From: Pegethrix bostrychoides GSE-TBD4-15B
GTDB lineage: Bacteria; Cyanobacteriota; Cyanobacteriia; Elainellales; Elainellaceae
Assembly (NCBI GenBank): GCA_019359155.1
Contig: JAHHHV010000064.1
Span: forward strand, 1 to 64,000
Direction: 5' to 3'
Length of the DNA stretch: 64,000 nucleotides
Part shown: positions 1 through 64,000 of the stretch, in pieces
Layout of the letters: each line of letters begins with the position of its first letter
Position numbering within the stretch: position 1 is the stretch's first letter
The notes under the pieces: generated by a model
What the model saw: the letters and a program-made list of their open reading frames with translations, nothing else
Told to the model about the DNA's origin: nothing
Database searches by the model: none
Program-made: the position numbers and the translations under genes

Positions 1-129
1 CGGGTGCATCTGTCAGGGACGAAGGTTCGGGAGATGCTGCGCCGGGGAGAGCTGCCGCCGCCAGAGTTTTCGCGGCCAGAGGTGGCAGCAGAGCTGGCCA
101 GAGCAGCTCAAATCTCCCTCCAGGCTTAG
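1..129 (+). CDS. sat: Sulfate adenylyltransferase, C-terminal end only (partial)
   Basis: The window opens in frame inside a gene and 42 codons remain before the TAG at 127-129. The tail begins [15 protein letters not shown] and continues with a [11 protein letters not shown]-type segment, which is the highly conserved C-terminal stretch of dissimilatory/assimilatory ATP sulfurylase (SGTKVR...[13 protein letters not shown]). The enzyme makes adenosine 5'-phosphosulfate from sulfate and ATP in the first step of cytoplasmic sulfate assimilation. The catalytic domain lies off the left edge, so nothing can be said about its integrity. The next gene starts 25 bases downstream on the same strand, so read-through transcription is possible. 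Confidence 0.85.
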
Positions 130-153
130 GTAGGCCGCGCTTAGAATATAGGC

Positions 154-2397
154 ATGACACTTCAGCGACGCGCCTTTCTACAGCGAGCCAGTCTGCTTGC
201 CGCACTCGGACTCAGTGAGGCAGGATTTGGGTTGCTGAGTCAGCGCTATCAGCAGGCGTTGGCTCAGCCCATGCGTCGCAAGCTGGCGCTGCTGATCGGC
301 ATTAACCAATATCCTGAATCGGTCTGTGACTATACGCTCAGAAACCCTGCGTCCAAAGGCTCCGCCCTGAATGGCTGTCTCACCGATGTCGAGCTGCAAT
401 ACGAGTTGCTGCTGAGCCGATTTGCCTTCGCGTCTGCCGACATCCGGGTTCTGACCAATCAGGCAGCCACCCGTGAGGCGATCGAAACAGCTTTCCTAGA
501 GCATCTCGTCGAGCAGGCGGCTCCCGGTGACCTAGTGCTGTTTCACTTCAGCGGCTTGGGCAGCCAAGTGCAGATCGATGGTGCGACTTGGCAAAATAGC
601 CTGGTGCCGATCGATGGCCTGCTGCCGACTGCCGAGCGTCCCGTGGTGCAGGATTTCATGCAGGAGACGCTAGCCTTGCTGCTGCACCGCCTGCCAACCA
701 GTCAGGTGATCACGATTATTGATGCTGGCTACAGCCGTTTGGGGCGGAGCACAGAGGGCAATCTGCGGATTCGCTCACGGCCAAACGCACCCGTTGGGGC
801 TATCGCTGCTGTGGAGCTGGCCTTTCAGGCGAGTCTGCGTCGTCCTGTTTCAAGCTTCTCAAAGCAACCCCAGCCGCTGCCAGGACTGCTGCTGCAAGCT
901 GGAACTGATCGACAGCTGGTGGCCGAGGCTCAGTGGAGCGGCTTTAGCGCCGGACTGTTCACCTATGCGCTGACGCAGCAGCTCTGGGGAGATGCCCCCT
1001 TGCTGGTCAGCTTTACGCAGGCGGCAGCGCTGGTGCAGCGAAGTACGGGTGCCAAACAGCAGCCAGTTGCCAGCGGAGAACTGCCAGCGCTGGGGCTAGC
1101 TATCCCTGCCGCTGCAGGCGTGATCCAGCATATTGAGCCGGATGGCAGGCTCGATCTCTGGCTGGCCGGACTACCCGCCGCCGTGCTAGAAAACCAGACC
1201 AGCTCACTGTTTGCGGCTGAATTGACGACTGAGCCAGAACCCGTGCTGATCCAGATCCGCAGCCGCGACGGGCTAGCCGTAAAAGCTCGCAGCCTCTCGC
1301 CTGTCGTTTTGCGCCCCGGTCAGCCCCTGCGCGAAGTTTTGCGAATCTTGCCCCGCGACATTCGCTTGACGGTAGCGCTTGATCCGGATCTAGAGCGGAT
1401 TGAGCGGGTGGATGCGACCAGCGCCTTTGCCGCAATTCCTCGAATTACGGCGGTCGCGATGGGTGAGCAAGCCACCGATCTGCTGTTTGGCAAGCCAAAA
1501 TTTCCGCTGCTGGCTGGGCAGAACAGCCAGCCAGCCAGCCAGCCAGACTCAGCCCCGGGCTTGACGGTTCAAAAGACAGTTCAAAAGACGGTTCAAGATA
1601 CGCCTCAAGCGCCGCCGCTCTCAAAGGGTGGCTATGGGCTGTTTTATGCTGACTACAGCACGATTCCCAGCACGCTTAACCCGACAGCAGAGGCGGTAAA
1701 AACTGCGGTGGCTCGCCTGAAGCCGCAGCTGAAGACACGCTTGGCCACGAAGCTATTGCAAATTACCCAAAACAGCAGCGCCTCACTCAAGGTTAAGGCC
1801 AAGCTCAATCTCGTCTCGCCTGAAACCAAGTCTGTGCTTGAGCAGGGCACTAGGCTGGCAATGCCCTCGGCGCTGAAGGAGCCGCGATCCGCTCCGATTC
1901 TGCCGGCGGGGGGGCAAGTTCAGTATGCTCTAGAAAATAGTGGTGATCGCCCAGTCTATTTCCTGCTGATTGGGCTCAACGCCAACGGCAATCCTGTGCT
2001 GCTCTACCCGGCCAATCCGATTATTGCAGCAGGTGCAGCAACAGCCGTACCGGCGGTCAACGGCGCGAAAACTGGCGGTGGCTGGCTGCTGCAAACCGCA
2101 ACGGGCTTGGCCGAAACCCACGTCATTTTCAGCACTGCCCCCTTCACCCAAACCTCACAGCTCTTAGCTGAACTGCCTCAGTTTGAACTCGATCAGGTGC
2201 TGGCATTGCCAAATCCGCTGGCGGTGGTCGAAGCCGTTTTGCAGGATTTACATCAGGCTAGCGCTGAGTTTGCGGCGAAGTTGCCCGTCGAGATTCCGGC
2301 AGATAGCTACGCGCTGGATGTTAACGCCTGGGCAAGCTTTAGCTTTGTCTATCAGGTAGTGCTCAAGCAGGTTGTGCTAGAGTCGCCCGTTGGCTAG
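154..2397 (+). CDS. Tat-exported caspase-fold (C14) protein with lost catalytic dyad, DUF4384-like C-terminus
   Basis: This 747-residue protein starts with a twin-arginine signal (QRRAFLQ at residues 4-10, then a hydrophobic stretch to about 28), so export by Tat is inferred. Residues 43-200 have the p20 caspase/metacaspase layout: LALLIGINQY, then LNGCLTDVE, then LVLFHFSGLGSQV and ITIIDAGYS. In active orthocaspases the corresponding motifs are SGHG and D(C/S)CHSG. Here Leu135 sits at the histidine position and Gly192 at the cysteine position, so the protein should be proteolytically inactive. The C-terminal part (about 580-680) resembles DUF4384 (surface or exported bacterial beta domain). 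A low-complexity linker around 455-490 holds short Gln/Ser/Thr repeats. Dead-dyad orthocaspases are known in cyanobacteria; the role here (pseudoprotease scaffold or binding protein) is inference. It ends 4 bases inside the convergent DUF58 gene. Confidence 0.8.
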   Translation: MTLQRRAFLQRASLLAALGLSEAGFGLLSQRYQQALAQPMRRKLALLIGINQYPESVCDYTLRNPASKGSALNGCLTDVELQYELLLSRFAFASADIRVLTNQAATREAIETAFLEHLVEQAAPGDLVLFHFSGLGSQVQIDGATWQNSLVPIDGLLPTAERPVVQDFMQETLALLLHRLPTSQVITIIDAGYSRLGRSTEGNLRIRSRPNAPVGAIAAVELAFQASLRRPVSSFSKQPQPLPGLLLQAGTDRQLVAEAQWSGFSAGLFTYALTQQLWGDAPLLVSFTQAAALVQRSTGAKQQPVASGELPALGLAIPAAAGVIQHIEPDGRLDLWLAGLPAAVLENQTSSLFAAELTTEPEPVLIQIRSRDGLAVKARSLSPVVLRPGQPLREVLRILPRDIRLTVALDPDLERIERVDATSAFAAIPRITAVAMGEQATDLLFGKPKFPLLAGQNSQPASQPDSAPGLTVQKTVQKTVQDTPQAPPLSKGGYGLFYADYSTIPSTLNPTAEAVKTAVARLKPQLKTRLATKLLQITQNSSASLKVKAKLNLVSPETKSVLEQGTRLAMPSALKEPRSAPILPAGGQVQYALENSGDRPVYFLLIGLNANGNPVLLYPANPIIAAGAATAVPAVNGAKTGGGWLLQTATGLAETHVIFSTAPFTQTSQLLAELPQFELDQVLALPNPLAVVEAVLQDLHQASAEFAAKLPVEIPADSYALDVNAWASFSFVYQVVLKQVVLESPVG

Positions 2398-3737
2398 AGC
2401 TGGCTGCGGCGCTTGATCTGAAGATAGCGCTCCACGAGCTGATCGCTGAGCTGGTCGGCAGAGGCATCCAAAATCAGCACGCCCTTTTGCTTCAGGGTTT
2501 CCAGGGCAATCTGTCGCTGGCTGAGCAGATCCAGCGCGACGGCTTGCTGATAGCCCGCTTCAGCTAAGCCAGATTGAGACAAGCCAAATTGAGACGAGCC
2601 AGGTTGCGCCCCCTGCGCCTGCCGTTCGATCTGCGGATCGCGCAGCGCTACACAAAATGGCAGATAGCGCGGCGTGAGCCGAGTCATGGCCGAGAGCAGC
2701 TCTGCTGAAGCCGTCTTGTCGATTACGTCGGTAATCAGCACCACTAGCGCCCGCCGAGCCTGCTGCTGCGTAATGGCCGTCACTGCCCCAAGATAGTCTG
2801 GCTCTTGCAGGCTGGGCTGGAGCGGGGTGAGGCGATCGATAATTTTCGAGAGCTGATCTTGGCCGCGCTCTGGCGGTATCCAGGTATGCAGCAGCCGATC
2901 AAACAGGCCGACTCCCACCCGGTCCCCCCGATTTAGCCCCGCCAGCGCCAGCGCCAGCACCGCATTCATCCCCCAGTCAAACCGAGCCAGCCCCTGCACC
3001 TGAGCCGTCATCAGCCTGCCGCTGTCCAACAGCAAAATCAGGGTTTGCTCGCGCTCAGGTTCGAGGACTCGCAGCAGTAATCGGCTGCGGCGCGAGGTGG
3101 CCTTCCAGTCAATCAGGCGGCTGTCGTCGCCAATGCTGTATTCCCGCAGCTCGGCAAATTCAGTCCCCATGCCGAGCCGCTGCGCCCGCTTCAGGCTGCC
3201 CGTATTTTGCAGCGCTAGCCGGATCGACAGCGCTTTCAGGCCAACCAGATCTGGGTAAACCGCCGCCGCCTGAGCCTGTGGTACTGACCAGCTGCGCCAT
3301 GCCAGCCCCCAGACTCCCAGCTGTCGCAGCCGTATCGCGCCAAAGTTATAGTCGCCGCGCTGACTGGGCAAGACCTGGTAAGACAGCGTTTGGGAAGCAT
3401 TAGCCGGTAGCTTTAGCTCAAGCTGCTGTGGCAGCGCGCTAAACGCCTGCGGAAATTCGTCTTGAACTTGTAGCAGCGCCACCTTGCCAGATTGATTGAC
3501 TAGCTTCAGCTCAACTGGATTGCCCCGCCCAATCGAGAGTCGTTCTAGCGCCGAACGCTGGATGGCGATTTGACTCGGCTTGACTCGCCAGCTATCCAGC
3601 AGCATCAGCAGCAAAACTGCCCCGTCCCAGGCCAGCATGATCGGCAAAGCGTGAGACTGCTGAAGCGTTACCTGGCTGAAAACCGCTGTGCCCAGGCCGA
3701 GCAGCAGCAGTCCATAGACTCGACCCGTTGGAGCCAT
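2394..3737 (-). CDS. DUF58 domain protein (MoxR-associated, VWA-like)
   Basis: The 447-residue product begins with two hydrophobic segments (about residues 5-45), then a beta-rich region. Next comes the DUF58 signature around residues 185-235: GTEFAELREYSIGDDSR, then IDWKATSRRSRLLLRVLEPE, then a VWA-like LLLDSGRLM strand that stands in place of a full DxSxS MIDAS motif. DUF58 proteins usually work with MoxR AAA+ ATPases in assembling or maturing exported complexes; no moxR gene is in this window. The C-terminal part has a low-complexity QFGLSQSGL-type segment. The ATG at 3735-3737 is the chosen start. The gene is convergent with, and overlaps by 4 bases, the pseudo-caspase gene. Confidence 0.82.
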   Translation of the reverse strand: MAPTGRVYGLLLLGLGTAVFSQVTLQQSHALPIMLAWDGAVLLLMLLDSWRVKPSQIAIQRSALERLSIGRGNPVELKLVNQSGKVALLQVQDEFPQAFSALPQQLELKLPANASQTLSYQVLPSQRGDYNFGAIRLRQLGVWGLAWRSWSVPQAQAAAVYPDLVGLKALSIRLALQNTGSLKRAQRLGMGTEFAELREYSIGDDSRLIDWKATSRRSRLLLRVLEPEREQTLILLLDSGRLMTAQVQGLARFDWGMNAVLALALAGLNRGDRVGVGLFDRLLHTWIPPERGQDQLSKIIDRLTPLQPSLQEPDYLGAVTAITQQQARRALVVLITDVIDKTASAELLSAMTRLTPRYLPFCVALRDPQIERQAQGAQPGSSQFGLSQSGLAEAGYQQAVALDLLSQRQIALETLKQKGVLILDASADQLSDQLVERYLQIKRRSQL

Positions 3738-3852
3738 GTGCGTCGCAAATATGAGGTAGCAGAAGTACTTTACAAGCCCATAAGCTTAGTCTACAAACCG
3801 GAAATGATTTTGAAGGAGCAGAGTTGTGCAGCCACCAGATTTGCCAAGCTCG

Positions 3853-6800
3853 CTAGGTAGAGCTGGTAGCCAGTCCCTGATGCAGCAGCTCAGCGGTCGC
3901 CTGCTTGTCTAGCGGATGAGAGAACAAGAATCCCTGTCCTAGCTCGCATTTCAGCAGCTTCAGCTGAGCCATCTGGCGATCGGTTTCCACGCCCTCTGCC
4001 ACCACGTTCATGCCCAGATTCCAGGCCAAGGCAATCACAGTACGGGTAATTTCCAGCTTCTCCAGGTCGCTGTCGGCACTGTTAATAAATGAGCGGTCGA
4101 TCTTGAGCGTGTCAATCGGGAAGCGGTGCAGATAGCTGAGCGACGAATAGCCCGTGCCGAAGTCATCCATCGCCAGCTGTACGCCAATCGCCTTGAGCTG
4201 CTGCATCATCTGGGCGGCGGCATCCGCATTGGTCATAATCACGCTTTCGGTGATTTCTAGCTTCAGCCGCTGCGGTTCCAGCCCGGTTTCCTGCAAAATC
4301 GCGGCGATTCGGCTCACCAGATCCGGCTGAGCAAACTGCTTGCCCGACAGGTTGACGCTCATGGTCAGACTGCTGTCAAAGTCAAATTCGCTCTGCCACT
4401 GCTGCATTTGGGCGGCAGCTTCGCGTAGTACCCACCAGCCAATGGAGATAATTAGCCCGGTTTCTTCGGCCACCGGAATAAAGTCTGCGGGCAGCAACAG
4501 GCCGCGCGTCGGATGCTGCCAGCGCAATAACGCCTCAAATCCGGTCAGCCGCTGGCTGTTGAGCGCCAAAATCGGCTGATAGAACAGCAGCAGCTCCTGA
4601 CGCTCAATGGCTCGCCGCAAGTCGGCCTCCAAATGTAGCAGTGTCATCGCCTGCTGGTGCATATTGGGCGTAAACACCGTGTAGCGTCCGCGCCCGTTAG
4701 CCTTGGAGCGATACATTGCCGTATCTGCATCGCGCAGCAGCTCTTCTTTATTGCGGTAGCGCTCGGTATCCAGCACTAGCCCAATGCTGGCGTTGACAAA
4801 TATTTCCTGTCCAGCGAGCACAAACGAGTCGCGCAGTTCGGTGCTGATCCGTTCCACCAGCGTGATGGCATCGTCCGGCTCCTGGATATCTTCCAGCAAA
4901 ATCGCAAACTCATCGCCGCCCAGCCGCGCACAGGTATCGCTGGAGCGCAGACAGCGCCGCAGTCGTTCAGCGGTGGCCACCAGTAATTGATCGCCCACCA
5001 GATGTCCTAGGCTGTCGTTGATCACTTTGAAGCGATCGAGATCGAGAAACAAGACCGCAAACGAAGCCTGCTGCCGCCGATTGGTGCGCGCAATTGCCCG
5101 ATCCAGTCGGTCGGTGAACAGCGCCCGATTTGCCAGTCCGGTCAGCTCGTCGTGTAGAGCAATATGCAAGAGCTGATCTTCGGCCAGCTTGCGGGCAGTC
5201 ACGTCGGTTTGAGAGCCTGCAATTCGGTAAAGATTTCCGGCTGGGTCGCGCACGGCCAAGCCCCGGCTCAGCATCCAGCAGTAGCTGCCGTCTTTTTGGC
5301 GCAGCCGAAACTCGCTCTCAAAGTGCGCCGTCAGCCCCTCGCGGTGGTGGCGGATCTCCATCTGCACCCGCTCGTAGTCGTCAGGGTGAATCCGGTCAAA
5401 CCACTCGTGCGGACTGCTGCCGATTTCGGCTTCGCTGTAGCCCAGCATCGTTTTCCAGCGGTGAGAAAAATAGACCTCATTGCTGCGGAGGTTCCAGTCC
5501 CAGAGGCCATCGTTGGCACCGCTAGCCGCCAGCGCATAGCGCTCCTCGCTCTCCCGCAGGGCGGCTTCAACCCGCTGCCGTTCGACAATTTCGGTTTCGA
5601 GCGCTTGCTTTGCAATCTCGGCTGTCTCGGCACGGACGATGGCAGCTTTGGCCTGCGTCATCACGGTTTCCAGCCGATGTCGATCGATGGCGGTTGAGGT
5701 GAGGCTGGCGACTGCTTTCAAAAAAGCTAGATCATCGCTCAAAAACGATCGCTGCGTCCGGCTATGCACACTGAGAATGCCAAATGGCCGATCAAGATGA
5801 GCAATCAAGACGCTGATACTACTGATTACGCCCTGCTGTTGCAGCAGATCGAGCTGGGCAAAGCGGTGCTCGGTCGAGAGGTTATCAATCACCACGGGCT
5901 GACTAGTTCGCAGCATATAGTCGGGCGGGGAGTCAACGGTAACTGGTGTAATCTGCCCCGTGATCGCCGACTCCCCACCCGCTCCGGCGCGCAGCTTCAG
6001 GCCATTCAGCTCAGGCAGCAGCTCTAAGATTTCCACCTGATCGACTTTCAGCGTCCGCACCACCAGCCCAGCCACCTTGTCGAGCAGTTCGCTCAGGTCA
6101 ATTTCGGCCAGCGCCTGCTGCGCCAGTTCGTTCAGGGCTTCCTGCTGCTGGGCGCGGTGCTCTAGAGCCGCCAGCATCCGGTTGAACTCTCGCGTCACAT
6201 GCAGAATTTCGTCGCGGCTAGAGATTTCGCTGAGGGTCTCCGGCGGTTCAGGCAGTCGTATGTGGGTATCGCCTGCTGCTACCCGCAAAGACGCATGGCT
6301 GAGCCGCTTAATCCGCCGCAGCACGCCCCAGTAGAGCACCAGCATCAAGGCAGCACTCTGCGCCGAAATGCCAAACGCCGAGGTGATTAAGGTAGATCGC
6401 GTCGCGGCATTGATCGTCCGGTCGCGATCCTGCAACGAGCTGTAGATCGACAGGCTCGCGACGGGTTTGCCATCAATCACCAGCGGCACAGTCGTCTCCA
6501 GCTCTGCTGACATCTCGTTCAGCACTTGGCGAGGCTGGCCCGTCAGCAGTGGCGAAACATCTGCGGGTTCTACTGCATAGTCAGGCGGAACTACAGCTTC
6601 AGAAGCTGCCCAGAGCAGCGGCTGTTGGTCAACAATTCGATAGATATAAATCTTGGTAATCGCAGCATCTTGCTGCTCCAGCTGCCGCAAAAATTGGCTG
6701 GTAGCCGGACGGTCTGTGCGATCTGTCAAATCTAACTGCTGGCTGGCGTTAAATTTGGACTGCACCAAGTTGGCCACTTGCAGCGCTTGGGCTTTGTAGC

Positions 6801-6972
6801 ATTGATCAATTTGCTGACGAATCATCGTAATGCTGTTGAAGCTGAGCGCGGTTGCCGTCAAGACCGCAATTGCAGAGAGCGGCATCCCGATTTTGTCAAC
6901 GATCGGCAATCGCTCGATCCAGCGCAGTGGTTTTCTCAGCACAACCCATCTCAGCACAGCCAATCTGCTCAT
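3853..6972 (-). CDS. Membrane HAMP-GAF-PAS-GGDEF-EAL cyclic-di-GMP protein
   Basis: The protein has about 1039 residues from the ATG at 6970-6972; a TTG six codons upstream is less likely. In order: a TM helix near residues 30-50, a periplasmic region of about 140 residues, a second TM helix near 195-218, HAMP, a GAF domain (about 290-430), a coiled coil, a PAS/PAC domain (about 480-600), then GGDEF and EAL. The diguanylate cyclase motif GGDEF is intact in ARLGGDEFAILLED. It is preceded by RSSD, the RxxD inhibitory site at the normal five-residue spacing. The phosphodiesterase motif is intact in FEALLRWQHP, and the DDFGTGYSSL segment is also present. The sequence therefore predicts both synthesis and hydrolysis of cyclic-di-GMP, or one activity controlled by the other; which dominates cannot be told. 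No partner gene is adjacent. Confidence 0.9.
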   Translation of the reverse strand: MSRLAVLRWVVLRKPLRWIERLPIVDKIGMPLSAIAVLTATALSFNSITMIRQQIDQCYKAQALQVANLVQSKFNASQQLDLTDRTDRPATSQFLRQLEQQDAAITKIYIYRIVDQQPLLWAASEAVVPPDYAVEPADVSPLLTGQPRQVLNEMSAELETTVPLVIDGKPVASLSIYSSLQDRDRTINAATRSTLITSAFGISAQSAALMLVLYWGVLRRIKRLSHASLRVAAGDTHIRLPEPPETLSEISSRDEILHVTREFNRMLAALEHRAQQQEALNELAQQALAEIDLSELLDKVAGLVVRTLKVDQVEILELLPELNGLKLRAGAGGESAITGQITPVTVDSPPDYMLRTSQPVVIDNLSTEHRFAQLDLLQQQGVISSISVLIAHLDRPFGILSVHSRTQRSFLSDDLAFLKAVASLTSTAIDRHRLETVMTQAKAAIVRAETAEIAKQALETEIVERQRVEAALRESEERYALAASGANDGLWDWNLRSNEVYFSHRWKTMLGYSEAEIGSSPHEWFDRIHPDDYERVQMEIRHHREGLTAHFESEFRLRQKDGSYCWMLSRGLAVRDPAGNLYRIAGSQTDVTARKLAEDQLLHIALHDELTGLANRALFTDRLDRAIARTNRRQQASFAVLFLDLDRFKVINDSLGHLVGDQLLVATAERLRRCLRSSDTCARLGGDEFAILLEDIQEPDDAITLVERISTELRDSFVLAGQEIFVNASIGLVLDTERYRNKEELLRDADTAMYRSKANGRGRYTVFTPNMHQQAMTLLHLEADLRRAIERQELLLFYQPILALNSQRLTGFEALLRWQHPTRGLLLPADFIPVAEETGLIISIGWWVLREAAAQMQQWQSEFDFDSSLTMSVNLSGKQFAQPDLVSRIAAILQETGLEPQRLKLEITESVIMTNADAAAQMMQQLKAIGVQLAMDDFGTGYSSLSYLHRFPIDTLKIDRSFINSADSDLEKLEITRTVIALAWNLGMNVVAEGVETDRQMAQLKLLKCELGQGFLFSHPLDKQATAELLHQGLATSST

Positions 6973-7075
6973 GTCCAGAACCCCTATCAAACTTCAGCTT
7001 GGCTTCGATCAAATCGGCTCAAGCCATCGCGATTCTAGGGTTCCCCAAATCAGCTCAGCCAATGAGCGCCAAGCA

Positions 7076-7309
7076 CTAAGGGAGCGTTTTGGGAGCGTTG
7101 AGCAACCACAGCTTTTCCAACATTTGAACCTGACGGCGCAGCTTGGCGATGCGGTGCTTGCGGTGCGCCGTGACGCTGAGACAGAGCACAATCGGCAGCA
7201 GCAGCAGGCAGCAGCCCATTGCAGTGTTGAAGCTAGACGGGTTTGGGCTAGGGGAGGCAGGCTGGGCAGGCTGGGCAGCCTGGGATGTATGAGAGAAGCT
7301 TCGCATCAT
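7076..7309 (-). CDS. Small single-pass membrane protein, unknown
   Basis: This 77-residue protein has a Pro/Ala/Ser-rich N-terminus and one strong hydrophobic helix (about residues 31-48, GCCLLLLPIVLCLSV). A basic stretch follows (AHRKHRIAKLRRQ) and then a short amphipathic segment, QVQMLEKLWLL. The positive charges after the helix predict an N-out, C-in orientation. A short protein with a TM helix followed by LRRQ..MLE.LW resembles unnamed small cyanobacterial membrane proteins, which is the main reason to accept it over competing frames on the other strand. It lies upstream of the GGDEF-EAL gene on the same strand, separated by about 100 bases. Function unknown. Confidence 0.5.
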   Translation of the reverse strand: MMRSFSHTSQAAQPAQPASPSPNPSSFNTAMGCCLLLLPIVLCLSVTAHRKHRIAKLRRQVQMLEKLWLLNAPKTLP

Positions 7310-7638
7310 GATTATCAGGGTTCAACTTTAAAGCTAGGAACAGAACTGAGGAACAGCGGACTTGCTGCCAATCCAGCTCAGCAGCACCTATTTTCAAGAA
7401 TGGCCAGCCTAGATAAATTCAAACGCGAATCTCATGAAGAAAGGTTAAAAGTATTTAAAGCTACAGAAAATATAAATTAATCGTGGGTGCGAGATTTTGA
7501 TTTCTTGGTAGAAATTTCTGTTCTGGTTCTTGAACCATGCGCTATACATAATGAACAGAAAAAATGAACAGAGAAATTAGGGCTTCTCAACAGAGCTCCA
7601 ATTACCTCACAATCTTTATCTACACTCCATCTGAATCT

Positions 7639-8394
7639 ATGAAACGCGCTCTAACTCTGGCAATTTGGCTTGTCCCTTCTTTGGCTCTGCTTATTCCAAC
7701 GGCAGCAGGTGCTGATCCACTGCTGAACTGCATTAACGCGGCGATAATTCAGCTGGACGGTGTGCCGCGCTCTGATATTACGGCCAGCTTGGACGAATCC
7801 CAGAGCGGCAGTCAACTGGTCAACTGGCAGGCGAGAAACGGCAGCTCTGGGTTCTGTCAGATGGGTGAAACAGGCGAAGTGGCACAGGTCAGGGTCGAAG
7901 TGGCCGTGGAGCAGCCACATTCGGTCAGAGCCTTAACGCCTGCGGTGAGTGGCGCAGCGGCAGGCAGTCCCGTCTGGGTTTCGACCACCGCTGGTGCTGT
8001 CAATCTACGGAGCGCTCCGGGCGGCGAGATTGTCGGCAGTGCGGCCAATGGTTCAGAGCTGACTGTCACGGGAAAAACCGACGGCGAATGGGTCGAGGTG
8101 ACAGGTGGCAAATGGGTGTCGCAGTATTTGCTGATCACCTTCAACCCAGCGCTCATTTCGGCATCCAGTTCAGCAGGTTCAACCGACGCTGCGGCCAGCC
8201 CCACTCCATCTGTCAGCGCTCGCTCTGCTCAGGTCATCACAGAGGGCGGCGGCATCAACGTGCGGCGCAGTCCCGGCGGCGAGGTGCTCTACGGGCTGGC
8301 GGACGGCGTAACGGTAACGCTGACGGGCAATCGCGAGGGCGGCTGGGCTGAACTCCAAGACGGCGGCTGGGTATCTGAGGATTACCTGCAATAA
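7639..8394 (+). CDS. Secreted protein with two bacterial SH3 domains
   Basis: The frame is open from an ATG at 7564, but the ATG at 7639 gives a proper signal peptide (MKRALTLAIWLVPSLALL..., cleavage probably after TAAGA), so the mature protein has about 228 residues. After an N-terminal region with two Cys residues (NCINAAI and SGFCQMG) come two SH3b repeats. The first contains VNLRSAPGGEIVG and ends GKWVSQYLL; the second contains INVRRSPGGEVLYGL and ends GGWVSEDYLQ. A Ser/Ala/Pro-rich linker joins them. SH3b domains of this kind usually bind peptidoglycan or other envelope targets. The stop codon lies inside the first copy of a 26-base tandem duplication. Confidence 0.82.
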   Translation: MKRALTLAIWLVPSLALLIPTAAGADPLLNCINAAIIQLDGVPRSDITASLDESQSGSQLVNWQARNGSSGFCQMGETGEVAQVRVEVAVEQPHSVRALTPAVSGAAAGSPVWVSTTAGAVNLRSAPGGEIVGSAANGSELTVTGKTDGEWVEVTGGKWVSQYLLITFNPALISASSSAGSTDAAASPTPSVSARSAQVITEGGGINVRRSPGGEVLYGLADGVTVTLTGNREGGWAELQDGGWVSEDYLQ

Positions 8395-8437
8395 GCGGCT
8401 GCGGTGAGTGGCTGCAATAAGCGGTTGCGGTGAGTGG
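8386..8437 (+). repeat. 26-base tandem duplication spanning a stop codon
   Basis: Two adjacent 26-base copies begin CTGCAATAAGCGG and end GCGGTGAGTGG, at 8386-8411 and 8412-8437, with one difference (C/T). The TAA in the first copy ends the SH3 protein. This looks like a recent local duplication. Immediately 3' is a further partial CTGCTCACG. Confidence 0.85.
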
Positions 8438-8715
8438 CTGCTCACGAAAAGATTGCGAACTGTAACTTAAATCCGCTAACTCTTTATCAAATTGTGTCGG
8501 TTATCAGGCTGAACCTACATCGGGCTTGAGTTTTCTGGTAGAAATACTAATGTAAAGTTTTGCAATGCAGCGTCTTGGCCGCACCGATGATTCAGGGAGT
8601 TGAATCTATAGAACCCTGTCTCACTCTGCCTGATGCTGTTTGGAGCGACCGCTCTTAGATTGCGCTTCAGATTCGCAAAGCAAGCCTGACCGATCTTGAG
8701 AAGGAGTTTAACCGC
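8438..8715 (+). promoter_or_regulatory. Leader region of chlH with Shine-Dalgarno
   Basis: This stretch holds no credible gene. A strong Shine-Dalgarno, AAGGAG at 8701-8706, sits ten bases before the chlH ATG. The remainder is probably the promoter and 5' leader; I could not identify a convincing -10/-35 pair or riboswitch. Confidence 0.5.
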
Positions 8716-11700
8716 ATGTTCACACACGTCAAGCCCACGATTCGGCATATCGTGCCTGAAAACCTTCAGAAACGAGCGCTAATCAAGGTGGTCTATGTCG
8801 TGCTAGAGCCGCAGTACCAGAGTTCGCTCTCGGCGGCGGTTCGTTCGATTAACCAAAACAATCCTGATATTGCGATTGAGATCAGCGGCTATCTGTTAGA
8901 AGAACTCCGCAGCCCTGAAAACTATGAGGCGCTCCAGCAGGATGTGGCCGAGGCGAATGTCTTTATTGCCTCGCTGATTTTTATTGAAGAGCTAGCCGAA
9001 AAAGTGGTGGCCGCCGTCGAGCCGCACCGCGATCATCTCGACGTGGCGGTGGTGTTCCCCTCCATGCCTCAGGTGATGCGGCTGAACAAAATGGGTAGCT
9101 TTTCGATGGCGCAGCTGGGTCAGTCCAAGAGTGCGATTGCCCAGTTTATGCGGAAGCGCAAGGAAAAGTCTGGCGCTTCCTTTCAAGACGGGATGCTGAA
9201 GCTGCTGCAAACTCTGCCCAAAGTGCTGAAGTATCTGCCGATGGACAAGGCGCAGGATGCCCGCAACTTCATGCTCAGCTTTCAGTACTGGCTGGGTGGA
9301 TCTGCGGACAATCTGGAAAACTTCCTGCTGATGCTGGTCGATAAATACGTGAGGCCGGGAACCAGCAAAAGCCTTTACCGCGATCCGGTCACCTATCCCG
9401 ATCTGGGTATCTGGCATCCGCTCGCCCCCCAGATGTTTGAGGACTTGAAGGAATACCTCAACTGGTTTGACTCGCGGCAGGATATAGCTGATGAAGTTAA
9501 AGATCCTTTAGCTCCCTGCGTGGGATTGGTGCTGCAACGGACGCACTTGGTCACAGGCGATGACGCGCATTACGTGGCGATGGTGCAGGAGCTGGAGAGC
9601 ATGGGTGCGAAGGTGGTGCCCGTATTTGCCAGCGGCCTAGACTTCTCAAAACCCGTGGACGCATTCTTCTACAATCCACTCACCCAGAAGACGCTGGTGG
9701 ACGTAGTGATTTCGCTAACCGGATTTGCGCTCGTCGGCGGTCCGGCGCGGCAGGATCACCCCAAGGCCATCGACGCGCTGAAGCGGCTGAACCGCCCCTA
9801 CATGGTGGCGCTGCCGCTGGTGTTCCAAACCACCGAAGAATGGCAGGACAGCGATCTGGGGTTGCACCCGATTCAGGTAGCGCTGCAAATTGCCATCCCC
9901 GAACTCGACGGCGCGATTGAGCCGATTATTCTCTCCGGGCGTGATGGCAACACCGGACGGGCAATTGCCCTGCAAGATCGCGTCGAGGCGATTGCCCAGC
10001 GAGCCATGAAATGGGCCAACCTGCGCCGCAAGCCGAAGCTAGACAAAAAGCTGGCGATTACGGTGTTTAGCTTCCCACCCGACAAGGGCAATGTCGGCAC
10101 CGCTGCCTATCTAGACGTGTTTGGCTCGATTTTTGAAGTCGTGAAGGCGATGCAGCAGAATGGCTACGACGTGCAGGACTTGCCCGAATCTGCCGAGGCG
10201 CTGATGGAGGCCGTGATCCACGACGCGCAGGCGCAGTACAGCAGCCCCGAACTCAACGTCGCCTATCGGATGTCGGTGCCAGAATACGAAACGCTCACCC
10301 CTTATCACCATCGCCTAGAGGAATCTTGGGGAGCGGCTCCCGGCCATCTCAACAGTGACGGCCAAAACCTGCTGGTCTACGGCAAGCATTTTGGCAATTT
10401 GTTTATTGGCGTGCAGCCCACCTTTGGCTACGAGGGCGACCCGATGCGGTTGCTGTTCTCGCGTTCGGCCAGCCCGCACCACGGCTTTGCCGCCTACTAC
10501 ACCTATCTGGAGCATGTCTGGCAGGCAGATGCGGTGCTACATTTCGGCACGCATGGCTCGCTGGAGTTTATGCCCGGAAAGCAGATGGGAATGTCGGACG
10601 ACTGCTATCCGGACAGCTTAATTGGCAGCATCCCCAACCTCTACTACTACGCCGCCAACAACCCTTCTGAGGCCACCATTGCCAAGCGCCGCAGCTACGC
10701 CGAAACGATCAGCTATCTCACCCCGCCTGCCGAGAATGCGGGACTTTACAAGGGCTTGAAAGAACTGAGCGAGCTGATCGCCTCCTACCAAACCTTGAAG
10801 GCGGGCGGGCGAGCCGTGCCGATTGTCAACGCGATCATTGACAAATGCCGCTTGGTGAATCTGGACAAAGATATTGCCCTGCCGGACGGCGACGATGCCT
10901 CGACTTTGGCGGCTGAAGAGCGCGATACTCTGGTGGGCAAGGTCTATATCAAGCTGATGGAAATCGAGTCGCGGCTGCTACCCTGCGGCCTGCATGTGGT
11001 GGGCAAACCCCCGACGGCGGCGGAGGCGATTGCGACACTGGTGAACATTGCCGGTATCGACCGCCCGGAAGACGAGATCCAAAGCCTGCAACGCATTATT
11101 GCCAGCAGCTTAGGCCGCGACATTGACGATATTTACAAGCAGAGTGACCGGGGCAACCTGGCCGACGTGCAGCTGCTCTACGACATCAATCAAGCCTGCC
11201 GGACTGCGGTGGCTGCCATGGTGCAGGAGCAAATCGACGCCGACGGGCGGGTGTCCAAAGTCACCAAGCTTAATTTCTTCAACCTTGGCAAAAAGGCTCC
11301 CTGGATCGAGGCGCTGCATGAAGCGGGTTATCCACAGGTCAACCCAGAGCTGCTGAAGCCGCTGTTTGAATATCTGGAGTTTTGCCTGAGGCAAGTCACT
11401 GCCGACAACGAGCTGGGGGCTTTGCTGAGAGCGCTCGAAGGCGAATATATTCTCCCCGGCCCCGGCGGCGACCCGATCCGCAACCCGGACGTGCTGCCGA
11501 CGGGCAAAAATATCCACGCCCTCGATCCCCAGTCAATTCCAACTACAGCAGCGGTGCAGGGCGCGCAGATTGTGGTGGATCGCTTACTCGCCCGCGAACA
11601 TGCCGAAAACGGCGGCAGCTACCCCGAAACGATCTCCTTCGTGCTCTGGGGCACGGACAACATCAAAACCTATGGCGAGTCGCTGGCGCAGGTGATGCTG

Positions 11701-12690
11701 CTGGTGGGCGTGCGTCCGGTGGCGGACGCGCTGGGGCGGGTCAACAAGCTGGAGATGATTTCACTCGCAGAGCTAGGCCGGCCTCGCGTCGATGTCGTGG
11801 TCAACTGCTCTGGCGTGTTCCGCGATCTGTTCATCAACCAGATGAACCTGCTGGATCGGGCGATCAAAATGGCGGCAGAGGCTGACGAGCCTGTGGAGAT
11901 GAACTTTGTGCGGAAGCACGCGATCCAGCAGGCCGACGAGCTGGGGATCAACCTGCGCCAAGCTGCCACCCGCGTTTTCTCGAATGCTTCCGGCTCCTAT
12001 GCGGCCAACGTCAACTTGGCAGTGGAAAATAGCACCTGGGAAAACGAGTCGGAGTTGCAGGAGATGTATCTGGCGCGCAAGTCGTTTGCCTTTAACTCCG
12101 ACAATCCCGGCATGATGGATCAGTCGCAGGGCATTTTTGAGTCGGCGCTGAAAACGGTGGATGTCACCTTCCAAAACCTCGACTCCTCGGAAATCTCGCT
12201 CACGGATGTCTCGCACTACTTCGACTCTGACCCAACCAACGTCGTCTCGAAGCTCAGAGGTGATGGCCGCAAGCCGAATGCTTACGTGGCCGACACCACC
12301 ACCGCCAACGCCCAAGTCCGGACGCTTACCGAAACCGTACGGCTCGATGCTCGCACCAAGCTGCTCAATCCCAAATGGTACGAAGGGATGCTCTCCCACG
12401 GCTACGAAGGCGTGCGCGAACTCTCGAAGCGCTTGGTGAACACCACGGGTTGGTCGGCCACCGCAGGCGCAGTCGATAACTGGATCTATGAGGACACCAA
12501 CAGCACCTTCATCCAGGACAAGGAGATGCGGGATCGCCTGCTCAACCTCAACCCGCATTCGTTCCGCAAGATCGTCAGCACCCTGCTGGAAGTGAACGGG
12601 CGCGGCTACTGGGAAACCAGCGAGGCAAACCTGGATCTGCTGCGGCAGCTTTACCAGGAGGTCGAAGATCGGATCGAGGGCATCGAATAG
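8716..12690 (+). CDS. chlH: Magnesium chelatase H subunit (ChlH/BchH)
   Basis: The 1324-residue length is right for ChlH, the porphyrin-binding catalytic subunit of Mg-chelatase. With ChlI and ChlD and ATP it inserts Mg2+ into protoporphyrin IX, the first committed step of chlorophyll synthesis. Family signatures are seen throughout: [19 protein letters not shown] near the N-terminus, [35 protein letters not shown], the strongly conserved [38 protein letters not shown], and [20 protein letters not shown]. The ATG at 8716 is backed by a good Shine-Dalgarno. chlI and chlD are not in the window. A factor-independent terminator follows at 12728. A long antisense open frame (11773-12729) is a coding shadow. 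Confidence 0.97.
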
Positions 12691-12727
12691 CGCTTGGTTG
12701 AATTCAAACAGCTTAATTAAGCCAACC

Positions 12728-12757
12728 ACAGCCAGGAGCTTGCCTTCTGGCTGTTTT
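12728..12757 (+). terminator. Rho-independent terminator of chlH
   Basis: ACAGCCAG (12728-12735) pairs perfectly with CTGGCTGT (12747-12754) and runs into TTTT. It lies 38 bases after the chlH stop codon. Confidence 0.75.
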
Positions 12758-12840
12758 GTGATTTAGACCTGCTGCTAATTCAGGATTTAGTGGAATTCTA
12801 GATCTAGTCTCGCTGCAGTTCTGATCCTCATTTTGACTTT

Positions 12841-15258
12841 ATGCAAATTCATGCTCCCGCTAGCAGCTCGCAGTTCCTGCAAAATCTGATCAACGCCATC
12901 GCCGATCCGCTGCTAGTTAAAGATCGCCAGCATCGCTGGGTGCTGTTCAATGACGCATTCTGCCAGTTTGTGGAGCGCCAGCCAGCCGAACTGCTGCACC
13001 GCACCGACGCAGATTTTTTGCCAGCCGAGCAGGTCGAGGAATTCTGGCAAAAAGACGAGCAGGTCTTTATCACAGGCATTACTGCCGAAACCGAAGAGCT
13101 GTTTCAGGATAGGGCCGGCCATACCTACGAGGTTTCAGTGAAAAAATCGCTGCTGCAAGCCGAGTCCGGCGAGCTGTTTTTGGTCTGCATTACGCGAGAT
13201 GTGCGGCACTACAAGCAGATTGAGCGCGAGTCGCAGCAGCTTTTGCAGCTGGTGATGGACAATATTCCACAGCTAATTTTTTGGAAAGATCGCCACTCGG
13301 TCTACCAAGGCTGCAACCAGAACGGAGCCAGAGTGGTCGGGCTGGATTCACCTGAAGCAATTGTAGGCATGACAGACTACGACATGCCCTGGACAACTGA
13401 ACAGGCTAACTGGTATCGCGAATGTGATCAGCGCGTCATGGCAACCGGCATCCCCGATCTGCATATTATCGAACCGCAGCGGCAGGCCAATAACAAGCAG
13501 GCTTGGCTAGATACCAACAAAATCCCACTGCACGACGAGCAGGGTAACGCCATCGGCATTCTGGTGACGATTGAAGATATCACCGAGCGCAAAGCCGCCG
13601 AGGAAGCCCTGATTGCCAGCGAAACCCGCTTCCGCAGCATTGTCGAAAATGCTAACGATACGATTGTGATGCTCACTCCCCAAGGCGAAATGAGCTACAC
13701 TAGCCCGCGCTGGCTAGATATGTTTGGCTATACACCCCAAGAAACGCTGTATCAGCACTTTGATCGATTCATTCACCCGCAAGATCTGCCTTTTTGTCTA
13801 GGAATTTTTAGCCAAATTGCTACCGGAGCCGCCGATGCGATCACGCTAGAATATCGCGCCATTCATCGAGACGGCTCCTGCCGCTGGCATACCACCAACC
13901 TGTCCTCAATTAAAGATGCAGCGGGTCAAGTGCAGCACTGCATCGCCATTGTCCGGGACGTGACCGACCGCCGACAGGCCGAAGATGCCCTGCACCGCAA
14001 AGAGCAGTTTCTACGCAGCATCTATCACGGCGTTGAGCATCCGATTTTTGTCGTGAATGTTTTGGGCGAAACATTTTGCTACGTGGACTGGAACCGAGCT
14101 GCCGAGCAGGCTTCAGGAATTGCCGCCGAGCAAATTATTGGCAAAACACCTGACCAAATCTACGGCGCTGGAGTCGGGCAGATTGAGCAGCAACGGCTGA
14201 TGGAATGTTTCACGACCCACCAACCGCTGACCTACGAAGAATGGCAGATGCAGGACGGCGAAATGACTTGGTGGCAAACCACGCTCAACCCGCTCCGCAA
14301 TGAGCAGGACGAAATTTACCAAATTGTCGGCACTACTTTCAATATCACTGAGCGCAAGCTGGCCGAAGCCCAACTCCAGCAGCAGGCCAATGATCTTCAG
14401 CTGGCGATGCAGGAATTGCAGCATACTCAAATGCAGATGATTCAAAGCGAAAAAATGTCGAGTCTGGGACAGTTGGTAGCGGGTGTGGCGCATGAAATCA
14501 ACAACCCAGTCAACTTCATCTCTGGCAATCTGTCGCACGCCAACGGTTACACACAAGATCTGCTGGAGCTGGTACAGCTTTACGCAACGCACTATCCAGA
14601 GCCAGTTGCTGAGATTGCCGCCGCAATCCAGGCGATTGAGTTGGACTTTTTAGTTGAAGATCTGCCGAAGCTACTCAGCTCTATGTGGATTGGTGCCGAG
14701 CGCATCCAGACAATTGTCGCCTCACTCCGCAACTTCTCACGGATGGATGAAGCCGAGATGAAGGCTGTTTCTGTCCATGAGGGCATCGACAGCACGCTGA
14801 TGATTTTGCAGAGTCGGCTAAAGGCCAAAGGCAGCCAGCCGCCGATTCAGGTGATCAAGCAATATGGTGAGCTGCCCCTCGTCGAGTGCTATGCCGGACA
14901 GCTTAACCAGGTGTTCATGAATATTTTGACCAACGCGATTGACGCGCTAGAAGAGCAAGTTGAGCAAAACGCCGAGTTCTCGCCCCAAATCACGATTTGC
15001 ACCGAGCAGCAAGCCGATCAGATCTGCGTTCAGATCGCAGACAATGGCGCAGGCATGAGCGAAGCCGTGCGGCAGCGACTCTTTGATCCATTTTTCACCA
15101 CCAAGCCCGTCGGCAAGGGCACGGGCATGGGGCTATCGATTAGCTACCAAATTATCACCGAAAAGCATGGGGGCAGTCTGCGCTGCGCTTCAGCGCCCGG
15201 TCAGGGCACGGTGTTCTCGGTGATCGTGCCGATTGAGCAAGCGGCCTGCTTGAGCTAG
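12841..15258 (+). CDS. Soluble sensor histidine kinase with four PAS domains
   Basis: This 805-residue protein has no obvious membrane helix. Four PAS/PAC modules follow each other at about residues 12-130, 135-255, 260-385 and 390-510; the last three each end in an ITERK or VTDRR-type linker. A coiled coil then leads to the kinase core: the H box reads GVAHEINNPVNF with phospho-acceptor His551. The N box is NILTNAIDAL, the G1 box is DNGAGM, and FFTTKPVGKGTGMGLS gives the F and G2 boxes, so the ATPase domain is complete. The H-box style is that of the NtrB/ZraS-like class common in cyanobacterial PAS kinases. No response regulator is encoded nearby, so the partner and the signal are unknown. 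Confidence 0.92.
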   Translation: MQIHAPASSSQFLQNLINAIADPLLVKDRQHRWVLFNDAFCQFVERQPAELLHRTDADFLPAEQVEEFWQKDEQVFITGITAETEELFQDRAGHTYEVSVKKSLLQAESGELFLVCITRDVRHYKQIERESQQLLQLVMDNIPQLIFWKDRHSVYQGCNQNGARVVGLDSPEAIVGMTDYDMPWTTEQANWYRECDQRVMATGIPDLHIIEPQRQANNKQAWLDTNKIPLHDEQGNAIGILVTIEDITERKAAEEALIASETRFRSIVENANDTIVMLTPQGEMSYTSPRWLDMFGYTPQETLYQHFDRFIHPQDLPFCLGIFSQIATGAADAITLEYRAIHRDGSCRWHTTNLSSIKDAAGQVQHCIAIVRDVTDRRQAEDALHRKEQFLRSIYHGVEHPIFVVNVLGETFCYVDWNRAAEQASGIAAEQIIGKTPDQIYGAGVGQIEQQRLMECFTTHQPLTYEEWQMQDGEMTWWQTTLNPLRNEQDEIYQIVGTTFNITERKLAEAQLQQQANDLQLAMQELQHTQMQMIQSEKMSSLGQLVAGVAHEINNPVNFISGNLSHANGYTQDLLELVQLYATHYPEPVAEIAAAIQAIELDFLVEDLPKLLSSMWIGAERIQTIVASLRNFSRMDEAEMKAVSVHEGIDSTLMILQSRLKAKGSQPPIQVIKQYGELPLVECYAGQLNQVFMNILTNAIDALEEQVEQNAEFSPQITICTEQQADQICVQIADNGAGMSEAVRQRLFDPFFTTKPVGKGTGMGLSISYQIITEKHGGSLRCASAPGQGTVFSVIVPIEQAACLS

Positions 15259-15400
15259 CGGTCTGCAAAATTAGCTAAAAATCAGCCGAATCATTAGTCT
15301 GGAAGCCTGAGACTCAGCCATCTCGCTTATCTGCTCTAGGCTAAGCGTTGGGTAGGCTAGAACCAGACAAACCAAACTTCGTCACGTTGGATGCAGGGCT

Positions 15401-15673
15401 ATGGATAATTTCTACATTGATTTCTATCACAGCTGGCTGATTGAGGTGGAGCGGCTTGAGCAGGGCTTCTCGACCACCTGCTATTCACCCTGCCGCAAGC
15501 GCGTCTTTATTCAGGGGCTCTACGCTTCCGAGACCGATGCCTTTCTAGCAGGCAAGCACCAAATTAACTATCAGATTGCCTGCGCGGCGCTTACGGCAGC
15601 CCTGCGTGAACTTTACGAAGCCGAGCGAATCAACTTCTCAGACTGGCGGGCGCTCAGCCATTCACTGCATTAG
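15401..15673 (+). CDS. Small hypothetical protein
   Basis: A 90-residue product begins MDNFYIDFYHSWLIEVERLEQGF and continues with a CYSPCRKRVFIQG segment and a helical C-terminal half. It has no signal peptide, membrane helix or recognised domain. Residue composition is ordinary for a folded soluble protein and the ATG is preceded by a purine-rich stretch, so I accept it as a gene. It follows the PAS kinase by 142 bases on the same strand and could be cotranscribed. Function unknown. Confidence 0.6.
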   Translation: MDNFYIDFYHSWLIEVERLEQGFSTTCYSPCRKRVFIQGLYASETDAFLAGKHQINYQIACAALTAALRELYEAERINFSDWRALSHSLH

Positions 15674-15700
15674 CTGGCTGAGCGCCCGATTGCGCCCGAT

Positions 15701-15748
15701 TGCAACACAGTCTTACTGCAACATAGTCCTACTGCAACACGGTCTTGG
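15701..15748. repeat. Three 16-base direct repeats at a gene end
   Basis: Three near-identical units beginning TGCAACA lie end to end at 15701-15716, 15717-15732 and 15733-15748. The last two overlap the stop codon and final codons of the minus-strand VWA gene. Confidence 0.75.
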
Positions 15749-16991
15749 AGACAATCCGCGTCTGCTTGCGATCTGATTCTGACAGCTCTTCGCCATCTTG
15801 CAGGCGGGTCGCGTTTTCTTGCAGCACGGTAGCTGCGTTGTAGTCGCCCATTTGCAATGCCGTCTTAGCCGCCGATTGCAGCATGGTGGCTGCGCCAGCG
15901 ACATCCCCTTGCCCCAGTTTGGTTTCGGCAATTTGAGTCTGGCGATATTTGGCCAGCGCCAGCACATGCTGCTGCACCTGTGGATTAATGGCAGGCTGGT
16001 AGAGATTTGCTGACTGGGCGTAGGCGGTCAGCGCTTCTGAGAGCAGGTTAATCTGGCCGCTGACCGGGTCGTCATAGCGCACTTGTACTCTGGCGATGGG
16101 CTGTTCACCTTCTGGGAGTTGACTGATATAGAGGTTGGCCAGCACGACACGCGGTTCGGCCATCAGGTCGCCTAGCCGCACAATGAACTGCTGATTGGGC
16201 TGCTGGTTAGTCTGTGGATCAGGCTCATCTAGCAGCGGCAGCTCAATAGTTTCCGGCACGACTTGGGCGATGGGCTTCAGCTCGGCTAGTCGCACCTGCG
16301 GCATCAGCGAAATCGATAGATGGGCATTGGTGAGACCCACCGACTGAGCGCGGCTAAACAGGCGATTGAACTCGCTGACGGCAGCTTCTGGCTTTTGAAT
16401 GTAGGAGAGCGAGCCGCCTGCGGCATCGGCAATCTGCTCCAGCACGTCTTGGTTCCAGTGATTGCCAAAGCCCAGCGTGCTCAGCGTCAGGTTATAGCTC
16501 GCGGCCAGCTTGGCCAGCTTCAGACAGCGCTCGTTGTCACCATGTTCGTTTTCGCCGTCGGTGAGCAGAAACGCCTGCGAGATCGTATCTTTTTTAGCCT
16601 TCGCTAGCTCCTCGATGCCCAGCCGCATCCCTTCATCAATGGCCGTGCCGCCACTAGCTTTCAGCCGATCGATTTCTAGTTTGATTTCCGCCGGATTCTC
16701 GATCACCTGATTGGGCACCAGCACTTTGGCTCTGTGGTCAAAGACGACAATCGAGAGCCGATCCCCTGCCGAGAGATTGTCCACAATCGAATGAGCCGCC
16801 TGCTTCACTGTCTCTAGCGGACGGCCACTCATGGAGCCGCTGTGATCCAAGATGAGACAAAGGTTAAGCGGCGCGGTTTTGGCGTTCGGCTCGGTAATGG
16901 CTGAGAGCGAAATGGCGAGCTGTCGCTGGCTCAGGCTTTGGGCTGCGTCAAGATTGACATCGTTCAGGGCGGTTTCTAGACCAACTTTCAT
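15729..16991 (-). CDS. Von Willebrand factor A (VWA) domain protein
   Basis: The 420-residue protein carries a complete VWA domain at about residues 42-220. The MIDAS motif DHSGSMSG is intact, followed by the TAIDEGM threonine loop and the LLTDGENEHGDN aspartate loop, so metal-dependent ligand binding is expected. The C-terminal half is beta-rich followed by helices (an AxALxxYRxTQxAE-like segment). It has no signal peptide, so a cytoplasmic location is inferred. This architecture is common in cyanobacterial stand-alone VWA proteins linked loosely to signalling or chaperone-type ATPases, but none is adjacent. Three 16-base repeats overlap its last codons, so its exact C-terminus may vary between strains. 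Confidence 0.85.
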   Translation of the reverse strand: MKVGLETALNDVNLDAAQSLSQRQLAISLSAITEPNAKTAPLNLCLILDHSGSMSGRPLETVKQAAHSIVDNLSAGDRLSIVVFDHRAKVLVPNQVIENPAEIKLEIDRLKASGGTAIDEGMRLGIEELAKAKKDTISQAFLLTDGENEHGDNERCLKLAKLAASYNLTLSTLGFGNHWNQDVLEQIADAAGGSLSYIQKPEAAVSEFNRLFSRAQSVGLTNAHLSISLMPQVRLAELKPIAQVVPETIELPLLDEPDPQTNQQPNQQFIVRLGDLMAEPRVVLANLYISQLPEGEQPIARVQVRYDDPVSGQINLLSEALTAYAQSANLYQPAINPQVQQHVLALAKYRQTQIAETKLGQGDVAGAATMLQSAAKTALQMGDYNAATVLQENATRLQDGEELSESDRKQTRIVSKTVLQ

Positions 16992-17347
16992 AAGAGTTCA
17001 AAATCAAAGGCTAGATTAAACATCAGCTAGGCGCGGCCACTTCCTGATCCAGACAGATTCGGATATCCCTACTTCTACCAGACTTCAACGAGAACTGGCT
17101 CAAAAGCGGTGAATGATCTACCAAACCGCCGAAATTTGCGGCTTTGAAGCGGCTCAACGCTGAGGTTTGACTCAGATTTGACTCAGCTCCTCAGAGCCTA
17201 GCAAAAGTGCAGGGGCTATGCCTTTTCCTTTAGTATGGAGGAACGCTGCCATCTAGGCACAGCGACGTTTAGATAACGTTGATTAGACGACGTTGGTTAA
17301 CCGTTGCAAGAAGTACGCCAGGAAATTACGCCAGGGAAATTAAAGCG
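16992..17347. promoter_or_regulatory. Divergent spacer between VWA and clpR
   Basis: This 356-base region separates divergent genes and must hold both promoters. A TAGTAT element at 17231-17236 could be a -10 box for the clp genes, but no good -35 is visible. No RNA gene is seen. Confidence 0.35.
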
Positions 17348-18013
17348 ATGCAAAGTGCTTATTACGGAGATGCATCTTATCGGACACCGCCCCCCGATCT
17401 ACCGTCGCTGCTGCTGAAGGAGCGGATTGTCTATCTGGGACTGCCTTTAGTTTCCTCGGACGACTACAAGCGGCAGATGGGGCTAGACGTGACGAAGCTG
17501 ATCATCGCCCAGCTGCTCTATTTGCAGTCTGAGGACTCCGAGAAGCCAATTTTCTTCTATATCAACTCGACTGGCACCTCCTGGTACACTGGGGACGCAA
17601 TTGGCTACGAGACCGAAGCCTTCGCAATCTGCGACACGATGGGCTACATCAAGCCACCCGTTCACACGATCTGTCTAGGGCAGGCGATGGGCACGGCGGC
17701 GATGATTCTCTCATCTGGTAGCAAGGGCTTTCGAGCCAGTCTACCGCACGCCACCATTGTCCTCAACCAGCCGCGCACCGGCGCACAGGGACAGGCTACT
17801 GATATTCAGATTCGTGCCAAAGAAGTGCTGGCCAACAAGTCTGCGACGATGGATATTCTGTCGCGCAACACCGGACAGCCCGCCGAGAAGATCGCCAAAG
17901 ATACCGACCGGATGCTCTACCTGACACCCGCCGAAGCCAAAGAGTATGGGCTGATCGATCGGGTGTTGGAGAGTGCTAAAGAGCTGCCCAAGCCGATCCC
18001 GGTGTTGACGTGA
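17348..18013 (+). CDS. clpR: ClpR, non-catalytic subunit of the ClpP3/R protease
   Basis: The ATG at 17348 gives the usual ClpR N-terminus (MQSAYYGDASYRTPPPDLPSLLLKERI...); the frame stays open upstream to a TTG. The 221-residue protein has the ClpP fold, but the serine motif GQAASMGA is replaced by GQAMGTAA and the MIHQP histidine motif by VLNQP. Both nucleophile and base are therefore missing, as in cyanobacterial and plastid ClpR. A roughly 9-residue insertion, TGTSWYTGDAIGYETE, at the strand that normally reads SPGGSVTAG is also typical. ClpR forms a mixed ring with ClpP3, which works with ClpC in essential protein turnover. It is first of three tandem clp genes (54- and 66-base gaps), probably one operon. 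Confidence 0.93.
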   Translation: MQSAYYGDASYRTPPPDLPSLLLKERIVYLGLPLVSSDDYKRQMGLDVTKLIIAQLLYLQSEDSEKPIFFYINSTGTSWYTGDAIGYETEAFAICDTMGYIKPPVHTICLGQAMGTAAMILSSGSKGFRASLPHATIVLNQPRTGAQGQATDIQIRAKEVLANKSATMDILSRNTGQPAEKIAKDTDRMLYLTPAEAKEYGLIDRVLESAKELPKPIPVLT

Positions 18014-18067
18014 TCTGCATCTGATCCGCATCTGCACCCTTTTGCAATCTGCACTCTACGAGATCTT

Positions 18068-18733
18068 ATGGACGAAATTCTCTCTGTTCCTTATATTCCA
18101 CGCGGGGCACAGCAAGGCCAGTGGATCGACATTTACACTCGGCTGAATCAGGAGCGGATTTTGTTTCTGAATCAGGCAGTTACCGATGGCATTGCGAACT
18201 CGGTCGTGTCGGCGTTGCTCTATCTCGATTCTGAGGATCAGACCAAGCCAATTTATCTCTATATCAACTCGCTGGGCGATCCGGTGGAGGCTGGTATGGC
18301 CTCGCTAGCAGCGGGCATGGTTTCGATCAATGCCGGACTAGCAATCTATGACACGATGCAGCATGTCAAGTCCGAGATTGTCACTATCTGCCTGGGGCAG
18401 GCGGTGGGCATGGCAGCGGTGCTGCTGTCGGCGGGTGCGAAGGGCAAACGCGCTAGCCTGCCACATTCCTCGATTGTGTTGAGTCATCCGCGCAATGGCA
18501 CAAGAGGTCAGGCCAGCGATATTCAGATCAATGCCAAAGAGGTGCTCTCGAAGCAGGCGCTGGTGCTGGAGATTTTAGCTGAGACAACTGGAAAGCCTGC
18601 TGCCACAGTCAAACAAGATATGGAGCGCACGTTTTATCTAAATCCCCAGCAGGCGCTAGACTACGGCCTGATTGATCGAGTGCTGCAAAGCCCGAAGCTC
18701 GCTAGCCTCACCAGTTTGCCAGCGCTCGTCTGA
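18068..18733 (+). CDS. Second catalytically dead ClpP-family subunit (ClpR-like)
   Basis: This 221-residue protein is clearly ClpP-like ([42 protein letters not shown]). The nucleophile motif reads GQAVGMAA, with Gly instead of Ser. The histidine motif reads IVLSHP, with Ser at the His position. Compared with ClpP3 it has a 14-residue insertion after YLYINS (LGDPVEAGMASLAAGMVSIN before AGLAIYD). It matches neither canonical ClpR nor ClpP3, and lies between them with the same orientation, so it probably forms part of the same heteromeric ring. The ATG at 18068 is used. Additional clp genes of this kind exist in some cyanobacteria; the assignment to a ring position is inference. Confidence 0.88.
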   Translation: MDEILSVPYIPRGAQQGQWIDIYTRLNQERILFLNQAVTDGIANSVVSALLYLDSEDQTKPIYLYINSLGDPVEAGMASLAAGMVSINAGLAIYDTMQHVKSEIVTICLGQAVGMAAVLLSAGAKGKRASLPHSSIVLSHPRNGTRGQASDIQINAKEVLSKQALVLEILAETTGKPAATVKQDMERTFYLNPQQALDYGLIDRVLQSPKLASLTSLPALV

Positions 18734-18799
18734 GCTTGTTTGTGATCACGCTGTTTTTATCGCTCTTTCATCCAGTTTCGACATCTAGGAGTAAAACCT

Positions 18800-19405
18800 A
18801 TGCCTATTGGGATTCCCAAAGTTCCGTATCGGATGCCCGGCAGCTCGTATGAGCAGTGGATCAATATCTACGATCGGCTGTTCCGCGAGCGGATTATTTT
18901 CATGGCCGAGGAAGTAGACGATTCGATGGCGAATGCAATTGTCGCCTACATGCTCTACCTCGACTCAGACGACCAGACCAAGCCAATCTACCTCTATATC
19001 AACTCGCCGGGTGGGTCGGTGACGGCAGGGATGGCGATCTACGACACGATGCAGCATATCAAGTCAGAAGTTGTCACCATCTGCGTTGGCTTAGCGGCTT
19101 CGATGGGGGCGTTTCTGCTGACTGCTGGCTCGAAAGGCAAGCGACTCGCCCTGCCGCACTCGCGGATTATGATCCACCAGCCTTTGGGCGGTGTGGGGCG
19201 CAGGCAGGCCACCGATATCGAAATCGAGGCCAAGCAGATTCTGCGGGTACGGCGTGAGCTCAATGAGCTGATGGCGCTGCATACGGGCAAAACAATTGAG
19301 CAGATTGAGCGCGATACCGACCGCGACTACTTTCTGTCGGCGCAGGAAGCGATGGAATATGGCTTGATCGATCGCGTCATCGCTGATACCAGTCAGCATA
19401 ATTAG
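18800..19405 (+). CDS. clpP3: ClpP3-type catalytic subunit of the Clp protease
   Basis: The 201-residue protein has the full serine protease signature: [11 protein letters not shown] with catalytic Ser101, [11 protein letters not shown] with His126, and Asp in [11 protein letters not shown] near residue 175. The SPGGSVTAG oxyanion strand and the hydrophobic N-terminal loop ([15 protein letters not shown]) are intact. It should supply the peptidase sites for the mixed ClpP3/R core. TAGGAG at 18785-18790 is the Shine-Dalgarno. It is the last of the three clp genes; the J-domain gene follows after 116 bases. Confidence 0.95.
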
Positions 19406-19521
19406 TGATATTGCACGATATCACAGGTGCGATCATAGGCTATTTCCAACGGATTGCTTTCAATTTAGCTGAGCAAATGGCAGAATTCATGATAGGTCTG
19501 CCTTTTTGATTAGAGTTTGCG

Positions 19522-20217
19522 ATGGAGCTTGCCGATTACTATCGACTGCTAGGACTTAGAACCGGCGCTTCCTATGAGGATATCAAAGCGTCCTACCGTC
19601 GTCTGGCTCGGCGCTACCATCCGGATGCAAACCCCACCAATCAGCAGCAGGCGCAAGATCGGTTCATTCAGCTCACTGAAGCTTATAAAGCACTTTCCAG
19701 TCTCCAGTCGCCCGTAGCGCCTGACGCTACCCCTCCTGCTAGCGTCAGGCGCAGTCCAGAGGCCAAACCTCCAGAGACCCAAGCTTCACAGACCCAAGCT
19801 TCACAGACCAGACCAACCGCTAAGCCGCCGATTAAAGTAACGGTCACCAAGACGAGCAGTCAGCGCCAGTCTGCCAGTCAGTCGCCGCAGGTGCAGTTCC
19901 AAAATCTGTCGCTGGCCGACCAGAAGCTCAAGAGCCAGTCTTACCAGCAGCTCCAGCAACTCTTGAAGCAGCAGCGCTTTCCACGTGCGGTTGCCCTCAC
20001 CGAAGGACTGGCTCAGCGCCTGCCTCACGACGCTGAAGTGCGCCAGTGGCAGGCAATTACCTATCAGCGGTTTGGGCGCTATCTGATTGGCAACCGTCAG
20101 TCTGAGAAGGCCAGGGTATATCTAAAAAAAGCGCTGCGGATCGATCCACATAACAAATCGCTCTGGTACGAAGTGGAACGAGATTTCCGCCGGATTGAGC
20201 AGATCGAGATTTACTGA
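19522..20217 (+). CDS. J-domain (DnaJ-like) protein with disordered linker
   Basis: The 231-residue protein opens with a J domain (DYYRLLGLRTGASYEDIKASY). The HPD motif needed to stimulate Hsp70 ATPase is at residues 33-35. It lacks the Gly/Phe, zinc-finger and substrate domains of true DnaJ, so it is a type III J-protein that would direct DnaK to one client or place. Residues 65-125 are a Pro/Ser/Gln-rich linker containing two tandem TQASQ units. The C-terminal 110 residues form helices with a TPR-like look (SEKARVYLKKALRIDPHNKSLW). A perfect 13-base inverted repeat sits in the linker code. Position after the clp genes suggests a proteostasis cluster. Confidence 0.85.
   Translation: MELADYYRLLGLRTGASYEDIKASYRRLARRYHPDANPTNQQQAQDRFIQLTEAYKALSSLQSPVAPDATPPASVRRSPEAKPPETQASQTQASQTRPTAKPPIKVTVTKTSSQRQSASQSPQVQFQNLSLADQKLKSQSYQQLQQLLKQQRFPRAVALTEGLAQRLPHDAEVRQWQAITYQRFGRYLIGNRQSEKARVYLKKALRIDPHNKSLWYEVERDFRRIEQIEIY
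19717..19752 (+). repeat. Perfect 13-base inverted repeat inside the J-domain gene
   Basis: GCGCCTGACGCTA (19717-19729) and its exact reverse complement (19740-19752) flank a 10-base loop. A smaller GTAGCG/CGCTAC palindrome is nested in the left arm. The whole element is translated in frame in the linker and resembles palindromic repeats scattered through cyanobacterial genomes. A 15-base direct repeat (19776-19805) follows. Confidence 0.8.
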
Positions 20218-20261
20218 ATTTGATTAACTGAATCCTGCTGGAACATAAGTTCACAAGCGCA

Positions 20262-20292
20262 TAAAAAACTCCCCAGCTTGCGGCCAGGGAGT
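20262..20292 (-). terminator. Rho-independent terminator for the large acidic protein
   Basis: On the minus strand ACTCCC pairs with GGGAGT (20268-20273 with 20287-20292), with an inner GGC/GCT helix, and is followed by TTTTTT (20263-20268). It lies about 190 bases beyond the stop of the 20480-23824 gene. There is no T-tract on the plus side, so it is not mainly for the J-domain gene. Confidence 0.7.
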
Positions 20293-20479
20293 GTAAATCA
20301 GGGTGCATCTACCGTTCACTTAATCGAGCAAAACTTGACTAATCAGGAGGTTTAGCCGGGTTTTGAGCAGGCTTTATCAGGGCTTCAGCAAACTGTGAAC
20401 TTACGCCGTACTTACACCGTACTTACGCCTTACAAAATTCAGCTCTGCGTTCAGTCCGTCCTCTGCCACTGGAGTATCT

Positions 20480-23400
20480 TTACCGCTGGAGTACGTAGCC
20501 TGAGTTGCTAGGTTTGTAGGTGCCCAGCTTAGAGCCGTTAGAGTTGTACAGCTCGACGGGAACCTGAGTGGCTTCGCTCATATCTGCCAGCGACCGCAGC
20601 AGCCCGTTCACCTGATCTACAGCAGCAGGCGGAAATCCTGGGCTGGGTGAAGCGTTAGAAATGAGCTGGGTGACCGTCTGATCGTAGAGTGAGGTGAACT
20701 GCACCCGAATCGCCTGGGGCGAGAGCGTGTAGGTACAGATTTTGGGCGATCCGGCGCAAACCTGGTCGAAGCCGGACTTAGCTAGCTGAATGGCTCCAGA
20801 ACGCTGCGAGTTCTCCTGCGCCTGCTGCAATGTCTTGGCGTAGGTGCTCAGGAGCGGCTGCACTTGGCTGTAGTAAGCCGACTGGTTGGGAATTTGCTGA
20901 GCGGCGCTGAGGGCATTGCGCCACTGGGCGGCGGCTTCAGTCCACTGATTTTGCTGCTCTAACGCTCGCGCCTGCTCGGCTGCATTCAGCGCCTCGGCGT
21001 AGGCTCCGGCGGCGGTTTGTTCTTGGGCGCGCTGGATATTGGCCTGCGCGAATTTGGGCTGGTAGAGCGATAGAAGCTGCTGAGCCTCGGCATGAGCGAC
21101 TGTCCCAGATGGGATCTGCTCTAGCTGACGAATGGCCACCGTCCAGTTGGCGGCGGTTTCCTGCCAGTTTTCAATCGACTGGGCGGCTTCGGCCTGAGAC
21201 TGCGCCAGCTCTCCCACCTTACGAGCTGCCGCAACCCGCTCTTGTGCCTGCTGCTCTGCGGCAACTCGCTGGTTAATGCCGCTCAAGTTGGCGCGATATT
21301 CTTGCAGCTTGCGCTGAACTAGCGCATAGAGTGGATTGTCAGCTGGAATCTGCTCTAGTCCGTTAATCACCTCGCGCCAGCCCCACTGGATTTCGCGCCA
21401 GACGGGCAGCGGATGCGGCGGGTTTTGGCTACGCTGGGCAATCTGATTGGCTTTGTCTAGGGCTTCGACGACCTGCTTGAGCGCCACGGACTGGTCTTCG
21501 TAGGTGGCCAGCAGTCTTTGTGCCTTGGAATAGTGGCTTGACCAGACTGGAATTATGCCTAGCAGATAGTTGGCTTCGCTGAGCTGCTTATAGGCTCCCA
21601 CGACATCGAGCGCCGAATCGGTAGTGCGGGCAGTCTGAATCGCCGCTAGACTGAGCTGCTGCGCCTGCTGAATCTGCTCGCAGCGACCCATCACGCAGGG
21701 GCGAGTCAGCATATACAGTCCAATGGCCAGGACAAACATGCCCAGCGCCCCACTCAGGGCGAGATTGGGAGTGCTTTGCTGACGAGCAGCAGGCTCTACG
21801 GCTTCGGCTCCTTCAGGGGTTTCTTGGGGGGGGGCAGCTTCAGCTACCGGAGTCAGGGCTACCGGAGTCGGGGCTGCTGGCGCTGGGACTGTTGGAATTG
21901 CAAACGCTAATTCTGTAGAGTCGGTTTCTGCTTCTACCTCTGCTTCCGCCAACAGCAGTTCTTCTGCCTCCGCTGACTCTGTGGTATTTAGACCCTCTGC
22001 TTGCAGGTCGATGCTGTCAAGTTCTAGGCTATCGTCAGGCAAGACCGCTGACTCGCTGAGCACCGCTCTGGCAAACGAGTCTTCTGCTAACGACTCTGCG
22101 GTATCGAGCATATCGGTTTCACTGTCTAGCTCCAGACTGTCTAGCTCCAGACTGTCTAGCTCAAACTGATCGAGTTCGATATCGTACTCGTCGCCGTCAT
22201 GACTATACTCGGCAGCCTGATCTAGCGGAGCAAGTGATAATAACTGATCAACAGTATCGGTATCGTCGCCATATTCTGAAGCTAGTAGTTCAGAGTCAGA
22301 GTCAGGCTCAAGGGCACTGAAGGGATTGGCTTCTACGGTTAATTCAGATGCTGAAATTTCGTCGGAGAGTCTTTCCTGATAAATAATCCCTTCATGAATC
22401 ACCTCCTTAGGGATTACTGCTTCATGATCTTCATGAACAGACTCGTAGAGGTCGTCTTCTATCGCATCAGCAGTATCAAGGCTGTCTTGATCGATGCTGT
22501 CAAGCTCTAAACTGTCAAGCTCTAAACTGTCAAACTCTAAGCTGTCAAATTCAATGCCCTCCAGCATGTCATCGTCAAACTCAGCGCCATCTAGCTGGAC
22601 AGTTGAGTTGGGCAACGCTGCTGAAGCTGCTGCAATGAGTTCGCTGACTAGCTCTGGATTGAGCGGTTCGGATTCGGGTTCAGCTACGAATGGTAGAGCA
22701 GTTGGCTCGACCAGCTCAACTGGCTTAACTTCGGATACCTGAAAATCACTCAGCTCGCGTATCAGCAGATCGGGTTCTGTTGCATCGATCTCAGCCTCTG
22801 CAAGCTGATGAATTAACAGATCGATGTCAAAATTCTCAGACGCATTCTCAGGTAAGTTGTCAAACTGCTGCACGACTGGCTGTTCGGCAACCGCTGGCTC
22901 AATTACGGCTGGTTCCATCGACTCAGCGGACAACTCAGGCTGCGCTTCTAGGCTGGGCGAGTTAATTGGGGCAGTGGCTAATTCATCCTCAAAACCAGCT
23001 GCAACTAGCTCACCTATCTCAACCAGTTCTGGCGCAGCTAAGTCACCGGGCTGCGCTACTGAAGACTGCGCTGCCGTAACCTCTGCGATTTCTGCAACTT
23101 CTAATTGCAATGATGGCTTAATCTCTTCGCCTGCTTCGATTTCAAGCAAGGCGGTACTCTGCTCAAGCAATTCAGTTGGATTGTCGTTAGGCTCAATCTC
23201 AGGCTCAATCTCAGCCTCCAACCCCCAAGGATCAGCAATCGTGAAGTCGGGTGCTGCTTCAGGTTCCGCCGATGGCTCGATTGCTTCGGTATGCTCAGGC
23301 TGCGGTTCTGGTAAGGCCGTAGGTAACGCAGGCTCAATAGCTGACTCGATAACCAACTCGACAAGTGGTTCGACAAGTGGTTCGACAAGTGGCTCAGCAA

Positions 23401-23824
23401 CAGGCTCAATAATTGGCGCAGCCACGGGTTCGACCGTCGACTCGACAACGGGCTGACTCGGCGCTGTAGCTAGTCTTGATCTAGAGGCTGGTTTAGGCAG
23501 ATCTAAGCGAAATTTGCGCGATGCGTAGGGCTGCTGATAGCCTGCGATTCGTAAAAACATCTGTACCGGCAGCTTTTCTGGAGCTGCGGCTTCGGCGCTC
23601 AGCATCTCTGGAACCAGCTCTCGAATCGCCGTTTCTAACTCTTCAAAGGTCTGCTCCAGATCTGGTTCCAAATGCAGCAAATGCTCGGCCAGCACTAAGA
23701 GCGTCTGATCCTTAACTGCACAGCGAAACTGAAGCGTATGCCGCTCCAAGCGCCCTAGCAGCGCCTGCTGGAGCGTTTGCCCAATCGCGGTCTCTGGCTG
23801 CGGAGCAGGATTTCTAAACCTCAT
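20480..23824 (-). CDS. Large acidic repeat membrane protein, unknown function
   Basis: From the ATG at 23822-23824 (MRFRNPAPQPETAIGQT) this is a 1114-residue protein; the frame is open further upstream, but that part looks non-coding. Residues 1-110 form a folded N-terminal domain. Residues 130-700 are very acidic and low in complexity: first EPLVEPLVEPLVE-type pentads, then two clusters of the unit LELDS (for example at DNA 22130-22166 and 22494-22550). A single TM helix follows (LALSGALGMFVLAIGLYML, about residue 745), then a roughly 350-residue Ala/Gln-rich helical part with repeated AAxWxxAL-type segments and a C-terminal beta domain. An acidic disordered cytoplasmic half anchored to a periplasmic helical half is the likely topology. 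No family recognised beyond general resemblance to IMS-like or chaperone-associated cyanobacterial membrane proteins. Confidence 0.75.
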   Translation of the reverse strand: MRFRNPAPQPETAIGQTLQQALLGRLERHTLQFRCAVKDQTLLVLAEHLLHLEPDLEQTFEELETAIRELVPEMLSAEAAAPEKLPVQMFLRIAGYQQPYASRKFRLDLPKPASRSRLATAPSQPVVESTVEPVAAPIIEPVAEPLVEPLVEPLVELVIESAIEPALPTALPEPQPEHTEAIEPSAEPEAAPDFTIADPWGLEAEIEPEIEPNDNPTELLEQSTALLEIEAGEEIKPSLQLEVAEIAEVTAAQSSVAQPGDLAAPELVEIGELVAAGFEDELATAPINSPSLEAQPELSAESMEPAVIEPAVAEQPVVQQFDNLPENASENFDIDLLIHQLAEAEIDATEPDLLIRELSDFQVSEVKPVELVEPTALPFVAEPESEPLNPELVSELIAAASAALPNSTVQLDGAEFDDDMLEGIEFDSLEFDSLELDSLELDSIDQDSLDTADAIEDDLYESVHEDHEAVIPKEVIHEGIIYQERLSDEISASELTVEANPFSALEPDSDSELLASEYGDDTDTVDQLLSLAPLDQAAEYSHDGDEYDIELDQFELDSLELDSLELDSETDMLDTAESLAEDSFARAVLSESAVLPDDSLELDSIDLQAEGLNTTESAEAEELLLAEAEVEAETDSTELAFAIPTVPAPAAPTPVALTPVAEAAPPQETPEGAEAVEPAARQQSTPNLALSGALGMFVLAIGLYMLTRPCVMGRCEQIQQAQQLSLAAIQTARTTDSALDVVGAYKQLSEANYLLGIIPVWSSHYSKAQRLLATYEDQSVALKQVVEALDKANQIAQRSQNPPHPLPVWREIQWGWREVINGLEQIPADNPLYALVQRKLQEYRANLSGINQRVAAEQQAQERVAAARKVGELAQSQAEAAQSIENWQETAANWTVAIRQLEQIPSGTVAHAEAQQLLSLYQPKFAQANIQRAQEQTAAGAYAEALNAAEQARALEQQNQWTEAAAQWRNALSAAQQIPNQSAYYSQVQPLLSTYAKTLQQAQENSQRSGAIQLAKSGFDQVCAGSPKICTYTLSPQAIRVQFTSLYDQTVTQLISNASPSPGFPPAAVDQVNGLLRSLADMSEATQVPVELYNSNGSKLGTYKPSNSGYVLQR
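22130..22166. repeat. 15-base coding repeat (LELDS units)
   Basis: Units of ACTGTCTAGCTCCAG recur head to tail and code for LELDS on the minus strand. A second, diverged cluster lies at 22494-22550. The perfect DNA identity of the first cluster suggests recent slippage expansion. Confidence 0.7.
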
Positions 23825-23882
23825 GCGCTCTATTCCGATTCGAGAAACACTGTTTGACCATACGGCAGAAATGCAGGGTGAT

Positions 23883-23908
23883 CCGCTAGACTTCAAGTCT
23901 AGCAGCGG
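23883..23908. other. Strong hairpin upstream of the acidic-protein gene
   Basis: GCTAGAC and GTCTAGC pair around TTCAA, with outer CCGC/GCGG pairs and one bulged base. It lies about 60 bases before the chosen start of the minus-strand gene and could be a leader hairpin or an operator. It supports treating this region as non-coding. Confidence 0.5.
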
Positions 23909-24021
23909 CGAAACTCCAAAAAGTTCACAAAATTTTGGCTGTACAGTTCTAGTTTTAGCCTTAAATTCGGCCTCAAATTGGCCTTGCTTCATGATTTCAG
24001 TCTGGATTTCAGTCTGGCCGC

Positions 24022-24052
24022 TTGCAATTTGCCTATACCACTCGGCTAGAAT
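24022..24052 (+). promoter_or_regulatory. Possible promoter of the 6S RNA
   Basis: TTGCAA (24022-24027) and TAGAAT (24047-24052) are separated by 19 bases, which is slightly long. The -10 lies 7 bases before the predicted RNA 5' end. Confidence 0.4.
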
Positions 24053-24058
24053 GGAGGA

Positions 24059-24245
24059 GGTTCTACTGCGGCGTTGGTGACTGCCAATAGCGTTTTATGA
24101 TCTATGCCTTCTGAATAAGGGAACCTAAATTATCCTGGCGGCAGTAGACCGGGCTTGTACCCGGAAACTTTAAGCCAGCGACTATGGTGCCCACCTGGAC
24201 TTGTTCCAGGTCAAAAACTGAGGTAAGACGGCGTTGCGGTGAACC
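24059..24245 (+). ncRNA. ssaA: Probable 6S RNA (RNA polymerase-binding regulator)
   Basis: A 187-base region without an ORF has the length and layout of cyanobacterial 6S RNA. The ends close: GGTTC (24059-24063) pairs with GAACC (24241-24245), and ACTGC with GCGGT. GGCGTT-type wobble pairs then continue inward. Internally, CTGGC (24135-24139) pairs with GCCAG (24174-24178) and encloses a perfect CCGGG/CCCGG hairpin; a further ACCTGGA/TCCAGGT hairpin lies on the 3' side. Short blocks such as AGGGAACC and GAGGTAAGACGGC match my memory of cyanobacterial 6S sequences. 6S RNA mimics an open promoter and sequesters sigma-70 holoenzyme. A covariance-model search would settle it; RNase P or tmRNA do not fit the length or motifs. 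Confidence 0.72.
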
Positions 24246-24480
24246 ATCATCATTTAGATTACGATTGTTCAATTCCTGGGTCTGAGCAGGGCAATTAGCC
24301 TAAGCGGGGCCAGGAGTTTTGATAGATTTAGGTCAGGCTGGTCGCTAGCGCGGTCGGCCTGATTTTAGGTTCAACGAGATTTTGGATCGGGATCGCGCGG
24401 AGCTGAACGCGCCTGCACCCAAGTCCGTGAGGCAGCTTTACAACTCGCAGTAAATTTATTACAATAAAAACGTAGTCGTT

Positions 24481-25905
24481 ATGAGTTTGTTTAATATGGC
24501 AACAGATATGACAGCAGATATGGCAACTCCAGCAGTCGAGAATCTGGTGATCATTGGCTCCGGGCCTGCGGGCTACACTGCCGCAATCTATGCAGCCAGA
24601 GCGAATCTCAAGCCCTTCATGTTTGAAGGCTACCAGGTCGGCGGCTTGCCGGGCGGGCAGCTCATGACCACTACAGAAGTTGAGAATTTTCCGGGCTTCC
24701 CCGACGGCATTATGGGGCCAGAGCTGATGGATCGGATGAAGGCGCAGGCACTGCGCTGGGGAGCTGAACTCGTCACCGAAGACGTGATTTCTGTAGATTT
24801 TAGCCAGCGTCCGTTTGTGATTCGCTCTGAAGAGACAGAGCTGCGCGCGCATAGCGTGATTATCGCAACCGGAGCCACCGCCCAGCGGCTAGGACTGCCC
24901 AGCGAGTCGCTGTTTTGGAGCCAGGGAATTTCAGCCTGCGCGATTTGCGATGGCGCAACGCCCGTCTTCCGCAACGCCGAAATTGTCGTGATTGGCGGCG
25001 GCGACTCAGCCGCAGAAGAGGCGGTTTATCTGACCAAATATGGCAGTCACGTCCATCTGCTCGTCCGCAGCGACAGAATGCGCGCCAGCAAAGCCATGCA
25101 GGATCGGGTGCTGAAGAACCCTAAAATCACCGTGCATTGGAACACCGAAGCAGTCGATGTCTACGGCACAGGCTGGATGGAAGGGATCAAAGTTCGCAAT
25201 CGGCAGACGCAAGAAGAGAGCAATATTGCGGCCAGAGGGCTGTTTTACGCGATTGGCCACCGCCCCAACACTAGCCTGTTCAAAGGCCAAATAGAGCTGG
25301 ATGAGGTGGGCTATGTTGTGACTCAGCACGGCGTTCAGACCAGCGTAGAGGGCGTTTTTGCCGCAGGCGATGTGCAGGATCACGAGTATCGGCAGGGAAT
25401 TACGGCGGCTGGAACGGGCTGTATGGCAGCGCTCTTGGCCGAGCGCTGGCTGACGACCAACGATCTAGTGCAGGAGTTCCACCAAACGGCGGCTTCTGAG
25501 CAATCGGCAGCCCAGCCTGAAGTAAAATCCGAGGCTAAAACCGAGGCCGAAGCTGAAGCCGAGTTCGACCTTGCCCAGACGCGGCATCAGGGTAGCTTTG
25601 CTCTGCGGAAGCTTTACCACGACAGCGATCGGCTGATTATGGTGAAGTATGCCTCACCCACCTGCGGCCCTTGCCATACGCTGAAGCCAATTCTGAGCAA
25701 GATCGTTGATGAATTCGACGGGCGCGTACATTACGTTGAAATTGACATTGAGCAAGATCCGGCCATTGCTGAGTCGGCAGGTGTTGTCGGCACTCCCACC
25801 GTGCAGTTCTTCCGCGACAAGGCGCTGGTGGGTGAATTAAAAGGCGTGAAGCCCAAGAGCCAATACCGCGAAACGATTGCGGGCTATTTGATGGCAAAGG
25901 TATGA
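24481..25905 (+). CDS. trxB: NADPH-thioredoxin reductase with fused thioredoxin domain (NTRC)
   Basis: The 474-residue protein joins a full NADPH-thioredoxin reductase to a C-terminal thioredoxin. The FAD-binding [16 protein letters not shown] is near residue 23. The reductase redox pair CAIC is at Cys153/Cys156, followed by the NADPH motif [12 protein letters not shown], and the second FAD motif is [10 protein letters not shown]. After an acidic Glu/Ala linker (about 340-365) the thioredoxin domain carries CGPC at Cys395/Cys398 and the cis-Pro segment VVGTPTVQF. This is the NTRC architecture of oxygenic phototrophs, which reduces 2-Cys peroxiredoxins and tunes chlorophyll synthesis and carbon fixation. 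It lies 235 bases after the 6S RNA on the same strand. Confidence 0.95.
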
Positions 25906-25925
25906 TCCAGGCTTGATTAAGCCTA

Positions 25926-25967
25926 GTGCCCGACAGGATTAGCATTTACTGTTAATTTGACGGGCAC
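25926..25967 (+). other. Inverted repeat after the NTRC gene
   Basis: GTGCCCG (25926-25932) and CGGGCAC (25961-25967) are perfect complements around a 28-base AT-rich loop. There is no T-tract, so it is only a weak terminator candidate. The rest of the gap to 26180 shows nothing recognisable. Confidence 0.35.
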
Positions 25968-26180
25968 AGGCTCGGCAGGGCTCAAATGTTCTATAAATAA
26001 GGCGGCACTGCGTAGGGTTCAAAGTAGGTCTCAAAGCCTTAAATCCAGAGATTGCCGTCTCTAGCTGAGAGACAAGCCTTGCGGCTACCTATCGCAATGT
26101 CGCCTGTTCAAAAGTCTGGAGCCAAAGTACTGACTTATAAACTGACTTAATAAGTACTGGCTCATCTCTGCCTAGGATTC

Positions 26181-26807
26181 CTATGCACCAGCACCAGCGA
26201 GTCCTAGGCTATCTAGCGTTTGACCACCAGCAATACCGTCTACAAGTAGCCCCTGATCCACCTGATAGGCAATCACAGCTTCTTTCGTCTCATAGCCATA
26301 GAGACCATCAACGCTGACGGGATAGCCTAGATCCGCGAGAGTTTGCTGGAGCAATGCCACAATCTCTCCCGATGCTCCGAGCTTCAGCAGGTTGGCGTCA
26401 GTAACCGGGTGATAGGAGATGCCCTGATAGTCACCGCCGCTCGATCCACTCGATCCGCTATCACAGTAGCAGTCGTATGAACTGCTAGAGCTATAGTACG
26501 TCGGCTGGTAGGACTGATAGGAATAGTAGACAGGGCGGCTGTAGCAAGAGCTGTAGCAACCCGAATAGCTGATCGGACGATAGATTGGGCGATGGATCGG
26601 GCGGTAGGTTGGGCGGCAGCAGCCATAGCCATAGGCCATTGCTGGAGCAGCACTGAGTAGACCACCCGCCAACGCAGTGGCAGAAACGCCGATTGCAGCA
26701 GCAACTGCTTTGCCAGAGACCTTAATATTTGCAAAGGACTTTCCTTCTGAACTCAGCTCAAAGTCTTCATAGCCTTGAGCTACTTCGGTGTAAGCAACTG
26801 TCTCCAT
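26181..26807 (-). CDS. Exported peptidoglycan-binding protein with Tyr/Ser/Cys-rich linker
   Basis: The ATG at 26805-26807 is preceded by AGGACAGG and gives the METVAY start common in this cyanobacterial group; the 208-residue form is preferred to the longer frame. An acidic stretch (about 10-30) precedes a hydrophobic segment (about 34-58, ending APAMAYG) that is probably a late signal peptide. Next is a striking linker of RPI(H/Y) units, then SYS, CYSS and SYQ-type runs with several Cys residues. The C-terminal 65 residues are a PG_binding_1 domain (LLKLGASGEIVALLQQTL, then DGLYGYETKEAVIAYQ). The domain binds peptidoglycan; the Tyr/Cys-rich linker could be cross-linked, which is inference. 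Confidence 0.83.
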   Translation of the reverse strand: METVAYTEVAQGYEDFELSSEGKSFANIKVSGKAVAAAIGVSATALAGGLLSAAPAMAYGYGCCRPTYRPIHRPIYRPISYSGCYSSCYSRPVYYSYQSYQPTYYSSSSSYDCYCDSGSSGSSGGDYQGISYHPVTDANLLKLGASGEIVALLQQTLADLGYPVSVDGLYGYETKEAVIAYQVDQGLLVDGIAGGQTLDSLGLAGAGA

Positions 26808-27173
26808 ATGAACCTGTCCTAGATGTACGAAAGAGATTAACTTGATCTGCCCTAGTAGATGGGCAGAAGCCGCTGTTTTGAAGTTAAACAATCGGCATCG
26901 AAATTATTTTTACATTGACGCAGAAAAATTGATAGTCTTCAAACGTAATCCAGGCAAGGATTTGCAGTATTTTGAGTGGATATCTAGCAGTCCTGTCTGA
27001 GAGAAGACTCTAGATATGTAGATCAATGAGCAATTCTCTTAATGCAGACGCTAACTGTAGAAATTAAAAAATTAATAGAATTTGCTTTTTCTTTTTCCGG
27101 CAAATTATCTGGCTGAGGCTCAATTGCCAACAAGCTCACCTAGCTAAAGCGGCGCTCATCCTCAGCTAGTCAG
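26808..27173. other. Gap without recognised features
   Basis: This AT-richer stretch upstream of the peptidoglycan-binding gene must contain that gene's promoter. I see no ORF, RNA gene or strong inverted repeat in it. Confidence 0.3.
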
Positions 27174-28277
27174 CTAAACGTATCGCCTCTTGAGCGCGCT
27201 GGCAATTTCGCCGCCGTTTCGCCGCAGTCCTTCAAAGAAAAAATATACCTCGCCCTGAATGCCGTTTTTGCGGTTGTAGTCGATGGCGCGTTGCAGCTGA
27301 GTCGCACCATTTTCAGTGCTGCCTGCTTGAATCACGATGCCGGGAAAGATTCGGTCAAGCTGCTTGGGGTACTGCTGCACCAGCCTGTCGATTTCGCGGG
27401 CATAGCTGGAAAAGTTGGCGCGGTAAATTTGCGGATGCAGCGTATCGACGAGTCCTTGCGCCATCCAGCCCTGCACATCTTGCAGATAATGATCAAGCGC
27501 CCAGGGCGAGACGTTGGGCGCCATAGACAGCAGCAGGTGAGGGTTGACGGCCTGCACAGCCTGTCGCAGTCTGCCCAGAAAATTGGTGAGCTTGGCAGCG
27601 CGAAAGTTGCGCCACTGAATCCAGTCTGGGTGAGTGGGCGGCTGATTAGGCAGCATCAGCGGGAATCGCACGGAGAGCCGGGGGGGAGCCTGAGCGTACT
27701 GAGCCGTAAACTGCGCGATGGTCGCAGCGTCATAGCCGCCGTTGAAAGGTGTGGCGGGCAATCGGTCATCGCCCTGTACACCCGCCACTCCGTAGTTCTG
27801 GACAACTTCCCGCATCAAGGCAATCAAAAAATCCTGCACCTCCGGGTCAAAGGCATTCATCCAGGCTAGCGGATGGCCACTGCGATTCACCAGCAGCTTG
27901 CCGTCTTGATCGCGTCCGCCCCAGTGCGGTTTGGTGCTGATGATATGGCCACCGCTGAGATCGGCGGAGCAGGCAAAGCCATATTCAAACCAGGGAACGA
28001 CGCTGAGGCCGACCGCACTCGCCTCCTCTACAATCTCTTGGAGCGGGTCGCGGCTGCCATAGAGTGGGTCAATGCCGAAGTCAGCTCCAAACTGCCGCTG
28101 CATCTCGGCGCTTTTGTACAGCGTCCAGCCCTTGTTCCAGACGACAGGATAGAGTGTGTTGAAGCCGCTGTCGGCCAAGAGGTGCATGGCGCGTTTGATC
28201 CGCTCCCGCGACTGCAAAACTTTGCTAGCCACGTTGGTGAGCCAAACGCCCCGAACTGGCGTCTCATCACGTTTCAT
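27174..28277 (-). CDS. GHL10-type glycoside hydrolase-like protein (family of PF02638)
   Basis: The 367-residue product shows the GHL10 signature at its start, RGVWLTNVASKVLQSRERI, then MHLLADSGFNTLYPVVWNKG and VVPWFEYGFACS. A TIM-barrel fold is expected, with DPEVQDFLIALMREVVQNYGVAGVQGDDRL in the middle and LSMAPNVSPWALDHYLQD later. Family members are thought to act on polysaccharide or peptidoglycan, although the activity of most is untested. There is no signal peptide on this copy, so it appears cytoplasmic unless exported another way. The stop is followed by a 366-base gap; the squalene synthase-like gene lies upstream on the same strand, 41 bases away, which suggests an operon. Confidence 0.85.
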   Translation of the reverse strand: MKRDETPVRGVWLTNVASKVLQSRERIKRAMHLLADSGFNTLYPVVWNKGWTLYKSAEMQRQFGADFGIDPLYGSRDPLQEIVEEASAVGLSVVPWFEYGFACSADLSGGHIISTKPHWGGRDQDGKLLVNRSGHPLAWMNAFDPEVQDFLIALMREVVQNYGVAGVQGDDRLPATPFNGGYDAATIAQFTAQYAQAPPRLSVRFPLMLPNQPPTHPDWIQWRNFRAAKLTNFLGRLRQAVQAVNPHLLLSMAPNVSPWALDHYLQDVQGWMAQGLVDTLHPQIYRANFSSYAREIDRLVQQYPKQLDRIFPGIVIQAGSTENGATQLQRAIDYNRKNGIQGEVYFFFEGLRRNGGEIASALKRRYV

Positions 28278-28318
28278 GCCATCCTATACCATTGCACTAG
28301 CAGCGCTGGCTAGCATCG

Positions 28319-29137
28319 CTACTTCAGGTTAACCACCCGTGCAACTAGCGCCAGCACGTCAGTCCGGCTCAGCTTCTCTCTGCCGTCGGCCAGCGCTTCG
28401 AGCGTGCCATGCGCCAGGGTGAGCGGAATCCGACAGAAAGTGAGGGCGGGGCCGTCAGGGAGTGCCTGCGTATAGGCATCGGCCAGCGTCAGGTTGCGGC
28501 GGGCATAGGCCGTCATTTGGGCGACATCCCAGCCAGTCGGAAAGAAAGTCACGCCGCGCTGCCGATCATCTGAGTGGTTGCGAAGAATATTGACGGCCTG
28601 TAGCCCCCGCCCAAAGCCGATGGCCTCAGTGCGGTTGGTCGTCGTGCCATCATGCCAAGCCCAGAGATCGGAGAGCAGCAATCCCACGGCTCCGGCCACG
28701 CCGAAGGTATAGCGATCGAGATCGGCCTCGCTCTGCACCTGCCAGTTAACCTCGGCCCAGCTAGCCATCCGGTCGGCCATGGCGGCGGTGGCATCCCAAA
28801 TCCGAGGCGCAATGCTCTCTGGAGCCAGGATTGCCCATTCCCGTACTCTCAAGGTGACTTCGGGCAAGATGGTATGCGTCGAGCCAAATCCGGTGGCAAA
28901 GGCATCGAGATCAAAGCCATTGACGGCAGATTGTAGCGTCTGGCTGATTGAGCGCAGGAGTTGGGCTTTGGTCAGGTTGTCAAGCTCAGGGTGATCTTCG
29001 ATTTCGTCAATGGCTCGCATACAGAGATAGGCAGAGGCCACGGCTTCTTGCAGTCCTGACGGCAGCTGACGAATCGGAATATAGAACGTTCGGCTGGTCT
29101 CTTTGAGAATTTCTAGGGCATCTCGACGCAGATCCAT
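28319..29137 (-). CDS. Squalene/phytoene synthase family protein
   Basis: This 272-residue protein has the head-to-head prenyl synthase fold. The region SRTFYIPIRQLP...YLCMRAIDEIEDHPEL holds the first Asp-rich motif (DEIED). The second should be NILRD..xD; here it reads AVNILRNHSDDRQRGVTFF, with Asn at the first Asp position. Family members condense two prenyl diphosphates to squalene or phytoene. The Asn substitution may be a subgroup feature or reduce the diphosphate ionisation step, so the exact product is uncertain. It is slightly shorter than typical squalene synthases. It is 41 bases upstream of the GHL10 gene, same strand. No other hopanoid or carotenoid gene is nearby. Confidence 0.83.
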   Translation of the reverse strand: MDLRRDALEILKETSRTFYIPIRQLPSGLQEAVASAYLCMRAIDEIEDHPELDNLTKAQLLRSISQTLQSAVNGFDLDAFATGFGSTHTILPEVTLRVREWAILAPESIAPRIWDATAAMADRMASWAEVNWQVQSEADLDRYTFGVAGAVGLLLSDLWAWHDGTTTNRTEAIGFGRGLQAVNILRNHSDDRQRGVTFFPTGWDVAQMTAYARRNLTLADAYTQALPDGPALTFCRIPLTLAHGTLEALADGREKLSRTDVLALVARVVNLK

Positions 29138-29391
29138 CTGGCACTCCTTAATGTAATCCTCACAACGGCAGCTGATAGCCTATGACTCTTGCGAAATCAC
29201 ATCGGCCTCAGCTTACGTGCCAAGATACCCTCTTGTTCTTAGCCTGTCCATAGCCCAGCCAGATGATTTGGCTAGCCGCAAGCTTTGACCTGATTTTGAC
29301 AGGTTTCTTCTCATCTGATGCTGATAGTGCCAGACTGGTATTGTAAACAGGGAATATTCCCCAAATTACCGCCAAACTGCCCTCAGTTATC

Positions 29392-30030
29392 ATGAAGCCC
29401 AAATTCATCGTCCAAGCTGTTTTGTTTACCGCGATTTCGGGTCTGGGATGGTTGCTGCCGCTGGCTCAAGTGCGAGCTGATGAGGCAGAAACAGAAGTCA
29501 TTCCATCCACAGGGCAGGTGATTCCTTTTGCCTGCTACAACCGAGCTGGTGACATCATCTATACAACTATCACCCCGCAGAACACGGTGGGCTGGGATCT
29601 GGGCTGTCGTGAGGTGCAGTACGAAAGCGACGATCCAGATGCGGCTCCGCTTGCCTATTTTCAGTGCTTTAATGTCAACGGCAACACGGCCTTTTTGACC
29701 GTTGATGAGCAGATCGCCAAAGAATCAGATCTGTACTGCCGCCAGATTGGGACGCGGCTCAGCAATCCAATTCCGGTGCGACCGGTATTTTACGAATGCT
29801 ATACAGCAGCAGGCAACTTGGCCTTCACGACCAGCTACCCGCAGGATACCTTTGGCTGGAAGCCGGGATGCCGCGAGCTGCAATACCAGGATGAAGTTGT
29901 AGCCCAGCAGCTCATTTCACCCCGCAGCAGCTACGAGTGCCTAGACACCAGCGGCTATGTGTCGTTCGTGACCTATGATCCGCAGGTGGCGAGGCAGTGG
30001 CGGATTGGCTGCCGCGAGGTCAAGCTCTAG
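29392..30030 (+). CDS. Secreted protein with four Cys-pair repeats, unknown
   Basis: A signal peptide (about residues 1-29, ending LAQVRADEA) precedes four repeats of about 45 residues. Each begins with a hydrophobic-x-Cys (FACYNRAG, FQCFNVNG, YECYTAAG, YECLDTSG). Each then has a short beta strand of the type xxFxT and a second Cys near the end (LGCREV, LYCRQI, PGCREL, IGCREV). Eight cysteines in four regular pairs suggest one disulfide per repeat in the periplasm. No described domain is recognised. The protein has 212 residues and lies alone between the divergent squalene synthase-like gene and ndhA. Confidence 0.78.
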   Translation: MKPKFIVQAVLFTAISGLGWLLPLAQVRADEAETEVIPSTGQVIPFACYNRAGDIIYTTITPQNTVGWDLGCREVQYESDDPDAAPLAYFQCFNVNGNTAFLTVDEQIAKESDLYCRQIGTRLSNPIPVRPVFYECYTAAGNLAFTTSYPQDTFGWKPGCRELQYQDEVVAQQLISPRSSYECLDTSGYVSFVTYDPQVARQWRIGCREVKL

Positions 30031-30052
30031 GGCTGTTCAACCGGAATTAACC

Positions 30053-30102
30053 TAGCAAAGCCTACCTGCGCTTGCCCGCGAGACAGCACGTAGGCTTTGC
30101 TA
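30053..30102. terminator. Long hairpin, possible bidirectional terminator
   Basis: TAGCAAAGCCTAC (30053-30065) is perfectly complementary to 30090-30102 around a 24-base loop. It starts 23 bases after the stop of the Cys-repeat gene. The bases following are not a clean T-tract, so termination is plausible rather than certain. Confidence 0.5.
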
Positions 30103-30465
30103 AAAGTAAAGGGCGATTGCGATCTGTGACGATCGAATCACCCTCAGCTGATTGCAGACTAGGATTCAAATCATTGAATCGAAGCTCGCTCCAGAGTAGG
30201 CAAACTGTCTTAGCGATCTGGTAGTCAAAGGCACAAAAAAACGGGACTGGTGAATTTACTGCATGGTAGGATGCTGGTTTTGCATGTTGAACTGGCTGAT
30301 CCAGCGCAGGTGACCCGATCTGTAGCAACTGCGGCTTGACCTGCCACGAACCCCCGAAAAAAACTAATAGCTACCAGCAGTTTTTCTTGTCGTCCGCTAG
30401 ACCATAGGAAAAACCAGGCAGCGATATACTATTCGTGGAGAGTAACAAACCGGTCGGCGAGAAAC
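30103..30465 (+). promoter_or_regulatory. Upstream region of the ndh operon
   Basis: This region holds no accepted gene; a minus-strand 88-codon frame here has no family features. It should contain the ndhA promoter. GGAG at 30437-30440 and a GCGAGAAAC stretch lie before the ndhA ATG at 30466. Confidence 0.35.
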
Positions 30466-31584
30466 ATGAGCGCAGGAATCGACTTACAGACTAGCTTTAT
30501 CGAACTTCTTCAGGGCTATGGACTGACTCCCGGCTTAGCCAAAGTCGTCTGGATGCCGCTGCCAATGGTGCTGATTGTCGGCGCAGTCACAGTGCTGGCG
30601 CTGGTTTCCACCTGGTTAGAGCGCAAGGTTTCTGCGGCAGCTCAGCAGCGGATTGGGCCAGAATATATGGGGCCGTTTGGTCTGCTGGTGCCGGTCGCTG
30701 ACGTACTCAAGCTCCTGTTCAAAGAAGACATTATGCCTGCCAAGACTGATCCCTGGCTGTTTAGCTTGGCGCCGCTCTTGGTCTTCATTCCGATTTTTCT
30801 GTCGTTCTTGATTGTGCCATTTGGCCAAAATTTGCTGATCTCAGACTTAAATATCGGCATTTTCCTCTGGATCTCGCTCTCCAGCATTGCCCCGATTGGC
30901 CTGCTGATGGCGGGCTATTCCTCTAATAACAAATATTCGCTGCTGGGCGGACTGCGGGCGGCGGCACAGTCGATTAGCTACGAGCTGCCGCTGGCGCTGG
31001 CGGTGCTGGCCGTGGTGATGATGTCCAACTCGCTTAGCACCATTGATATTGTCAACCAGCAGTCGGGCTACGGCATTTTGAGCTGGAACGTCTGGCGGCA
31101 GCCGGTGGGCTTCGTGATTTTCTGGATCGCAGCGCTGGCTGAATGCGAGCGGATGCCGTTTGACCTGCCGGAAGCTGAAGAAGAGTTGGTGGCGGGCTAC
31201 CAGACTGAATATAGTGCCGTCAAGTTCATGCTGTTTTACGCTGGATCTTACGCCAATCTGGTGCTCTCAGCGCTGATGGTGGCGGTGCTCTATCTGGGCG
31301 GCTGGGGCTTCCCGATTTCAGTCAGTGCCATTGCCGACTGGATTGGGGTCAGCGAAACCACGCCTTGGCTTCAGGTGATTACGGCGAGCTTGGGCATCGT
31401 GATGATGCTGTTTAAGGCCTATCTGCTGCTGTTTATCGCCATTCTGCTGCGCTGGACGGTGCCCCGTGTCCGCATTGACCAGCTGCTTGACCTGGGCTGG
31501 AAGTTTTTGCTGCCCGTCTCGCTGGCCAACCTGCTGCTGACTGCTGGCCTGAAGCTGGCTTTCCCGGTAGCTTTCGGCGGCTAA
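30466..31584 (+). CDS. ndhA: NAD(P)H-quinone oxidoreductase subunit 1 (NdhA)
   Basis: The 372-residue hydrophobic protein matches NdhA/NuoH, a membrane-arm subunit at the quinone-binding site of NDH-1. Signatures are [51 protein letters not shown] and [22 protein letters not shown]. About eight TM helices are visible. It starts the ndhA-ndhI-ndhG-ndhE order typical of cyanobacteria. The complex serves cyclic electron flow, respiration and CO2 uptake on the thylakoid membrane. Confidence 0.97.
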
Positions 31585-31625
31585 TTTACTTCCCCTTACT
31601 CACTCTTCAAACCCTTGCCAACACC

Positions 31626-32216
31626 ATGCTGAAATTTCTCAAGCAAGTCACCGACTATACCCAAGAAGCGGTTCAGGCCGCTAAGTACATTGGGCAGGGC
31701 TTGGCGGTAACGTTTGATCACATGGGTCGCCGCCCCACCACCGTCCAGTATCCCTACGAAAAGCTAATCCCCTCAGAGCGGTTTCGGGGACGGATTCACT
31801 TCGAGTTTGACAAGTGCATCGCCTGCGAGGTCTGCGTCCGCGTCTGCCCGATCAACCTACCCGTGGTGGACTGGGAGTTCAACAAAGAAACCAAGAAGAA
31901 AAAGCTGAATCACTACAGCATCGACTTCGGGGTCTGCATCTTCTGCGGCAACTGCGTCGAATATTGCCCCACCAACTGCCTCTCGATGACCGAGGAATAT
32001 GAGCTAGCCACCTATGATCGGCATGAGCTGAACTACGACAACGTGGCGCTGGGTCGCCTGCCCTACAGCGTCAACAACGCTGATCCGATGGTGCAGCCGC
32101 TGCGCGAATTTGCCTATCTGCCCAAGGGGCGCTTTGATCCGCATGACCTGCCTGCCGGATCGCGTCGCGCAGGCAAGCTGCCAGAAGAGCTGCTAGAAGA
32201 GACAGCAGACCAATAA
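31626..32216 (+). CDS. ndhI: NAD(P)H-quinone oxidoreductase subunit I (NdhI)
   Basis: The 196-residue protein carries two 4Fe-4S ferredoxin motifs: [14 protein letters not shown] and [14 protein letters not shown]. They place it as the connecting iron-sulfur subunit between the membrane and peripheral arms of NDH-1. The conserved [20 protein letters not shown] and the [22 protein letters not shown] segment are characteristic. It is 41 bases after ndhA. Confidence 0.97.
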
Positions 32217-32312
32217 ATCAGGTGCGGCAGCTTAAGCACAGTTAGTCGAATAGGCAGCTAACTAGCCAAGTTAATCAAATAGGCAAGCAGTTTTTGTGGG
32301 GAGAATCACGAC

Positions 32313-32912
32313 GTGAATTTAGCAGAAGGCGTTCAGTTCGTTTCGTTTTTGGTGCTGTCGGCGATGATGATTGGCGCGGCGCTAGGCGTGGTGTTGCTGG
32401 CCAATATCGTCTACTCAGCATTTTTGCTGGCGCTGGTGTTTATCAGCATGTCGGGGATGTATATTTTGCTTAATGCGGGCTTTGTGGCCGCCGCTCAAAT
32501 CCTGGTCTATGTCGGCGCAGTCAACGTGCTGATTCTGTTTGGGATCATGCTGGTGAACAAGCGCCAAGACTTTGTTGCGATCAAAAACGCCTGGGTTGGC
32601 AGGGCAGCTACGGCTGCGGTCTGTATTGGCCTGTTCGCGCTGCTCTCGACAATGGTACTGGCAACCCCTTGGGCGATTTCCGATCTGAGGCCGATTGGCG
32701 ACGGGGCGATTGTGGCAATTGGCAAGCATTTCTTCACGGACTATCTGCTGCCGTTTGAGCTGGCTTCCGTGCTGCTGCTGATGGCGATGATTGGCGCAAT
32801 TGTGATTGCTCGGCGCGACTTTCTGCCTGACGATCTGCCTGGAGACAGCCCAGAGCCGCCTGTGCTGACGCTCCCAGAGCGCCCGCGCGAGGCGATCACC
32901 GCCCAGAAATAG
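32313..32912 (+). CDS. ndhG: NAD(P)H-quinone oxidoreductase subunit 6 (NdhG)
   Basis: The 199-residue protein has about five TM helices and the NdhG/NuoJ core YILLNAGFVAAAQILVYVGAVNVLILFGIML, followed by a last helix with LLLMAMIGAIVIARRD. It forms part of the membrane arm near NdhE. The start is GTG at 32313, with GGGGAG as Shine-Dalgarno. The 96-base gap from ndhI contains a short imperfect direct repeat (AATAGGCA...). The C-terminal tail is Pro-rich and soluble. Confidence 0.95.
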   Translation: MNLAEGVQFVSFLVLSAMMIGAALGVVLLANIVYSAFLLALVFISMSGMYILLNAGFVAAAQILVYVGAVNVLILFGIMLVNKRQDFVAIKNAWVGRAATAAVCIGLFALLSTMVLATPWAISDLRPIGDGAIVAIGKHFFTDYLLPFELASVLLLMAMIGAIVIARRDFLPDDLPGDSPEPPVLTLPERPREAITAQK

Positions 32913-32976
32913 AGTTTGCTTTTGCCCAGCTGTTTGCCATATCTGCCCAATCATCTCAACTATCTGAACCACAATC

Positions 32977-33282
32977 ATGCAGCTACAGTACTTTTTGCTT
33001 CTGGCCGCCGCCCTGTTTTGTATTGGCATCTATGGCCTTGTCACCAGCCGTAACGCCATTCGGGTGCTGATGTCGATTGAGCTACTGCTCAACTCGGTCA
33101 ACCTCAACATGATGGCTTTTTCCAACTACCTCGACCCGCAGCAGATTCGCGGCCAGGTGTTTGCCGTGTTTGTAATCACGATTGCGGCGGCTGAGGCGGC
33201 GGTTGGCTTGGCGATTGTCCTATCGATCTATCGCAATCGGGGCACGGTCGATATGGAGCAGTTCAACATGCTGAAATGGTAG
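32977..33282 (+). CDS. ndhE: NAD(P)H-quinone oxidoreductase subunit 4L (NdhE)
   Basis: The 101-residue, three-helix protein matches NdhE/NuoK. It has [29 protein letters not shown], which includes the conserved membrane Glu, and [21 protein letters not shown]. It belongs to the proton-translocating membrane arm. It lies 64 bases after ndhG and 42 before nadK. Confidence 0.97.
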
Positions 33283-33324
33283 GCTTGAGGCTGGCCATGC
33301 AGTCAGGCTGGCGATGCAAAACCT

Positions 33325-34245
33325 GTGAACTTAAACCAAGTCATCATCAGCTACAAGGCCGGAGATGCGTTTAGCCAGCGGCGAGCTGAGCAGTGCGCTA
33401 GTCAGCTAGAGAAGCGTGGCTGTCGAGTTTGGATGGGACCTAGCGGCCCAAAAGACAATCCCTATCCGGTGTTTCTAGCCTCAGTGCAGCCACCGATTGA
33501 TCTGGCAATTGTGCTGGGCGGTGACGGTACGGCGCTGGCAGCCGCTCGGCATCTGGCTCCTGACGGCATCCGGATTCTGGCGGTGAATATTGGCGGGCAT
33601 CTGGGCTTTTTAACGGAATCCGCCGATTTATTTCAGGACACAGAGCAGGTCTGGGACAGACTGCTGAGCGATCGCTACGCTGTGCAGCGCCGGATTATGC
33701 TGCGCGCCATGACTTTTGAGGGCAACCGCACCAACCTGGAGCCAATGAGCGACTGCTACTTTGCGCTCAACGAAATGTGCGTTAAACCCGCTTCTGCCGA
33801 CCGGATGATCACCTCATTTCTCGAAATCGAAATTGATGGCGAAGTGGTGGATCAGTATCAGGGCGATGGGCTGCTGGTCGCTACTCCCACCGGCTCGACC
33901 TGCTACACGCTGGCGGCGGGCGGCCCGATTATTCATCCCGGCCTGGATGCGCTGGTGCTGACCCCAATTTGCCCGCTCAGCCTGTCCAGCCGTCCGATTG
34001 TGCTGCCTGCGGGTTCGGTTGTGAGCATCTGGCCGCTGGCGGATCGCGAACTGAACACGAAGCTCTGGATGGACGGGGTGCTGGCGACCGCCATCTGGCC
34101 GGGACAGCGTGTCGATATTCGGATGGCCGATCGTCCGGCAGAGTTTATTTTGCTACGCGAAAACCATTCCTACTATCAGACGCTGCGCGAGAAGCTGCAA
34201 TGGGCCGGAGCGCTGGTGCGGCACAGCAGTCATCCTCACAATTAA
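33325..34245 (+). CDS. nadK: NAD kinase
   Basis: The 306-residue protein has the NAD kinase motifs GGDGT (in VLGGDGTALAAARH), NIGGHLGFLTE, ALNEM and TPTGSTCYTLAAGGPI. It phosphorylates NAD+ to NADP+ using ATP. The start is a GTG at 33325, giving MNLNQVIISYKAGD, which fits the family. Its position 42 bases after ndhE suggests cotranscription with the ndh operon, which would link NADP supply to NDH-1 expression. Many cyanobacteria have two NAD kinases; the second is not here. Confidence 0.95.
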   Translation: MNLNQVIISYKAGDAFSQRRAEQCASQLEKRGCRVWMGPSGPKDNPYPVFLASVQPPIDLAIVLGGDGTALAAARHLAPDGIRILAVNIGGHLGFLTESADLFQDTEQVWDRLLSDRYAVQRRIMLRAMTFEGNRTNLEPMSDCYFALNEMCVKPASADRMITSFLEIEIDGEVVDQYQGDGLLVATPTGSTCYTLAAGGPIIHPGLDALVLTPICPLSLSSRPIVLPAGSVVSIWPLADRELNTKLWMDGVLATAIWPGQRVDIRMADRPAEFILLRENHSYYQTLREKLQWAGALVRHSSHPHN

Positions 34246-34304
34246 ACGCATAGAGCGATAGAGGACGTTACAGAATAGTCAAAAATTGTGTAGTTCTGGT
34301 GAAA

Positions 34305-34544
34305 ATGCTGAAGCTTCGCGCTAGGTGGTTTTACGGAATGTATGATAAAGATGTTGTCAGATTCATAGAATCCATGAATAGTTCTGCTGGAAAGGGCTTG
34401 AAAGCAAATCCCTTTGTGACAGTGCGCGATCCGCAGACAGGCCAGTGGCAGGTCTATCGGCCAGACGACCGTTCCAGTTCCCTCAATGCCAACTCCAGCC
34501 AGTCCAGTCAATCTGCTAATGGTCAATCTGCTAATGAGCGATAG
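34305..34544 (+). CDS. Small hypothetical protein
   Basis: A 79-residue frame from ATG 34305 reads MLKLRARWFYGMYDKDVVRFIESMN and then has a GLKANPFVTVRDPQTGQWQVYRPDD segment. Its tail is Ser/Asn/Gln-rich (SSQSSQSANGQSAN). The ordered first half looks like a real small domain while the tail is disordered. A GTG six bases upstream is an alternative start. No family recognised, and codon evidence is limited by length. It lies alone between nadK and a minus-strand gene. Confidence 0.42.
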   Translation: MLKLRARWFYGMYDKDVVRFIESMNSSAGKGLKANPFVTVRDPQTGQWQVYRPDDRSSSLNANSSQSSQSANGQSANER

Positions 34545-34794
34545 ACTGCCATTCTCTGTTCCAACCCCTTCTCCTCAACCGACCTAAGTCTTGCACATCA
34601 GCCCTCTGGCGAATCTCGGCTGTATCTACCTGCAACCTCTACCTGCAAAATTGCTCTATAGAGTTTCCTGAATCGCAATCTCCTGAATTTCCTGAGTCAT
34701 ATCGCCAACCCGCTCGCGACCTTCACTTCAGCGATAGGTTAGGGCGCAGGCTGGGTTGAGTCACTTCAAGCGATCGCAAGTTTTAACCGACTAT
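34545..34794. other. Gap without recognised features
   Basis: No ORF with support. A HIP1-type octamer (GCGATCGC) occurs near 34770. The palindromic repeat pair and terminator described separately follow. Confidence 0.3.
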
Positions 34795-34830
34795 TGATTG
34801 AGATCAATTAACTGATTGAGATCAATTAAC
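34795..34830. repeat. Tandem 18-base repeat with internal palindromes
   Basis: TGATTGAGATCAATTAAC occurs twice without change (34795-34812 and 34813-34830). Each copy holds ATTGA-GA-TCAAT, a dyad. The pair sits just past the terminator of the following minus-strand gene. It could be an operator, but no nearby promoter is obvious. Confidence 0.7.
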
Positions 34831-34833
34831 GCC

Positions 34834-34863
34834 AAAAAAGAGCGCTTAGGTTGCCAAGCGCTC
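34834..34863 (-). terminator. Rho-independent terminator for the TM-helix protein gene
   Basis: Read on the minus strand, GAGCGCTT and AAGCGCTC form a perfect 8-base stem with an 8-base loop followed by TTTTTT. It starts 43 bases beyond the stop codon at 34906, which is ideal for that gene. Confidence 0.88.
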
Positions 34864-34905
34864 TATCGTCACAAAGCTGCAATCACAAAGCTGCAATTTC
34901 CAGCG

Positions 34906-36630
34906 TCAGTTACGCTTAAAGGATTCCAGCCAGCCGCGCAGCAGATCGTCTGCCACGCCGCGACCGCCCAAACCAAACGAGATGCCAATCGCCACGGCAA
35001 TCGCGCCCAGCAGCAGCCCAAAGGCCAGATTGACGATGTTGGAAGCCACGCCCATCCGATCTAGCGCCATCGCCACCGAGAAGGCAATGATCGCAATCCG
35101 CGCCGCCTGACCCAGCAGGCGCGTTTGGCGACCGCCAGAGCGGCTGATCAAAGTGAAGGCCAGATTTGCTAGGTACAGGCCAATCCCCAGCACAATCAGG
35201 CCACCCAAAATATTGGCAGAAGAGGCCAGAATCGCCCGGACGATATCGGTCAGTACAGCAAAGTCCAGCTTTTCAACGGCAGCCACCGCACCTGTCAGCA
35301 TGATCGCCACCAGCACCACCAACCCAGCAATTTCAGAGGGAGTCTGTCTGGGCAGCGAACTCTGGCTGGGCGGAATCACCGTTGACTGACCCAGCGGGGA
35401 TTGACCCAGCGGTTCAGGCGGCGGCTCGGCAATGGGACGTACAGCTGGTGGAGTTGAGAACCCCAGCCAGTCAAAGACGTTATTGAAGCCAACGCTGGTC
35501 AGAGTCTGCGCCACCAGATCGGCCACAAATCGGCCAATTACATAGGACACGCCCAGAATCAGCGCTGCCGTAAAGATTTTGGGTAACGCCGCCAAAATCT
35601 GCCCCAGCATCGCCACGGCTGGCGCTGAAATCGCCTCAATCTGCAGCGCGTTCAAGGCCGCAATCACTGTCGGCAACAGAATCAGCACGTAGACAACCGT
35701 GCCTAGCAGCGCCGAAAGCGACAGCCCGCCCGTAGCGGCAGATTGCGTCAGACCCATCTGCGCTCCAACGCGATCCGTGCCGACTGCCGCTAAAAAGTTG
35801 GTGACGATCGTCCGGACGACTTTGGCCACAAACCAGCCGACTACCCCAATCAAAATGGCGTTGAGGATGCGAGGCAGCGCCGAAAGAATCTCGTCGAGCA
35901 GATTTTGCACCGGAGCCAGCGGCCCTTGCAGATCCAGCACGCCCAAAATCAGCGGCAGGAAAAACAGCAGCACAAACCAGTAGAGGGCGTTGCCGAAAGT
36001 TTCGTTCAGCGATAGGGTTTCGCGCGGCGGCGCAGCCATTGGGTCGCCAAACTCAGAGCTGCGGGAAGCAGGCTGATCCGGCCCCGCCAGTCGGTTGATT
36101 TTGTCGTCTAGGTTAAACTGGCTCAGGCCGCGCGTCACGATTGTCTTGGCCACGGTTGCCACCACCCAAGCCACGCCTGCTAGGACTGCGGCTCCGGCAA
36201 TTTTGGGCAGGTAGTCAAAAATCTGCTGCAAGAAAGAATTGAGCGGTGCCGAAACGGTGGAGAGCTGGAGCGCGTTCAAAAACGCCACGATCACGAAGGC
36301 CATGATTAGCCAGAACACAGCCGTGCCGACCCATTTTTCGATCGGGATCGCGTTATCGGCTCCTTGGCGACCTGAAACCCAGCCTGCTAGACGATTGTCA
36401 AATTCAGTACGCTTCAGCAACCCCTGAATTGCGGCAGAGATGATAGTCGCCACCAACCAGCCAATGATCAAAATGGCTAGAGCGCCCAGCAAATTGGGCA
36501 AGTAAGACCCGACGCGAGAAATAAACTGTCCGGTGGAATTGACGGTTGCTTCGACGGGATTGGCCTGAGCTAGCCAGGGGTTGACTAACCCACCCATCCA
36601 GAGGGCGGAGACACACCAAATGTAGTTCAT
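34906..36630 (-). CDS. TM-helix-repeat membrane protein (mechanosensitive-channel-like, lacks MscS beta domain)
   Basis: From the ATG at 36628-36630 the protein has 574 residues with a signal-like start (MNYIWCVSALWMGGLVNPWLAQA). It contains repeated units of the conserved TM-helix family: PNLLGALAILIIGWLVAT, PKIAGAAVLAGVAWVVAT, PRILNAILIGVVGWFVAK, PKIFTAALILGVSYVIGR and NILGGLIVLGIGLYLANL. The C-terminus has an MscS pore-helix-like end, AVAIGISFGLGGRGVADDLLRGWL, but stops 4 residues later, so the MscS beta and C-terminal domains are absent. Such proteins are annotated as mechanosensitive channel-like; a channel or scaffold role is inference. It has its own terminator at 34834. Confidence 0.82.
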   Translation of the reverse strand: MNYIWCVSALWMGGLVNPWLAQANPVEATVNSTGQFISRVGSYLPNLLGALAILIIGWLVATIISAAIQGLLKRTEFDNRLAGWVSGRQGADNAIPIEKWVGTAVFWLIMAFVIVAFLNALQLSTVSAPLNSFLQQIFDYLPKIAGAAVLAGVAWVVATVAKTIVTRGLSQFNLDDKINRLAGPDQPASRSSEFGDPMAAPPRETLSLNETFGNALYWFVLLFFLPLILGVLDLQGPLAPVQNLLDEILSALPRILNAILIGVVGWFVAKVVRTIVTNFLAAVGTDRVGAQMGLTQSAATGGLSLSALLGTVVYVLILLPTVIAALNALQIEAISAPAVAMLGQILAALPKIFTAALILGVSYVIGRFVADLVAQTLTSVGFNNVFDWLGFSTPPAVRPIAEPPPEPLGQSPLGQSTVIPPSQSSLPRQTPSEIAGLVVLVAIMLTGAVAAVEKLDFAVLTDIVRAILASSANILGGLIVLGIGLYLANLAFTLISRSGGRQTRLLGQAARIAIIAFSVAMALDRMGVASNIVNLAFGLLLGAIAVAIGISFGLGGRGVADDLLRGWLESFKRN

Positions 36631-36920
36631 GGGCTTCTTCGAGAGAACATTACAGGTACGGGCTTGAAAGATAAACGAGAGGAGTTTGGTAGTAAAAGCA
36701 GTAAAAAAGTAAGCTACTTTTAGGAAACTGCGGAGTTTGCCACAGCACCAAAGTCGAAAATTATGGCAAGCCAACACCAAGTCTGTTTTCTATACATTAA
36801 ACCTGATTTTCTCTGATAAATACATTATTTCTGAGTGTTGACTTGAGTGTTGACTACAGTTGGCCAGCCTGACTACCAGAGGGCTGCTAGAGTACAGAAG
36901 CCTAGAAGTTATTTCCATCA

Positions 36921-37376
36921 ATGCCCAAGCAGGTTTTTGAGCAGTCGATTCAAATTAATGCCAGCGCCGTAGCGGTCGAACAATGTTTCACCGATCTGAT
37001 TTTGATGCACCGCTGGCTGAATCCGGCGCTGCGCTGTGAGCCAATTGGCGACTGGAACACCGCGATTGGCAGCAAAAGTCGGTTTGTGATTCAAATCCCG
37101 CTGATGCAGCCGCAGCTGATGAGCACTGTGGTTGAGCGTCAGCCCGGACTGGTGGTTTGGGAGTTCCGGGGCTTTTTTCAAGGCCGCGACCGCTGGGAAT
37201 GCCAGCCAACTGAGCAAGGCACAACGCTGCTCAACCGTTTCGAGTTCAGCATCCCTAACCGGATTGTTCAATATGGCTTCAACCGCTTTGCCCTCGACTG
37301 GACGCGGCAGGACATGCAGGCACAGCTACGCCGCCTGAAGCGGGTGGCCGAAGAGGTCTATCAGGGGAGCAGCTAA
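36921..37376 (+). CDS. SRPBCC (START-like) family protein
   Basis: The 151-residue protein starts with a typical START-like first strand and helix (VFEQSIQINASAVAVEQCFTDLILMHRWLNP) and ends with the long C-terminal helix (DMQAQLRRLKRVAEEVYQ). The fold is a lipid- or small-ligand-binding beta barrel. No catalytic residues can be assigned. It overlaps the convergent DUF4058 gene by 4 bases. The ATG at 36921 is used. Confidence 0.8.
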   Translation: MPKQVFEQSIQINASAVAVEQCFTDLILMHRWLNPALRCEPIGDWNTAIGSKSRFVIQIPLMQPQLMSTVVERQPGLVVWEFRGFFQGRDRWECQPTEQGTTLLNRFEFSIPNRIVQYGFNRFALDWTRQDMQAQLRRLKRVAEEVYQGSS

Positions 37377-38158
37377 TTTTGAGCTTGCGCCCCCTGCTGT
37401 CGTAACAGCGCTTCAGCCCAGTCTGCATCGGCTGGCGCAAGGGGCGGCCTGAGAGGCTGACTGTAGTCGATTGCTAGATGGTATCGACCTCGGCGGTAAA
37501 CCTGATTCAGAATCGGCTGCAACTCCAGCGGTAGTTCTGGCTCACGGGGGCTGAGCGGCACCCAAACTTGCGGGATCGGTTGTCGCAAATCAAAACCATA
37601 GAGCTGGGCGCGGGGGCGATCAGGACTGCGGCTGACCAGAATTCGATAGTCAGATGCACCTGCACCTTGCATGGGTAAAGACCGTCCGCCTCTGAGCAGA
37701 TCAACCTCTACCAGATGTGTCAGGCTCAGCAGAACTTGATTGCGCTTGCGTTCATATGCCTGTCTGCCCTCTCCAGAGCGCTTGTTTTTGGGTGACAGAA
37801 TCTCAATCGCTGTGATCACAGCGCCCGTTGCGACCTCTCGAATTTCCAGGTAGCGCTCCTGCACCGTTTCAACCATCGGCAACAGTACAGTCGTCGGTTC
37901 GGCGGTGGCAACGGCTGTAGCTGGCTCTGTAGCTGTAGCCTGCGCCAGAATCGCCACGTCTGGTAAGCCAACCAGCAGGCTTTCATCCGGATCTAGATCG
38001 GTCTCTAGATAGGTGCGTTTCTCAATCGCCACCCAGTACTGCTCGTTGAGCTGTTCACTCAGCTGATCAGCAATTGCCACAATCAGGCGGCTATGTACCT
38101 CTGGCCACAGCTCAGCAGTTTCGAGATAGGGATCAACGCCAGGAAAGGGAGATGGCAT
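37373..38158 (-). CDS. DUF4058 family protein
   Basis: The 261-residue protein starts MPSPFPGVDPYLETAELWPEVHSRLI, the hallmark of DUF4058. It continues with YLEIREVATGAVITAIEILSPKNK, in which the EILSPKNK segment recalls a PD-(D/E)xK-like core (E...SPxNK). DUF4058 genes are abundant in cyanobacteria and have no established function; a nuclease-like fold is inference. It lies 32 bases downstream of lysC on the same strand, so cotranscription is possible. Confidence 0.88.
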   Translation of the reverse strand: MPSPFPGVDPYLETAELWPEVHSRLIVAIADQLSEQLNEQYWVAIEKRTYLETDLDPDESLLVGLPDVAILAQATATEPATAVATAEPTTVLLPMVETVQERYLEIREVATGAVITAIEILSPKNKRSGEGRQAYERKRNQVLLSLTHLVEVDLLRGGRSLPMQGAGASDYRILVSRSPDRPRAQLYGFDLRQPIPQVWVPLSPREPELPLELQPILNQVYRRGRYHLAIDYSQPLRPPLAPADADWAEALLRQQGAQAQN

Positions 38159-38190
38159 GAGACTGCTCCAAAAATTGCGCTGGCGAATCT

Positions 38191-39996
38191 TCAGGCCGGA
38201 ACTACAATCTGCTCGTTGCCCGACAACCCAAAGGCCGTATGGATCACGCAGAGCGCCTCAACACCTTGATCTTCGGCCACCAAACAGCTCACCTTAATTT
38301 CTGAAGTGGCGATCATTTGAATGTTGATTTTGGCCTCGGCTAGCGCGCGAAACATCTGCGCCGCCACGCCGGGACGACCTACCATGCCTGTACCGACAAT
38401 GCTGACTTTGGCAATCGAGCGATCGACTGCAATTTCGCCAAAGCTGAAACTCGCAGCCTGCAAAATCGTCAGTGCTGCGTCCACATCCCCTGCCGCCACC
38501 GTAAAGGCAATGTCGCGGGTGGCCACGCTATCAATCAAGCGGCAGCGCTGCGACTGGATAATCATATCGACGCTGATGTTCTGCTCAGCTAGCAGGCTAA
38601 ACAGCCGCGCTGCCATGCCGGGTTGGTCAGGCACATGCCGGATTGCGAGCTGAGCTTGCTTCAGGTCGAGTGCCGCACCGCGCACCGGAGGTAAATCAGC
38701 AGCGCGCACTCGCCGCCGCGATTTGGCCGCTCTGCCCGCCACGCCAAAGGCTTCAGAGAGCGCTGCCACCGCCCGCTCGCAGTCCGCTTCGGCAATTGCA
38801 CAGCTTACCTGCACTTCTGAGGTGGAAATCATTTCGATATTCACTTTTGCTGCCGCCAGCGTCGAGAACATCTGCGCCGCCACCCCCGGTCGGCCAATCA
38901 TCCCCGCCCCGACAATGCTGACTTTCGCCATACGCCGCTCAATCATGACCTCCGCCTCGCCCATCAGCGGAGCTGCGGAGTTGCGGAGCGCTGGCGCAAT
39001 CGCCGCCGCCACTGCCTCCGCCCGACTCAGCGAATTCTGCGTCACCGTGAAGGCAATGTCGTTACTGTTGCCCTCATGGATCGACTGAATAATCAGATCC
39101 ACATCCAGATCTTGACTGGCAATCTCGCCAAATAGCCGCGCCGCGATGCCGGGACGATCCGGAACCCGCAGCAGCGCCACCTTCGCCTGATCGGTGTCAA
39201 ACTCCACCGCATCGACAGGATGGGCAATTTCCAAGCCCTGCAACGAGCGCGGCTGCGGCACAGGTGAAATTACTCTCGTCCCCGGCTGATCCGACCAGCT
39301 AGAGCGCACCACCAGCATCACGCCATAGTTGCGGGCAATTTCGACTGCGCGCGGATGCAGCACCTTTGCGCCCAGGCTAGCCAACTCCAGCATCTCGTCA
39401 GCGGTGATCTCGTCCATCAGCTGCGCGTCGGGAACCAGACGTGGATCGGTCGTGAGAATGCCGGGAACATCTGTGTAAATCTCGCAGAAGTCCGCTCCCA
39501 GAGCCGCCGCCAGCGCCACCGCCGAAGTGTCTGAGCCGCCCCGCCCCAATGTGGTGATCTCCAAATCAGACTGGCTGCTGATCCCCTGGAATCCCGCCAC
39601 GACCACAACACGACTGTCAGCCAAATGGCGCTGCATCCGCTCGGTGGCAATATCAAGAATGCGTGCCCTTGTATGCTCGGCCTCTGTCACGATCCCCACC
39701 TGCGCCCCAGTCAGCGAGATCGCGGCTTGCCCCAGCTCTTGTAGCGCCATGCTGAGCAGCGCAATCGACACCTGTTCGCCCGTCGAGAGCAGCATATCCA
39801 GCTCGCGGCGGCTGGGCTGAGCCGAAATTTCATGCGCCAGCTTCACCAGCCCGTCGGTGGTTTTGCCCATCGCCGAAACCACCACCACCACGCCGTGACC
39901 CGCCTTAGCCGTCTGCACCACCCGCTGAGCTACCGCCTGAATCCGCTCCACCGAACCTACCGACGTGCCGCCATATTTTTGAACAATCAGTGCCAT
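38191..39996 (-). CDS. lysC: Aspartate kinase with four ACT domains
   Basis: The 601-residue protein begins with the aspartokinase motif [11 protein letters not shown] and contains [21 protein letters not shown] and EIYTDVPGI. The C-terminal 340 residues hold two tandem pairs of ACT domains, seen as duplicated blocks ([20 protein letters not shown] and [20 protein letters not shown], each followed by INIEMI- or INIQMI-type strands). Four ACT domains are known for cyanobacterial aspartate kinases and bind Lys and Thr as feedback effectors. The enzyme makes aspartyl phosphate in the pathway to Lys, Thr, Met and Ile. Confidence 0.96.
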
Positions 39997-40182
39997 GCCT
40001 GCTGCCTAGCCATCCCGCTTGAGCGCTCTTCTGATCTACTAAAGTTAGCAGAATTACCGGGAATTCGGGCAGCCGAATCGCAGATTGCCGCTGTTCACTT
40101 CACGATACTTAACGGCAATTTGGTGCTAATTTAACATTGCTCCCGTTGCCTGATGATCCGACCTGTGAGCATAATGCTTCCA

Positions 40183-40226
40183 GAGGTTTTGCCTCGCCCT
40201 AGGAGCGTCGGGTGGGGCAGAGCCTC
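40183..40226 (+). repeat. 17-base-pair hairpin with only G-U mismatches (palindromic repeat remnant)
   Basis: On the plus strand GAGGTTTTGCCTCGCCC (40183-40199) pairs along its full length with 40210-40226. Thirteen pairs are Watson-Crick and four are G-U, around a 10-base loop. On the minus strand the same four positions become A-C mismatches. The arms include GGCAGAGCCTC, a motif of palindromic repeats I recall from other cyanobacteria. It lies between divergently placed lysC and an oxidoreductase gene. Confidence 0.65.
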
Positions 40227-40266
40227 GCACTATTTAGATCACGATAGATTACGGACAAACCCCGTA

Positions 40267-41367
40267 TCAAGGCATACAGTCACTCGGCACGTCCAGCCAG
40301 GTTTTGCGCTGAGCCGACTGCTGCGTTAAATCCATGAGCATCTGGCTATAGATGCCCTCTCGCAGCGAAGGAGTTAGCATCTCTCGCCGCTCGATGCTCT
40401 CCACCCAGCGATCCACCACCCGCACAAACGGAGCCAGCCGTCCGTCGGAATAGGTTTTGGCAAAAGCCAAGCGCTCTGGAATCTCCAGTTCGCTCAGCGG
40501 TGCGCCCTGCCGACTACCCCAGAGCTTGAACCCATGCACGTAGTCGCTTTGATTGTCGCTGCCTAACACCAGCGTCCCCTGATCGCCGTAGATCTCCAGC
40601 CAATGTCCGCGCCCTTGATAGGTCACGGCGCTGAGGCTAGCCTGCACCGGAGTCCCGTCTGCCAGCTCCAGCATCAGTAGGCAAGTATCATCTGCATCCA
40701 CGGGCTTGGCTTCCCCAGTCGTTGGATCAGGTCGAGTCGCAATCGCGGTACTGAGCTGCCCTGAAAGCTGCCGCACTGCGCCAAACAGCCAGCTCACATA
40801 GTCAAATAAATGCGAGCCAATTGCCCCCAGCGCTCCGCCGCCCTGGTCTTTGCGGGCATACCAGTTCCAGGCGCGATTTGCATCTGCCCGACCCGAAACC
40901 AGCCAGTCAATTTTGATCAGCCGCTTCTGCCCTACGTAGCCCTCGGCCAGCAGTTCGGCTAGCCGTTGCCAAGCGGGCACAAACCGAAACTCAAAGTCGA
41001 GCGTCACGATGGCCTGCTGGGCTTGGGCTAGCTCGTACAGCTCCAGCGCTTCCCGCACGGTCAGCGTTGTCGGCTTCTCGAGCAGCACATGCTTGCCAGC
41101 CTTCAGCGCAGTTTTAGCCATTTCGTAATGCAGAAATGGCGGGGTCGAGATACTCACGGCTTCTACAGTCGGCAGCGCCACAATTTCTTCCAGGCTGTCG
41201 CTAGCCTGCGGAATCTGATGCTGTTGAGCAATGGCAGTCGCTTTGGCCAGATCGCGATGATAGACAGCTACAACTGCGGTGCGCGGATGAATTTGCAGCC
41301 CCGGCAGATGGATCTTCTGTCCAAAGCCCGTCCCCACCAACGCCACACCAATCTGTGTCTTGTCCAT
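40267..41367 (-). CDS. Gfo/Idh/MocA family oxidoreductase
   Basis: From the ATG at 41365-41367 (MDKTQIGVALVGTGFGQKIHLPG) this is a 366-residue NAD(P)-dependent dehydrogenase. It has an N-terminal Rossmann fold and the family motif EKPTTLTVREALEL (EKP with the catalytic Lys). The C-terminal domain includes GGGALGAIGSHLFDYVSWLFG, which bears the usual His. Substrates of the family are sugars or cyclitols; this one cannot be assigned. A longer in-frame start upstream would add an unlikely basic extension. No sugar gene cluster is nearby. Confidence 0.9.
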   Translation of the reverse strand: MDKTQIGVALVGTGFGQKIHLPGLQIHPRTAVVAVYHRDLAKATAIAQQHQIPQASDSLEEIVALPTVEAVSISTPPFLHYEMAKTALKAGKHVLLEKPTTLTVREALELYELAQAQQAIVTLDFEFRFVPAWQRLAELLAEGYVGQKRLIKIDWLVSGRADANRAWNWYARKDQGGGALGAIGSHLFDYVSWLFGAVRQLSGQLSTAIATRPDPTTGEAKPVDADDTCLLMLELADGTPVQASLSAVTYQGRGHWLEIYGDQGTLVLGSDNQSDYVHGFKLWGSRQGAPLSELEIPERLAFAKTYSDGRLAPFVRVVDRWVESIERREMLTPSLREGIYSQMLMDLTQQSAQRKTWLDVPSDCMP

Positions 41368-41519
41368 ACGCCACCTGAAGCTCAGCAAGCTGATCTTATG
41401 CGATTCTGCACCTAGCTTCACCAGAGTTTTACAAGGATTGGCTATGTTGCTTTATTCAGGGCATGTTACTGATTGTGAAAGTACCAATCGTAAAAGTTTC
41501 AATCGTACGGGGAGCCTGC

Positions 41520-41666
41520 ATGTTGCTGAAAATCGAAGCTGACAAAATCATCCTGCTGGTGATCTTAGTGGGTCTGGTATTCCTGGTCGGGCACGCCCAG
41601 TCGCGGTTTGATATCTGCCGCAGAATCGGCCAGAAAAACATTGGCTGCGTGCTGAAGTTCGAGTAG
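41520..41666 (+). CDS. Possible 48-residue single-pass membrane protein
   Basis: A short frame from ATG 41520 encodes MLLKIEADKIILLVILVGLVFLVGHAQ, which has one hydrophobic helix, and then a small basic tail with two Cys residues (RFDICRRIGQKNIGCVLKF). GGGGAG lies just upstream. The frame extends further to 41463, where the encoded repeat (VKVPIVKVSIV) looks non-genic. Function unknown; it may be spurious. Confidence 0.4.
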   Translation: MLLKIEADKIILLVILVGLVFLVGHAQSRFDICRRIGQKNIGCVLKFE

Positions 41667-41730
41667 ATTAGTTCGACTAGATCAGATCGAATGCAGCTTA
41701 GAATTTCAGTATCGCGCTTGAGCCGCCCCT

Positions 41731-42304
41731 ATGTCTGCCGTCACCTTCCGCCTCACGCCCTTTGATCTGACTGACGAAGCCTTCTATTCAGCTTTGTCAG
41801 CACAATCCTGATGTTAAATTTGAGCGCACAGCCAGCGGAGAACTAGTCGTTATGCCACCGACAGGCGGAGCAGGCGGAAAGCGGGAAGCTGATTTGATTT
41901 ACGAAGTAGTAGGCTGGAATCGCAGAGCGAATCTGGGGGTTGTGTCCAGCTCGTCGGCTGGCTTCAAGTTGCCCAACGGCGCAGATCGTTCGCCCGACGC
42001 AGCCTGGGTGTCTCAAGACCGCTGGGATAGCCTCACGCCTCAGCAGCAGCGCCGCTTCCCGCCGCTTGCGCCCGATTTTGTGATCGAGTTGCGCTCCGAA
42101 ACTGACGCGATAGAAAGCCTGCGCGCCAAAATGCAGGAGTATCTGGAAAACGGTGTGCGGCTGGGCTGGCTGATCAATCCGCAAGATCGGCAGGTCGAGA
42201 TTTGCCGCTTGGGTGAGCCAGTTGAGCTGCTAGCCGCCCCTGCCAGCCTGTCGAGAGAGGCCGTTTTGCCAGGGTTTGTGCTGGAGCTGAGCCGTATCTT
42301 TTGA
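41731..42304 (+). pseudogene. Uma2-family (putative restriction endonuclease-like) gene with a frameshift
   Basis: The expected ATG at 41731 starts MSAVTFRLTPFDLTDEAFYS, then runs into a TGA after about 30 codons. At about 41791 the reading shifts by one base: the next frame continues LCQHNPDVKFERTASGELV, then VMPPTGGAGGKREADLIYEV to the stop at 42304. Joined, this is a normal Uma2 protein of about 190 residues, with ERxxxGELVVMPPTG, an IELRSETD-type core (PDFVIELRSE) and GWLINPQDRQVEI. Either the gene is a recent pseudogene or a single-base error is present. Starting translation at the internal ATG 41852 would lose the N-terminal strands. Uma2 is a PD-(D/E)xK nuclease-like family greatly expanded in cyanobacteria. 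Confidence 0.85.
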
Positions 42305-42314
42305 GCAAAGGCAG

Positions 42315-42692
42315 CTACTTAAAGCTGAAAGCTGCCACCGCCAGACAGCCCCAGCCCAGCAGAAAGGCGGCTCCGCCCAACGGGGCTAATGCTCCCAGCC
42401 ACTTAACGCCCGAAAAGCTGAGCGCATAGAGGCTGCCCGAAAAAATCAGCACGCCCGCGATGAATCCAAACCCTGCGGCATTCAGCCAGACCTGAGCAGC
42501 CTCGGTACGGCTCAGCAACAGCGCCACGGCCAGCAGCGCCAGCGCGTGATACATCTGATAGCGAGCCGCCGTTTCAAAAATTTCTAGTGCGCGTTCAGGC
42601 AGCGTTGCTTTGAGCGCATGGGTGGCAAATGCGCCTGCCGCTACAGCTAGCCCGCCTAGCAGCGCTGCCGTCAGCAGAAAGACCCGGATCAT
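42315..42692 (-). CDS. DUF423 family small membrane protein
   Basis: The 125-residue protein has four TM helices and the DUF423 features GAFATHALKATLPERALEIFETAARYQMYHALALL and FSGSLYALSFSG. The family is conserved across bacteria (YgdD type) with unknown role. Its start overlaps the stop of the upstream 42689-43165 gene by 4 bases (ATGA), so the pair are translationally coupled. Confidence 0.92.
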   Translation of the reverse strand: MIRVFLLTAALLGGLAVAAGAFATHALKATLPERALEIFETAARYQMYHALALLAVALLLSRTEAAQVWLNAAGFGFIAGVLIFSGSLYALSFSGVKWLGALAPLGGAAFLLGWGCLAVAAFSFK

Positions 42693-43165
42693 AATCTGGC
42701 GCTCTCCGCAGTTGTCCCCGCAGCCGCCCTCGAAATTGCTAGATCGGCAGACTCTAGCTCAAAATAATAGGTGATGTTGCCAACCTCGCTCACGTCATAG
42801 TCTGCGTTAAATTCTAGAGCGCGCTTGTCCAGATATGCTTTGGCTAGCTTGCCATCCAAACCGCTAGCAATCGAAAACTGAATCACGTTAATATAGCCCC
42901 GGTTCTTTTTCAAGAGCTGAAAAAAGCTGTCTTGCAGCGACATTTGCTGCTGCTGCTGCGCCTGCCGCCGCTCAAAATAGATCAGCCAGCCGCCCAGTCC
43001 CAGCAGCGGCGGCCCGACAAACAGCAGCGAGGCTCTTAGCTCCTCTCTATCTTGAGCAGGCGTAGCCGGATGCTGCAATTTGCTGACCGCGACGGAGCTA
43101 ATCAGCAAGCCTAGCACCAAGACTGCCGCATTGCGGAACTCTGCTTTCCTGCCGACTAATTTCAT
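42689..43165 (-). CDS. Hypothetical membrane protein with winged-helix-like C-terminus
   Basis: The 158-residue protein has two TM helices (about 13-30 and 46-64), then a Gln-rich stretch (QAQQQQQM) and a cytoplasmic domain of about 80 residues. That domain includes SLQDSFFQLLKKNRGYINVIQFSIASGLDGKLAKAYLDK, reminiscent of a small winged-helix of the type that follows TM helices in cyanobacterial sensors. The family is not named. It overlaps DUF423 by 4 bases and follows chlM by 40 bases, so chlM, this gene and DUF423 form a likely operon. Confidence 0.7.
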   Translation of the reverse strand: MKLVGRKAEFRNAAVLVLGLLISSVAVSKLQHPATPAQDREELRASLLFVGPPLLGLGGWLIYFERRQAQQQQQMSLQDSFFQLLKKNRGYINVIQFSIASGLDGKLAKAYLDKRALEFNADYDVSEVGNITYYFELESADLAISRAAAGTTAESARL

Positions 43166-43205
43166 ATGCCTAGCTGCCGAAACATTGTCGGTTATTCTAG
43201 CGAGA

Positions 43206-43901
43206 TTATCGGGTCGCTTCCAGCAGCCGCGAAAAATAGAACCGAGTTTTGGTCATGGCGTTGCGCTGCACCTGCCAGCCGTTGGCCTCTAGCGCTTTCA
43301 CAATCTGGCTTTCGCGGTGTAGATAGGCGCGGGTGGCTTTGCTGGGGCCTGGGAAGAAGTCGCCAATTTTCTTGAGCAAGCTATAGGCCAGCGTTTTGGG
43401 GGCAAAGCTGAGAATCAGCCGCGACTCAGCCAGACTGCTCAAATGCGTGATCATCTCCATTGCCTTGTCCTGCGGGTAGTGGATCATCACATCCAGGCAG
43501 ACAACCGTGTGGTAGCTACCGCTGAGCGCCTCTAAGTCCTGCACGGCAAAGCTAGGATTGCGGCTCTGACCCAGCTCAGCCTGCGCCCGGACTTGCGCTT
43601 CGCCGACCATTTTTTCGGAAATGTCGCTGGCGAACACCTGCGCTCCCATCGCGGCAAGCGGAATGCTGAGACTGCCCACGCCGCAGCCTGCATCGCAGAA
43701 GCTCAGTCCTGCGAGCTGCTCGTCTGTCTTCAGCCAGCCCAGCACCGTATCGACCGTTTGCTGATGCCCGACTCGGATATCGAGCTGCACTTTGTTGACC
43801 TCACCATCGCCGTAGATCCGCCGCCAGCGGTCAAATCCCGTCGCGTTAAAATATTCGCGCACGACTGTTTTCTCATCAGTCTGATTCTCTATTGCCGTCA
43901 T
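43206..43901 (-). CDS. chlM: Magnesium-protoporphyrin IX methyltransferase (ChlM)
   Basis: The ATG at 43899-43901 gives a 231-residue protein beginning MTAIENQTDEKTVVREYFNATGFDRWRRIYGD, the typical ChlM N-terminus. The SAM-binding motif CDAGCGVGSLSIPLAAMGA follows, and later VVCLDVMIHYPQDKA and YLHRE. It methylates Mg-protoporphyrin IX to its monomethyl ester, the step after Mg-chelatase (ChlH at 8.7 kb). An alternative start at 43922 adds seven residues. It leads a probable three-gene operon with two membrane proteins of unknown function. Confidence 0.96.
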   Translation of the reverse strand: MTAIENQTDEKTVVREYFNATGFDRWRRIYGDGEVNKVQLDIRVGHQQTVDTVLGWLKTDEQLAGLSFCDAGCGVGSLSIPLAAMGAQVFASDISEKMVGEAQVRAQAELGQSRNPSFAVQDLEALSGSYHTVVCLDVMIHYPQDKAMEMITHLSSLAESRLILSFAPKTLAYSLLKKIGDFFPGPSKATRAYLHRESQIVKALEANGWQVQRNAMTKTRFYFSRLLEATR

Positions 43902-44307
43902 AGTCTTTCGTTGAAATCTCAAAACTTTTAGCCCTCAGCGATCCTAGTATGATTCGCTGCGGTTTGGCGCAGGACTTTGACCTGATTTGACGCAGCCTGA
44001 CTCAGCAGGTAATAAAACTCAGAGAAATCACGATTCAGCGCTAGAAACCGGATCTAGCAATTTGCTTAGAGTCTGTTCAAGACTGGTAAATACTGAGCGT
44101 TTTGCAACGCTCTACGGAGAATTCAATCCGTACAAAATGGCGTTATTGTCGGTTCTATAAAGCATTTCTCTCGGCTATTTGCAGCATGAGATTCAGCGCG
44201 CATGATGGAGAAGACAGATGCAGAGACCACGCAATCTCGATTTATCTGTCTTGAACCTATGTCCTGAAGCTATTTTCCTCGACCTATCATCCTCTGCGCC
44301 TAGACCC
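43902..44307 (+). other. Spacer between chlM and the PEP-CTERM gene, with hairpin
   Basis: This spacer contains divergent promoters. A perfect GAGCGTT/AACGCTC hairpin lies at 44095-44112 without a T-tract. The frame of the next gene is open upstream from 44218 but starts better at 44308. No RNA gene is seen. Confidence 0.4.
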
Positions 44308-45117
44308 ATGAACAAAACTTTTCTAACTAGCCTGTTTGCGGCAACGGTAACTGTGGCAGCTGTTGTGGCTCAAGCGCTACCTGCGGCAGCGTTCTCCTGG
44401 AATAATGCCTGGACTCAGTCCAAAATTTACAGCAAGTCTGAAACTGGCTTTGACGATACGCCCTACCAGCAGTATGTGCAGGCTGAACAACTCGCACTAC
44501 CCAATAGCGGTCTGTTTCAGCTTGATCCCAGCAAGCTAAAGCTGAAATATGCTCATGATGTTTCAGTCTTTTTCATCAACGAAGGCGCAGGCTATCGCAA
44601 CCAGTTGGCCTATGAAGCGACAGGTGCAACTCAAGGTTCTGGCCTGATCTTCAACGATGTGTCCTCTAACGAATCGATCGGCAACTGGGGTGGCAATACG
44701 CTGAAGCTAGGCGATGGCGTGAAGCTAGGCAGCTTTGCGGGTGGAACGCAGCTCGACTTTTGGCTGCGGGCAGATGGCCTGAATCGCGGCGACGGAGCCA
44801 ACATCTTTGGCACAGAGACCGCCGTCAATACTGACAGACTGCAACATGCCGTGGCCTATGCCTTTGATAAGTACCTGATGATTGGCTTTGAAGATCTGTA
44901 TGGCGATCTGTGGGCATCGGGACAAGATGCGGCGACTGGTCGCTGGAACGAAAATTCTGACCGCGACTTTAACGACGTGGTGTTTATGGTTGACATCGGT
45001 GAAGCCAACGTCAAGAGCTTGACCAGCGTGCCTGAGCCTGCAACTACGGCAGCGCTGCTGGGTCTGGGGGCTGTCAGTCTGCTGAAGCTGCGGCAGCGCG
45101 GCAGCACTGCTGGTTAG
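44308..45117 (+). CDS. PEP-CTERM secreted protein, DUF4114-type
   Basis: The ATG at 44308 gives a clear signal peptide (MNKTFLTSLFAATVTVAAVVAQALPAAAF). The roughly 240-residue mature part contains the DUF4114 pattern GAGYRNQLAYEATGA, then LRADGLNRGDGANIFG, then LMIGFEDLYGDL and DRDFNDVVFMVDIGEA. It ends VPEPATTAALLGLGAVSLLKLRQR, a standard PEP-CTERM sorting signal (VPEPAT, TM helix, basic tail). Such proteins are processed by exosortase and carried to the outer surface or extracellular matrix; no exosortase is in the window. The longer frame from 44218 lacks signal peptide sense. Confidence 0.9.
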   Translation: MNKTFLTSLFAATVTVAAVVAQALPAAAFSWNNAWTQSKIYSKSETGFDDTPYQQYVQAEQLALPNSGLFQLDPSKLKLKYAHDVSVFFINEGAGYRNQLAYEATGATQGSGLIFNDVSSNESIGNWGGNTLKLGDGVKLGSFAGGTQLDFWLRADGLNRGDGANIFGTETAVNTDRLQHAVAYAFDKYLMIGFEDLYGDLWASGQDAATGRWNENSDRDFNDVVFMVDIGEANVKSLTSVPEPATTAALLGLGAVSLLKLRQRGSTAG

Positions 45118-45174
45118 TCTGGCTAGTCTAAGAAATTAGGATTAGCCTTCGGGTTTAGATTCCCGGCAGCTATC

Positions 45175-45215
45175 AGCGCAGCCTCGTCCTGAGCGTAGCC
45201 AGGGGAGGCTGCGCT
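45175..45215. repeat. Perfect 11-base palindromic repeat
   Basis: AGCGCAGCCTC (45175-45185) is the exact complement of 45205-45215 around a 19-base loop that itself contains a CCTG..CAGG arm pair. GCGCAGCCTC arms are typical of dispersed cyanobacterial palindromic repeats. It lies between the PEP-CTERM and GNAT genes and may also help terminate transcription. Confidence 0.7.
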
Positions 45216-45259
45216 AGTCTGGATTTAGTGCCCAACCTCACCAATCTAGCCCGCCCGCC

Positions 45260-45721
45260 ATGATTCGCGACTATCATCCCGCAGATACAGCCGCGCTGGT
45301 CACCCTGTTTCGTAGCGCCGTGCTTCAGACGGCTGCTAGTCACTACAGCCCTGAGCAGGTGGTAGTCTGGTCGAGTCTTGTGGAGAACTTGGCACAATTT
45401 CAGTATCGCCTCAGCTTGGGCGTGACGCGGGTTGCTGTAGTGCAGCAGCAGTTAGCCGCCTTTGGGCAGCTCTATCCCAACGACCACATTGAATTTCTCT
45501 ACACCGACAGTCGCTTTGCGCGTCAGGGCTACGCCACCTTGATCTATCAACAGCTTGAGGCTGAGGCCATCGCTCAGGGTGCCAGCAAACTCCGGACTGA
45601 AGCCAGCCATATCGCTCAGCATTTCTTCCTGAAAATGGGGTTTGAACTACTGGAGCTAGAAATTGTTGAGCGAGCAGGACTGTCGTTTGAGCGGTTCAAA
45701 ATGCAGAAGCGGCTGACCTAG
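45260..45721 (+). CDS. GNAT family N-acetyltransferase
   Basis: The 153-residue protein fits the GNAT fold: IRDYHPADTAALVTLFRSAV at the start, IEFLYTDSRFARQGYATLIYQQLEAEA (acetyl-CoA-binding RxxGxA-type loop RQGYAT), and KLRTEASHIAQHFFLKMGF with the usual FYxKxGF-like motif. The acceptor is unknown; small-molecule or antibiotic-type substrates are common in this YafP-like subgroup. Its stop is immediately followed by the convergent stop of the next gene. Confidence 0.9.
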   Translation: MIRDYHPADTAALVTLFRSAVLQTAASHYSPEQVVVWSSLVENLAQFQYRLSLGVTRVAVVQQQLAAFGQLYPNDHIEFLYTDSRFARQGYATLIYQQLEAEAIAQGASKLRTEASHIAQHFFLKMGFELLELEIVERAGLSFERFKMQKRLT

Positions 45722-46975
45722 CTATCCTGCCCAGAAGTTAAACGAAAACAGAGCGCTGAACATGGCCAGCAGCAAAATACTAATCAGAGACCAAACTCGA
45801 TCAAAGAGGGGAGAGTCACCCCAGTGACTCAAAACTAGGAACACTGACGGTACAGCCAGCAAGTATCTAGAAAAACTCCAGGCCGTACCGCAGGTGATCG
45901 AAACTAAGATCATCAGCAGACCGTAGATAGAGATGCCGGGATATCGCCTCAGCGTTAGTAAACAAGAGAAAATACCTAAAGCAATTGCTGAAAGCTCAAT
46001 GGCATAGTAGACGGCAGCCGCAGCATTATCGCCAGACAGCGACAGAAATCCAGCGTTCCAAACCGAGGCCGCAGCGCGTAAGTTAAACAGACCACAGTTA
46101 AAGAACTGCTGCTGTACAGCTTGAAACGCCTTCCCCCAAAACGAGAATCGCCAGACTAGGTGAACAAAGACGGGAAGCAACAGAGCGACCGCCTGAAGCA
46201 TCAGCTGTTGAGACAGCTCTCTCTGCCGCCGCACCGCGCCAATCCAGGCCCAGCCCAGCGGAATGATCAGCAGAATGCCAACTGCTCGCGTTAGGGTGGC
46301 TACTGTTGCCAGCAGCACTGCCCAGCCCCAATGCCGACGTAGCAATGCCAAACAGCCAAATGACAGCCCCACGTACAGCCCTTCGGTATAGACCTGCGCT
46401 AGGAAGAAGCCCGTTGGAAAACTCAGTAGGTAGGCTACTGCCCGAAATGCCTGTGCCTGCCCCTGATTTTGCTCGACCCAGCTAGCCAGCGCCAAGATGC
46501 CAGCCAAAGTTCCCAGTGCCGAAATGACTAATCCCGCCAGCGTCGCCGTCGCGATCGGTGTGAACCCCAGGATGCCCAGCGGATAGCTCAGCAGCCGCAT
46601 CAGGTAAGGGTAGACCGGGTAGAAAGCGTAGTTGAGCGCTAAGGGTTTACTGGAGAGCAGCCCAGGCTGAGGCAAACGGCGAGCCTCTGGATCATCGTAG
46701 CCATACAGCGCCAGCGACAGGTAAAACTCGGAGTCCCAGGCCACCTGTGCGTTCATGAATGGGTCTGACAGGATGGGGCGCTGAGCGTTGCCTGTGCTGG
46801 CTGCTGTCCAGAATAGTGCTGAGTCGGGTCGCTGCACCTGATAGCGGGCAGTGACGGCAGCCTGATAGCCCCAGAGGACGAGCAGCCAGACCAGCCAGAG
46901 TCCGACAATCTGGCGCGCGAAGCGATTTATGGCTGAATTTGTAGGCGGCAAGTTTCTTGTCTCAAAACAGCGCAA
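45722..46975 (-). CDS. Multi-pass mannosyltransferase-type (GT-C, PIG-V-like) membrane protein
   Basis: The 417-residue protein has about ten TM helices. It carries the GT-C-like first-loop motif AQVAWDSEFYLSLALYGY (W-D-S-x-F/W in PIG-V) and further YAFYPVYPYLMRLL and FPTGFFLAQVYTEGLYVGLSFG. PIG-V-type enzymes use polyprenyl-phosphate mannose; a glycosyltransferase of the cytoplasmic membrane is predicted. No ATG fits the start, so a TTG at 46973-46975 or 46949-46951 must be used. The convergent GNAT gene ends one base before its stop. Confidence 0.8.
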   Translation of the reverse strand: MRCFETRNLPPTNSAINRFARQIVGLWLVWLLVLWGYQAAVTARYQVQRPDSALFWTAASTGNAQRPILSDPFMNAQVAWDSEFYLSLALYGYDDPEARRLPQPGLLSSKPLALNYAFYPVYPYLMRLLSYPLGILGFTPIATATLAGLVISALGTLAGILALASWVEQNQGQAQAFRAVAYLLSFPTGFFLAQVYTEGLYVGLSFGCLALLRRHWGWAVLLATVATLTRAVGILLIIPLGWAWIGAVRRQRELSQQLMLQAVALLLPVFVHLVWRFSFWGKAFQAVQQQFFNCGLFNLRAAASVWNAGFLSLSGDNAAAAVYYAIELSAIALGIFSCLLTLRRYPGISIYGLLMILVSITCGTAWSFSRYLLAVPSVFLVLSHWGDSPLFDRVWSLISILLLAMFSALFSFNFWAG

Positions 46976-46989
46976 CTAGAACAGCGCCA

Positions 46990-48588
46990 TCAGGCTGAAT
47001 CGGCAGATGGATTGCCCCGGCTAGCTTCAGCATCGTTTTTAGCGTCAGCTTTGGCATCGGCAAGTCGGTCACTGGTGAACTGGCTGGGAATGTCTTCGGG
47101 TAGGAGTGTTGTCAGCACCTCGTCGGTGAAGTCCGAGAGAACGGCGAGTCGGTTGGCTTGACGCTCAATACTCTTTTCAAACAGATTTCGCACAATTCGA
47201 GCGTTGCCAAAGGTGCGGTCGCGGTTGTTATAAAGGCTGGTAAATACCTCTTTGAGCCGATATCGAGTGGCATCGGTGAGCTTAAAATGACTCTTAGCGC
47301 AAAATTTCTCAAAGATGGCCAGCAGCTCCTCTGGCTCGTAGTCATTAAAATAAAAGTAGCGATTGAATCGAGATTTTAGGCCAGGGTTCGATTCAATAAA
47401 CTCTGACATCTCATCAGTATATCCAGCTACGATCACGACTAGCCGATCGCGATAGTCTTCCATGCGCTTCAGCAAGATGTCAATCGCTTCCTGGCCAAAA
47501 TCACGACCCGCATCGCTAGGCACTAGCGCATAGGCTTCGTCAATGAACAGCACGCCGTCTAAGGCTGAAGTCACCAGCTCATCCACTCGCTTAGCCGTTT
47601 GGCCAATATAGCCCGCCACCATGCCAGCTCGATCGGTTTCGATTAGGTGACCTTTCTGGAGGAAACCCAGCCCTTGAAAGATGCGGCTAATCAAACGTGC
47701 AATTGTGGTTTTACCTGTGCCTGGTGGCCCGCAAAATACGGAATGCAGCGAGACTGAAGTGGTAGCCAACCCCCGATCCTGACGAATCTTTTGCACCTTC
47801 AGAAAGTTGGCCAGTGTCTTAATTTCTGCTTTAATATTGTCCATTCCCACGAGATCATTCAGCTCAGCCATCGCCTGCTCCAAAATCTGGGCTAGCTCTT
47901 CTGCGGTCTTATCGAGCGCAGCAACAGGTTCGGTAGGGGCTGGACTCGGAGCTATGGGAGCCGGAGTAGATGGACTCACAGGCGCGACGTTCGTCGATTC
48001 AGTTGGCAGGGCAATCGGCGCAACCTGAGCCAGACCGTCCTGATAGCGGCTAATTTTTGGGTAGTGATGCAGCAGTTGCCAAACTTGAGAGAGTGCTTCC
48101 ATCTCCTGCATCGTAATAGCTCCATCTGACTTAACAACCGACTGTGCAAATTTGTAGATGGCGTTCACAGATGGGTTCAGGTAGCTGGAAGATTTCTCTT
48201 GATCATACTGGTTCAGCACTGCTGGGAGCCAAAGCTGCTCAAGCTGGCTGGCATCTCCTTGCTGCCCTTTTGTGATATCCAGCAAGATCTGGAGCGATAT
48301 TTTCTGATACTTCAGCCGATCTGCATCCGAAAAGTCCCAGGCGTTGAAGGCGGCATTTAGCATTGCGCTGTCCTGCTTGATCAGGGCGTAGAGGCTAAGG
48401 TAGGCCAACAGCTCATTGGCTGAAATCTCGCCGTTGCTGCGTCCGCAAATTCTGACGATCTTGGCCAAGTCAGTCAAAATCAAATCGCCAAACTTTGGCT
48501 CGACCGCCAGCAGTGGCTTGAGCGTCTGATAGAGCCTCTCGGCTTCTTGACGCACCATTCTCGCATTGACAAGCTGCGTAAAATTCAC
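46990..48588 (-). CDS. TerB-like domain fused to CbbX/SpoVK-type AAA ATPase
   Basis: A GTG at 48586-48588 is chosen because TAGGAG lies eight bases upstream; the frame extends to a TTG at 48630. The 532-residue protein has a helical N-terminal half with two TerB-like repeats (about 15-95 and 100-170: ...KSDGAITMQEMEALSQVW). A Pro/Ala/Ser linker follows, then an AAA domain with Walker A GPPGTGKT, Walker B VLFIDEAYAL, and sensor/arginine segments FNRYFYF and NARIVRNLFE. The AAA part is of the CbbX/SpoVK type, which can remodel RuBisCO or spore proteins; here the TerB domain suggests a stress or membrane role. It lies 101 bases below the toxin-antitoxin genes. Confidence 0.88.
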   Translation of the reverse strand: MNFTQLVNARMVRQEAERLYQTLKPLLAVEPKFGDLILTDLAKIVRICGRSNGEISANELLAYLSLYALIKQDSAMLNAAFNAWDFSDADRLKYQKISLQILLDITKGQQGDASQLEQLWLPAVLNQYDQEKSSSYLNPSVNAIYKFAQSVVKSDGAITMQEMEALSQVWQLLHHYPKISRYQDGLAQVAPIALPTESTNVAPVSPSTPAPIAPSPAPTEPVAALDKTAEELAQILEQAMAELNDLVGMDNIKAEIKTLANFLKVQKIRQDRGLATTSVSLHSVFCGPPGTGKTTIARLISRIFQGLGFLQKGHLIETDRAGMVAGYIGQTAKRVDELVTSALDGVLFIDEAYALVPSDAGRDFGQEAIDILLKRMEDYRDRLVVIVAGYTDEMSEFIESNPGLKSRFNRYFYFNDYEPEELLAIFEKFCAKSHFKLTDATRYRLKEVFTSLYNNRDRTFGNARIVRNLFEKSIERQANRLAVLSDFTDEVLTTLLPEDIPSQFTSDRLADAKADAKNDAEASRGNPSADSA

Positions 48589-48689
48589 AAGGCTGACTCC
48601 TAGAGCATGGGTCGCGAGCATCAGTCGCAATTGGAGTTTAGCAAGATTTTAATCACCCCGCCCAAGAATCCGATATCCAGGAATTGGGT

Positions 48690-49106
48690 CTAGACAGTTT
48701 GCCAGAGCTGTCGCCAATTCTCAGTTTGTAGGCCAGGAACTCGATTAAATTCTCGTTGATTTGCTGTAATCATCAGAAGGCTGTGTTGCAGTGCAGTAGC
48801 CGCAATCAGGACATCGTAAGCACCAATTGGCTGTCCTTGAGATTTGAGGGCAGCACGAATTTGAGCCGCTTGCTCTGCTTCTACAATGCTGAGAGGGAGA
48901 ATCGTTACAGAAGATAGAAAGCTAGAGATCACTGGTTCAACTTTCTGAGCACGTTGCAAATTGAGTGCCAATCCATAGCGTAATTCCATAACCGTAATTG
49001 CTGAAACGGCAATATCAACAGGTGGAGTTTGCTTGAGTCTGACTTGGGTGCCAGCTTCACCCTTAACGAAGTCGCTGATAACGCAAGTGTCGAGTAGATA
49101 TCGCAT
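48690..49106 (-). CDS. PIN-domain toxin (VapC-like)
   Basis: The 138-residue protein starts MRYLLDTCVISDFVKG with the first PIN acidic residue, followed by VSAITVMELRYGLAL (second acidic) and PIGAYDVLIAATAL (third). It ends with ITANQREFNRVPGLQTENW, as in VapC toxins, which cleave RNA, often initiator tRNA. The start overlaps the antitoxin stop by one base (TGATG), the classic toxin-antitoxin arrangement. Confidence 0.92.
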   Translation of the reverse strand: MRYLLDTCVISDFVKGEAGTQVRLKQTPPVDIAVSAITVMELRYGLALNLQRAQKVEPVISSFLSSVTILPLSIVEAEQAAQIRAALKSQGQPIGAYDVLIAATALQHSLLMITANQREFNRVPGLQTENWRQLWQTV

Positions 49107-49348
49107 CAGAATAGCTCTGGATCAGGGGGTGGAAGGAGTTCGTCACGGGAGGACTCGAACGGAAGGAAATCAGGGGTTCCTTCATAGGACAAGATAATCT
49201 CCGACCACTGGGAGATGGGACTAGGTAGCGTTTGAATCGTCCGGCGTAAGGCTTGTAGAATCAGTGTCTGAAGCGGAACATTAGATTGTGCTGCTTGACG
49301 CATCAAGTCTTGTTCAAGATCTGGCGGTAGGTTGATTGTAATTTGCAC
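49106..49348 (-). CDS. Ribbon-helix-helix-like antitoxin (VapB-type)
   Basis: The 80-residue product has a short beta strand and helices (MQITINLPPDLEQDLMRQ, then SNVPLQTLILQALRRTIQ) that match a DNA-binding N-terminus, and an acidic, Pro-rich C-terminal tail (SSRDELLPPPDPELF) for binding the PIN toxin. Start is GTG at 49346-49348 with AGGAAAA upstream. It precedes the toxin and probably represses the pair. It is 22 bases below the NACHT gene stop and may be cotranscribed. Confidence 0.85.
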   Translation of the reverse strand: MQITINLPPDLEQDLMRQAAQSNVPLQTLILQALRRTIQTLPSPISQWSEIILSYEGTPDFLPFESSRDELLPPPDPELF

Positions 49349-49370
49349 AGTATATTTTCCTCGCGTTTAA

Positions 49371-52300
49371 CTACTTACTCTTCGGCATAGGTTGCTGCTC
49401 AACTGTAGGAGGAAAAATATGGTCGAACCACTGCTTAAACTCTTCGTTAAATACGCCGCTTACAGTCATTGATAGTGGTATGGCAATTACTGCCACGAAA
49501 ATCCCAATCACAGTGAGCCAGTTTCCCCAATTAATTCCTTGCTTGGCATCGGAACCAGGAATAATCACTTGGCTATTAGTTACTCCACTTGTACCAATAG
49601 GGGCATTAATGGGTGAATTTGGCGAATTTGAAACGGTGATATTATTTTCGATTTTTGGTTCATCTTCCATTTTCTTTGTTCTCTGATCTACTACATCAAT
49701 TTGATTGGACAAGTCTAAGTTTGAAGGTTCTCGGCTAATCACAAGCTGAAGAAACTCTTCTGGTGTCAAAGGTTGCCAACTTTTACGCCGCAGATTCGCT
49801 TGAGCATCAATCAACGCTTTTCCAAGCCAAGTAATATCTGGCAGTTTTTGAATGAGACGTTGAATTTCAGCACATGCTAGGGGTGTTCCTCGTTCCTTTA
49901 ACTGTGACAAAATACTGTCTCTCAGCCTTGAGATACCGTCCCTAGCTGTCACAGAATAAGCCATCACCTCATTGCTATGATCAAGATCTTCTTCATAAGG
50001 ATATTGATGCACTAGCCAGACATATAAGTCAGCCAACTGCGCTTCTGTCAGATTTAGTTGAATTCCGTGCGAATAACGTTGAGCAGCTAATTCGAGAACT
50101 TCACGTCCAAATGATGAATCTTGCTGAATCAATGACCAAATAAACGACCAACTAGATGGATCTGAATTCTCAACTAGCACTCTAGAAGCAATCAGAACCT
50201 TCTCACGTTCATCCTCAGCTGATGGCAATGGAAAAGAAATTAGGGACTTCGCAAAATCTTTAGCTTCAGTTAATCCTTGGTTTAGAAGCTCTTCGAGTAG
50301 CTGCCCGACACATTTTGGTTTCAGTGCATAATCTTTAGACTTTTCTAACAGAGCCAACTTCAAGCGCTCATCCCAACACTTCTCAAAGCGATTAACTACA
50401 GATATATAGTCAGACTCCTGGTTCTCTTTATCAATGAGCGTTATCAGTATATTAATGGATGCTTGAGGAGCATTCAGATAAGCGCATTTGACTATTTCTA
50501 GATAAGAGTCTTCGTATTGATTACTACGAGGGACAGCAATAATAACAGGTGCCCATTTTTTCCATATTTCAGATGAGAGGGTGTCTAAGAAATCCTTGCT
50601 TTCTTTCACAAGTAGCTGTAAAGCTCTACAACCCGCTAGTGCTGGTCGATCGAAAGTATTTGTCCCTATCCATTCATAATCTATCTCATTCTGCTTCTGA
50701 ATATAACTTTTAGCACCTTCAATAATTCTCTTTTGAGTAGCCTCTTCTGCCTCTTGCCATCCAGGAAGCTGAGTTAGATCTAATTCAAACTCACTGCCAT
50801 AGTGTGTACTATCAGGCTTGAGAGTCATTTCTATATTAAGCTGCCACCAAGCAGATAAATCTCCAGATTCTAATTTCTCTAAAAGTCGGAGGACTCGTTC
50901 CTTGGGGAGTGGATCTAGCAAAGGAGAATTTTGCCTGCGTTCTCGCATTTCTTGCATTCTAAGGTGATCAGCTCTCAGATTGTCAGCTTGAGTTGAACCC
51001 AGCTCGATTGGTACAAAGTAAGATGCAAAAACTTCCTGTAGAATATCATTAGTTTGAGTAACTAAAACAATTGCATCTATTTGCTGTGCATCTTGATAGT
51101 TAAAGCTCCGTTGGAGAAGTTGAGACCAAATCCTTTCTGCCCTCTCATGATTGAAATTTTTGAGTTTTTCAAGCATCCAAAAAACATCTTCTGAAATTAT
51201 AATATTTTCGATTAGGGGGCTTAAAAGAAAATATGGATCTTCTTTTGTTTCTGAAATAATTAAAACTGCTTGCTCGATTAGTGTATGTCGTTTTTTGCTA
51301 TCTTTCAAAAGCGATGATTCAAATTGTTGTTGTAGCTTGCCATCATCAGTAATGATTCTCTGATGCGCTTTCCACTGTACTAAGGCCGTCTTAGTAAAAC
51401 TTTCTGCTACTCCAGGAAGGTCAAGATTTTCCCATACCTTCAAGAGAATGGCATTCCCAAGCTTTTCAAAGGGATGTCCAAAACACCTAATACCTTGATT
51501 TCCAAGCCAGTTAAGGACAACTACTAAATCATCTAGCTGAAGTCTTGGTACTAACTCAATGTCGATAAATATCTGGTACGATCCAAGGAAATTTCTCTTT
51601 TTTGGTCGGGTAAGAACACTGAATAACTCCTCTGCTGTGAGAGACTCTGACCAGAGCGCCCGTAATGCGTAACCTTTTAGCCGATCGTCCTCATCTTCTT
51701 GTAGTTGTTCAATGGCTAAGGGCTTAAGCTTTAATCTTATATCTGCATCACCAATTGAACAAATAGCCTTAGCTGCGCTCGCTCTCAAGTAAATTGATTG
51801 TGATGAGTCAAGCGAAAGATTTGCTAGTTCTTCCTGAAGCCCAGAGACTTCGCAAACTTCGGCAATGTCAATCGCTCTATTTCTTGCGTCAATCTGTTTG
51901 GTAGAATCCTGAATATATGGACGTAATTGAGCAGCTAAACCTGGATGCTTCAACTTTCCATAATTTCGGTATTGGTTTCCTTCATGGTCATACAACTCTT
52001 CCTGTTCATATTGCATCAATAAGCTGGTTACGATCGCTTCTCGAAGATTAGATTCTGTAGAAATATCACTGCGTAATAACACATCTGGATCAGTCTTTAT
52101 GATATCTTGAAGCACATCCATCCTCATGCTAGCTAGCCATGCAGCAGTTTCATGAAGCTGAGGAATAAGCTTATGCTCTGAATCTTCAGACGAAAATAGT
52201 AATGTTCTTAATGTAGCAAGCGGTATTTCATGTTGTGTTAAATACCAGGCTGCTAAAAACTCAGCATAAGTCTGGTGTGCCCACCCCATTTGGTGCAACC

Positions 52301-53348
52301 CACGAGACGAGAACAAACCGGTGTCTAAAATTTCCTCAATGACTGCTCTGGTAATCTCAAATTCTCTTCCGCTAGCAGTTTCATAACCGTGACACATTTT
52401 TTGAAGAGGTACATCGTCAGCAGGTATCTCCCCTTGATTAACTCCAGCCCATACAGCAAAGCGGTTGGAAAGGATTGTGATAGCCGCAATTCGAGCAGCA
52501 ACAATTAGACGTTGATCAATATCAAGATTACCTCTTCGGTTTGAACCCCGACGGCTTTCATTATTTTCCTCACAGAGAAGCTTGCACCCCTGAAGGTAGA
52601 GTTCATTCTGATTAGGAGGGAATTGGCCACCGTGACGGCGGTAAATATTCAGCAGAAATCCCAGAGTGACTGGCTTTATCGCTAGCGATACAATATTTTT
52701 CTGCCCAACTTCCCTTAGAAAATCATCAGGAGAAAATCCCTCAGCTTCTGCGGCTACGATAACGTCAACAAGCCGAAGCGGAGCTAGCTCGTATACTCCT
52801 AAAGAACTTTCACCCCAAATTTCCTTCAACCCTTCTTCAAGAACTGGTGGCCATACAGCCGTTCGACAAGCAATACGTAAACATAGACGGTGAATCACAT
52901 CCCGGTGACGTTTAAATTCATCAACTAAGAGTGTTGCTAAGGTATCTACTCGTAGCAAGCATTCATCGAAACTATCCAGGAAAATATATAATTTGTGGGT
53001 GCCTGTCTGCCACGCTTTAAATTCTGAGCTGTCGAATAGGCTGCGAACTAATCTGTCCTCACTCCCATACGAGCGAAGATCTATGAAAAGCGCTCGATCA
53101 CCTTGTTCTTGAATTTTATTAACAATTTCACTTCGCTCTACCTCTAGAGCTTGGGTTTTGCCAATTCCCGGTTCACCTAAAAGCGCTAAGCATGATAGGT
53201 GAGAGATGGTCTCAAAAGTTACTAAATCTGGGTTATATGCCTTGCCCCATTCTCCATCTGGATCGCACAGGTAGCCTCGATCAGCTAGGTTAATGCTGCC
53301 TGTGCGAGGACACCAAAATCGTTTCCAGCCATATACTTGCTTCGCCAT
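49371..53348 (-). CDS. NACHT/STAND-type NTPase with helical repeats and C-terminal membrane helix
   Basis: From the ATG at 53346-53348 this is a 1325-residue protein. A short N-terminal region (residues 1-50, YGWKRFWCPRTG...YNPDLVTFE) precedes the NTPase. Walker A is LLGEPGIGKT (residues 56-65). Walker B is LYIFLDSFDE (119-129 region), with the paired acidic residues of NACHT proteins. A winged-helix-like module then leads into about 800 residues of HEAT-like helical repeats (for example SIYLRASAAKAICSIGDADIRL). The end has a Asn/Ser-rich segment (residues about 1240-1265), one TM helix (LTVIGIFVAVIAIPLSMTV) and a short tail. STAND NTPases of this kind sense ligands and often guard against phage. 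The gene is visibly AT-richer than its flanks, suggesting transfer. Effector and trigger are unknown. Confidence 0.82.
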   Translation of the reverse strand: MAKQVYGWKRFWCPRTGSINLADRGYLCDPDGEWGKAYNPDLVTFETISHLSCLALLGEPGIGKTQALEVERSEIVNKIQEQGDRALFIDLRSYGSEDRLVRSLFDSSEFKAWQTGTHKLYIFLDSFDECLLRVDTLATLLVDEFKRHRDVIHRLCLRIACRTAVWPPVLEEGLKEIWGESSLGVYELAPLRLVDVIVAAEAEGFSPDDFLREVGQKNIVSLAIKPVTLGFLLNIYRRHGGQFPPNQNELYLQGCKLLCEENNESRRGSNRRGNLDIDQRLIVAARIAAITILSNRFAVWAGVNQGEIPADDVPLQKMCHGYETASGREFEITRAVIEEILDTGLFSSRGLHQMGWAHQTYAEFLAAWYLTQHEIPLATLRTLLFSSEDSEHKLIPQLHETAAWLASMRMDVLQDIIKTDPDVLLRSDISTESNLREAIVTSLLMQYEQEELYDHEGNQYRNYGKLKHPGLAAQLRPYIQDSTKQIDARNRAIDIAEVCEVSGLQEELANLSLDSSQSIYLRASAAKAICSIGDADIRLKLKPLAIEQLQEDEDDRLKGYALRALWSESLTAEELFSVLTRPKKRNFLGSYQIFIDIELVPRLQLDDLVVVLNWLGNQGIRCFGHPFEKLGNAILLKVWENLDLPGVAESFTKTALVQWKAHQRIITDDGKLQQQFESSLLKDSKKRHTLIEQAVLIISETKEDPYFLLSPLIENIIISEDVFWMLEKLKNFNHERAERIWSQLLQRSFNYQDAQQIDAIVLVTQTNDILQEVFASYFVPIELGSTQADNLRADHLRMQEMRERRQNSPLLDPLPKERVLRLLEKLESGDLSAWWQLNIEMTLKPDSTHYGSEFELDLTQLPGWQEAEEATQKRIIEGAKSYIQKQNEIDYEWIGTNTFDRPALAGCRALQLLVKESKDFLDTLSSEIWKKWAPVIIAVPRSNQYEDSYLEIVKCAYLNAPQASINILITLIDKENQESDYISVVNRFEKCWDERLKLALLEKSKDYALKPKCVGQLLEELLNQGLTEAKDFAKSLISFPLPSAEDEREKVLIASRVLVENSDPSSWSFIWSLIQQDSSFGREVLELAAQRYSHGIQLNLTEAQLADLYVWLVHQYPYEEDLDHSNEVMAYSVTARDGISRLRDSILSQLKERGTPLACAEIQRLIQKLPDITWLGKALIDAQANLRRKSWQPLTPEEFLQLVISREPSNLDLSNQIDVVDQRTKKMEDEPKIENNITVSNSPNSPINAPIGTSGVTNSQVIIPGSDAKQGINWGNWLTVIGIFVAVIAIPLSMTVSGVFNEEFKQWFDHIFPPTVEQQPMPKSK

Positions 53349-53715
53349 GTTGAACCGCAATGAGGGCAAAACTCTTTTTCAAGGATAGCCTCATTCAAAA
53401 GTCTTTGTGTCTTGTCCTCTAGCTCAAGTAATAGCTTGACCGAATTGATCTTATCGGATTTTGAATTTCAACAAATGGCCCTTCAAGTTGTAGAGCCAAC
53501 TGGTATCTTGAACAGACCAAAAATCCACTGGTTAACCAGTCTCTGCCCGTCTAGCCAGAGTTGGCACAACTTAGCTAGGAATGTGGAAATTGGAGGTGAA
53601 GTAACCAGCTAGAATTGCATTCAACGCAGCTAGACAGGCCCAAGGTTTTCGGCAAGCATATAGACTTGCCACTTGCTGTATTTTCCTTCATTTTGACAAA
53701 CTGCTCGCCAAAAGC
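53349..53715. other. Gap upstream of the NACHT gene
   Basis: No supported gene; a plus-strand 66-codon frame (53412-53612) has no family features. The NACHT promoter should be here. No attachment site or inverted repeat is evident. Confidence 0.3.
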
Positions 53716-55107
53716 CTAATTCCCTGCAATGCCCTCAGCTCTGGCAGCATGTTGAACGGCAGCGGATACAGTTGGAGCAACACGTTCATCAAATACTGAG
53801 GGAATGATATATTCTTTGTGCAAATCAGCAGGCTTAATCAACGAAGCAATCGCCTCAGCTGCCTCCAGAAACATGCCAATGCTCATCGTTTTAGCCCGAC
53901 AGTCTAACGCGCCTCGGAAGATGCCAGGGAAGGCCAGCACATTGTTGATTTGGTTCGGATAATCGCTGCGTCCGGTCGCCATCACCGCCACATCTTCAGA
54001 GACTAGTTCTGGCTGGATCTCTGGAATCGGGTTAGCCATTGCAAAGACAATCGGATCAGCTGCCATTGACTTGACCATTCCGGGCGTGACCACTCCCGGC
54101 GCACTCACGCCCATGAACACATCCGCGCCCACCATCGCATCTGCCAGCGAACCCGACTGCACCACCGCAAACTCGCGCTTCTGGTCGTTCAGGTCACTGC
54201 GGCTGCTAGACAAAATGCCGCGTGAGTCGCACATCACAATCTGCTCAACGCCCGCCTTGCGAAACAGCCGCGCCATCGAAACGCCCGCTGCCCCCGCGCC
54301 GTTGATCACCAGCTTGATCTGCTCTTTGGATTTCTTCACCAGCTTTAGCGCGTTCATCAGCGCCGCCAGTGAGACAATCGCCGTGCCGTGCTGGTCGTCG
54401 TGAAAAATCGGGATATCTAGCTCCTGCTGAAGTCTTGCCTCAATTTCAAAGCAACGCGGGGCGCTAATATCTTCCAAGTTGATTCCGCCAAACACAGGCG
54501 AGATATTTTTGACGGTGGCAATAATTTCGTCAGTCTCCTGCGTCGCCAGACAGATCGGGAAAGCGTCAATCCCGGCAAACTCCTTGAACAGCATCGCCTT
54601 GCCTTCCATCACCGGCAGCGCGCCCATCGGCCCTAGATTGCCCAGCCCCAGTACTGCGCTGCCGTCAGTGACAATCGCCACCATGTTGCTTTTAACCGTC
54701 AGCTCATACACCTGCTCCGGGTCGTTGGCAATCGCCGTGCAGATCCGCCCGACTCCTGGCGTATAGGCCATCGCCAGCTGATCCTGGCTCTTTAATGGCA
54801 GCTTGCTCTGGACGCTGATTTTGCCGCCCCGGTGCAGGCTAAAGGTGCGATCATAGACGTTGATCACCTGGATTTGATCCAGCGCTCGCACGGCAGTCAC
54901 AATTGCATCGGCATGGTCAGCGCTCGAAGCGTTGATCGTAATGTCGCGGGTCATCTGCTTGCGCGTCTGCTCAATAACATCAATCTGGCCAAAGCTGCCT
55001 CCGGCTGCCCCAATCGCCTGCGTCACTGCTGCCAGCATCCCCGCCTGATTGGGCAACTGAATCCGCAGTGTCAGGCTAAAACTGGGGTTGGGGGTGAGAT
55101 TGACCAT
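53716..55107 (-). CDS. ACT-domain malic enzyme (NAD(P)-dependent)
   Basis: The ATG at 55105-55107 gives 463 residues (MVNLTPNPSFSLTLRIQLPNQAGM...). Residues about 10-90 are an ACT domain (MLAAVTQAIGAAGGSFGQIDVI), absent from most malic enzymes, suggesting amino-acid or other allosteric control. Then come the malic enzyme motifs AYTPGVGRICTAIA, GDLG-equivalent LGNLGPMGALPVMEGKA, PIFHDDQHGTAI, the cofactor motif NGAGAAGVSMARL and the metal region of DSRGILSSSRSDLN. It converts malate to pyruvate and CO2. The longer frame to 55233 looks non-coding before this start. Confidence 0.92.
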   Translation of the reverse strand: MVNLTPNPSFSLTLRIQLPNQAGMLAAVTQAIGAAGGSFGQIDVIEQTRKQMTRDITINASSADHADAIVTAVRALDQIQVINVYDRTFSLHRGGKISVQSKLPLKSQDQLAMAYTPGVGRICTAIANDPEQVYELTVKSNMVAIVTDGSAVLGLGNLGPMGALPVMEGKAMLFKEFAGIDAFPICLATQETDEIIATVKNISPVFGGINLEDISAPRCFEIEARLQQELDIPIFHDDQHGTAIVSLAALMNALKLVKKSKEQIKLVINGAGAAGVSMARLFRKAGVEQIVMCDSRGILSSSRSDLNDQKREFAVVQSGSLADAMVGADVFMGVSAPGVVTPGMVKSMAADPIVFAMANPIPEIQPELVSEDVAVMATGRSDYPNQINNVLAFPGIFRGALDCRAKTMSIGMFLEAAEAIASLIKPADLHKEYIIPSVFDERVAPTVSAAVQHAARAEGIAGN

Positions 55108-55331
55108 ATTAATTTGCTGCCTTGCTTTGACTGAATCGTTAGACGGGTAACGCAATTGTAGCGATGAGCCTTGCCTAGTATAAAAGAGGCTCTGCTCACT
55201 GGCTGTGTTGAGACGCACATTTGTAAGACGCACATTTGTAAAAGGCGTAAAAACAAAAAGCGTAAAATCCGTAGTTAGCGGTGAGAGCAGCAGGGGTAAG
55301 GTAGTGAAAGCAGGTCTCTCACGTTTGCGCC

Positions 55332-55763
55332 ATGCCCAGCCTCTATGCCGAAATTGAAATTAGCGCTCCCAAATCGGTGGTCTGGCGGACGCTGCTCGAC
55401 AAAGCCCACTGGCTGCGCTGGAATACTTTCTTGTTTGACCGCAATCCGCAGCTAACCTTTACCCAGGGGCAGACTGTACAGCTCTCGCTCAAACGCCTGC
55501 GCGAAGAAACCGAAACCGAATTTGATCCCAAAATTCTGCTACTCCAGCCCGAAACCTGCCTGCGCTGGGGCTATCGCGCTCCGGGCTTCAAAAGCGAGCA
55601 TCTGTTTGAACTGCAAGAAGTGGGGCGCAACCGCACGCAGTATCTGCACCGCGAAAGCCTGTCGGGTCTGATGTCGCCCTTCTTCCTGTCGTTTCTGCGT
55701 CAGGACGAACAGCAGGGGATGCAGCGGATGGCGCGGGAGCTGAAATATTATCTAGAGAGATAA
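55332..55763 (+). CDS. SRPBCC family protein
   Basis: The 143-residue protein opens ASLYAEIEISAPKSVVWRTLLD-like (PSLYAEIEISAPKSVVWRTL) and keeps the START-like pattern LRWNTFLFDRNP, then HLFELQE and a C-terminal helix (DEQQGMQRMARELKYYLE). It should bind a hydrophobic ligand. It is divergent from the malic enzyme and 405 bases upstream of the aldolase gene on the same strand. Confidence 0.82.
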   Translation: MPSLYAEIEISAPKSVVWRTLLDKAHWLRWNTFLFDRNPQLTFTQGQTVQLSLKRLREETETEFDPKILLLQPETCLRWGYRAPGFKSEHLFELQEVGRNRTQYLHRESLSGLMSPFFLSFLRQDEQQGMQRMARELKYYLER

Positions 55764-56168
55764 AAGCCTGAGTTCCGACTAATTTGTCTAGCTTCAGCCA
55801 CAGCTTCAGTCACAGCTTCAGCTAGACCGGCAGGCTGCTAGTGACAATGAACGGCAAGTCTACAGTGATGGAGCATGAGCAAATTCGCCAGCACCCCTTA
55901 CCTCGATCCCACGAGTCTGCCCTCGATTCACCTTATTGCTAAGATTTTTGAGCTAACTCAGCTATAAAATGCCCTTAAGCATTTATACTTAGGGTAGGGA
56001 GAATTGGCTTCAGGGATTTTTTGTTTCAAACGAAATTTAGGCTCTGCTGAAGCTGCTGCCGAATTGCCTCGAAATCAATCGATACAATTCGCGGGAACGC
56101 GCAAAGTATCTTAAGATCATCTTTAGAATTTGTCTCACGCTGACTACACCAATTAGGAGGAAATCTCT
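55764..56168 (+). promoter_or_regulatory. Upstream region of the aldolase gene
   Basis: No supported gene; a 31-codon frame near 55876 has no family features. TATAAAAT at 55963-55970 is followed at once by an imperfect inverted repeat (CCCTTAAG/CTTAGGG, 55972-55994) that could bind a regulator. The strong Shine-Dalgarno AGGAGG is at 56155-56160. Confidence 0.45.
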
Positions 56169-57248
56169 ATGGCACTTGTGCCCATGCGGCTACTGCTGGA
56201 TCACGCCGCCGAAAACGGATACGGCATTCCGGCCTTCAACGTCAACAACATGGAGCAGATCCAGTCCATCATGCAGGCTGCTCACGAAACCGACAGCCCC
56301 GTGATTTTGCAGGCTTCGCGCGGCGCTCGCAAGTATGCTGGCGAGAATTTCCTCCGTCACCTAATTTTGGCTGCGGTGGAAACCTACCCCCATATTCCCA
56401 TCGTCATGCACCAGGATCACGGCAACGAGCCTGCCACCTGCTACTCGGCGATCAAAAACGGCTTCACCAGCGTCATGATGGACGGCTCGCTGGAAGCCGA
56501 TGCCAAGACCCCGGCTAGCTACGAGTATAATGTCGCCGTCACCAGCGAAGTTGTGAAGGTGGCGCATGCGATCGGCGCTTCGGTGGAAGGCGAGTTGGGC
56601 TGCCTCGGTTCTCTGGAGACCGGCAAGGGCGAAGCAGAGGACGGCCACGGCTTTGAGGGTGAGCTGGATCACTCGCAGCTCTTGACCGACCCCGATGAGG
56701 CCGTTGACTTCGTGGAGCGCAGCCAGGTGGACGCACTGGCGGTAGCGATTGGCACCAGCCACGGAGCCTACAAGTTTACCCGCAAGCCAACGGGTGAAAT
56801 TCTGGCGATCAGCCGAATCGAAGAAATCCACAGCCGCCTGCCCAACACGCACCTGGTGATGCATGGCTCCTCTTCGGTTCCCGAAGACCTGCTGGCACTG
56901 ATCAACCAGTACGGCGGCGCGATTCCCGAAACCTACGGCGTGCCCGTAGAAGAAATTCAGAAGGGGATCAAGAGCGGCGTGCGGAAGATCAATATCGACA
57001 CCGACTGCCGCTTGGCGATTACGGCTGCCGTGCGCGAAGCTCTGGCCAAAGACCTGAAGGAATTTGACCCGCGTTCCTTCCTCAAGCCGTCGATCAAGTA
57101 CATGCAGAAGGTCTGCGCTGACCGCTACAGCCAGTTTGGTACTGCCGGTAACGCCAGCAAGATCAAGCAGGTGGGCGTGGAAGTCTACGCAGCCAAGTAT
57201 GTCAAGGGCGAGCTGACTCAGGTGGCGAAGAAAGCGGTTGGAGTCTAG
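56169..57248 (+). CDS. fba: Fructose-bisphosphate aldolase, class II
   Basis: The 359-residue protein starts [31 protein letters not shown] and has the class II metal-site motifs [31 protein letters not shown] and VMHGSSSVP. It matches the Calvin-type (CfxA/FbaA) aldolases used by cyanobacteria for both fructose and sedoheptulose bisphosphate formation and for glycolysis. AGGAGG eight bases before the ATG predicts strong translation. A strong terminator follows. Confidence 0.97.
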
Positions 57249-57281
57249 ATTAGGCCTCAGCTTAAATTTGGTTTAGATAGA

Positions 57282-57310
57282 AATCGGGTGGCTTGCCACT
57301 CGATTTTTTT
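57282..57310 (+). terminator. Rho-independent terminator of fba
   Basis: AATCGGGTGGC pairs with GCCACTCGATT (one G-U) with a tight loop and is followed by TTTTTTT. It lies 33 bases after the aldolase stop. On the minus strand the hairpin has a weaker T-tract and might also end the CHAT-CHASE2 gene. Confidence 0.9.
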
Positions 57311-57364
57311 GCCAGTTTTTACTAAGATGCTGCATGAAGCCAGTATTTCTAGGCATAAACACTT

Positions 57365-59890
57365 TTAGCGACGCAGGCTGAGGATCTCTGGCAGTAGATA
57401 GAGCCAGAGTACCGTGATCGGCAGAACAATTGGCAGTAAAATAGCGGCTGAGGATACGTAAAGCTGAAGACTAAGGAGAATATAAAAAATCGTGCCTATT
57501 GCCCAATAGAGCATAGCTCTTGAGCGAGCTGAACTTGCCGACGAACTGTACTGATAGGATTGCGTCGCTCGTTGGGCAGTCAACGCGAGTTTGCCAATCA
57601 CCGCAGCCAGCAAAACCATCAGCAGACTGGGCACAGGAATCACGAAGCGCTGATGCAGAAAATGGTGGAACAGATAGCCAAGATGTTCGCCACCCGTCAT
57701 TTGTCGATAGTGGTTTTCGGGCTGACGGCCATACCAATGCTGCATCGCTTTAGGCGGCGTAAAGTTTTCCAGATAGCCAATGCCGTTATCGGTTTGGGCA
57801 ATGCCTGCTTCTGGGTAGCCGCCCGCAGTAATAATTGCGCTTCGGGGTAGATCTGCCAAATCACTGGTAGGCTCTAACAGCTCCCAAGCCGGAATTTCGC
57901 GGTAGATCTGCTCGGGTGGAATCGAAAAATCGGTGATGGCATGGAACCACATTGGGTAAAGTGAAAGCCTGCCCATGAGCGCATCCAGCAATTCGCTGAG
58001 CGGTAGGCGGTACTGCGGCAGCGCGCCTGCGGTGGACTGATGGCGATGCAGCCAGCTTAGCCAGTAGGAAAACGGCAGGTCGAGGCTGCTGTCAAAATTA
58101 GACTGGATCGGCATGTGAAAGTTATCGCCCACAGCCCGGATTGCCGGAGCTTCGATATTGCCCTGAGTAATCTCTGATAGGCTCTGCATCCAGATATTGC
58201 TATTAGGATTGAGAATTTTGGCAAATACAAACTGACCGCCATTTTTCACTGCTTGCTGAATAATTTTAGATAAATATAGCGTGTGCTCAGCGCCACGCGG
58301 ATCGGGATCATCCATTACGTAGTCAATCCCAATCACTTTAACGCTCTGATTGGTCAATGTTGACACTAACTTTCCAATATACTGCTGCGATATTGGAAAC
58401 GCTGAGCCGCCTATTATTTGCTCGCCCTGCTTGTCTTTCTGAATCGAAGCGTCATCAATTCGGACGAGCGCTAGATCGCTGGCCAAATTTAGCCCCTGAT
58501 TTGTGAGCTGATCTGTGAGCTGCCGATACCAGGCTTGAACTAGCTCTCGCTGATCCAGCAGCCCAATTTGCATCCAGGGTAATATACTCAGAAAAATACA
58601 GAGCAGCAGTGCTATAGCTTCCTGGGGTTTGGGTAATAGCCAGTTAATGCCCTGTCGCCAGTTTGGTAGGCTGAGCAGAAATGAAGCCGTGCCGGGACGC
58701 TGAAACAGTGAAGGGACAAGATAGGCTGAGGGATACTCTAATTTGTCCAGCGAAGCGACAGCCTCTCGCATTGCCCTATGAGCTGTTTTATACTCTTTGA
58801 GGCCGCTGGCAAACTGCACCAAAAACGCCTGCGCCACTCTGCTGTGAATTCGCTCGCGCATCACAATCACTTCGTTCAAGCCCAAGTCAATCAAGGCGGC
58901 AGCAATTTGTAGGCCGCTGCAAGAGTTGAAGATGGCTAGCTGTAGCCCCTGATTCTTGGCAGTCGTCAAGGAGGGCTTGAGATCCTCAATTGTGATGTAC
59001 TCATTGGGTGCAATCGCCACCATGCCGCTAGTTGCTTTTGTCTCATCGCTGTGGCCTGCAAAAAACAGCATATCCCAACCTCTAGGGTCGGTGATGGCCG
59101 CTAAAATACTCTGCCGCAGGTCGCGGGTGGGCTGGGGGACGGAGTCGCTGCCCCAGCCGATCATCTGCACCGACACCAGCGGCTCCAGTGATTTGAGGAT
59201 CTGCTTTTCCTGACTCAGATCCAAGCCGAGATCATCACAGAAGATAGCCAAAATCCGGACGCGCTTCCAGCGAGCGCGCTGCGGCATGCGGCTGCTGCGA
59301 ATCCGGCTAGGGGTGCGAACTAGGCGAATTTTGTCGAGCACTGCCTGATCGTCTGAAATCTGCCAGTTTTCCCAGGGAAGCCGCACCAGGTCATCGGGTT
59401 CGCAGGTCAAAAACACGTTGAGTCCTAGCTTTGAGCCGCGAGCCGCATTGGTCAGCTCTTGGCGAATATCTCTGAGCGCACCCTCAGCCAGCCAATCGCG
59501 GAAGGCTTGTAGCAGAGCTGTTTCAGCTTCTTTGAGCTGGGTTTTCCAGTCAATTTTGGGATCAATGCTGCCGCTCTTAGCCACATAGGCACGCAGGGCT
59601 TGAGCAGATGTCTGAATGGGTGTTTGAATGGGTGTTTGAATGGGTGTTTGAATGGGTGTTTGAATGGGTGTTTGAATGGGTGTTTGAATGGGTGTTGGAA
59701 TCGGGTCTTGAACAGGCAGCCAGGTCTGATAAAAGTTGAGATAGAGCTGCTGCCAGTTTTGATAGAGCCGATCGAGCTGAGCTGGATAGGAATGGCGCGC
59801 ACTGGTGGACTGTGACTCGCCCCAGGCTAGCTCAAACTGGCAAATAGTCTCGAATCGAGTGACTTTGAGCCGAAATTCAGCGAGCATCAT
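57365..59890 (-). CDS. CHAT protease-CHASE2 transmembrane sensor protein
   Basis: The start is ATG at 59888-59890, 2 bases after the stop of the upstream gene; the protein has 841 residues. A TPIQ repeat (about residues 65-93) follows a short N-terminal region. A CHAT domain (caspase-like) spans about 155-460: FFAGHSDE gives His280 and FNSCSGLQ gives Cys324, so the catalytic dyad is intact. One TM helix (about 475-495) is followed by a CHASE2 sensor domain (about 500-770: DLALVRIDDASI..., VIGIDYVMDDPDPRG). Three closing TM helices lie before the C-terminus. CHASE2 is extracytoplasmic, so an outside signal could control a cytoplasmic protease. Linked CHASE2 proteins usually end in kinase or cyclase domains; the CHAT here is N-terminal. 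Substrate unknown. Confidence 0.9.
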   Translation of the reverse strand: MMLAEFRLKVTRFETICQFELAWGESQSTSARHSYPAQLDRLYQNWQQLYLNFYQTWLPVQDPIPTPIQTPIQTPIQTPIQTPIQTPIQTPIQTSAQALRAYVAKSGSIDPKIDWKTQLKEAETALLQAFRDWLAEGALRDIRQELTNAARGSKLGLNVFLTCEPDDLVRLPWENWQISDDQAVLDKIRLVRTPSRIRSSRMPQRARWKRVRILAIFCDDLGLDLSQEKQILKSLEPLVSVQMIGWGSDSVPQPTRDLRQSILAAITDPRGWDMLFFAGHSDETKATSGMVAIAPNEYITIEDLKPSLTTAKNQGLQLAIFNSCSGLQIAAALIDLGLNEVIVMRERIHSRVAQAFLVQFASGLKEYKTAHRAMREAVASLDKLEYPSAYLVPSLFQRPGTASFLLSLPNWRQGINWLLPKPQEAIALLLCIFLSILPWMQIGLLDQRELVQAWYRQLTDQLTNQGLNLASDLALVRIDDASIQKDKQGEQIIGGSAFPISQQYIGKLVSTLTNQSVKVIGIDYVMDDPDPRGAEHTLYLSKIIQQAVKNGGQFVFAKILNPNSNIWMQSLSEITQGNIEAPAIRAVGDNFHMPIQSNFDSSLDLPFSYWLSWLHRHQSTAGALPQYRLPLSELLDALMGRLSLYPMWFHAITDFSIPPEQIYREIPAWELLEPTSDLADLPRSAIITAGGYPEAGIAQTDNGIGYLENFTPPKAMQHWYGRQPENHYRQMTGGEHLGYLFHHFLHQRFVIPVPSLLMVLLAAVIGKLALTAQRATQSYQYSSSASSARSRAMLYWAIGTIFYILLSLQLYVSSAAILLPIVLPITVLWLYLLPEILSLRR
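59613..59696. repeat. Seven 12-base repeats encoding TPIQ
   Basis: TGAATGGGTGTT is repeated seven times without change (59613-59696), then decays (GGAATCGGGTCT). The repeats keep the CHAT-CHASE2 frame and add a flexible spacer. Copy number is likely variable between strains. Confidence 0.95.
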
Positions 59891-59892
59891 GG

Positions 59893-61074
59893 TTATTCGC
59901 TGGGTTGTTTGCTGGGGGCAAAGCCAAACGGGGTCAGCGTCAGCGCAGCACCAGTCGGTGCAGTCACCGTGACTCGAAACTGCTCGTCTGGGGCACCCAC
60001 AAGCCAATTGTAAAGGTAAGGCTGATCACTCAGCCGCTGTTCGCTCAGCAGTTCCTGATTGGCTTCTACCTTAAGCGTCAGGCCAACGGGTAAAGCGCCA
60101 GACTGTGCGCCCAAGATCAGCAGTAGCGACCATTGATCGGGGGCAGGCTCCCAGGTCAGCACGTAGAGCTTGAGGCGAACTTCTTCTAGCTCCAAGTCGC
60201 GTTCGGCAGCTCTGGCGCTAGTGGGAATGGCGATGCCCTGAGTCCCCTGCAACTCGCGCAGCACAGCATTGAGCAGGTCAGCTCCACCCATCATCGCACC
60301 GCTGAGGTTGAGTGCCGCAGGCGGCAGCAGATGCCAGGAGAGCGATTCGGCCACCTCATCTAGCCTGCCTTGCAGCCAAAGCCGCAGGTTAATCAGATTG
60401 GGAGGAGCCAAGCTGACTTTAGGTGGCTGAACGGGTGGCTGAACGGGTGGCTGAACGGGTCGCTGAGCAGATTGCTGAATTGGGGCGGCGCTGAGCTGAG
60501 CGCGCAGTTGCAGCAATAGCCCTGCTGGATCCGCAAATGCCTGAATGGGCAGGAAGCTCAAATCAGCGGCTTGCGGCAGGGCGAACTGAGCTTCGAGCTG
60601 GGCAAGGTTAAATTTCGCCTGCGGCAGATAGCCCTGTATCCGCACTTCTGAGAGTTCTTCGAGGACTTCGACGAGCAGATAGAAATCAGGCCGATCTGCC
60701 GCATCTAGTTTGGGAACGCCCACCAGCGGATCGGCCAGACAGTCGGTGATCAAGAGATGCAGCCGCGACCGAGCAATTTGAATCTGGCTGACGGCTTGAC
60801 TCAGACCAGTTTGATTCAACTCAGGAGCCGCGCCACGCAAGTCCTCAGCCTGCAAAAAATCACTCTCTATCTTAATCTCAGGCGACCGCTTAGCCAGCCA
60901 TTCTTGCAGTCCCAGCAGCGCCAGACTGTTGAGATAGGTTTGCCACTGCTCAACCTCGGTGCTGGCCTGATGAGCCAGCTCAATCGCCTGCGTCACCTGG
61001 GCAGTCGTTAGGGTAATGCTGCCTGAGGTCAGGACATGTGCGCTCAAGGTGTCGTCTTGCATAAAACTCATCAT
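59893..61074 (-). CDS. DUF1822 family protein
   Basis: The 393-residue protein begins with the DUF1822 region (LTTAQVTQAIELAHQASTEVEQWQTYLNSLALLGLQEWL). Residues about 200-225 are a low-complexity PVQPPVQPPVQP linker encoded by 12-base repeats. The C-terminal part is beta-rich (KLYVLTWEPAPDQWSLLLILGAQSGALP, then FRVTVTAPTGAALTLTPFGF). DUF1822 proteins are cyanobacterial, without known function, and recur beside CHAT/CHASE2 genes as I recall. It lies two bases before the CHAT-CHASE2 gene, so the two must be coupled. Confidence 0.85.
   Translation of the reverse strand: MMSFMQDDTLSAHVLTSGSITLTTAQVTQAIELAHQASTEVEQWQTYLNSLALLGLQEWLAKRSPEIKIESDFLQAEDLRGAAPELNQTGLSQAVSQIQIARSRLHLLITDCLADPLVGVPKLDAADRPDFYLLVEVLEELSEVRIQGYLPQAKFNLAQLEAQFALPQAADLSFLPIQAFADPAGLLLQLRAQLSAAPIQQSAQRPVQPPVQPPVQPPKVSLAPPNLINLRLWLQGRLDEVAESLSWHLLPPAALNLSGAMMGGADLLNAVLRELQGTQGIAIPTSARAAERDLELEEVRLKLYVLTWEPAPDQWSLLLILGAQSGALPVGLTLKVEANQELLSEQRLSDQPYLYNWLVGAPDEQFRVTVTAPTGAALTLTPFGFAPSKQPSE
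60425..60460. repeat. Three 12-base repeats encoding PVQP
   Basis: GGCTGAACGGGT occurs three times exactly (60425-60460), with a diverged fourth copy. It codes for PVQP units in the DUF1822 protein, parallel to the TPIQ repeats of the next gene. Confidence 0.9.
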
Positions 61075-61168
61075 GTCAATATACTCCGTGAATTTTGAGA
61101 AATAAAGCTTGAGAACTTAGAAAATGTGAATTTAGCGCCTATTTGTAGCGCCTGGAATTTAGCGCTAG

Positions 61169-62743
61169 CTAAGCGATGGCCTGACTGAGCGATTGATTGA
61201 GCGATTGACAGATGCAGAGGGCAATCTGTCCGGTCGAGCCAGTCCGATTTGGGCTGTAGACTTCGGCGCGATAGTCATCCAGCAGGCGGTCAATCAAGGC
61301 GCTGAGGGAACAGAAGCAGGGTAAATCGGCTGAGATGCGGCGGATTTGCGCGCGCCATTCGTCTGGTTCAGCCCGGTCGCCCGAACGCTTGGCCGCCTCG
61401 GTAGCTTCAGCGTTCGCCAGCCGACTCATAAAGGTGGTTCGCTCCTGCTCTAGCTGCTCTAGCTGCTCAGGCTCAAAAATCTCCTGCAACAGCTGAGGCA
61501 GCTCCGCACCGATCCGCAGCAGCCAGCGTTGATGCAGATCGGCCTGGAGTTCGGGTAGCTCCAGCAGGCGACTCACCTGATATTGCTGAGTTAGCCCTAC
61601 CTGCGGCGCAATCTGGCTCATCGACTGCCCCTGACCGTGAAACAGCTGCATGGCTCGCAGATAGGCTTGGTGCTTGGGTGGCTGAGCGGTTCGGCCTCGG
61701 CGCTGCAAATAGACCACCCGCTCCGCCAGCAGCCGATCGACCGTTTGCTGTAAGCAGGCTTGAGCTACCTGCCGATAGGCGCTCAAAAACTGCTCCTGAG
61801 TTTGCTCCGACTCAGCAGACTGCACCGCTCCTTGCTCAATTTTCTGCTCTGCCTGCCGCCCAATTGACTCTAGATCCAGCGACAGCGGCTTGGCCTTTAG
61901 CTGCCGTAAATGCTGAGCCAGCTGCCGCAGATTTTTGAGCAGCTGCAGCGAATCGCTGGCCGGCAACTCAGCCAGCATCCGCTGCAGCTGCTCAGCCGTT
62001 GGCTCACCGCATCGCGAGCCGCCCAGCCGCTGCGCCAGTCGGTCGCCCCGGTAAACGCGCTGAAAACTCTCCAGCAGCTGGCAGTACTGCTCTAGTTCAG
62101 CGGGCATCAGCATTCTGGCCAACAGCCGCCTCAGTCGCTCTGGGGTCGCCTGTAGCAAGAGGCTCCAATCGGTGGCAATGTAAGTGCCGTAGTCTTCTAG
62201 CAAAACGTGATTGAGCGCTTTATCCTGCCAGACCAGGCGTTTTGTCCAGGTGCTGAGGTTGCTTTGCTGCGGGTCAAACTGCCGCAAAATTCGCAGCGTT
62301 AGCGGCTGGTAGCTGCCCAATTCCGCCATCGGATCCGGATCATCTAACAGGTGAGGATAGAGATCGGCGCGCTTAAAGCCTGCCCGGATGCCAAACTGCT
62401 GCTCTAGCTCTAGGCAAGCCCGCTGAATTTGGTGGCAGACAAAGCAGCGCAGACAGGCCAGCGCCAGCCGCATCGTCACCGGATCACCTGCCTGCTTTAG
62501 CTGCACCAGCTGCCGCTGCAGATCTCGATCTGCCAGCTCCAGCAGTCCCGGAGTCTCCAGCAGAAATAGTCGCGCCGCGCTCAGCTCGCGGATTTGCAGC
62601 CGATCAGATTGCTCCAGTCTCGGGTACGTCCAGTAGCGGTGGGCAGCCTCAATGGCCCGTCCCGGTCTATGCACAGAGCCTCCTCCGGTTCGTTGATCTA
62701 GCTCACAGTTTATCGGCATTCTTTGACTCACTCTCTGACTCAT
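61169..62743 (-). CDS. Sigma-70-like cyanobacterial protein (atypical, putative regulator)
   Basis: The 524-residue protein resembles the atypical proteins annotated as sigma-70 family in cyanobacteria: LTLRILRQFDPQQSNLSTWTKRLVWQDKALNHVLLEDYGTYI in the middle. A region near residues 360-395 (MQLFHGQGQSMSQIAPQVGLTQQYQVSRLLEL) fits a helix-turn-helix of region-4 type. The N-terminus is helical with a CLRCFVCHQI segment. Canonical sigma regions 2.3/2.4 are not clear, so promoter recognition is uncertain. A start at 62719 (MPINCEL) is a close alternative. It is 94 bases upstream of the DUF1822 gene and forms with it and the CHAT-CHASE2 gene a minus-strand trio. Confidence 0.75.
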   Translation of the reverse strand: MSQRVSQRMPINCELDQRTGGGSVHRPGRAIEAAHRYWTYPRLEQSDRLQIRELSAARLFLLETPGLLELADRDLQRQLVQLKQAGDPVTMRLALACLRCFVCHQIQRACLELEQQFGIRAGFKRADLYPHLLDDPDPMAELGSYQPLTLRILRQFDPQQSNLSTWTKRLVWQDKALNHVLLEDYGTYIATDWSLLLQATPERLRRLLARMLMPAELEQYCQLLESFQRVYRGDRLAQRLGGSRCGEPTAEQLQRMLAELPASDSLQLLKNLRQLAQHLRQLKAKPLSLDLESIGRQAEQKIEQGAVQSAESEQTQEQFLSAYRQVAQACLQQTVDRLLAERVVYLQRRGRTAQPPKHQAYLRAMQLFHGQGQSMSQIAPQVGLTQQYQVSRLLELPELQADLHQRWLLRIGAELPQLLQEIFEPEQLEQLEQERTTFMSRLANAEATEAAKRSGDRAEPDEWRAQIRRISADLPCFCSLSALIDRLLDDYRAEVYSPNRTGSTGQIALCICQSLNQSLSQAIA

Positions 62744-62873
62744 CTCTCGCCATCTTGAAGTAGCGACTGGCTCCGCGAACCTATGCAGATTGCTGTCAAA
62801 TTGCTTGCAGATTCAGGCCAGACTACTTGCAGATAGGTGCAAATAGGCGCAAATCAGGAGTCTAGCGCAGAAG
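62744..62873. promoter_or_regulatory. Upstream region of the sigma-like gene
   Basis: This part of the 334-base divergent spacer holds a short TGCAGATT/TGCAGATA-type direct repeat and no gene. It should include the promoter of the sigma-like/DUF1822/CHAT-CHASE2 set. Confidence 0.35.
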
Positions 62874-62903
62874 AAAAAACCCCAGCCAAGCGCATGACTG
62901 GAG
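62874..62903 (-). terminator. Minus-strand terminator-like hairpin facing hemL
   Basis: Read on the minus strand, CTCCAGTCA pairs with TGGCTGGGG (two G-U) and is followed by TTTTTT (62879-62874). No minus-strand gene ends here: the next gene to the right, hemL, runs the other way. Confidence 0.6.
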
Positions 62904-62992
62904 CTTTGATCCCGTTTTACTGCCAGCAATCTATCAGACCAAGCTGAGATTTTGCTGAGCCTGAGCGACCAGAAAATCTCGGTTTTTTCAGG

Positions 62993-63059
62993 TTAATCGC
63001 TGTCAATCGTGCAGGAGCATGTCACCATAAATAGAGGTTAAAGACCGATTAATCGCTGT
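62993..63059. repeat. 11-base direct repeat flanking the hemL promoter region
   Basis: TTAATCGCTGT occurs at 62993-63003 and 63049-63059, on either side of a CCATAAATAGAG stretch that could contain the -10 box of hemL. A regulator-binding role is possible but untested. Confidence 0.5.
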
Positions 63060-63077
63060 GGCAAGTAGGAGAGCGTT

Positions 63078-64000
63078 TTGGTTACTACAACTCTTAAGAC
63101 AACCCGATCAGAAGAAATTTTCGCGGCAGCCCAGAAGCTGATGCCGGGGGGAGTCAATTCTCCGGTGCGCGCCTTTAAGTCCGTTGAGGGACAGCCGATT
63201 GTGTTCGACCGGGTGAAGGGAGCCTACATCTGGGATGTGGACGGCAATCAGTATATTGACTATATCGGCACTTGGGGACCAGCCATTTGCGGACATGCCC
63301 ATCCTGAAGTTTTGGCGGCGCTCAGAGATGCGCTGGAAAAGGGCACGAGCTTTGGTGCGCCCTGCTATTTGGAAAACCTGCTGGCCGAAATGGTGATTGA
63401 TGCCGTGCCCAGCGTCGAAATGGTGCGCTTCGTCAACTCTGGTACCGAAGCCTGCATGGCCGTGCTGCGCTTGATGCGCGCCTTCACTGGCCGGGACAAG
63501 GTGATCAAATTTGAAGGCTGCTATCACGGTCACGCAGATATGTTTTTGGTCAAGGCTGGCTCTGGGGTCGCCACGCTGGGCTTGCCCGACTCTCCCGGCG
63601 TACCCAAGTCTACGACCGCCAACACCCTGAACGCGCCCTACAACGATCTGGAGGCTGTGAAGCGGCTGTTTGCTGAAAATCCCGGCGAGATCTGCGGGGT
63701 GATTCTGGAGCCTGTGGTGGGCAATGCGGGCTTTATTGCGCCAGATGCGGGCTTTTTAGAAGGGCTGCGGCTCATCACCCAAGAGGCCGGGGCGCTGCTG
63801 GTGTTTGACGAAGTGATGACGGGCTTCCGGATCGCCTATGGCGGCGCACAGGCGAAGTTTGGGGTCACGCCAGATCTGACCACGATGGGCAAGGTGATTG
63901 GCGGTGGTCTGCCCGTCGGAGCCTATGGCGGACGGCGCGAGATTATGCAAATGGTGGCTCCGGCTGGCCCGATGTATCAAGCCGGAACGCTGTCTGGCAA
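63078..64000 (+). CDS. hemL: Glutamate-1-semialdehyde 2,1-aminomutase (partial, 5' end)
   Basis: The gene starts with TTG at 63078, with AGGAGAG just before it, and runs off the right edge; 307 codons are present. The protein begins (M)[32 protein letters not shown] and continues with [69 protein letters not shown] and [16 protein letters not shown], where the Lys in TMGKVIGGG binds PLP. It makes 5-aminolevulinate from glutamate semialdehyde, the entry step of tetrapyrrole synthesis that feeds ChlH and ChlM. The missing 3' part is about 120 codons by family length. Confidence 0.96.

Follow-up and report, generated by a model that had tools for sequence, protein, structure and literature searches.

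A Tat-type pseudo-orthocaspase with a Leu-Gly dyad in Pegethrix bostrychoides, its family motif and its catalytically intact sister group

A gene of the window, the stretch of 64,000 nucleotides of Pegethrix bostrychoides GSE-TBD4-15B analysed here, encodes a caspase-like protein of 747 amino acids (positions 154..2397, plus strand, ATG start) in which the catalytic His and Cys are replaced by Leu135 and Gly192. Its family, the Tat-type pseudo-orthocaspases of cyanobacteria represented by SyOC (sll0148) of Synechocystis PCC 6803, has been described before. This identity is solid, and the Leu-Gly protein is real and mostly ordinary, the variant being common among close relatives. LG dyads, the Tat-like leader, the acidic pocket and the linkage to the ATP sulfurylase gene sat in one genome are already in print; measured against the parts of the literature that were consulted, a sister group with intact His-Cys (HC) dyad, the motif IERVDATS and the extent of the sat linkage are new.

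Caspase fold and lost catalytic dyad

The caspase-hemoglobinase p20 fold is evident from Pfam, where Peptidase_C14 (PF00656) covers residues 42-307 (277..1074, plus strand) with an E-value of 1.4e-16 and 61.3 bits, the cut-off being 21.4. A phmmer search of the PDB matched metacaspases, the best at 2.7e-07. No further domain of the protein lies above the Pfam cut-off; outside C14 the sole match is a weak DUF4384-like beta domain at residues 586-663 (1909..2142, plus strand; E 0.0075, below the curated cut-off), a region with beta strands in the AF2 model. The metacaspase p10 domain gave no Pfam match and may be absent. p20, no p10 match in Pfam and the substituted dyad LG together make the protein a pseudo-orthocaspase. 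NCBIfam holds no family for it.

The full-length AF2 model (10 rows) has a mean pLDDT of 53.9 with values of mostly 70-90 in the p20 core, and a further model, restricted to residues 39-565, has a mean of 47.2; what can be used is limited to p20 and a portion of the C-terminal beta region in the full-length model. By VIA-align the p20 model resembles GSU0716 (Z 15.2, 190 residues, 3.6 A) and Arabidopsis metacaspase-4 (6w8s; Z 14.9, 202 residues, rmsd 3.9 A). Foldseek matches to folds other than caspases, namely MSP-like and further beta sandwiches, were discarded as too weak (E at least 0.007). The gene is under purifying selection, with a dN/dS of 0.159 overall and 0.127 in p20 in comparison to the 78%-identical orthologue of genome G004, a ratio that is rough since dS of this pair is near 0.9. 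A p20 model that aligns with caspase-like and metacaspase structures at Z about 15 and a dN/dS of about 0.16 show that the caspase reading of the first-pass annotation is not a product of chance. Trypanosoma brucei MC2 and metacaspase-4, both with solved structures, share the p20 fold and the acidic S1 residues with the window protein. Unlike it, they are active proteases without a Tat leader.

The same annotation had both catalytic residues replaced, a loss that a corrected alignment placing His and Cys elsewhere could have undone. Alignment of p20 with 26 HC paralogues that share its architecture puts Leu135 (codon 556..558, plus strand; context FHFSGLGS) in the His column and Gly192 (727..729, plus strand; context IIDAGYS) in the Cys column, 26/26 paralogues having His and Cys there, and the phmmer alignments to the PDB pair the L of SGLG with the H of the metacaspase SGHG. 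The only cysteines of the protein are C58 and C75; there is no replacement Cys near residue 192. Since the alignments agree and no other cysteines exist, the substitutions are real and a shifted dyad can be rejected, and the loss stands. H131 of FHFSG was considered as a displaced catalytic His and dismissed, the HC paralogues keeping H131 beside H135. What did not hold is the view that YS is the sole known variant type: Table 1 of PMC6426788 lists YG and HG pseudo-orthocaspases, and LG is among the 16 rare dyads of PMC8283722. The likeness to this cyanobacterial LG pseudo-variant is known from the dyad letters alone.

The acidic S1 pocket of the SyOC type is kept. Asp95 and Asp211 form the pocket for basic residues in T. 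brucei MC2, and the pocket of YS variants is likewise acidic (PMC6426788); by spacing from the GC motif and the Cys position, Asp78 (385..387, plus strand) and Asp190 (721..723, plus strand) are the probable equivalents. D78 is present in all 116 dead and 6/6 HC proteins of the first sampling described below and in at least 95% of either set once the HC rows number 26, and D190 in 116/116 dead proteins. No change was counted on the tree at D78, S133, G134 or D190.

The family of dead caspases and its intact sister group

Matches to the protein were found in 37/40 near genomes, its own included, and in 133/386 genomes of a phylum-wide draw which takes in many small-genome and other lineages. 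The sampled rows are the proteins of loci from both searches, the phylum-wide matches entering in part only, supplemented with a further 54 best hits and 6 second hits; 127 were extracted and 5 duplicates dropped, leaving 122, namely 116 dead and 6 HC. The dyads of the dead rows are YS (66), LG, LS and YG (12 each), CS (6), FS (5) and LA, YC and HG (1 each). Thus the His site holds 79 Tyr, 25 Leu, 6 Cys, 5 Phe and 1 His, and the Cys site mainly Ser (89) or Gly (25). With 25/116 members, Leu at the His site is a lineage trait.

In a FastTree phylogeny with the dyad columns removed, in which the named SyOC is not included, one branch with support 100 separates the 116 dead from the 6 HC rows, so the window protein shares its descent with the YS rows and stands apart from the HC Tat paralogues. 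The minimum count of changes on this tree is 4 for Leu, 11 for the His position and 19 for the Cys position; these figures are approximate because FastTree warned of long branches (L120, L126, L119 and L123). It had been expected that the dyad sites are among the fastest columns; this was rejected, the median over 237 p20 columns being 33 changes. Both sites therefore remain constrained, position 135 mostly to bulky residues and position 192 to small ones.

Fetching 20 more second hits, all of them HC, enlarged the 6 HC rows to 26 (L127-L132 and L134-L153). All of these 26 have the same Tat leader with an intact dyad, and they co-occur with the dead copy in several relatives. In leader, length, p20 (34-43% identity) and overall architecture they are like the window protein; unlike it, they keep the dyad and have neither IERVDATS nor a sat neighbour. 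Their leader is at odds with PMC6426788, where it marks YS variants. Neither this group nor the motif was found mentioned in the consulted sections of the orthocaspase papers, and for 2021 onwards the matches listed held no further account of the Tat group.

The family signature LERIERVDATSAF (residues 413-425; 1390..1428, plus strand) lies outside p20 and occurs in 116/116 dead proteins and 0/26 HC paralogues. The same holds for its core IERVDATS (residues 416-423; 116/116 versus 0/26) with a pattern that was widened afterwards; the strict motif is present in 95/116, the other 21 differing by one or a few letters. Searched as a DNA pattern, ERVDATSA was found once per genome in 32/40 near genomes, always on the contig of the caspase gene, and its reversed control gave 0 matches. 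Columns which are conserved to at least 92% in the 116 dead rows and not in the 26 HC rows lie nearly all outside p20: R415, I416, E417, R418, V419, D420, T422 and S423 of the motif, and Y494, A514, K516, K533, L551 and W726. The sole such column inside p20 is E258, in place of D. A514, K516 and K533 fall on a predicted long helix of the AF2 model (residues 510-537; 1681..1764, plus strand). Residues 404-522, motif included, have a pLDDT below 50 in the full-length model and fare no better in that of residues 39-565; that R415 and R418 might plug the dead acidic pocket is offered as an idea. Motif and dyad loss lie on one branch, so that their association counts as one event and not as many. 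The motif provides a residue set outside p20 to mutate, and the HC group the closest live relative to compare.

Leader, gene neighbourhood and possible function

Residues 1-37 (154..264, plus strand) read as a Tat-type signal peptide (QRRAFLQ ... ALA), as had been noticed at first sight. The RR motif is found in 121/122 rows, the exception (L026) starting at a contig end; an A-x-A site is seen by a crude pattern in 95/122 rows, and A37 is 94% conserved among the 116 dead ones. The genome has one TatC gene. RR and A-x-A of the YS variants were called TAT-like, motif software not having assigned the leader (PMC6426788). SyOC and its Tat-leader YS and YG kin (PMC6426788; PMC7889975) share with the window protein the dead dyad, the leader with A-x-A, the acidic pocket and a p20 domain followed by a long C-terminal part without named domain; the differences are LG instead of YG or YS and the further orthocaspases of this organism.

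Dead caspases are reported from nearly all thylakoid-bearing cyanobacteria (PMC6426788). In PCC 7002 the homologue of sll0148 is A0101, annotated as 'ICE-like protease (Caspase) p20' in Table 1 of PMC7880944; there it stands in the 11th row among the 123 proteins that the lumenal bait PsbU-APEX2 enriched, and it was absent with the cytosolic APEX2 control. According to this lumen proteomics A0101 resides in the thylakoid lumen, and by the published descriptions A0101 and sll0148 would be orthologous to the window gene. A partner at the peptidoglycan or envelope, which had been suggested at first, is less likely than one in the thylakoid lumen in view of this labelling, and the A0101 row points to where partners may be sought; a citation of it was not found in the parts of the orthocaspase literature consulted. 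Deletion of sll0148 raises H2O2 tolerance and under normal conditions has no obvious effect on growth (PMC7889975); the terms Tat, twin-arginine and periplasm were not found in the consulted text of that paper.

Most probably, by a judgement that falls somewhat short of even confidence, the window protein is a non-cutting, Tat-exported protein of the SyOC/A0101 type which resides in the lumen and binds Arg/Lys segments as scaffold, sensor or competitor. It would fold in the cytoplasm and be carried across the membrane in the folded state by Tat, the thylakoid lumen being the most likely destination. With both catalytic residues gone it would cleave no protein. Binding without cleavage is proposed because D78 and D190 of the acidic pocket are kept together with the caspase fold: Arg/Lys-containing segments of lumenal partners would most likely be bound uncleaved and presented to the protein's own C-terminal region, the bearer of IERVDATS, with a role in stress and in the quality control of photosystem proteins. 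The location in the lumen and the H2O2 phenotype are those of the homologues (PMC7880944; PMC7889975), and Tat dependence, ligand, partner and role are presumed for the window protein. Against this lumenal binding speaks that it leaves the conserved sat linkage without account.

A more specific version is rather unlikely, with perhaps some chance of being right. A single loss of catalysis in a Tat-exported ancestor would have coincided with the gain of an invariant C-terminal site (IERVDATS with Y494, K516, K533 and W726) and so produced a lumenal receptor; the dead pocket would capture Arg/Lys peptides of damaged photosystem proteins, the new site would perform the conserved function, and Leu/Gly would be one of several equivalent non-catalytic states.

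The neighbourhood raises the further, improbable alternative that an operon with ATP sulfurylase links the protein's role to sulfur metabolism. The C-terminal 42 residues and stop codon of sat occupy 1..129 (plus strand), the 42 residues at 1-126 being assigned by a full-length homologue at locus L038 which is ATP-sulfurylase in Pfam; the gene ends 24 nt before the caspase start. Of the dead rows, 115 extend for 120 nt or more upstream, and in 79 of these sat is the directly preceding gene on the same strand; at none of the 26 HC loci was sat matched. Among L-type rows the linkage is seen less often (LG 5/12, LS 6/11, LA 0/1). A sulfur link was already proposed from the locus of the Nodularia metacaspase M32, which lies beside sat (PMC4933709). 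However, the linkage was not seen in 36/115 rows, and shared transcription need not imply shared function. Furthermore, ATP sulfurylase is a cytoplasmic enzyme, yet the window protein has an export leader. A DUF58 gene lies downstream in 5/116 rows (111 of the 116 extend for 300 nt or more in that direction); the 5 are all L-type, and the gene was set aside as a local feature.

Still less probable is that the dead copy pairs with an active Tat-exported orthocaspase and tunes it, as cFLIP does with caspase-8. The HC group would supply such partners, as its leader is the same in 26/26 fetched rows and it accompanies the dead copy in several relatives. However, the own genome (99.97% complete) shows no Tat-type HC paralogue, the sole match to it being the window gene itself, and hence pairing with that paralogue cannot be the role in this organism; genomes with the pseudo-variant only are known as well (PMC6426788).

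An activity as hydrolase via other residues of the same cleft is very improbable: fold and pocket are intact, but C58 and C75 are not near the site, and the dyad sites vary from bulky apolar to small residues, unlike a conserved new catalytic pair. Decay of a gene no longer needed, which the loss of both catalytic residues and the absence of the family from some genomes might suggest, was rejected as hardly credible, largely by the dN/dS of 0.16, and also in view of the intact 747-aa frame, the invariant pocket and motif and the Leu common to 25/116 members.

Further caspase-like and unassigned proteins

The 5.7-Mb genome yields 6 matches to Peptidase_C14. As read from the alignment, His and Cys are both present in L001, L002 and L005; L006 is a fragment. 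L003 on contig C1 is a second dead caspase, of Tyr-Asn type (FSGYG, LLDANR), so that LG and YN dead caspases stand alongside live ones. L001, L002, L003 and L005 gave no blastp match to the window p20 at E 1e-3, L006 being too short to enter.

Two large proteins of the window lack any Pfam match, namely the product of a 1332-aa reading frame at 49371-53369 (minus strand) and a protein of 1170 amino acids at 20480-23992 (minus strand), which carries acidic repeats (ELDSLELDSLELDS) before an apparent single membrane helix. The protein with CHAT and CHASE2 domains at 57365-60007 (minus strand), for which an intact dyad had been claimed, does appear to keep His and Cys (FAGHS ... NSCSG), as judged by reading its sequence.

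Follow-up and report, generated by a model that had tools for sequence, protein, structure and literature searches.

Three genes follow each other on the minus strand of the window, the 64,000-nt stretch of cyanobacterial DNA analysed here. They code for a sigma-like protein, a DUF1822 protein and a membrane caspase-like protease that combines a CHAT with a CHASE2 domain (Table 1). Coordinates and strands confirm the tight order described in the earlier note, with gaps of 94 and 2 bases. The longest CHAT frame begins with a TTG at 60007, within the DUF1822 gene, while the ATG at 59890 yields the 841-aa protein. By Pfam, the set is flanked by housekeeping genes, an aldolase and a hemL-like aminotransferase. 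Elsewhere in the window, three minus-strand genes at 45722-53369 code for an unknown protein of 417 aa, an AAA ATPase of 546 aa that carries AAA_lid_6, and a protein of 1332 aa that matches AAA/NPHP3-like and HEAT domains weakly; they are possibly a NACHT/STAND-like system. Rfam places 6S RNA at 24060-24246 (plus strand) and NsiR1 at 20262-20314 (minus strand).

Table 1. Features of the operon and their positions in the window.
Feature	Position	Strand	Evidence
Sigma-like protein gene, 524 aa	61169-62743	minus	hhalign to relatives matching sigma factors; AF2
Region-2-like stretch, about residues 94-185	62189-62464	minus	hhalign
Region-4-like helix-turn-helix, about residues 357-400	61544-61675	minus	hhalign
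DUF1822 protein gene, 393 aa; proposed anti-sigma factor and candidate substrate	59893-61074	minus	Pfam, AF2, Foldseek, sigma pairing
Pro-rich low-confidence linker of DUF1822, residues about 196-228	60391-60489	minus	AF2
Membrane caspase-like protease gene (CHAT-CHASE2), 841 aa	57365-59890	minus	Pfam, dyad, hydropathy
12-bp tandem repeat, PIQT units, N-terminal part of protease	59608-59704, within 59588-59719	minus	
CHAT domain, residues 158-381	58748-59419	minus	Pfam PF12770, E 3.6e-10
Catalytic codon His280	59051-59053	minus	homologue alignment
Catalytic codon Cys324	58919-58921	minus	homologue alignment
CHASE2 domain after first TM helix, residues 443-565	58196-58564	minus	Pfam PF05226, E 7.5e-11; hydropathy
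Candidate operon promoter TGCATAGGT-N16-TA (TGCATAGGTTCGCGGAGCCAGTCGCTA)	62761-62787	minus	upstream-region alignment, relatives, genome count

The domain order claimed for the protease, an N-terminal CHAT domain, a membrane helix, CHASE2 and three further helices, is borne out by Pfam and hydropathy. The latter places one helix before CHASE2 at about residues 418-447, and three behind it, at 744-775 and (two) within 792-840. The His280/Cys324 dyad lies exactly where it had been assigned, and both residues are invariant in 70 out of 70 aligned protease homologues. In the same alignment, the region before CHAT is conserved as well (L21, Y43, W46, Y50, W133), and this N-terminal module probably represents EACC2. 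The C-terminal sensor module varies: reading the sequences, we find CHASE2, periplasmic-binding-protein-like, P-loop NTPase and TPR types (CHASE2 n = 58, other n = 12). Units related to the 12-bp PIQT repeat occur in the adjacent DUF1822 gene (about 60420-60459, within 60403-60486), where they code for the similarly Pro-Gln-rich PVQP. A PADLOC match of the protease to REase_II was discarded as an artefact of the PIQT repeat. The protease shares the CHAT domain with HetF, a cyanobacterial CHAT protein of cell division, but is not HetF, scoring 10.8 bits with the NCBIfam equivalog against a cut-off of 1200.

Neither the architecture nor the gene set is new. In Trichodesmium, CHASE2 is likewise fused to a caspase-like protease, and this CHASE2-metacaspase was already noted in 2010 (PMC2853523); the accessible part of that paper classes it as a peptidase C14 metacaspase and describes no sigma-DUF1822 operon. 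The accessible part of Kaur et al. 2021 (eLife, PMC8195603) describes EACC2-caspase proteins with a constant N-terminal part and variable C-termini including CHASE2, and finds an ECF sigma factor gene together with a DUF1822 gene in the majority of neighbourhoods that lack TRADD-N. That prediction was made from gene neighbourhoods only, and the window operon fits it: we find a caspase domain with a His-Cys dyad, a variable C-terminal sensor and sigma and DUF1822 neighbours, i.e., the same caspase-fold protease beside the same partners. No experimental study of the gene set was found in the literature searched, which excluded most subscription journals. The system is thus real, conserved and already predicted. 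Our additions are a promoter-like element, candidate targets, the core pair, a link to DUF928 and a corrected DUF1822 fold; as far as the accessible text goes, Kaur et al. mention neither promoter element nor targets nor DUF928.

The sigma-like and DUF1822 proteins

The designation "sigma-like" has indirect support only. The window protein has no direct match in Pfam or NCBIfam, and none of 32 members of its clade matches a sigma model. Sigma-like proteins come in two types, A (long, including that of the window) and B (short). Over 366 columns, the window clade aligns with further type A proteins (hhalign 99.6%, E 4e-24), and these relatives, mostly from CHAT-less loci, match solved sigma factors, with E 4.4e-11 in region 4 and E 8.5e-5 to 0.002 in region 2. 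It is through this homology that the name is supported. A region-2-like FDP...TW motif is conserved. The AF2 model is all-helical (pLDDT 86.7), and Foldseek found no confident fold match for it. Homology of type B to type A was rejected, as there is no convincing similarity and hhalign does not support it. Lone type A genes without DUF1822 or CHAT were observed at L162:5650-7008 and L163:5819-7333, the latter followed by an RTX gene.

The DUF1822 assignment of the second protein is clear (Pfam E 1.6e-23). In its AF2 model (pLDDT 86.2), a linker joins an alpha/beta domain at the N-terminus to a beta-sandwich at the C-terminus. For the sandwich, Foldseek gave no more than weak matches, to SoxZ- and CARDB-like domains, and moderate partial matches of the model to small uncharacterised phage proteins; no solved anti-sigma fold was matched. 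Kaur et al. 2021 (PMC8195603), in the accessible text, label DUF1822 a TPR protein. The fold predicted here disagrees, since AF2 and Foldseek reveal no TPR-like array in the window protein. PDB sequence matches to MHC class I were dismissed as short chance matches. The linker region is longer and conserved in CHAT-less DUF1822 relatives, and several CHAT-linked DUF1822 proteins retain a structured linker; a disordered linker is therefore a clade trait and not a signature of the protease. Linker length was likewise abandoned as a sign of cleavage, because CHAT-linked DUF1822 proteins have shorter linkers, not longer ones.

Conservation of the gene set and a fourth gene

Loci were collected from many cyanobacterial genomes, partly by similarity to the window protease and partly by DUF1822. 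In the earlier note, a gene order or a CHAT dyad that is not conserved would have refuted a coupled system. The genes are neighbours in many cyanobacterial genomes, and together with the conserved dyad this neighbourhood supports the coupling that the earlier note had proposed. A sigma-like gene lies directly upstream on the same strand in 85 of 92 DUF1822 genes, and a CHAT gene downstream in 65 of 92. In the sample chosen by DUF1822, the respective numbers are 38 and 22 out of 43. As the pairing persists without CHAT, sigma and DUF1822 form a stable core to which the protease is an addition, and the role that suits DUF1822 best is that of a sigma-factor regulator. Among sigma, DUF1822, CHAT and the C-terminus, pairwise distances are correlated at rho 0.75-0.84 (permutation maxima up to 0.35); part of this correlation stems from shared species history.

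The window genome (G000) harbours six DUF1822 genes, all with a sigma-like gene upstream and five with CHAT downstream, such that the window operon is one of five full copies. Judged from their sequences, three of the five proteases end in CHASE2 and two in periplasmic-binding-protein-like modules. The sixth DUF1822 gene lies on the contig of the window (G000:C64, about 109-111 kb), where L007:4780-6826 comprises a sigma-like gene and a shortened DUF1822 frame without CHAT. The DUF1822-matched region has two stops; this is a decayed or CHAT-free copy. Other arrangements were observed in single loci: two divergent DUF1822-CHAT sets around one sigma-like gene (L138), two tandem sigma-DUF1822 sets near CHAT genes (L158), and a CHAT-less sigma-DUF1822 pair in a cyanobacterial genome of only 1.7 Mb (G107, L170:4112-6606). 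Outside the class, nearly every listed genome of 1.6-2.5 Mb in group f30 matches DUF1822 once and weakly, with E between about 1e-6 and 1e-13 in most cases. A scan of named genomes returned only one close relative, a MAG of an uncultured cyanobacterium.

A fourth gene belongs to the DUF928 family. Its products have about 215-355 aa, 17 of 36 match PF06051 directly, and most carry an N-terminal signal-like stretch. The gene immediately follows that of the protease in 41 of 58 CHASE2-type loci vs 1 of 12 others (Fisher p 9e-5, which is optimistic given a biased locus sample with many related loci). It overlaps the protease gene in L105 and L116 and is on the opposite strand in L139. Downstream of the protease it is absent in the window and in four relatives of the same genus, one of which (L084) ends near the gene. 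DUF928 is most naturally understood as a secreted partner of CHASE2.

A promoter-like element and its candidate targets

An alignment of the sequences that precede the sigma gene in six close relatives led to the element TGCATAGGT-N16-TA, with a constant spacing of 16 bp between its two parts. In the window it begins 44 bp ahead of the start codon of the sigma-like gene. Among 39 held-out members of the clade, the exact element precedes the sigma gene in 9 (0.17 expected), and with at most one mismatch in 16 (1.37 expected). It is absent in its exact form upstream of the other type A genes (0/28) and of type B genes (0/15).

The 5.7 Mb genome contains four exact copies and none of the reversed pattern. 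Three of these lie 44-98 bp upstream of a start: 44 bp from the window operon, 45 bp from a gene for a 403-aa coiled-coil protein and 98 bp from an RTX gene. The fourth is located in antisense inside a gene. The coiled-coil gene adjoins a cluster for a PknG-like kinase, PP2C, vWA and FHA-zinc-ribbon proteins (L203:528-7571, G000:C7), which has two TGCATA-type sites; a one-mismatch site lies 54 bp upstream of the kinase gene. As a conserved target the cluster was rejected, for a homologous cluster in G320 (L226) lacks the element.

In relatives, a pattern search in 15 genomes gave 46 hits vs 31 in controls. This is a modest enrichment, clear in G386 only (9 vs 1), and single sites in relatives are thus leads only. 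In G436, the close RTX homologue (84% identical) is preceded by TGCATAGGT at 54 bp. G347 has it 145 bp upstream of an RTX gene that diverges from the sigma gene, and an RTX homologue (44%) in G011 comes immediately after a lone sigma-like gene. Sites in G386 and G347 precede genes for filamentous-haemagglutinin-type proteins of two-partner secretion (TPS), at 151 bp (L268), 182 bp (L273) and about 400 bp (L271). The TPS assignment of L268 is by Pfam (E 5e-47), those of L271 and L273 by sequence resemblance only, and the sites of the latter two are near-identical. In G342, the gene for a PPC-domain protein (L227) is preceded by a site at 87 bp. The recurrence of secreted proteins among these candidate targets was noticed post hoc. 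Three intergenic regions of G386 (L267, L268, L270) carry strikingly alike sites, TGCATACGTCT...AGAACCA, which suggests a paralogue-specific regulon. Both the G320 cluster without the element and the modest enrichment in relatives indicate that the regulon differs between genomes.

A proposed proteolytic switch and its rivals

Two known systems offer a precedent. In one (PMC10028731), the TPR-CHAT protein Csx29 cleaves Csx30, a sigma inhibitor; in the other, the Lon protease CalpL cuts the anti-sigma factor CalpT, which sets an ECF sigma factor free in the CalpL/CalpT/CalpS system of type III CRISPR loci (PMC11417357, accessible part). Both join a protease, a sigma inhibitor and an ECF-like sigma factor; the window operon has a parallel anatomy, with a membrane CHASE2 domain as the proposed sensor. 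Starting from the computed gene set, dyad, sigma-DUF1822 pairing and promoter-like element with its placement, we infer a signal, a topology, cleavage, inhibition and promoter recognition. CHASE2, between the membrane helices, would sense an envelope or external signal and activate the CHAT protease in the cytoplasm. DUF1822 would normally keep the sigma-like protein inactive; by analogy, CHAT would cut it, most simply in the disordered interdomain linker. The sigma-like protein thereby freed would direct RNA polymerase to TGCATAGGT-N16-TA promoters. In the window genome, these may serve the own operon, the PknG-kinase/PP2C/vWA/FHA cluster and the RTX gene, and in relatives secreted RTX, filamentous-haemagglutinin-type and PPC proteins. 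Several results count against this model: DUF1822 matches no solved anti-sigma fold, the structure predicted for the sigma-like protein has no confident fold match, the disordered linker is a clade trait and the regulon differs between genomes. We put the probability that one operon encodes such a transmembrane proteolytic switch at roughly 0.45, i.e., slightly below even odds.

A wider claim, tentative and on balance doubtful, would make the operon a CRISPR-free, membrane-sensing counterpart of CASP and Calp: a CHASE2-gated caspase, DUF1822 as a new class of anti-sigma factor, and a divergent sigma factor with a promoter class to itself, which switches on secreted surface proteins and the PknG-type cluster. 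Type III-E CASP/Craspase (Csx29, Csx30, CASP-sigma) likewise unites a CHAT protease and an ECF-like sigma in one locus, but is RNA-activated through Cas7-11, whereas a membrane CHASE2 sensor is found here. DUF1822 is likened to Csx30, the sigma inhibitor of Craspase, by locus anatomy. No CRISPR-like repeats were found in 48000-64000 and no cas gene adjoins the set. CalpL, as described in the accessible text, is a Lon protease with a SAVED sensor for cA4, neither a CHAT protein nor membrane-bound.

CHAT might instead process the sigma protein itself, like in pro-sigma activation, with DUF1822 as a positive cofactor or scaffold. The N-terminal 26 residues and the loop at 286-293, for example, would be candidate cut regions; both have pLDDT < 50, and sigma-like proteins of the window clade are longer than their CHAT-less counterparts. 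However, most homologues begin near window residue 27 and lack the N-terminal extension, and in both precedents, CHAT and Lon, it is the inhibitor that is cut and not the sigma factor; we consider this route unlikely. Alternatively, the sigma-like protein may be a helix-turn-helix transcription factor derived from a sigma factor, for which TGCATAGGT would be an operator instead of a -35 element. This would suit the missing sigma match in all 32 clade members, the SorC/LsrR-type helix-turn-helix matches that also appear, and a -10-like part that is weak except for one A. Against it stand the homology, along the full length, to relatives that match both sigma regions, the conserved region-2-like FDP...TW motif and the constant 16-bp spacing to TA, and we regard it as quite improbable.

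A link to immunity and cell death had been raised in the earlier note. Near to Kaur et al. 2021, the protease could be an autoproteolytic caspase effector of such a response, with sigma as a downstream or accessory output. Membership in the caspase superfamily, the multicopy state with exchangeable sensors and the autopeptidase activation proposed in the accessible text of that paper (PMC8195603) are in agreement with this. Against it, PADLOC gave a low-complexity match only and no defence family, CRISPR-like repeats are missing from 48000-64000, the flanks are housekeeping genes, and neither nucleases nor toxins appear among the candidate targets, which comprise exoproteins and phospho-signalling genes. 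The link is thus unsupported, and an immune effector appears improbable.

Returning to the proteolytic switch, our results suggest that the gene set relays signals from the envelope to the genes of secreted proteins. This multicopy family is widespread in cyanobacteria and was hitherto known from gene-neighbourhood prediction only. With the element, the candidate targets and the pairing of sigma with DUF1822, a vague proposal of apoptosis or immunity becomes a signalling pathway that can be tested with reporters. If the model is true, the protease-sigma switches of CRISPR loci would double as membrane signalling routes.
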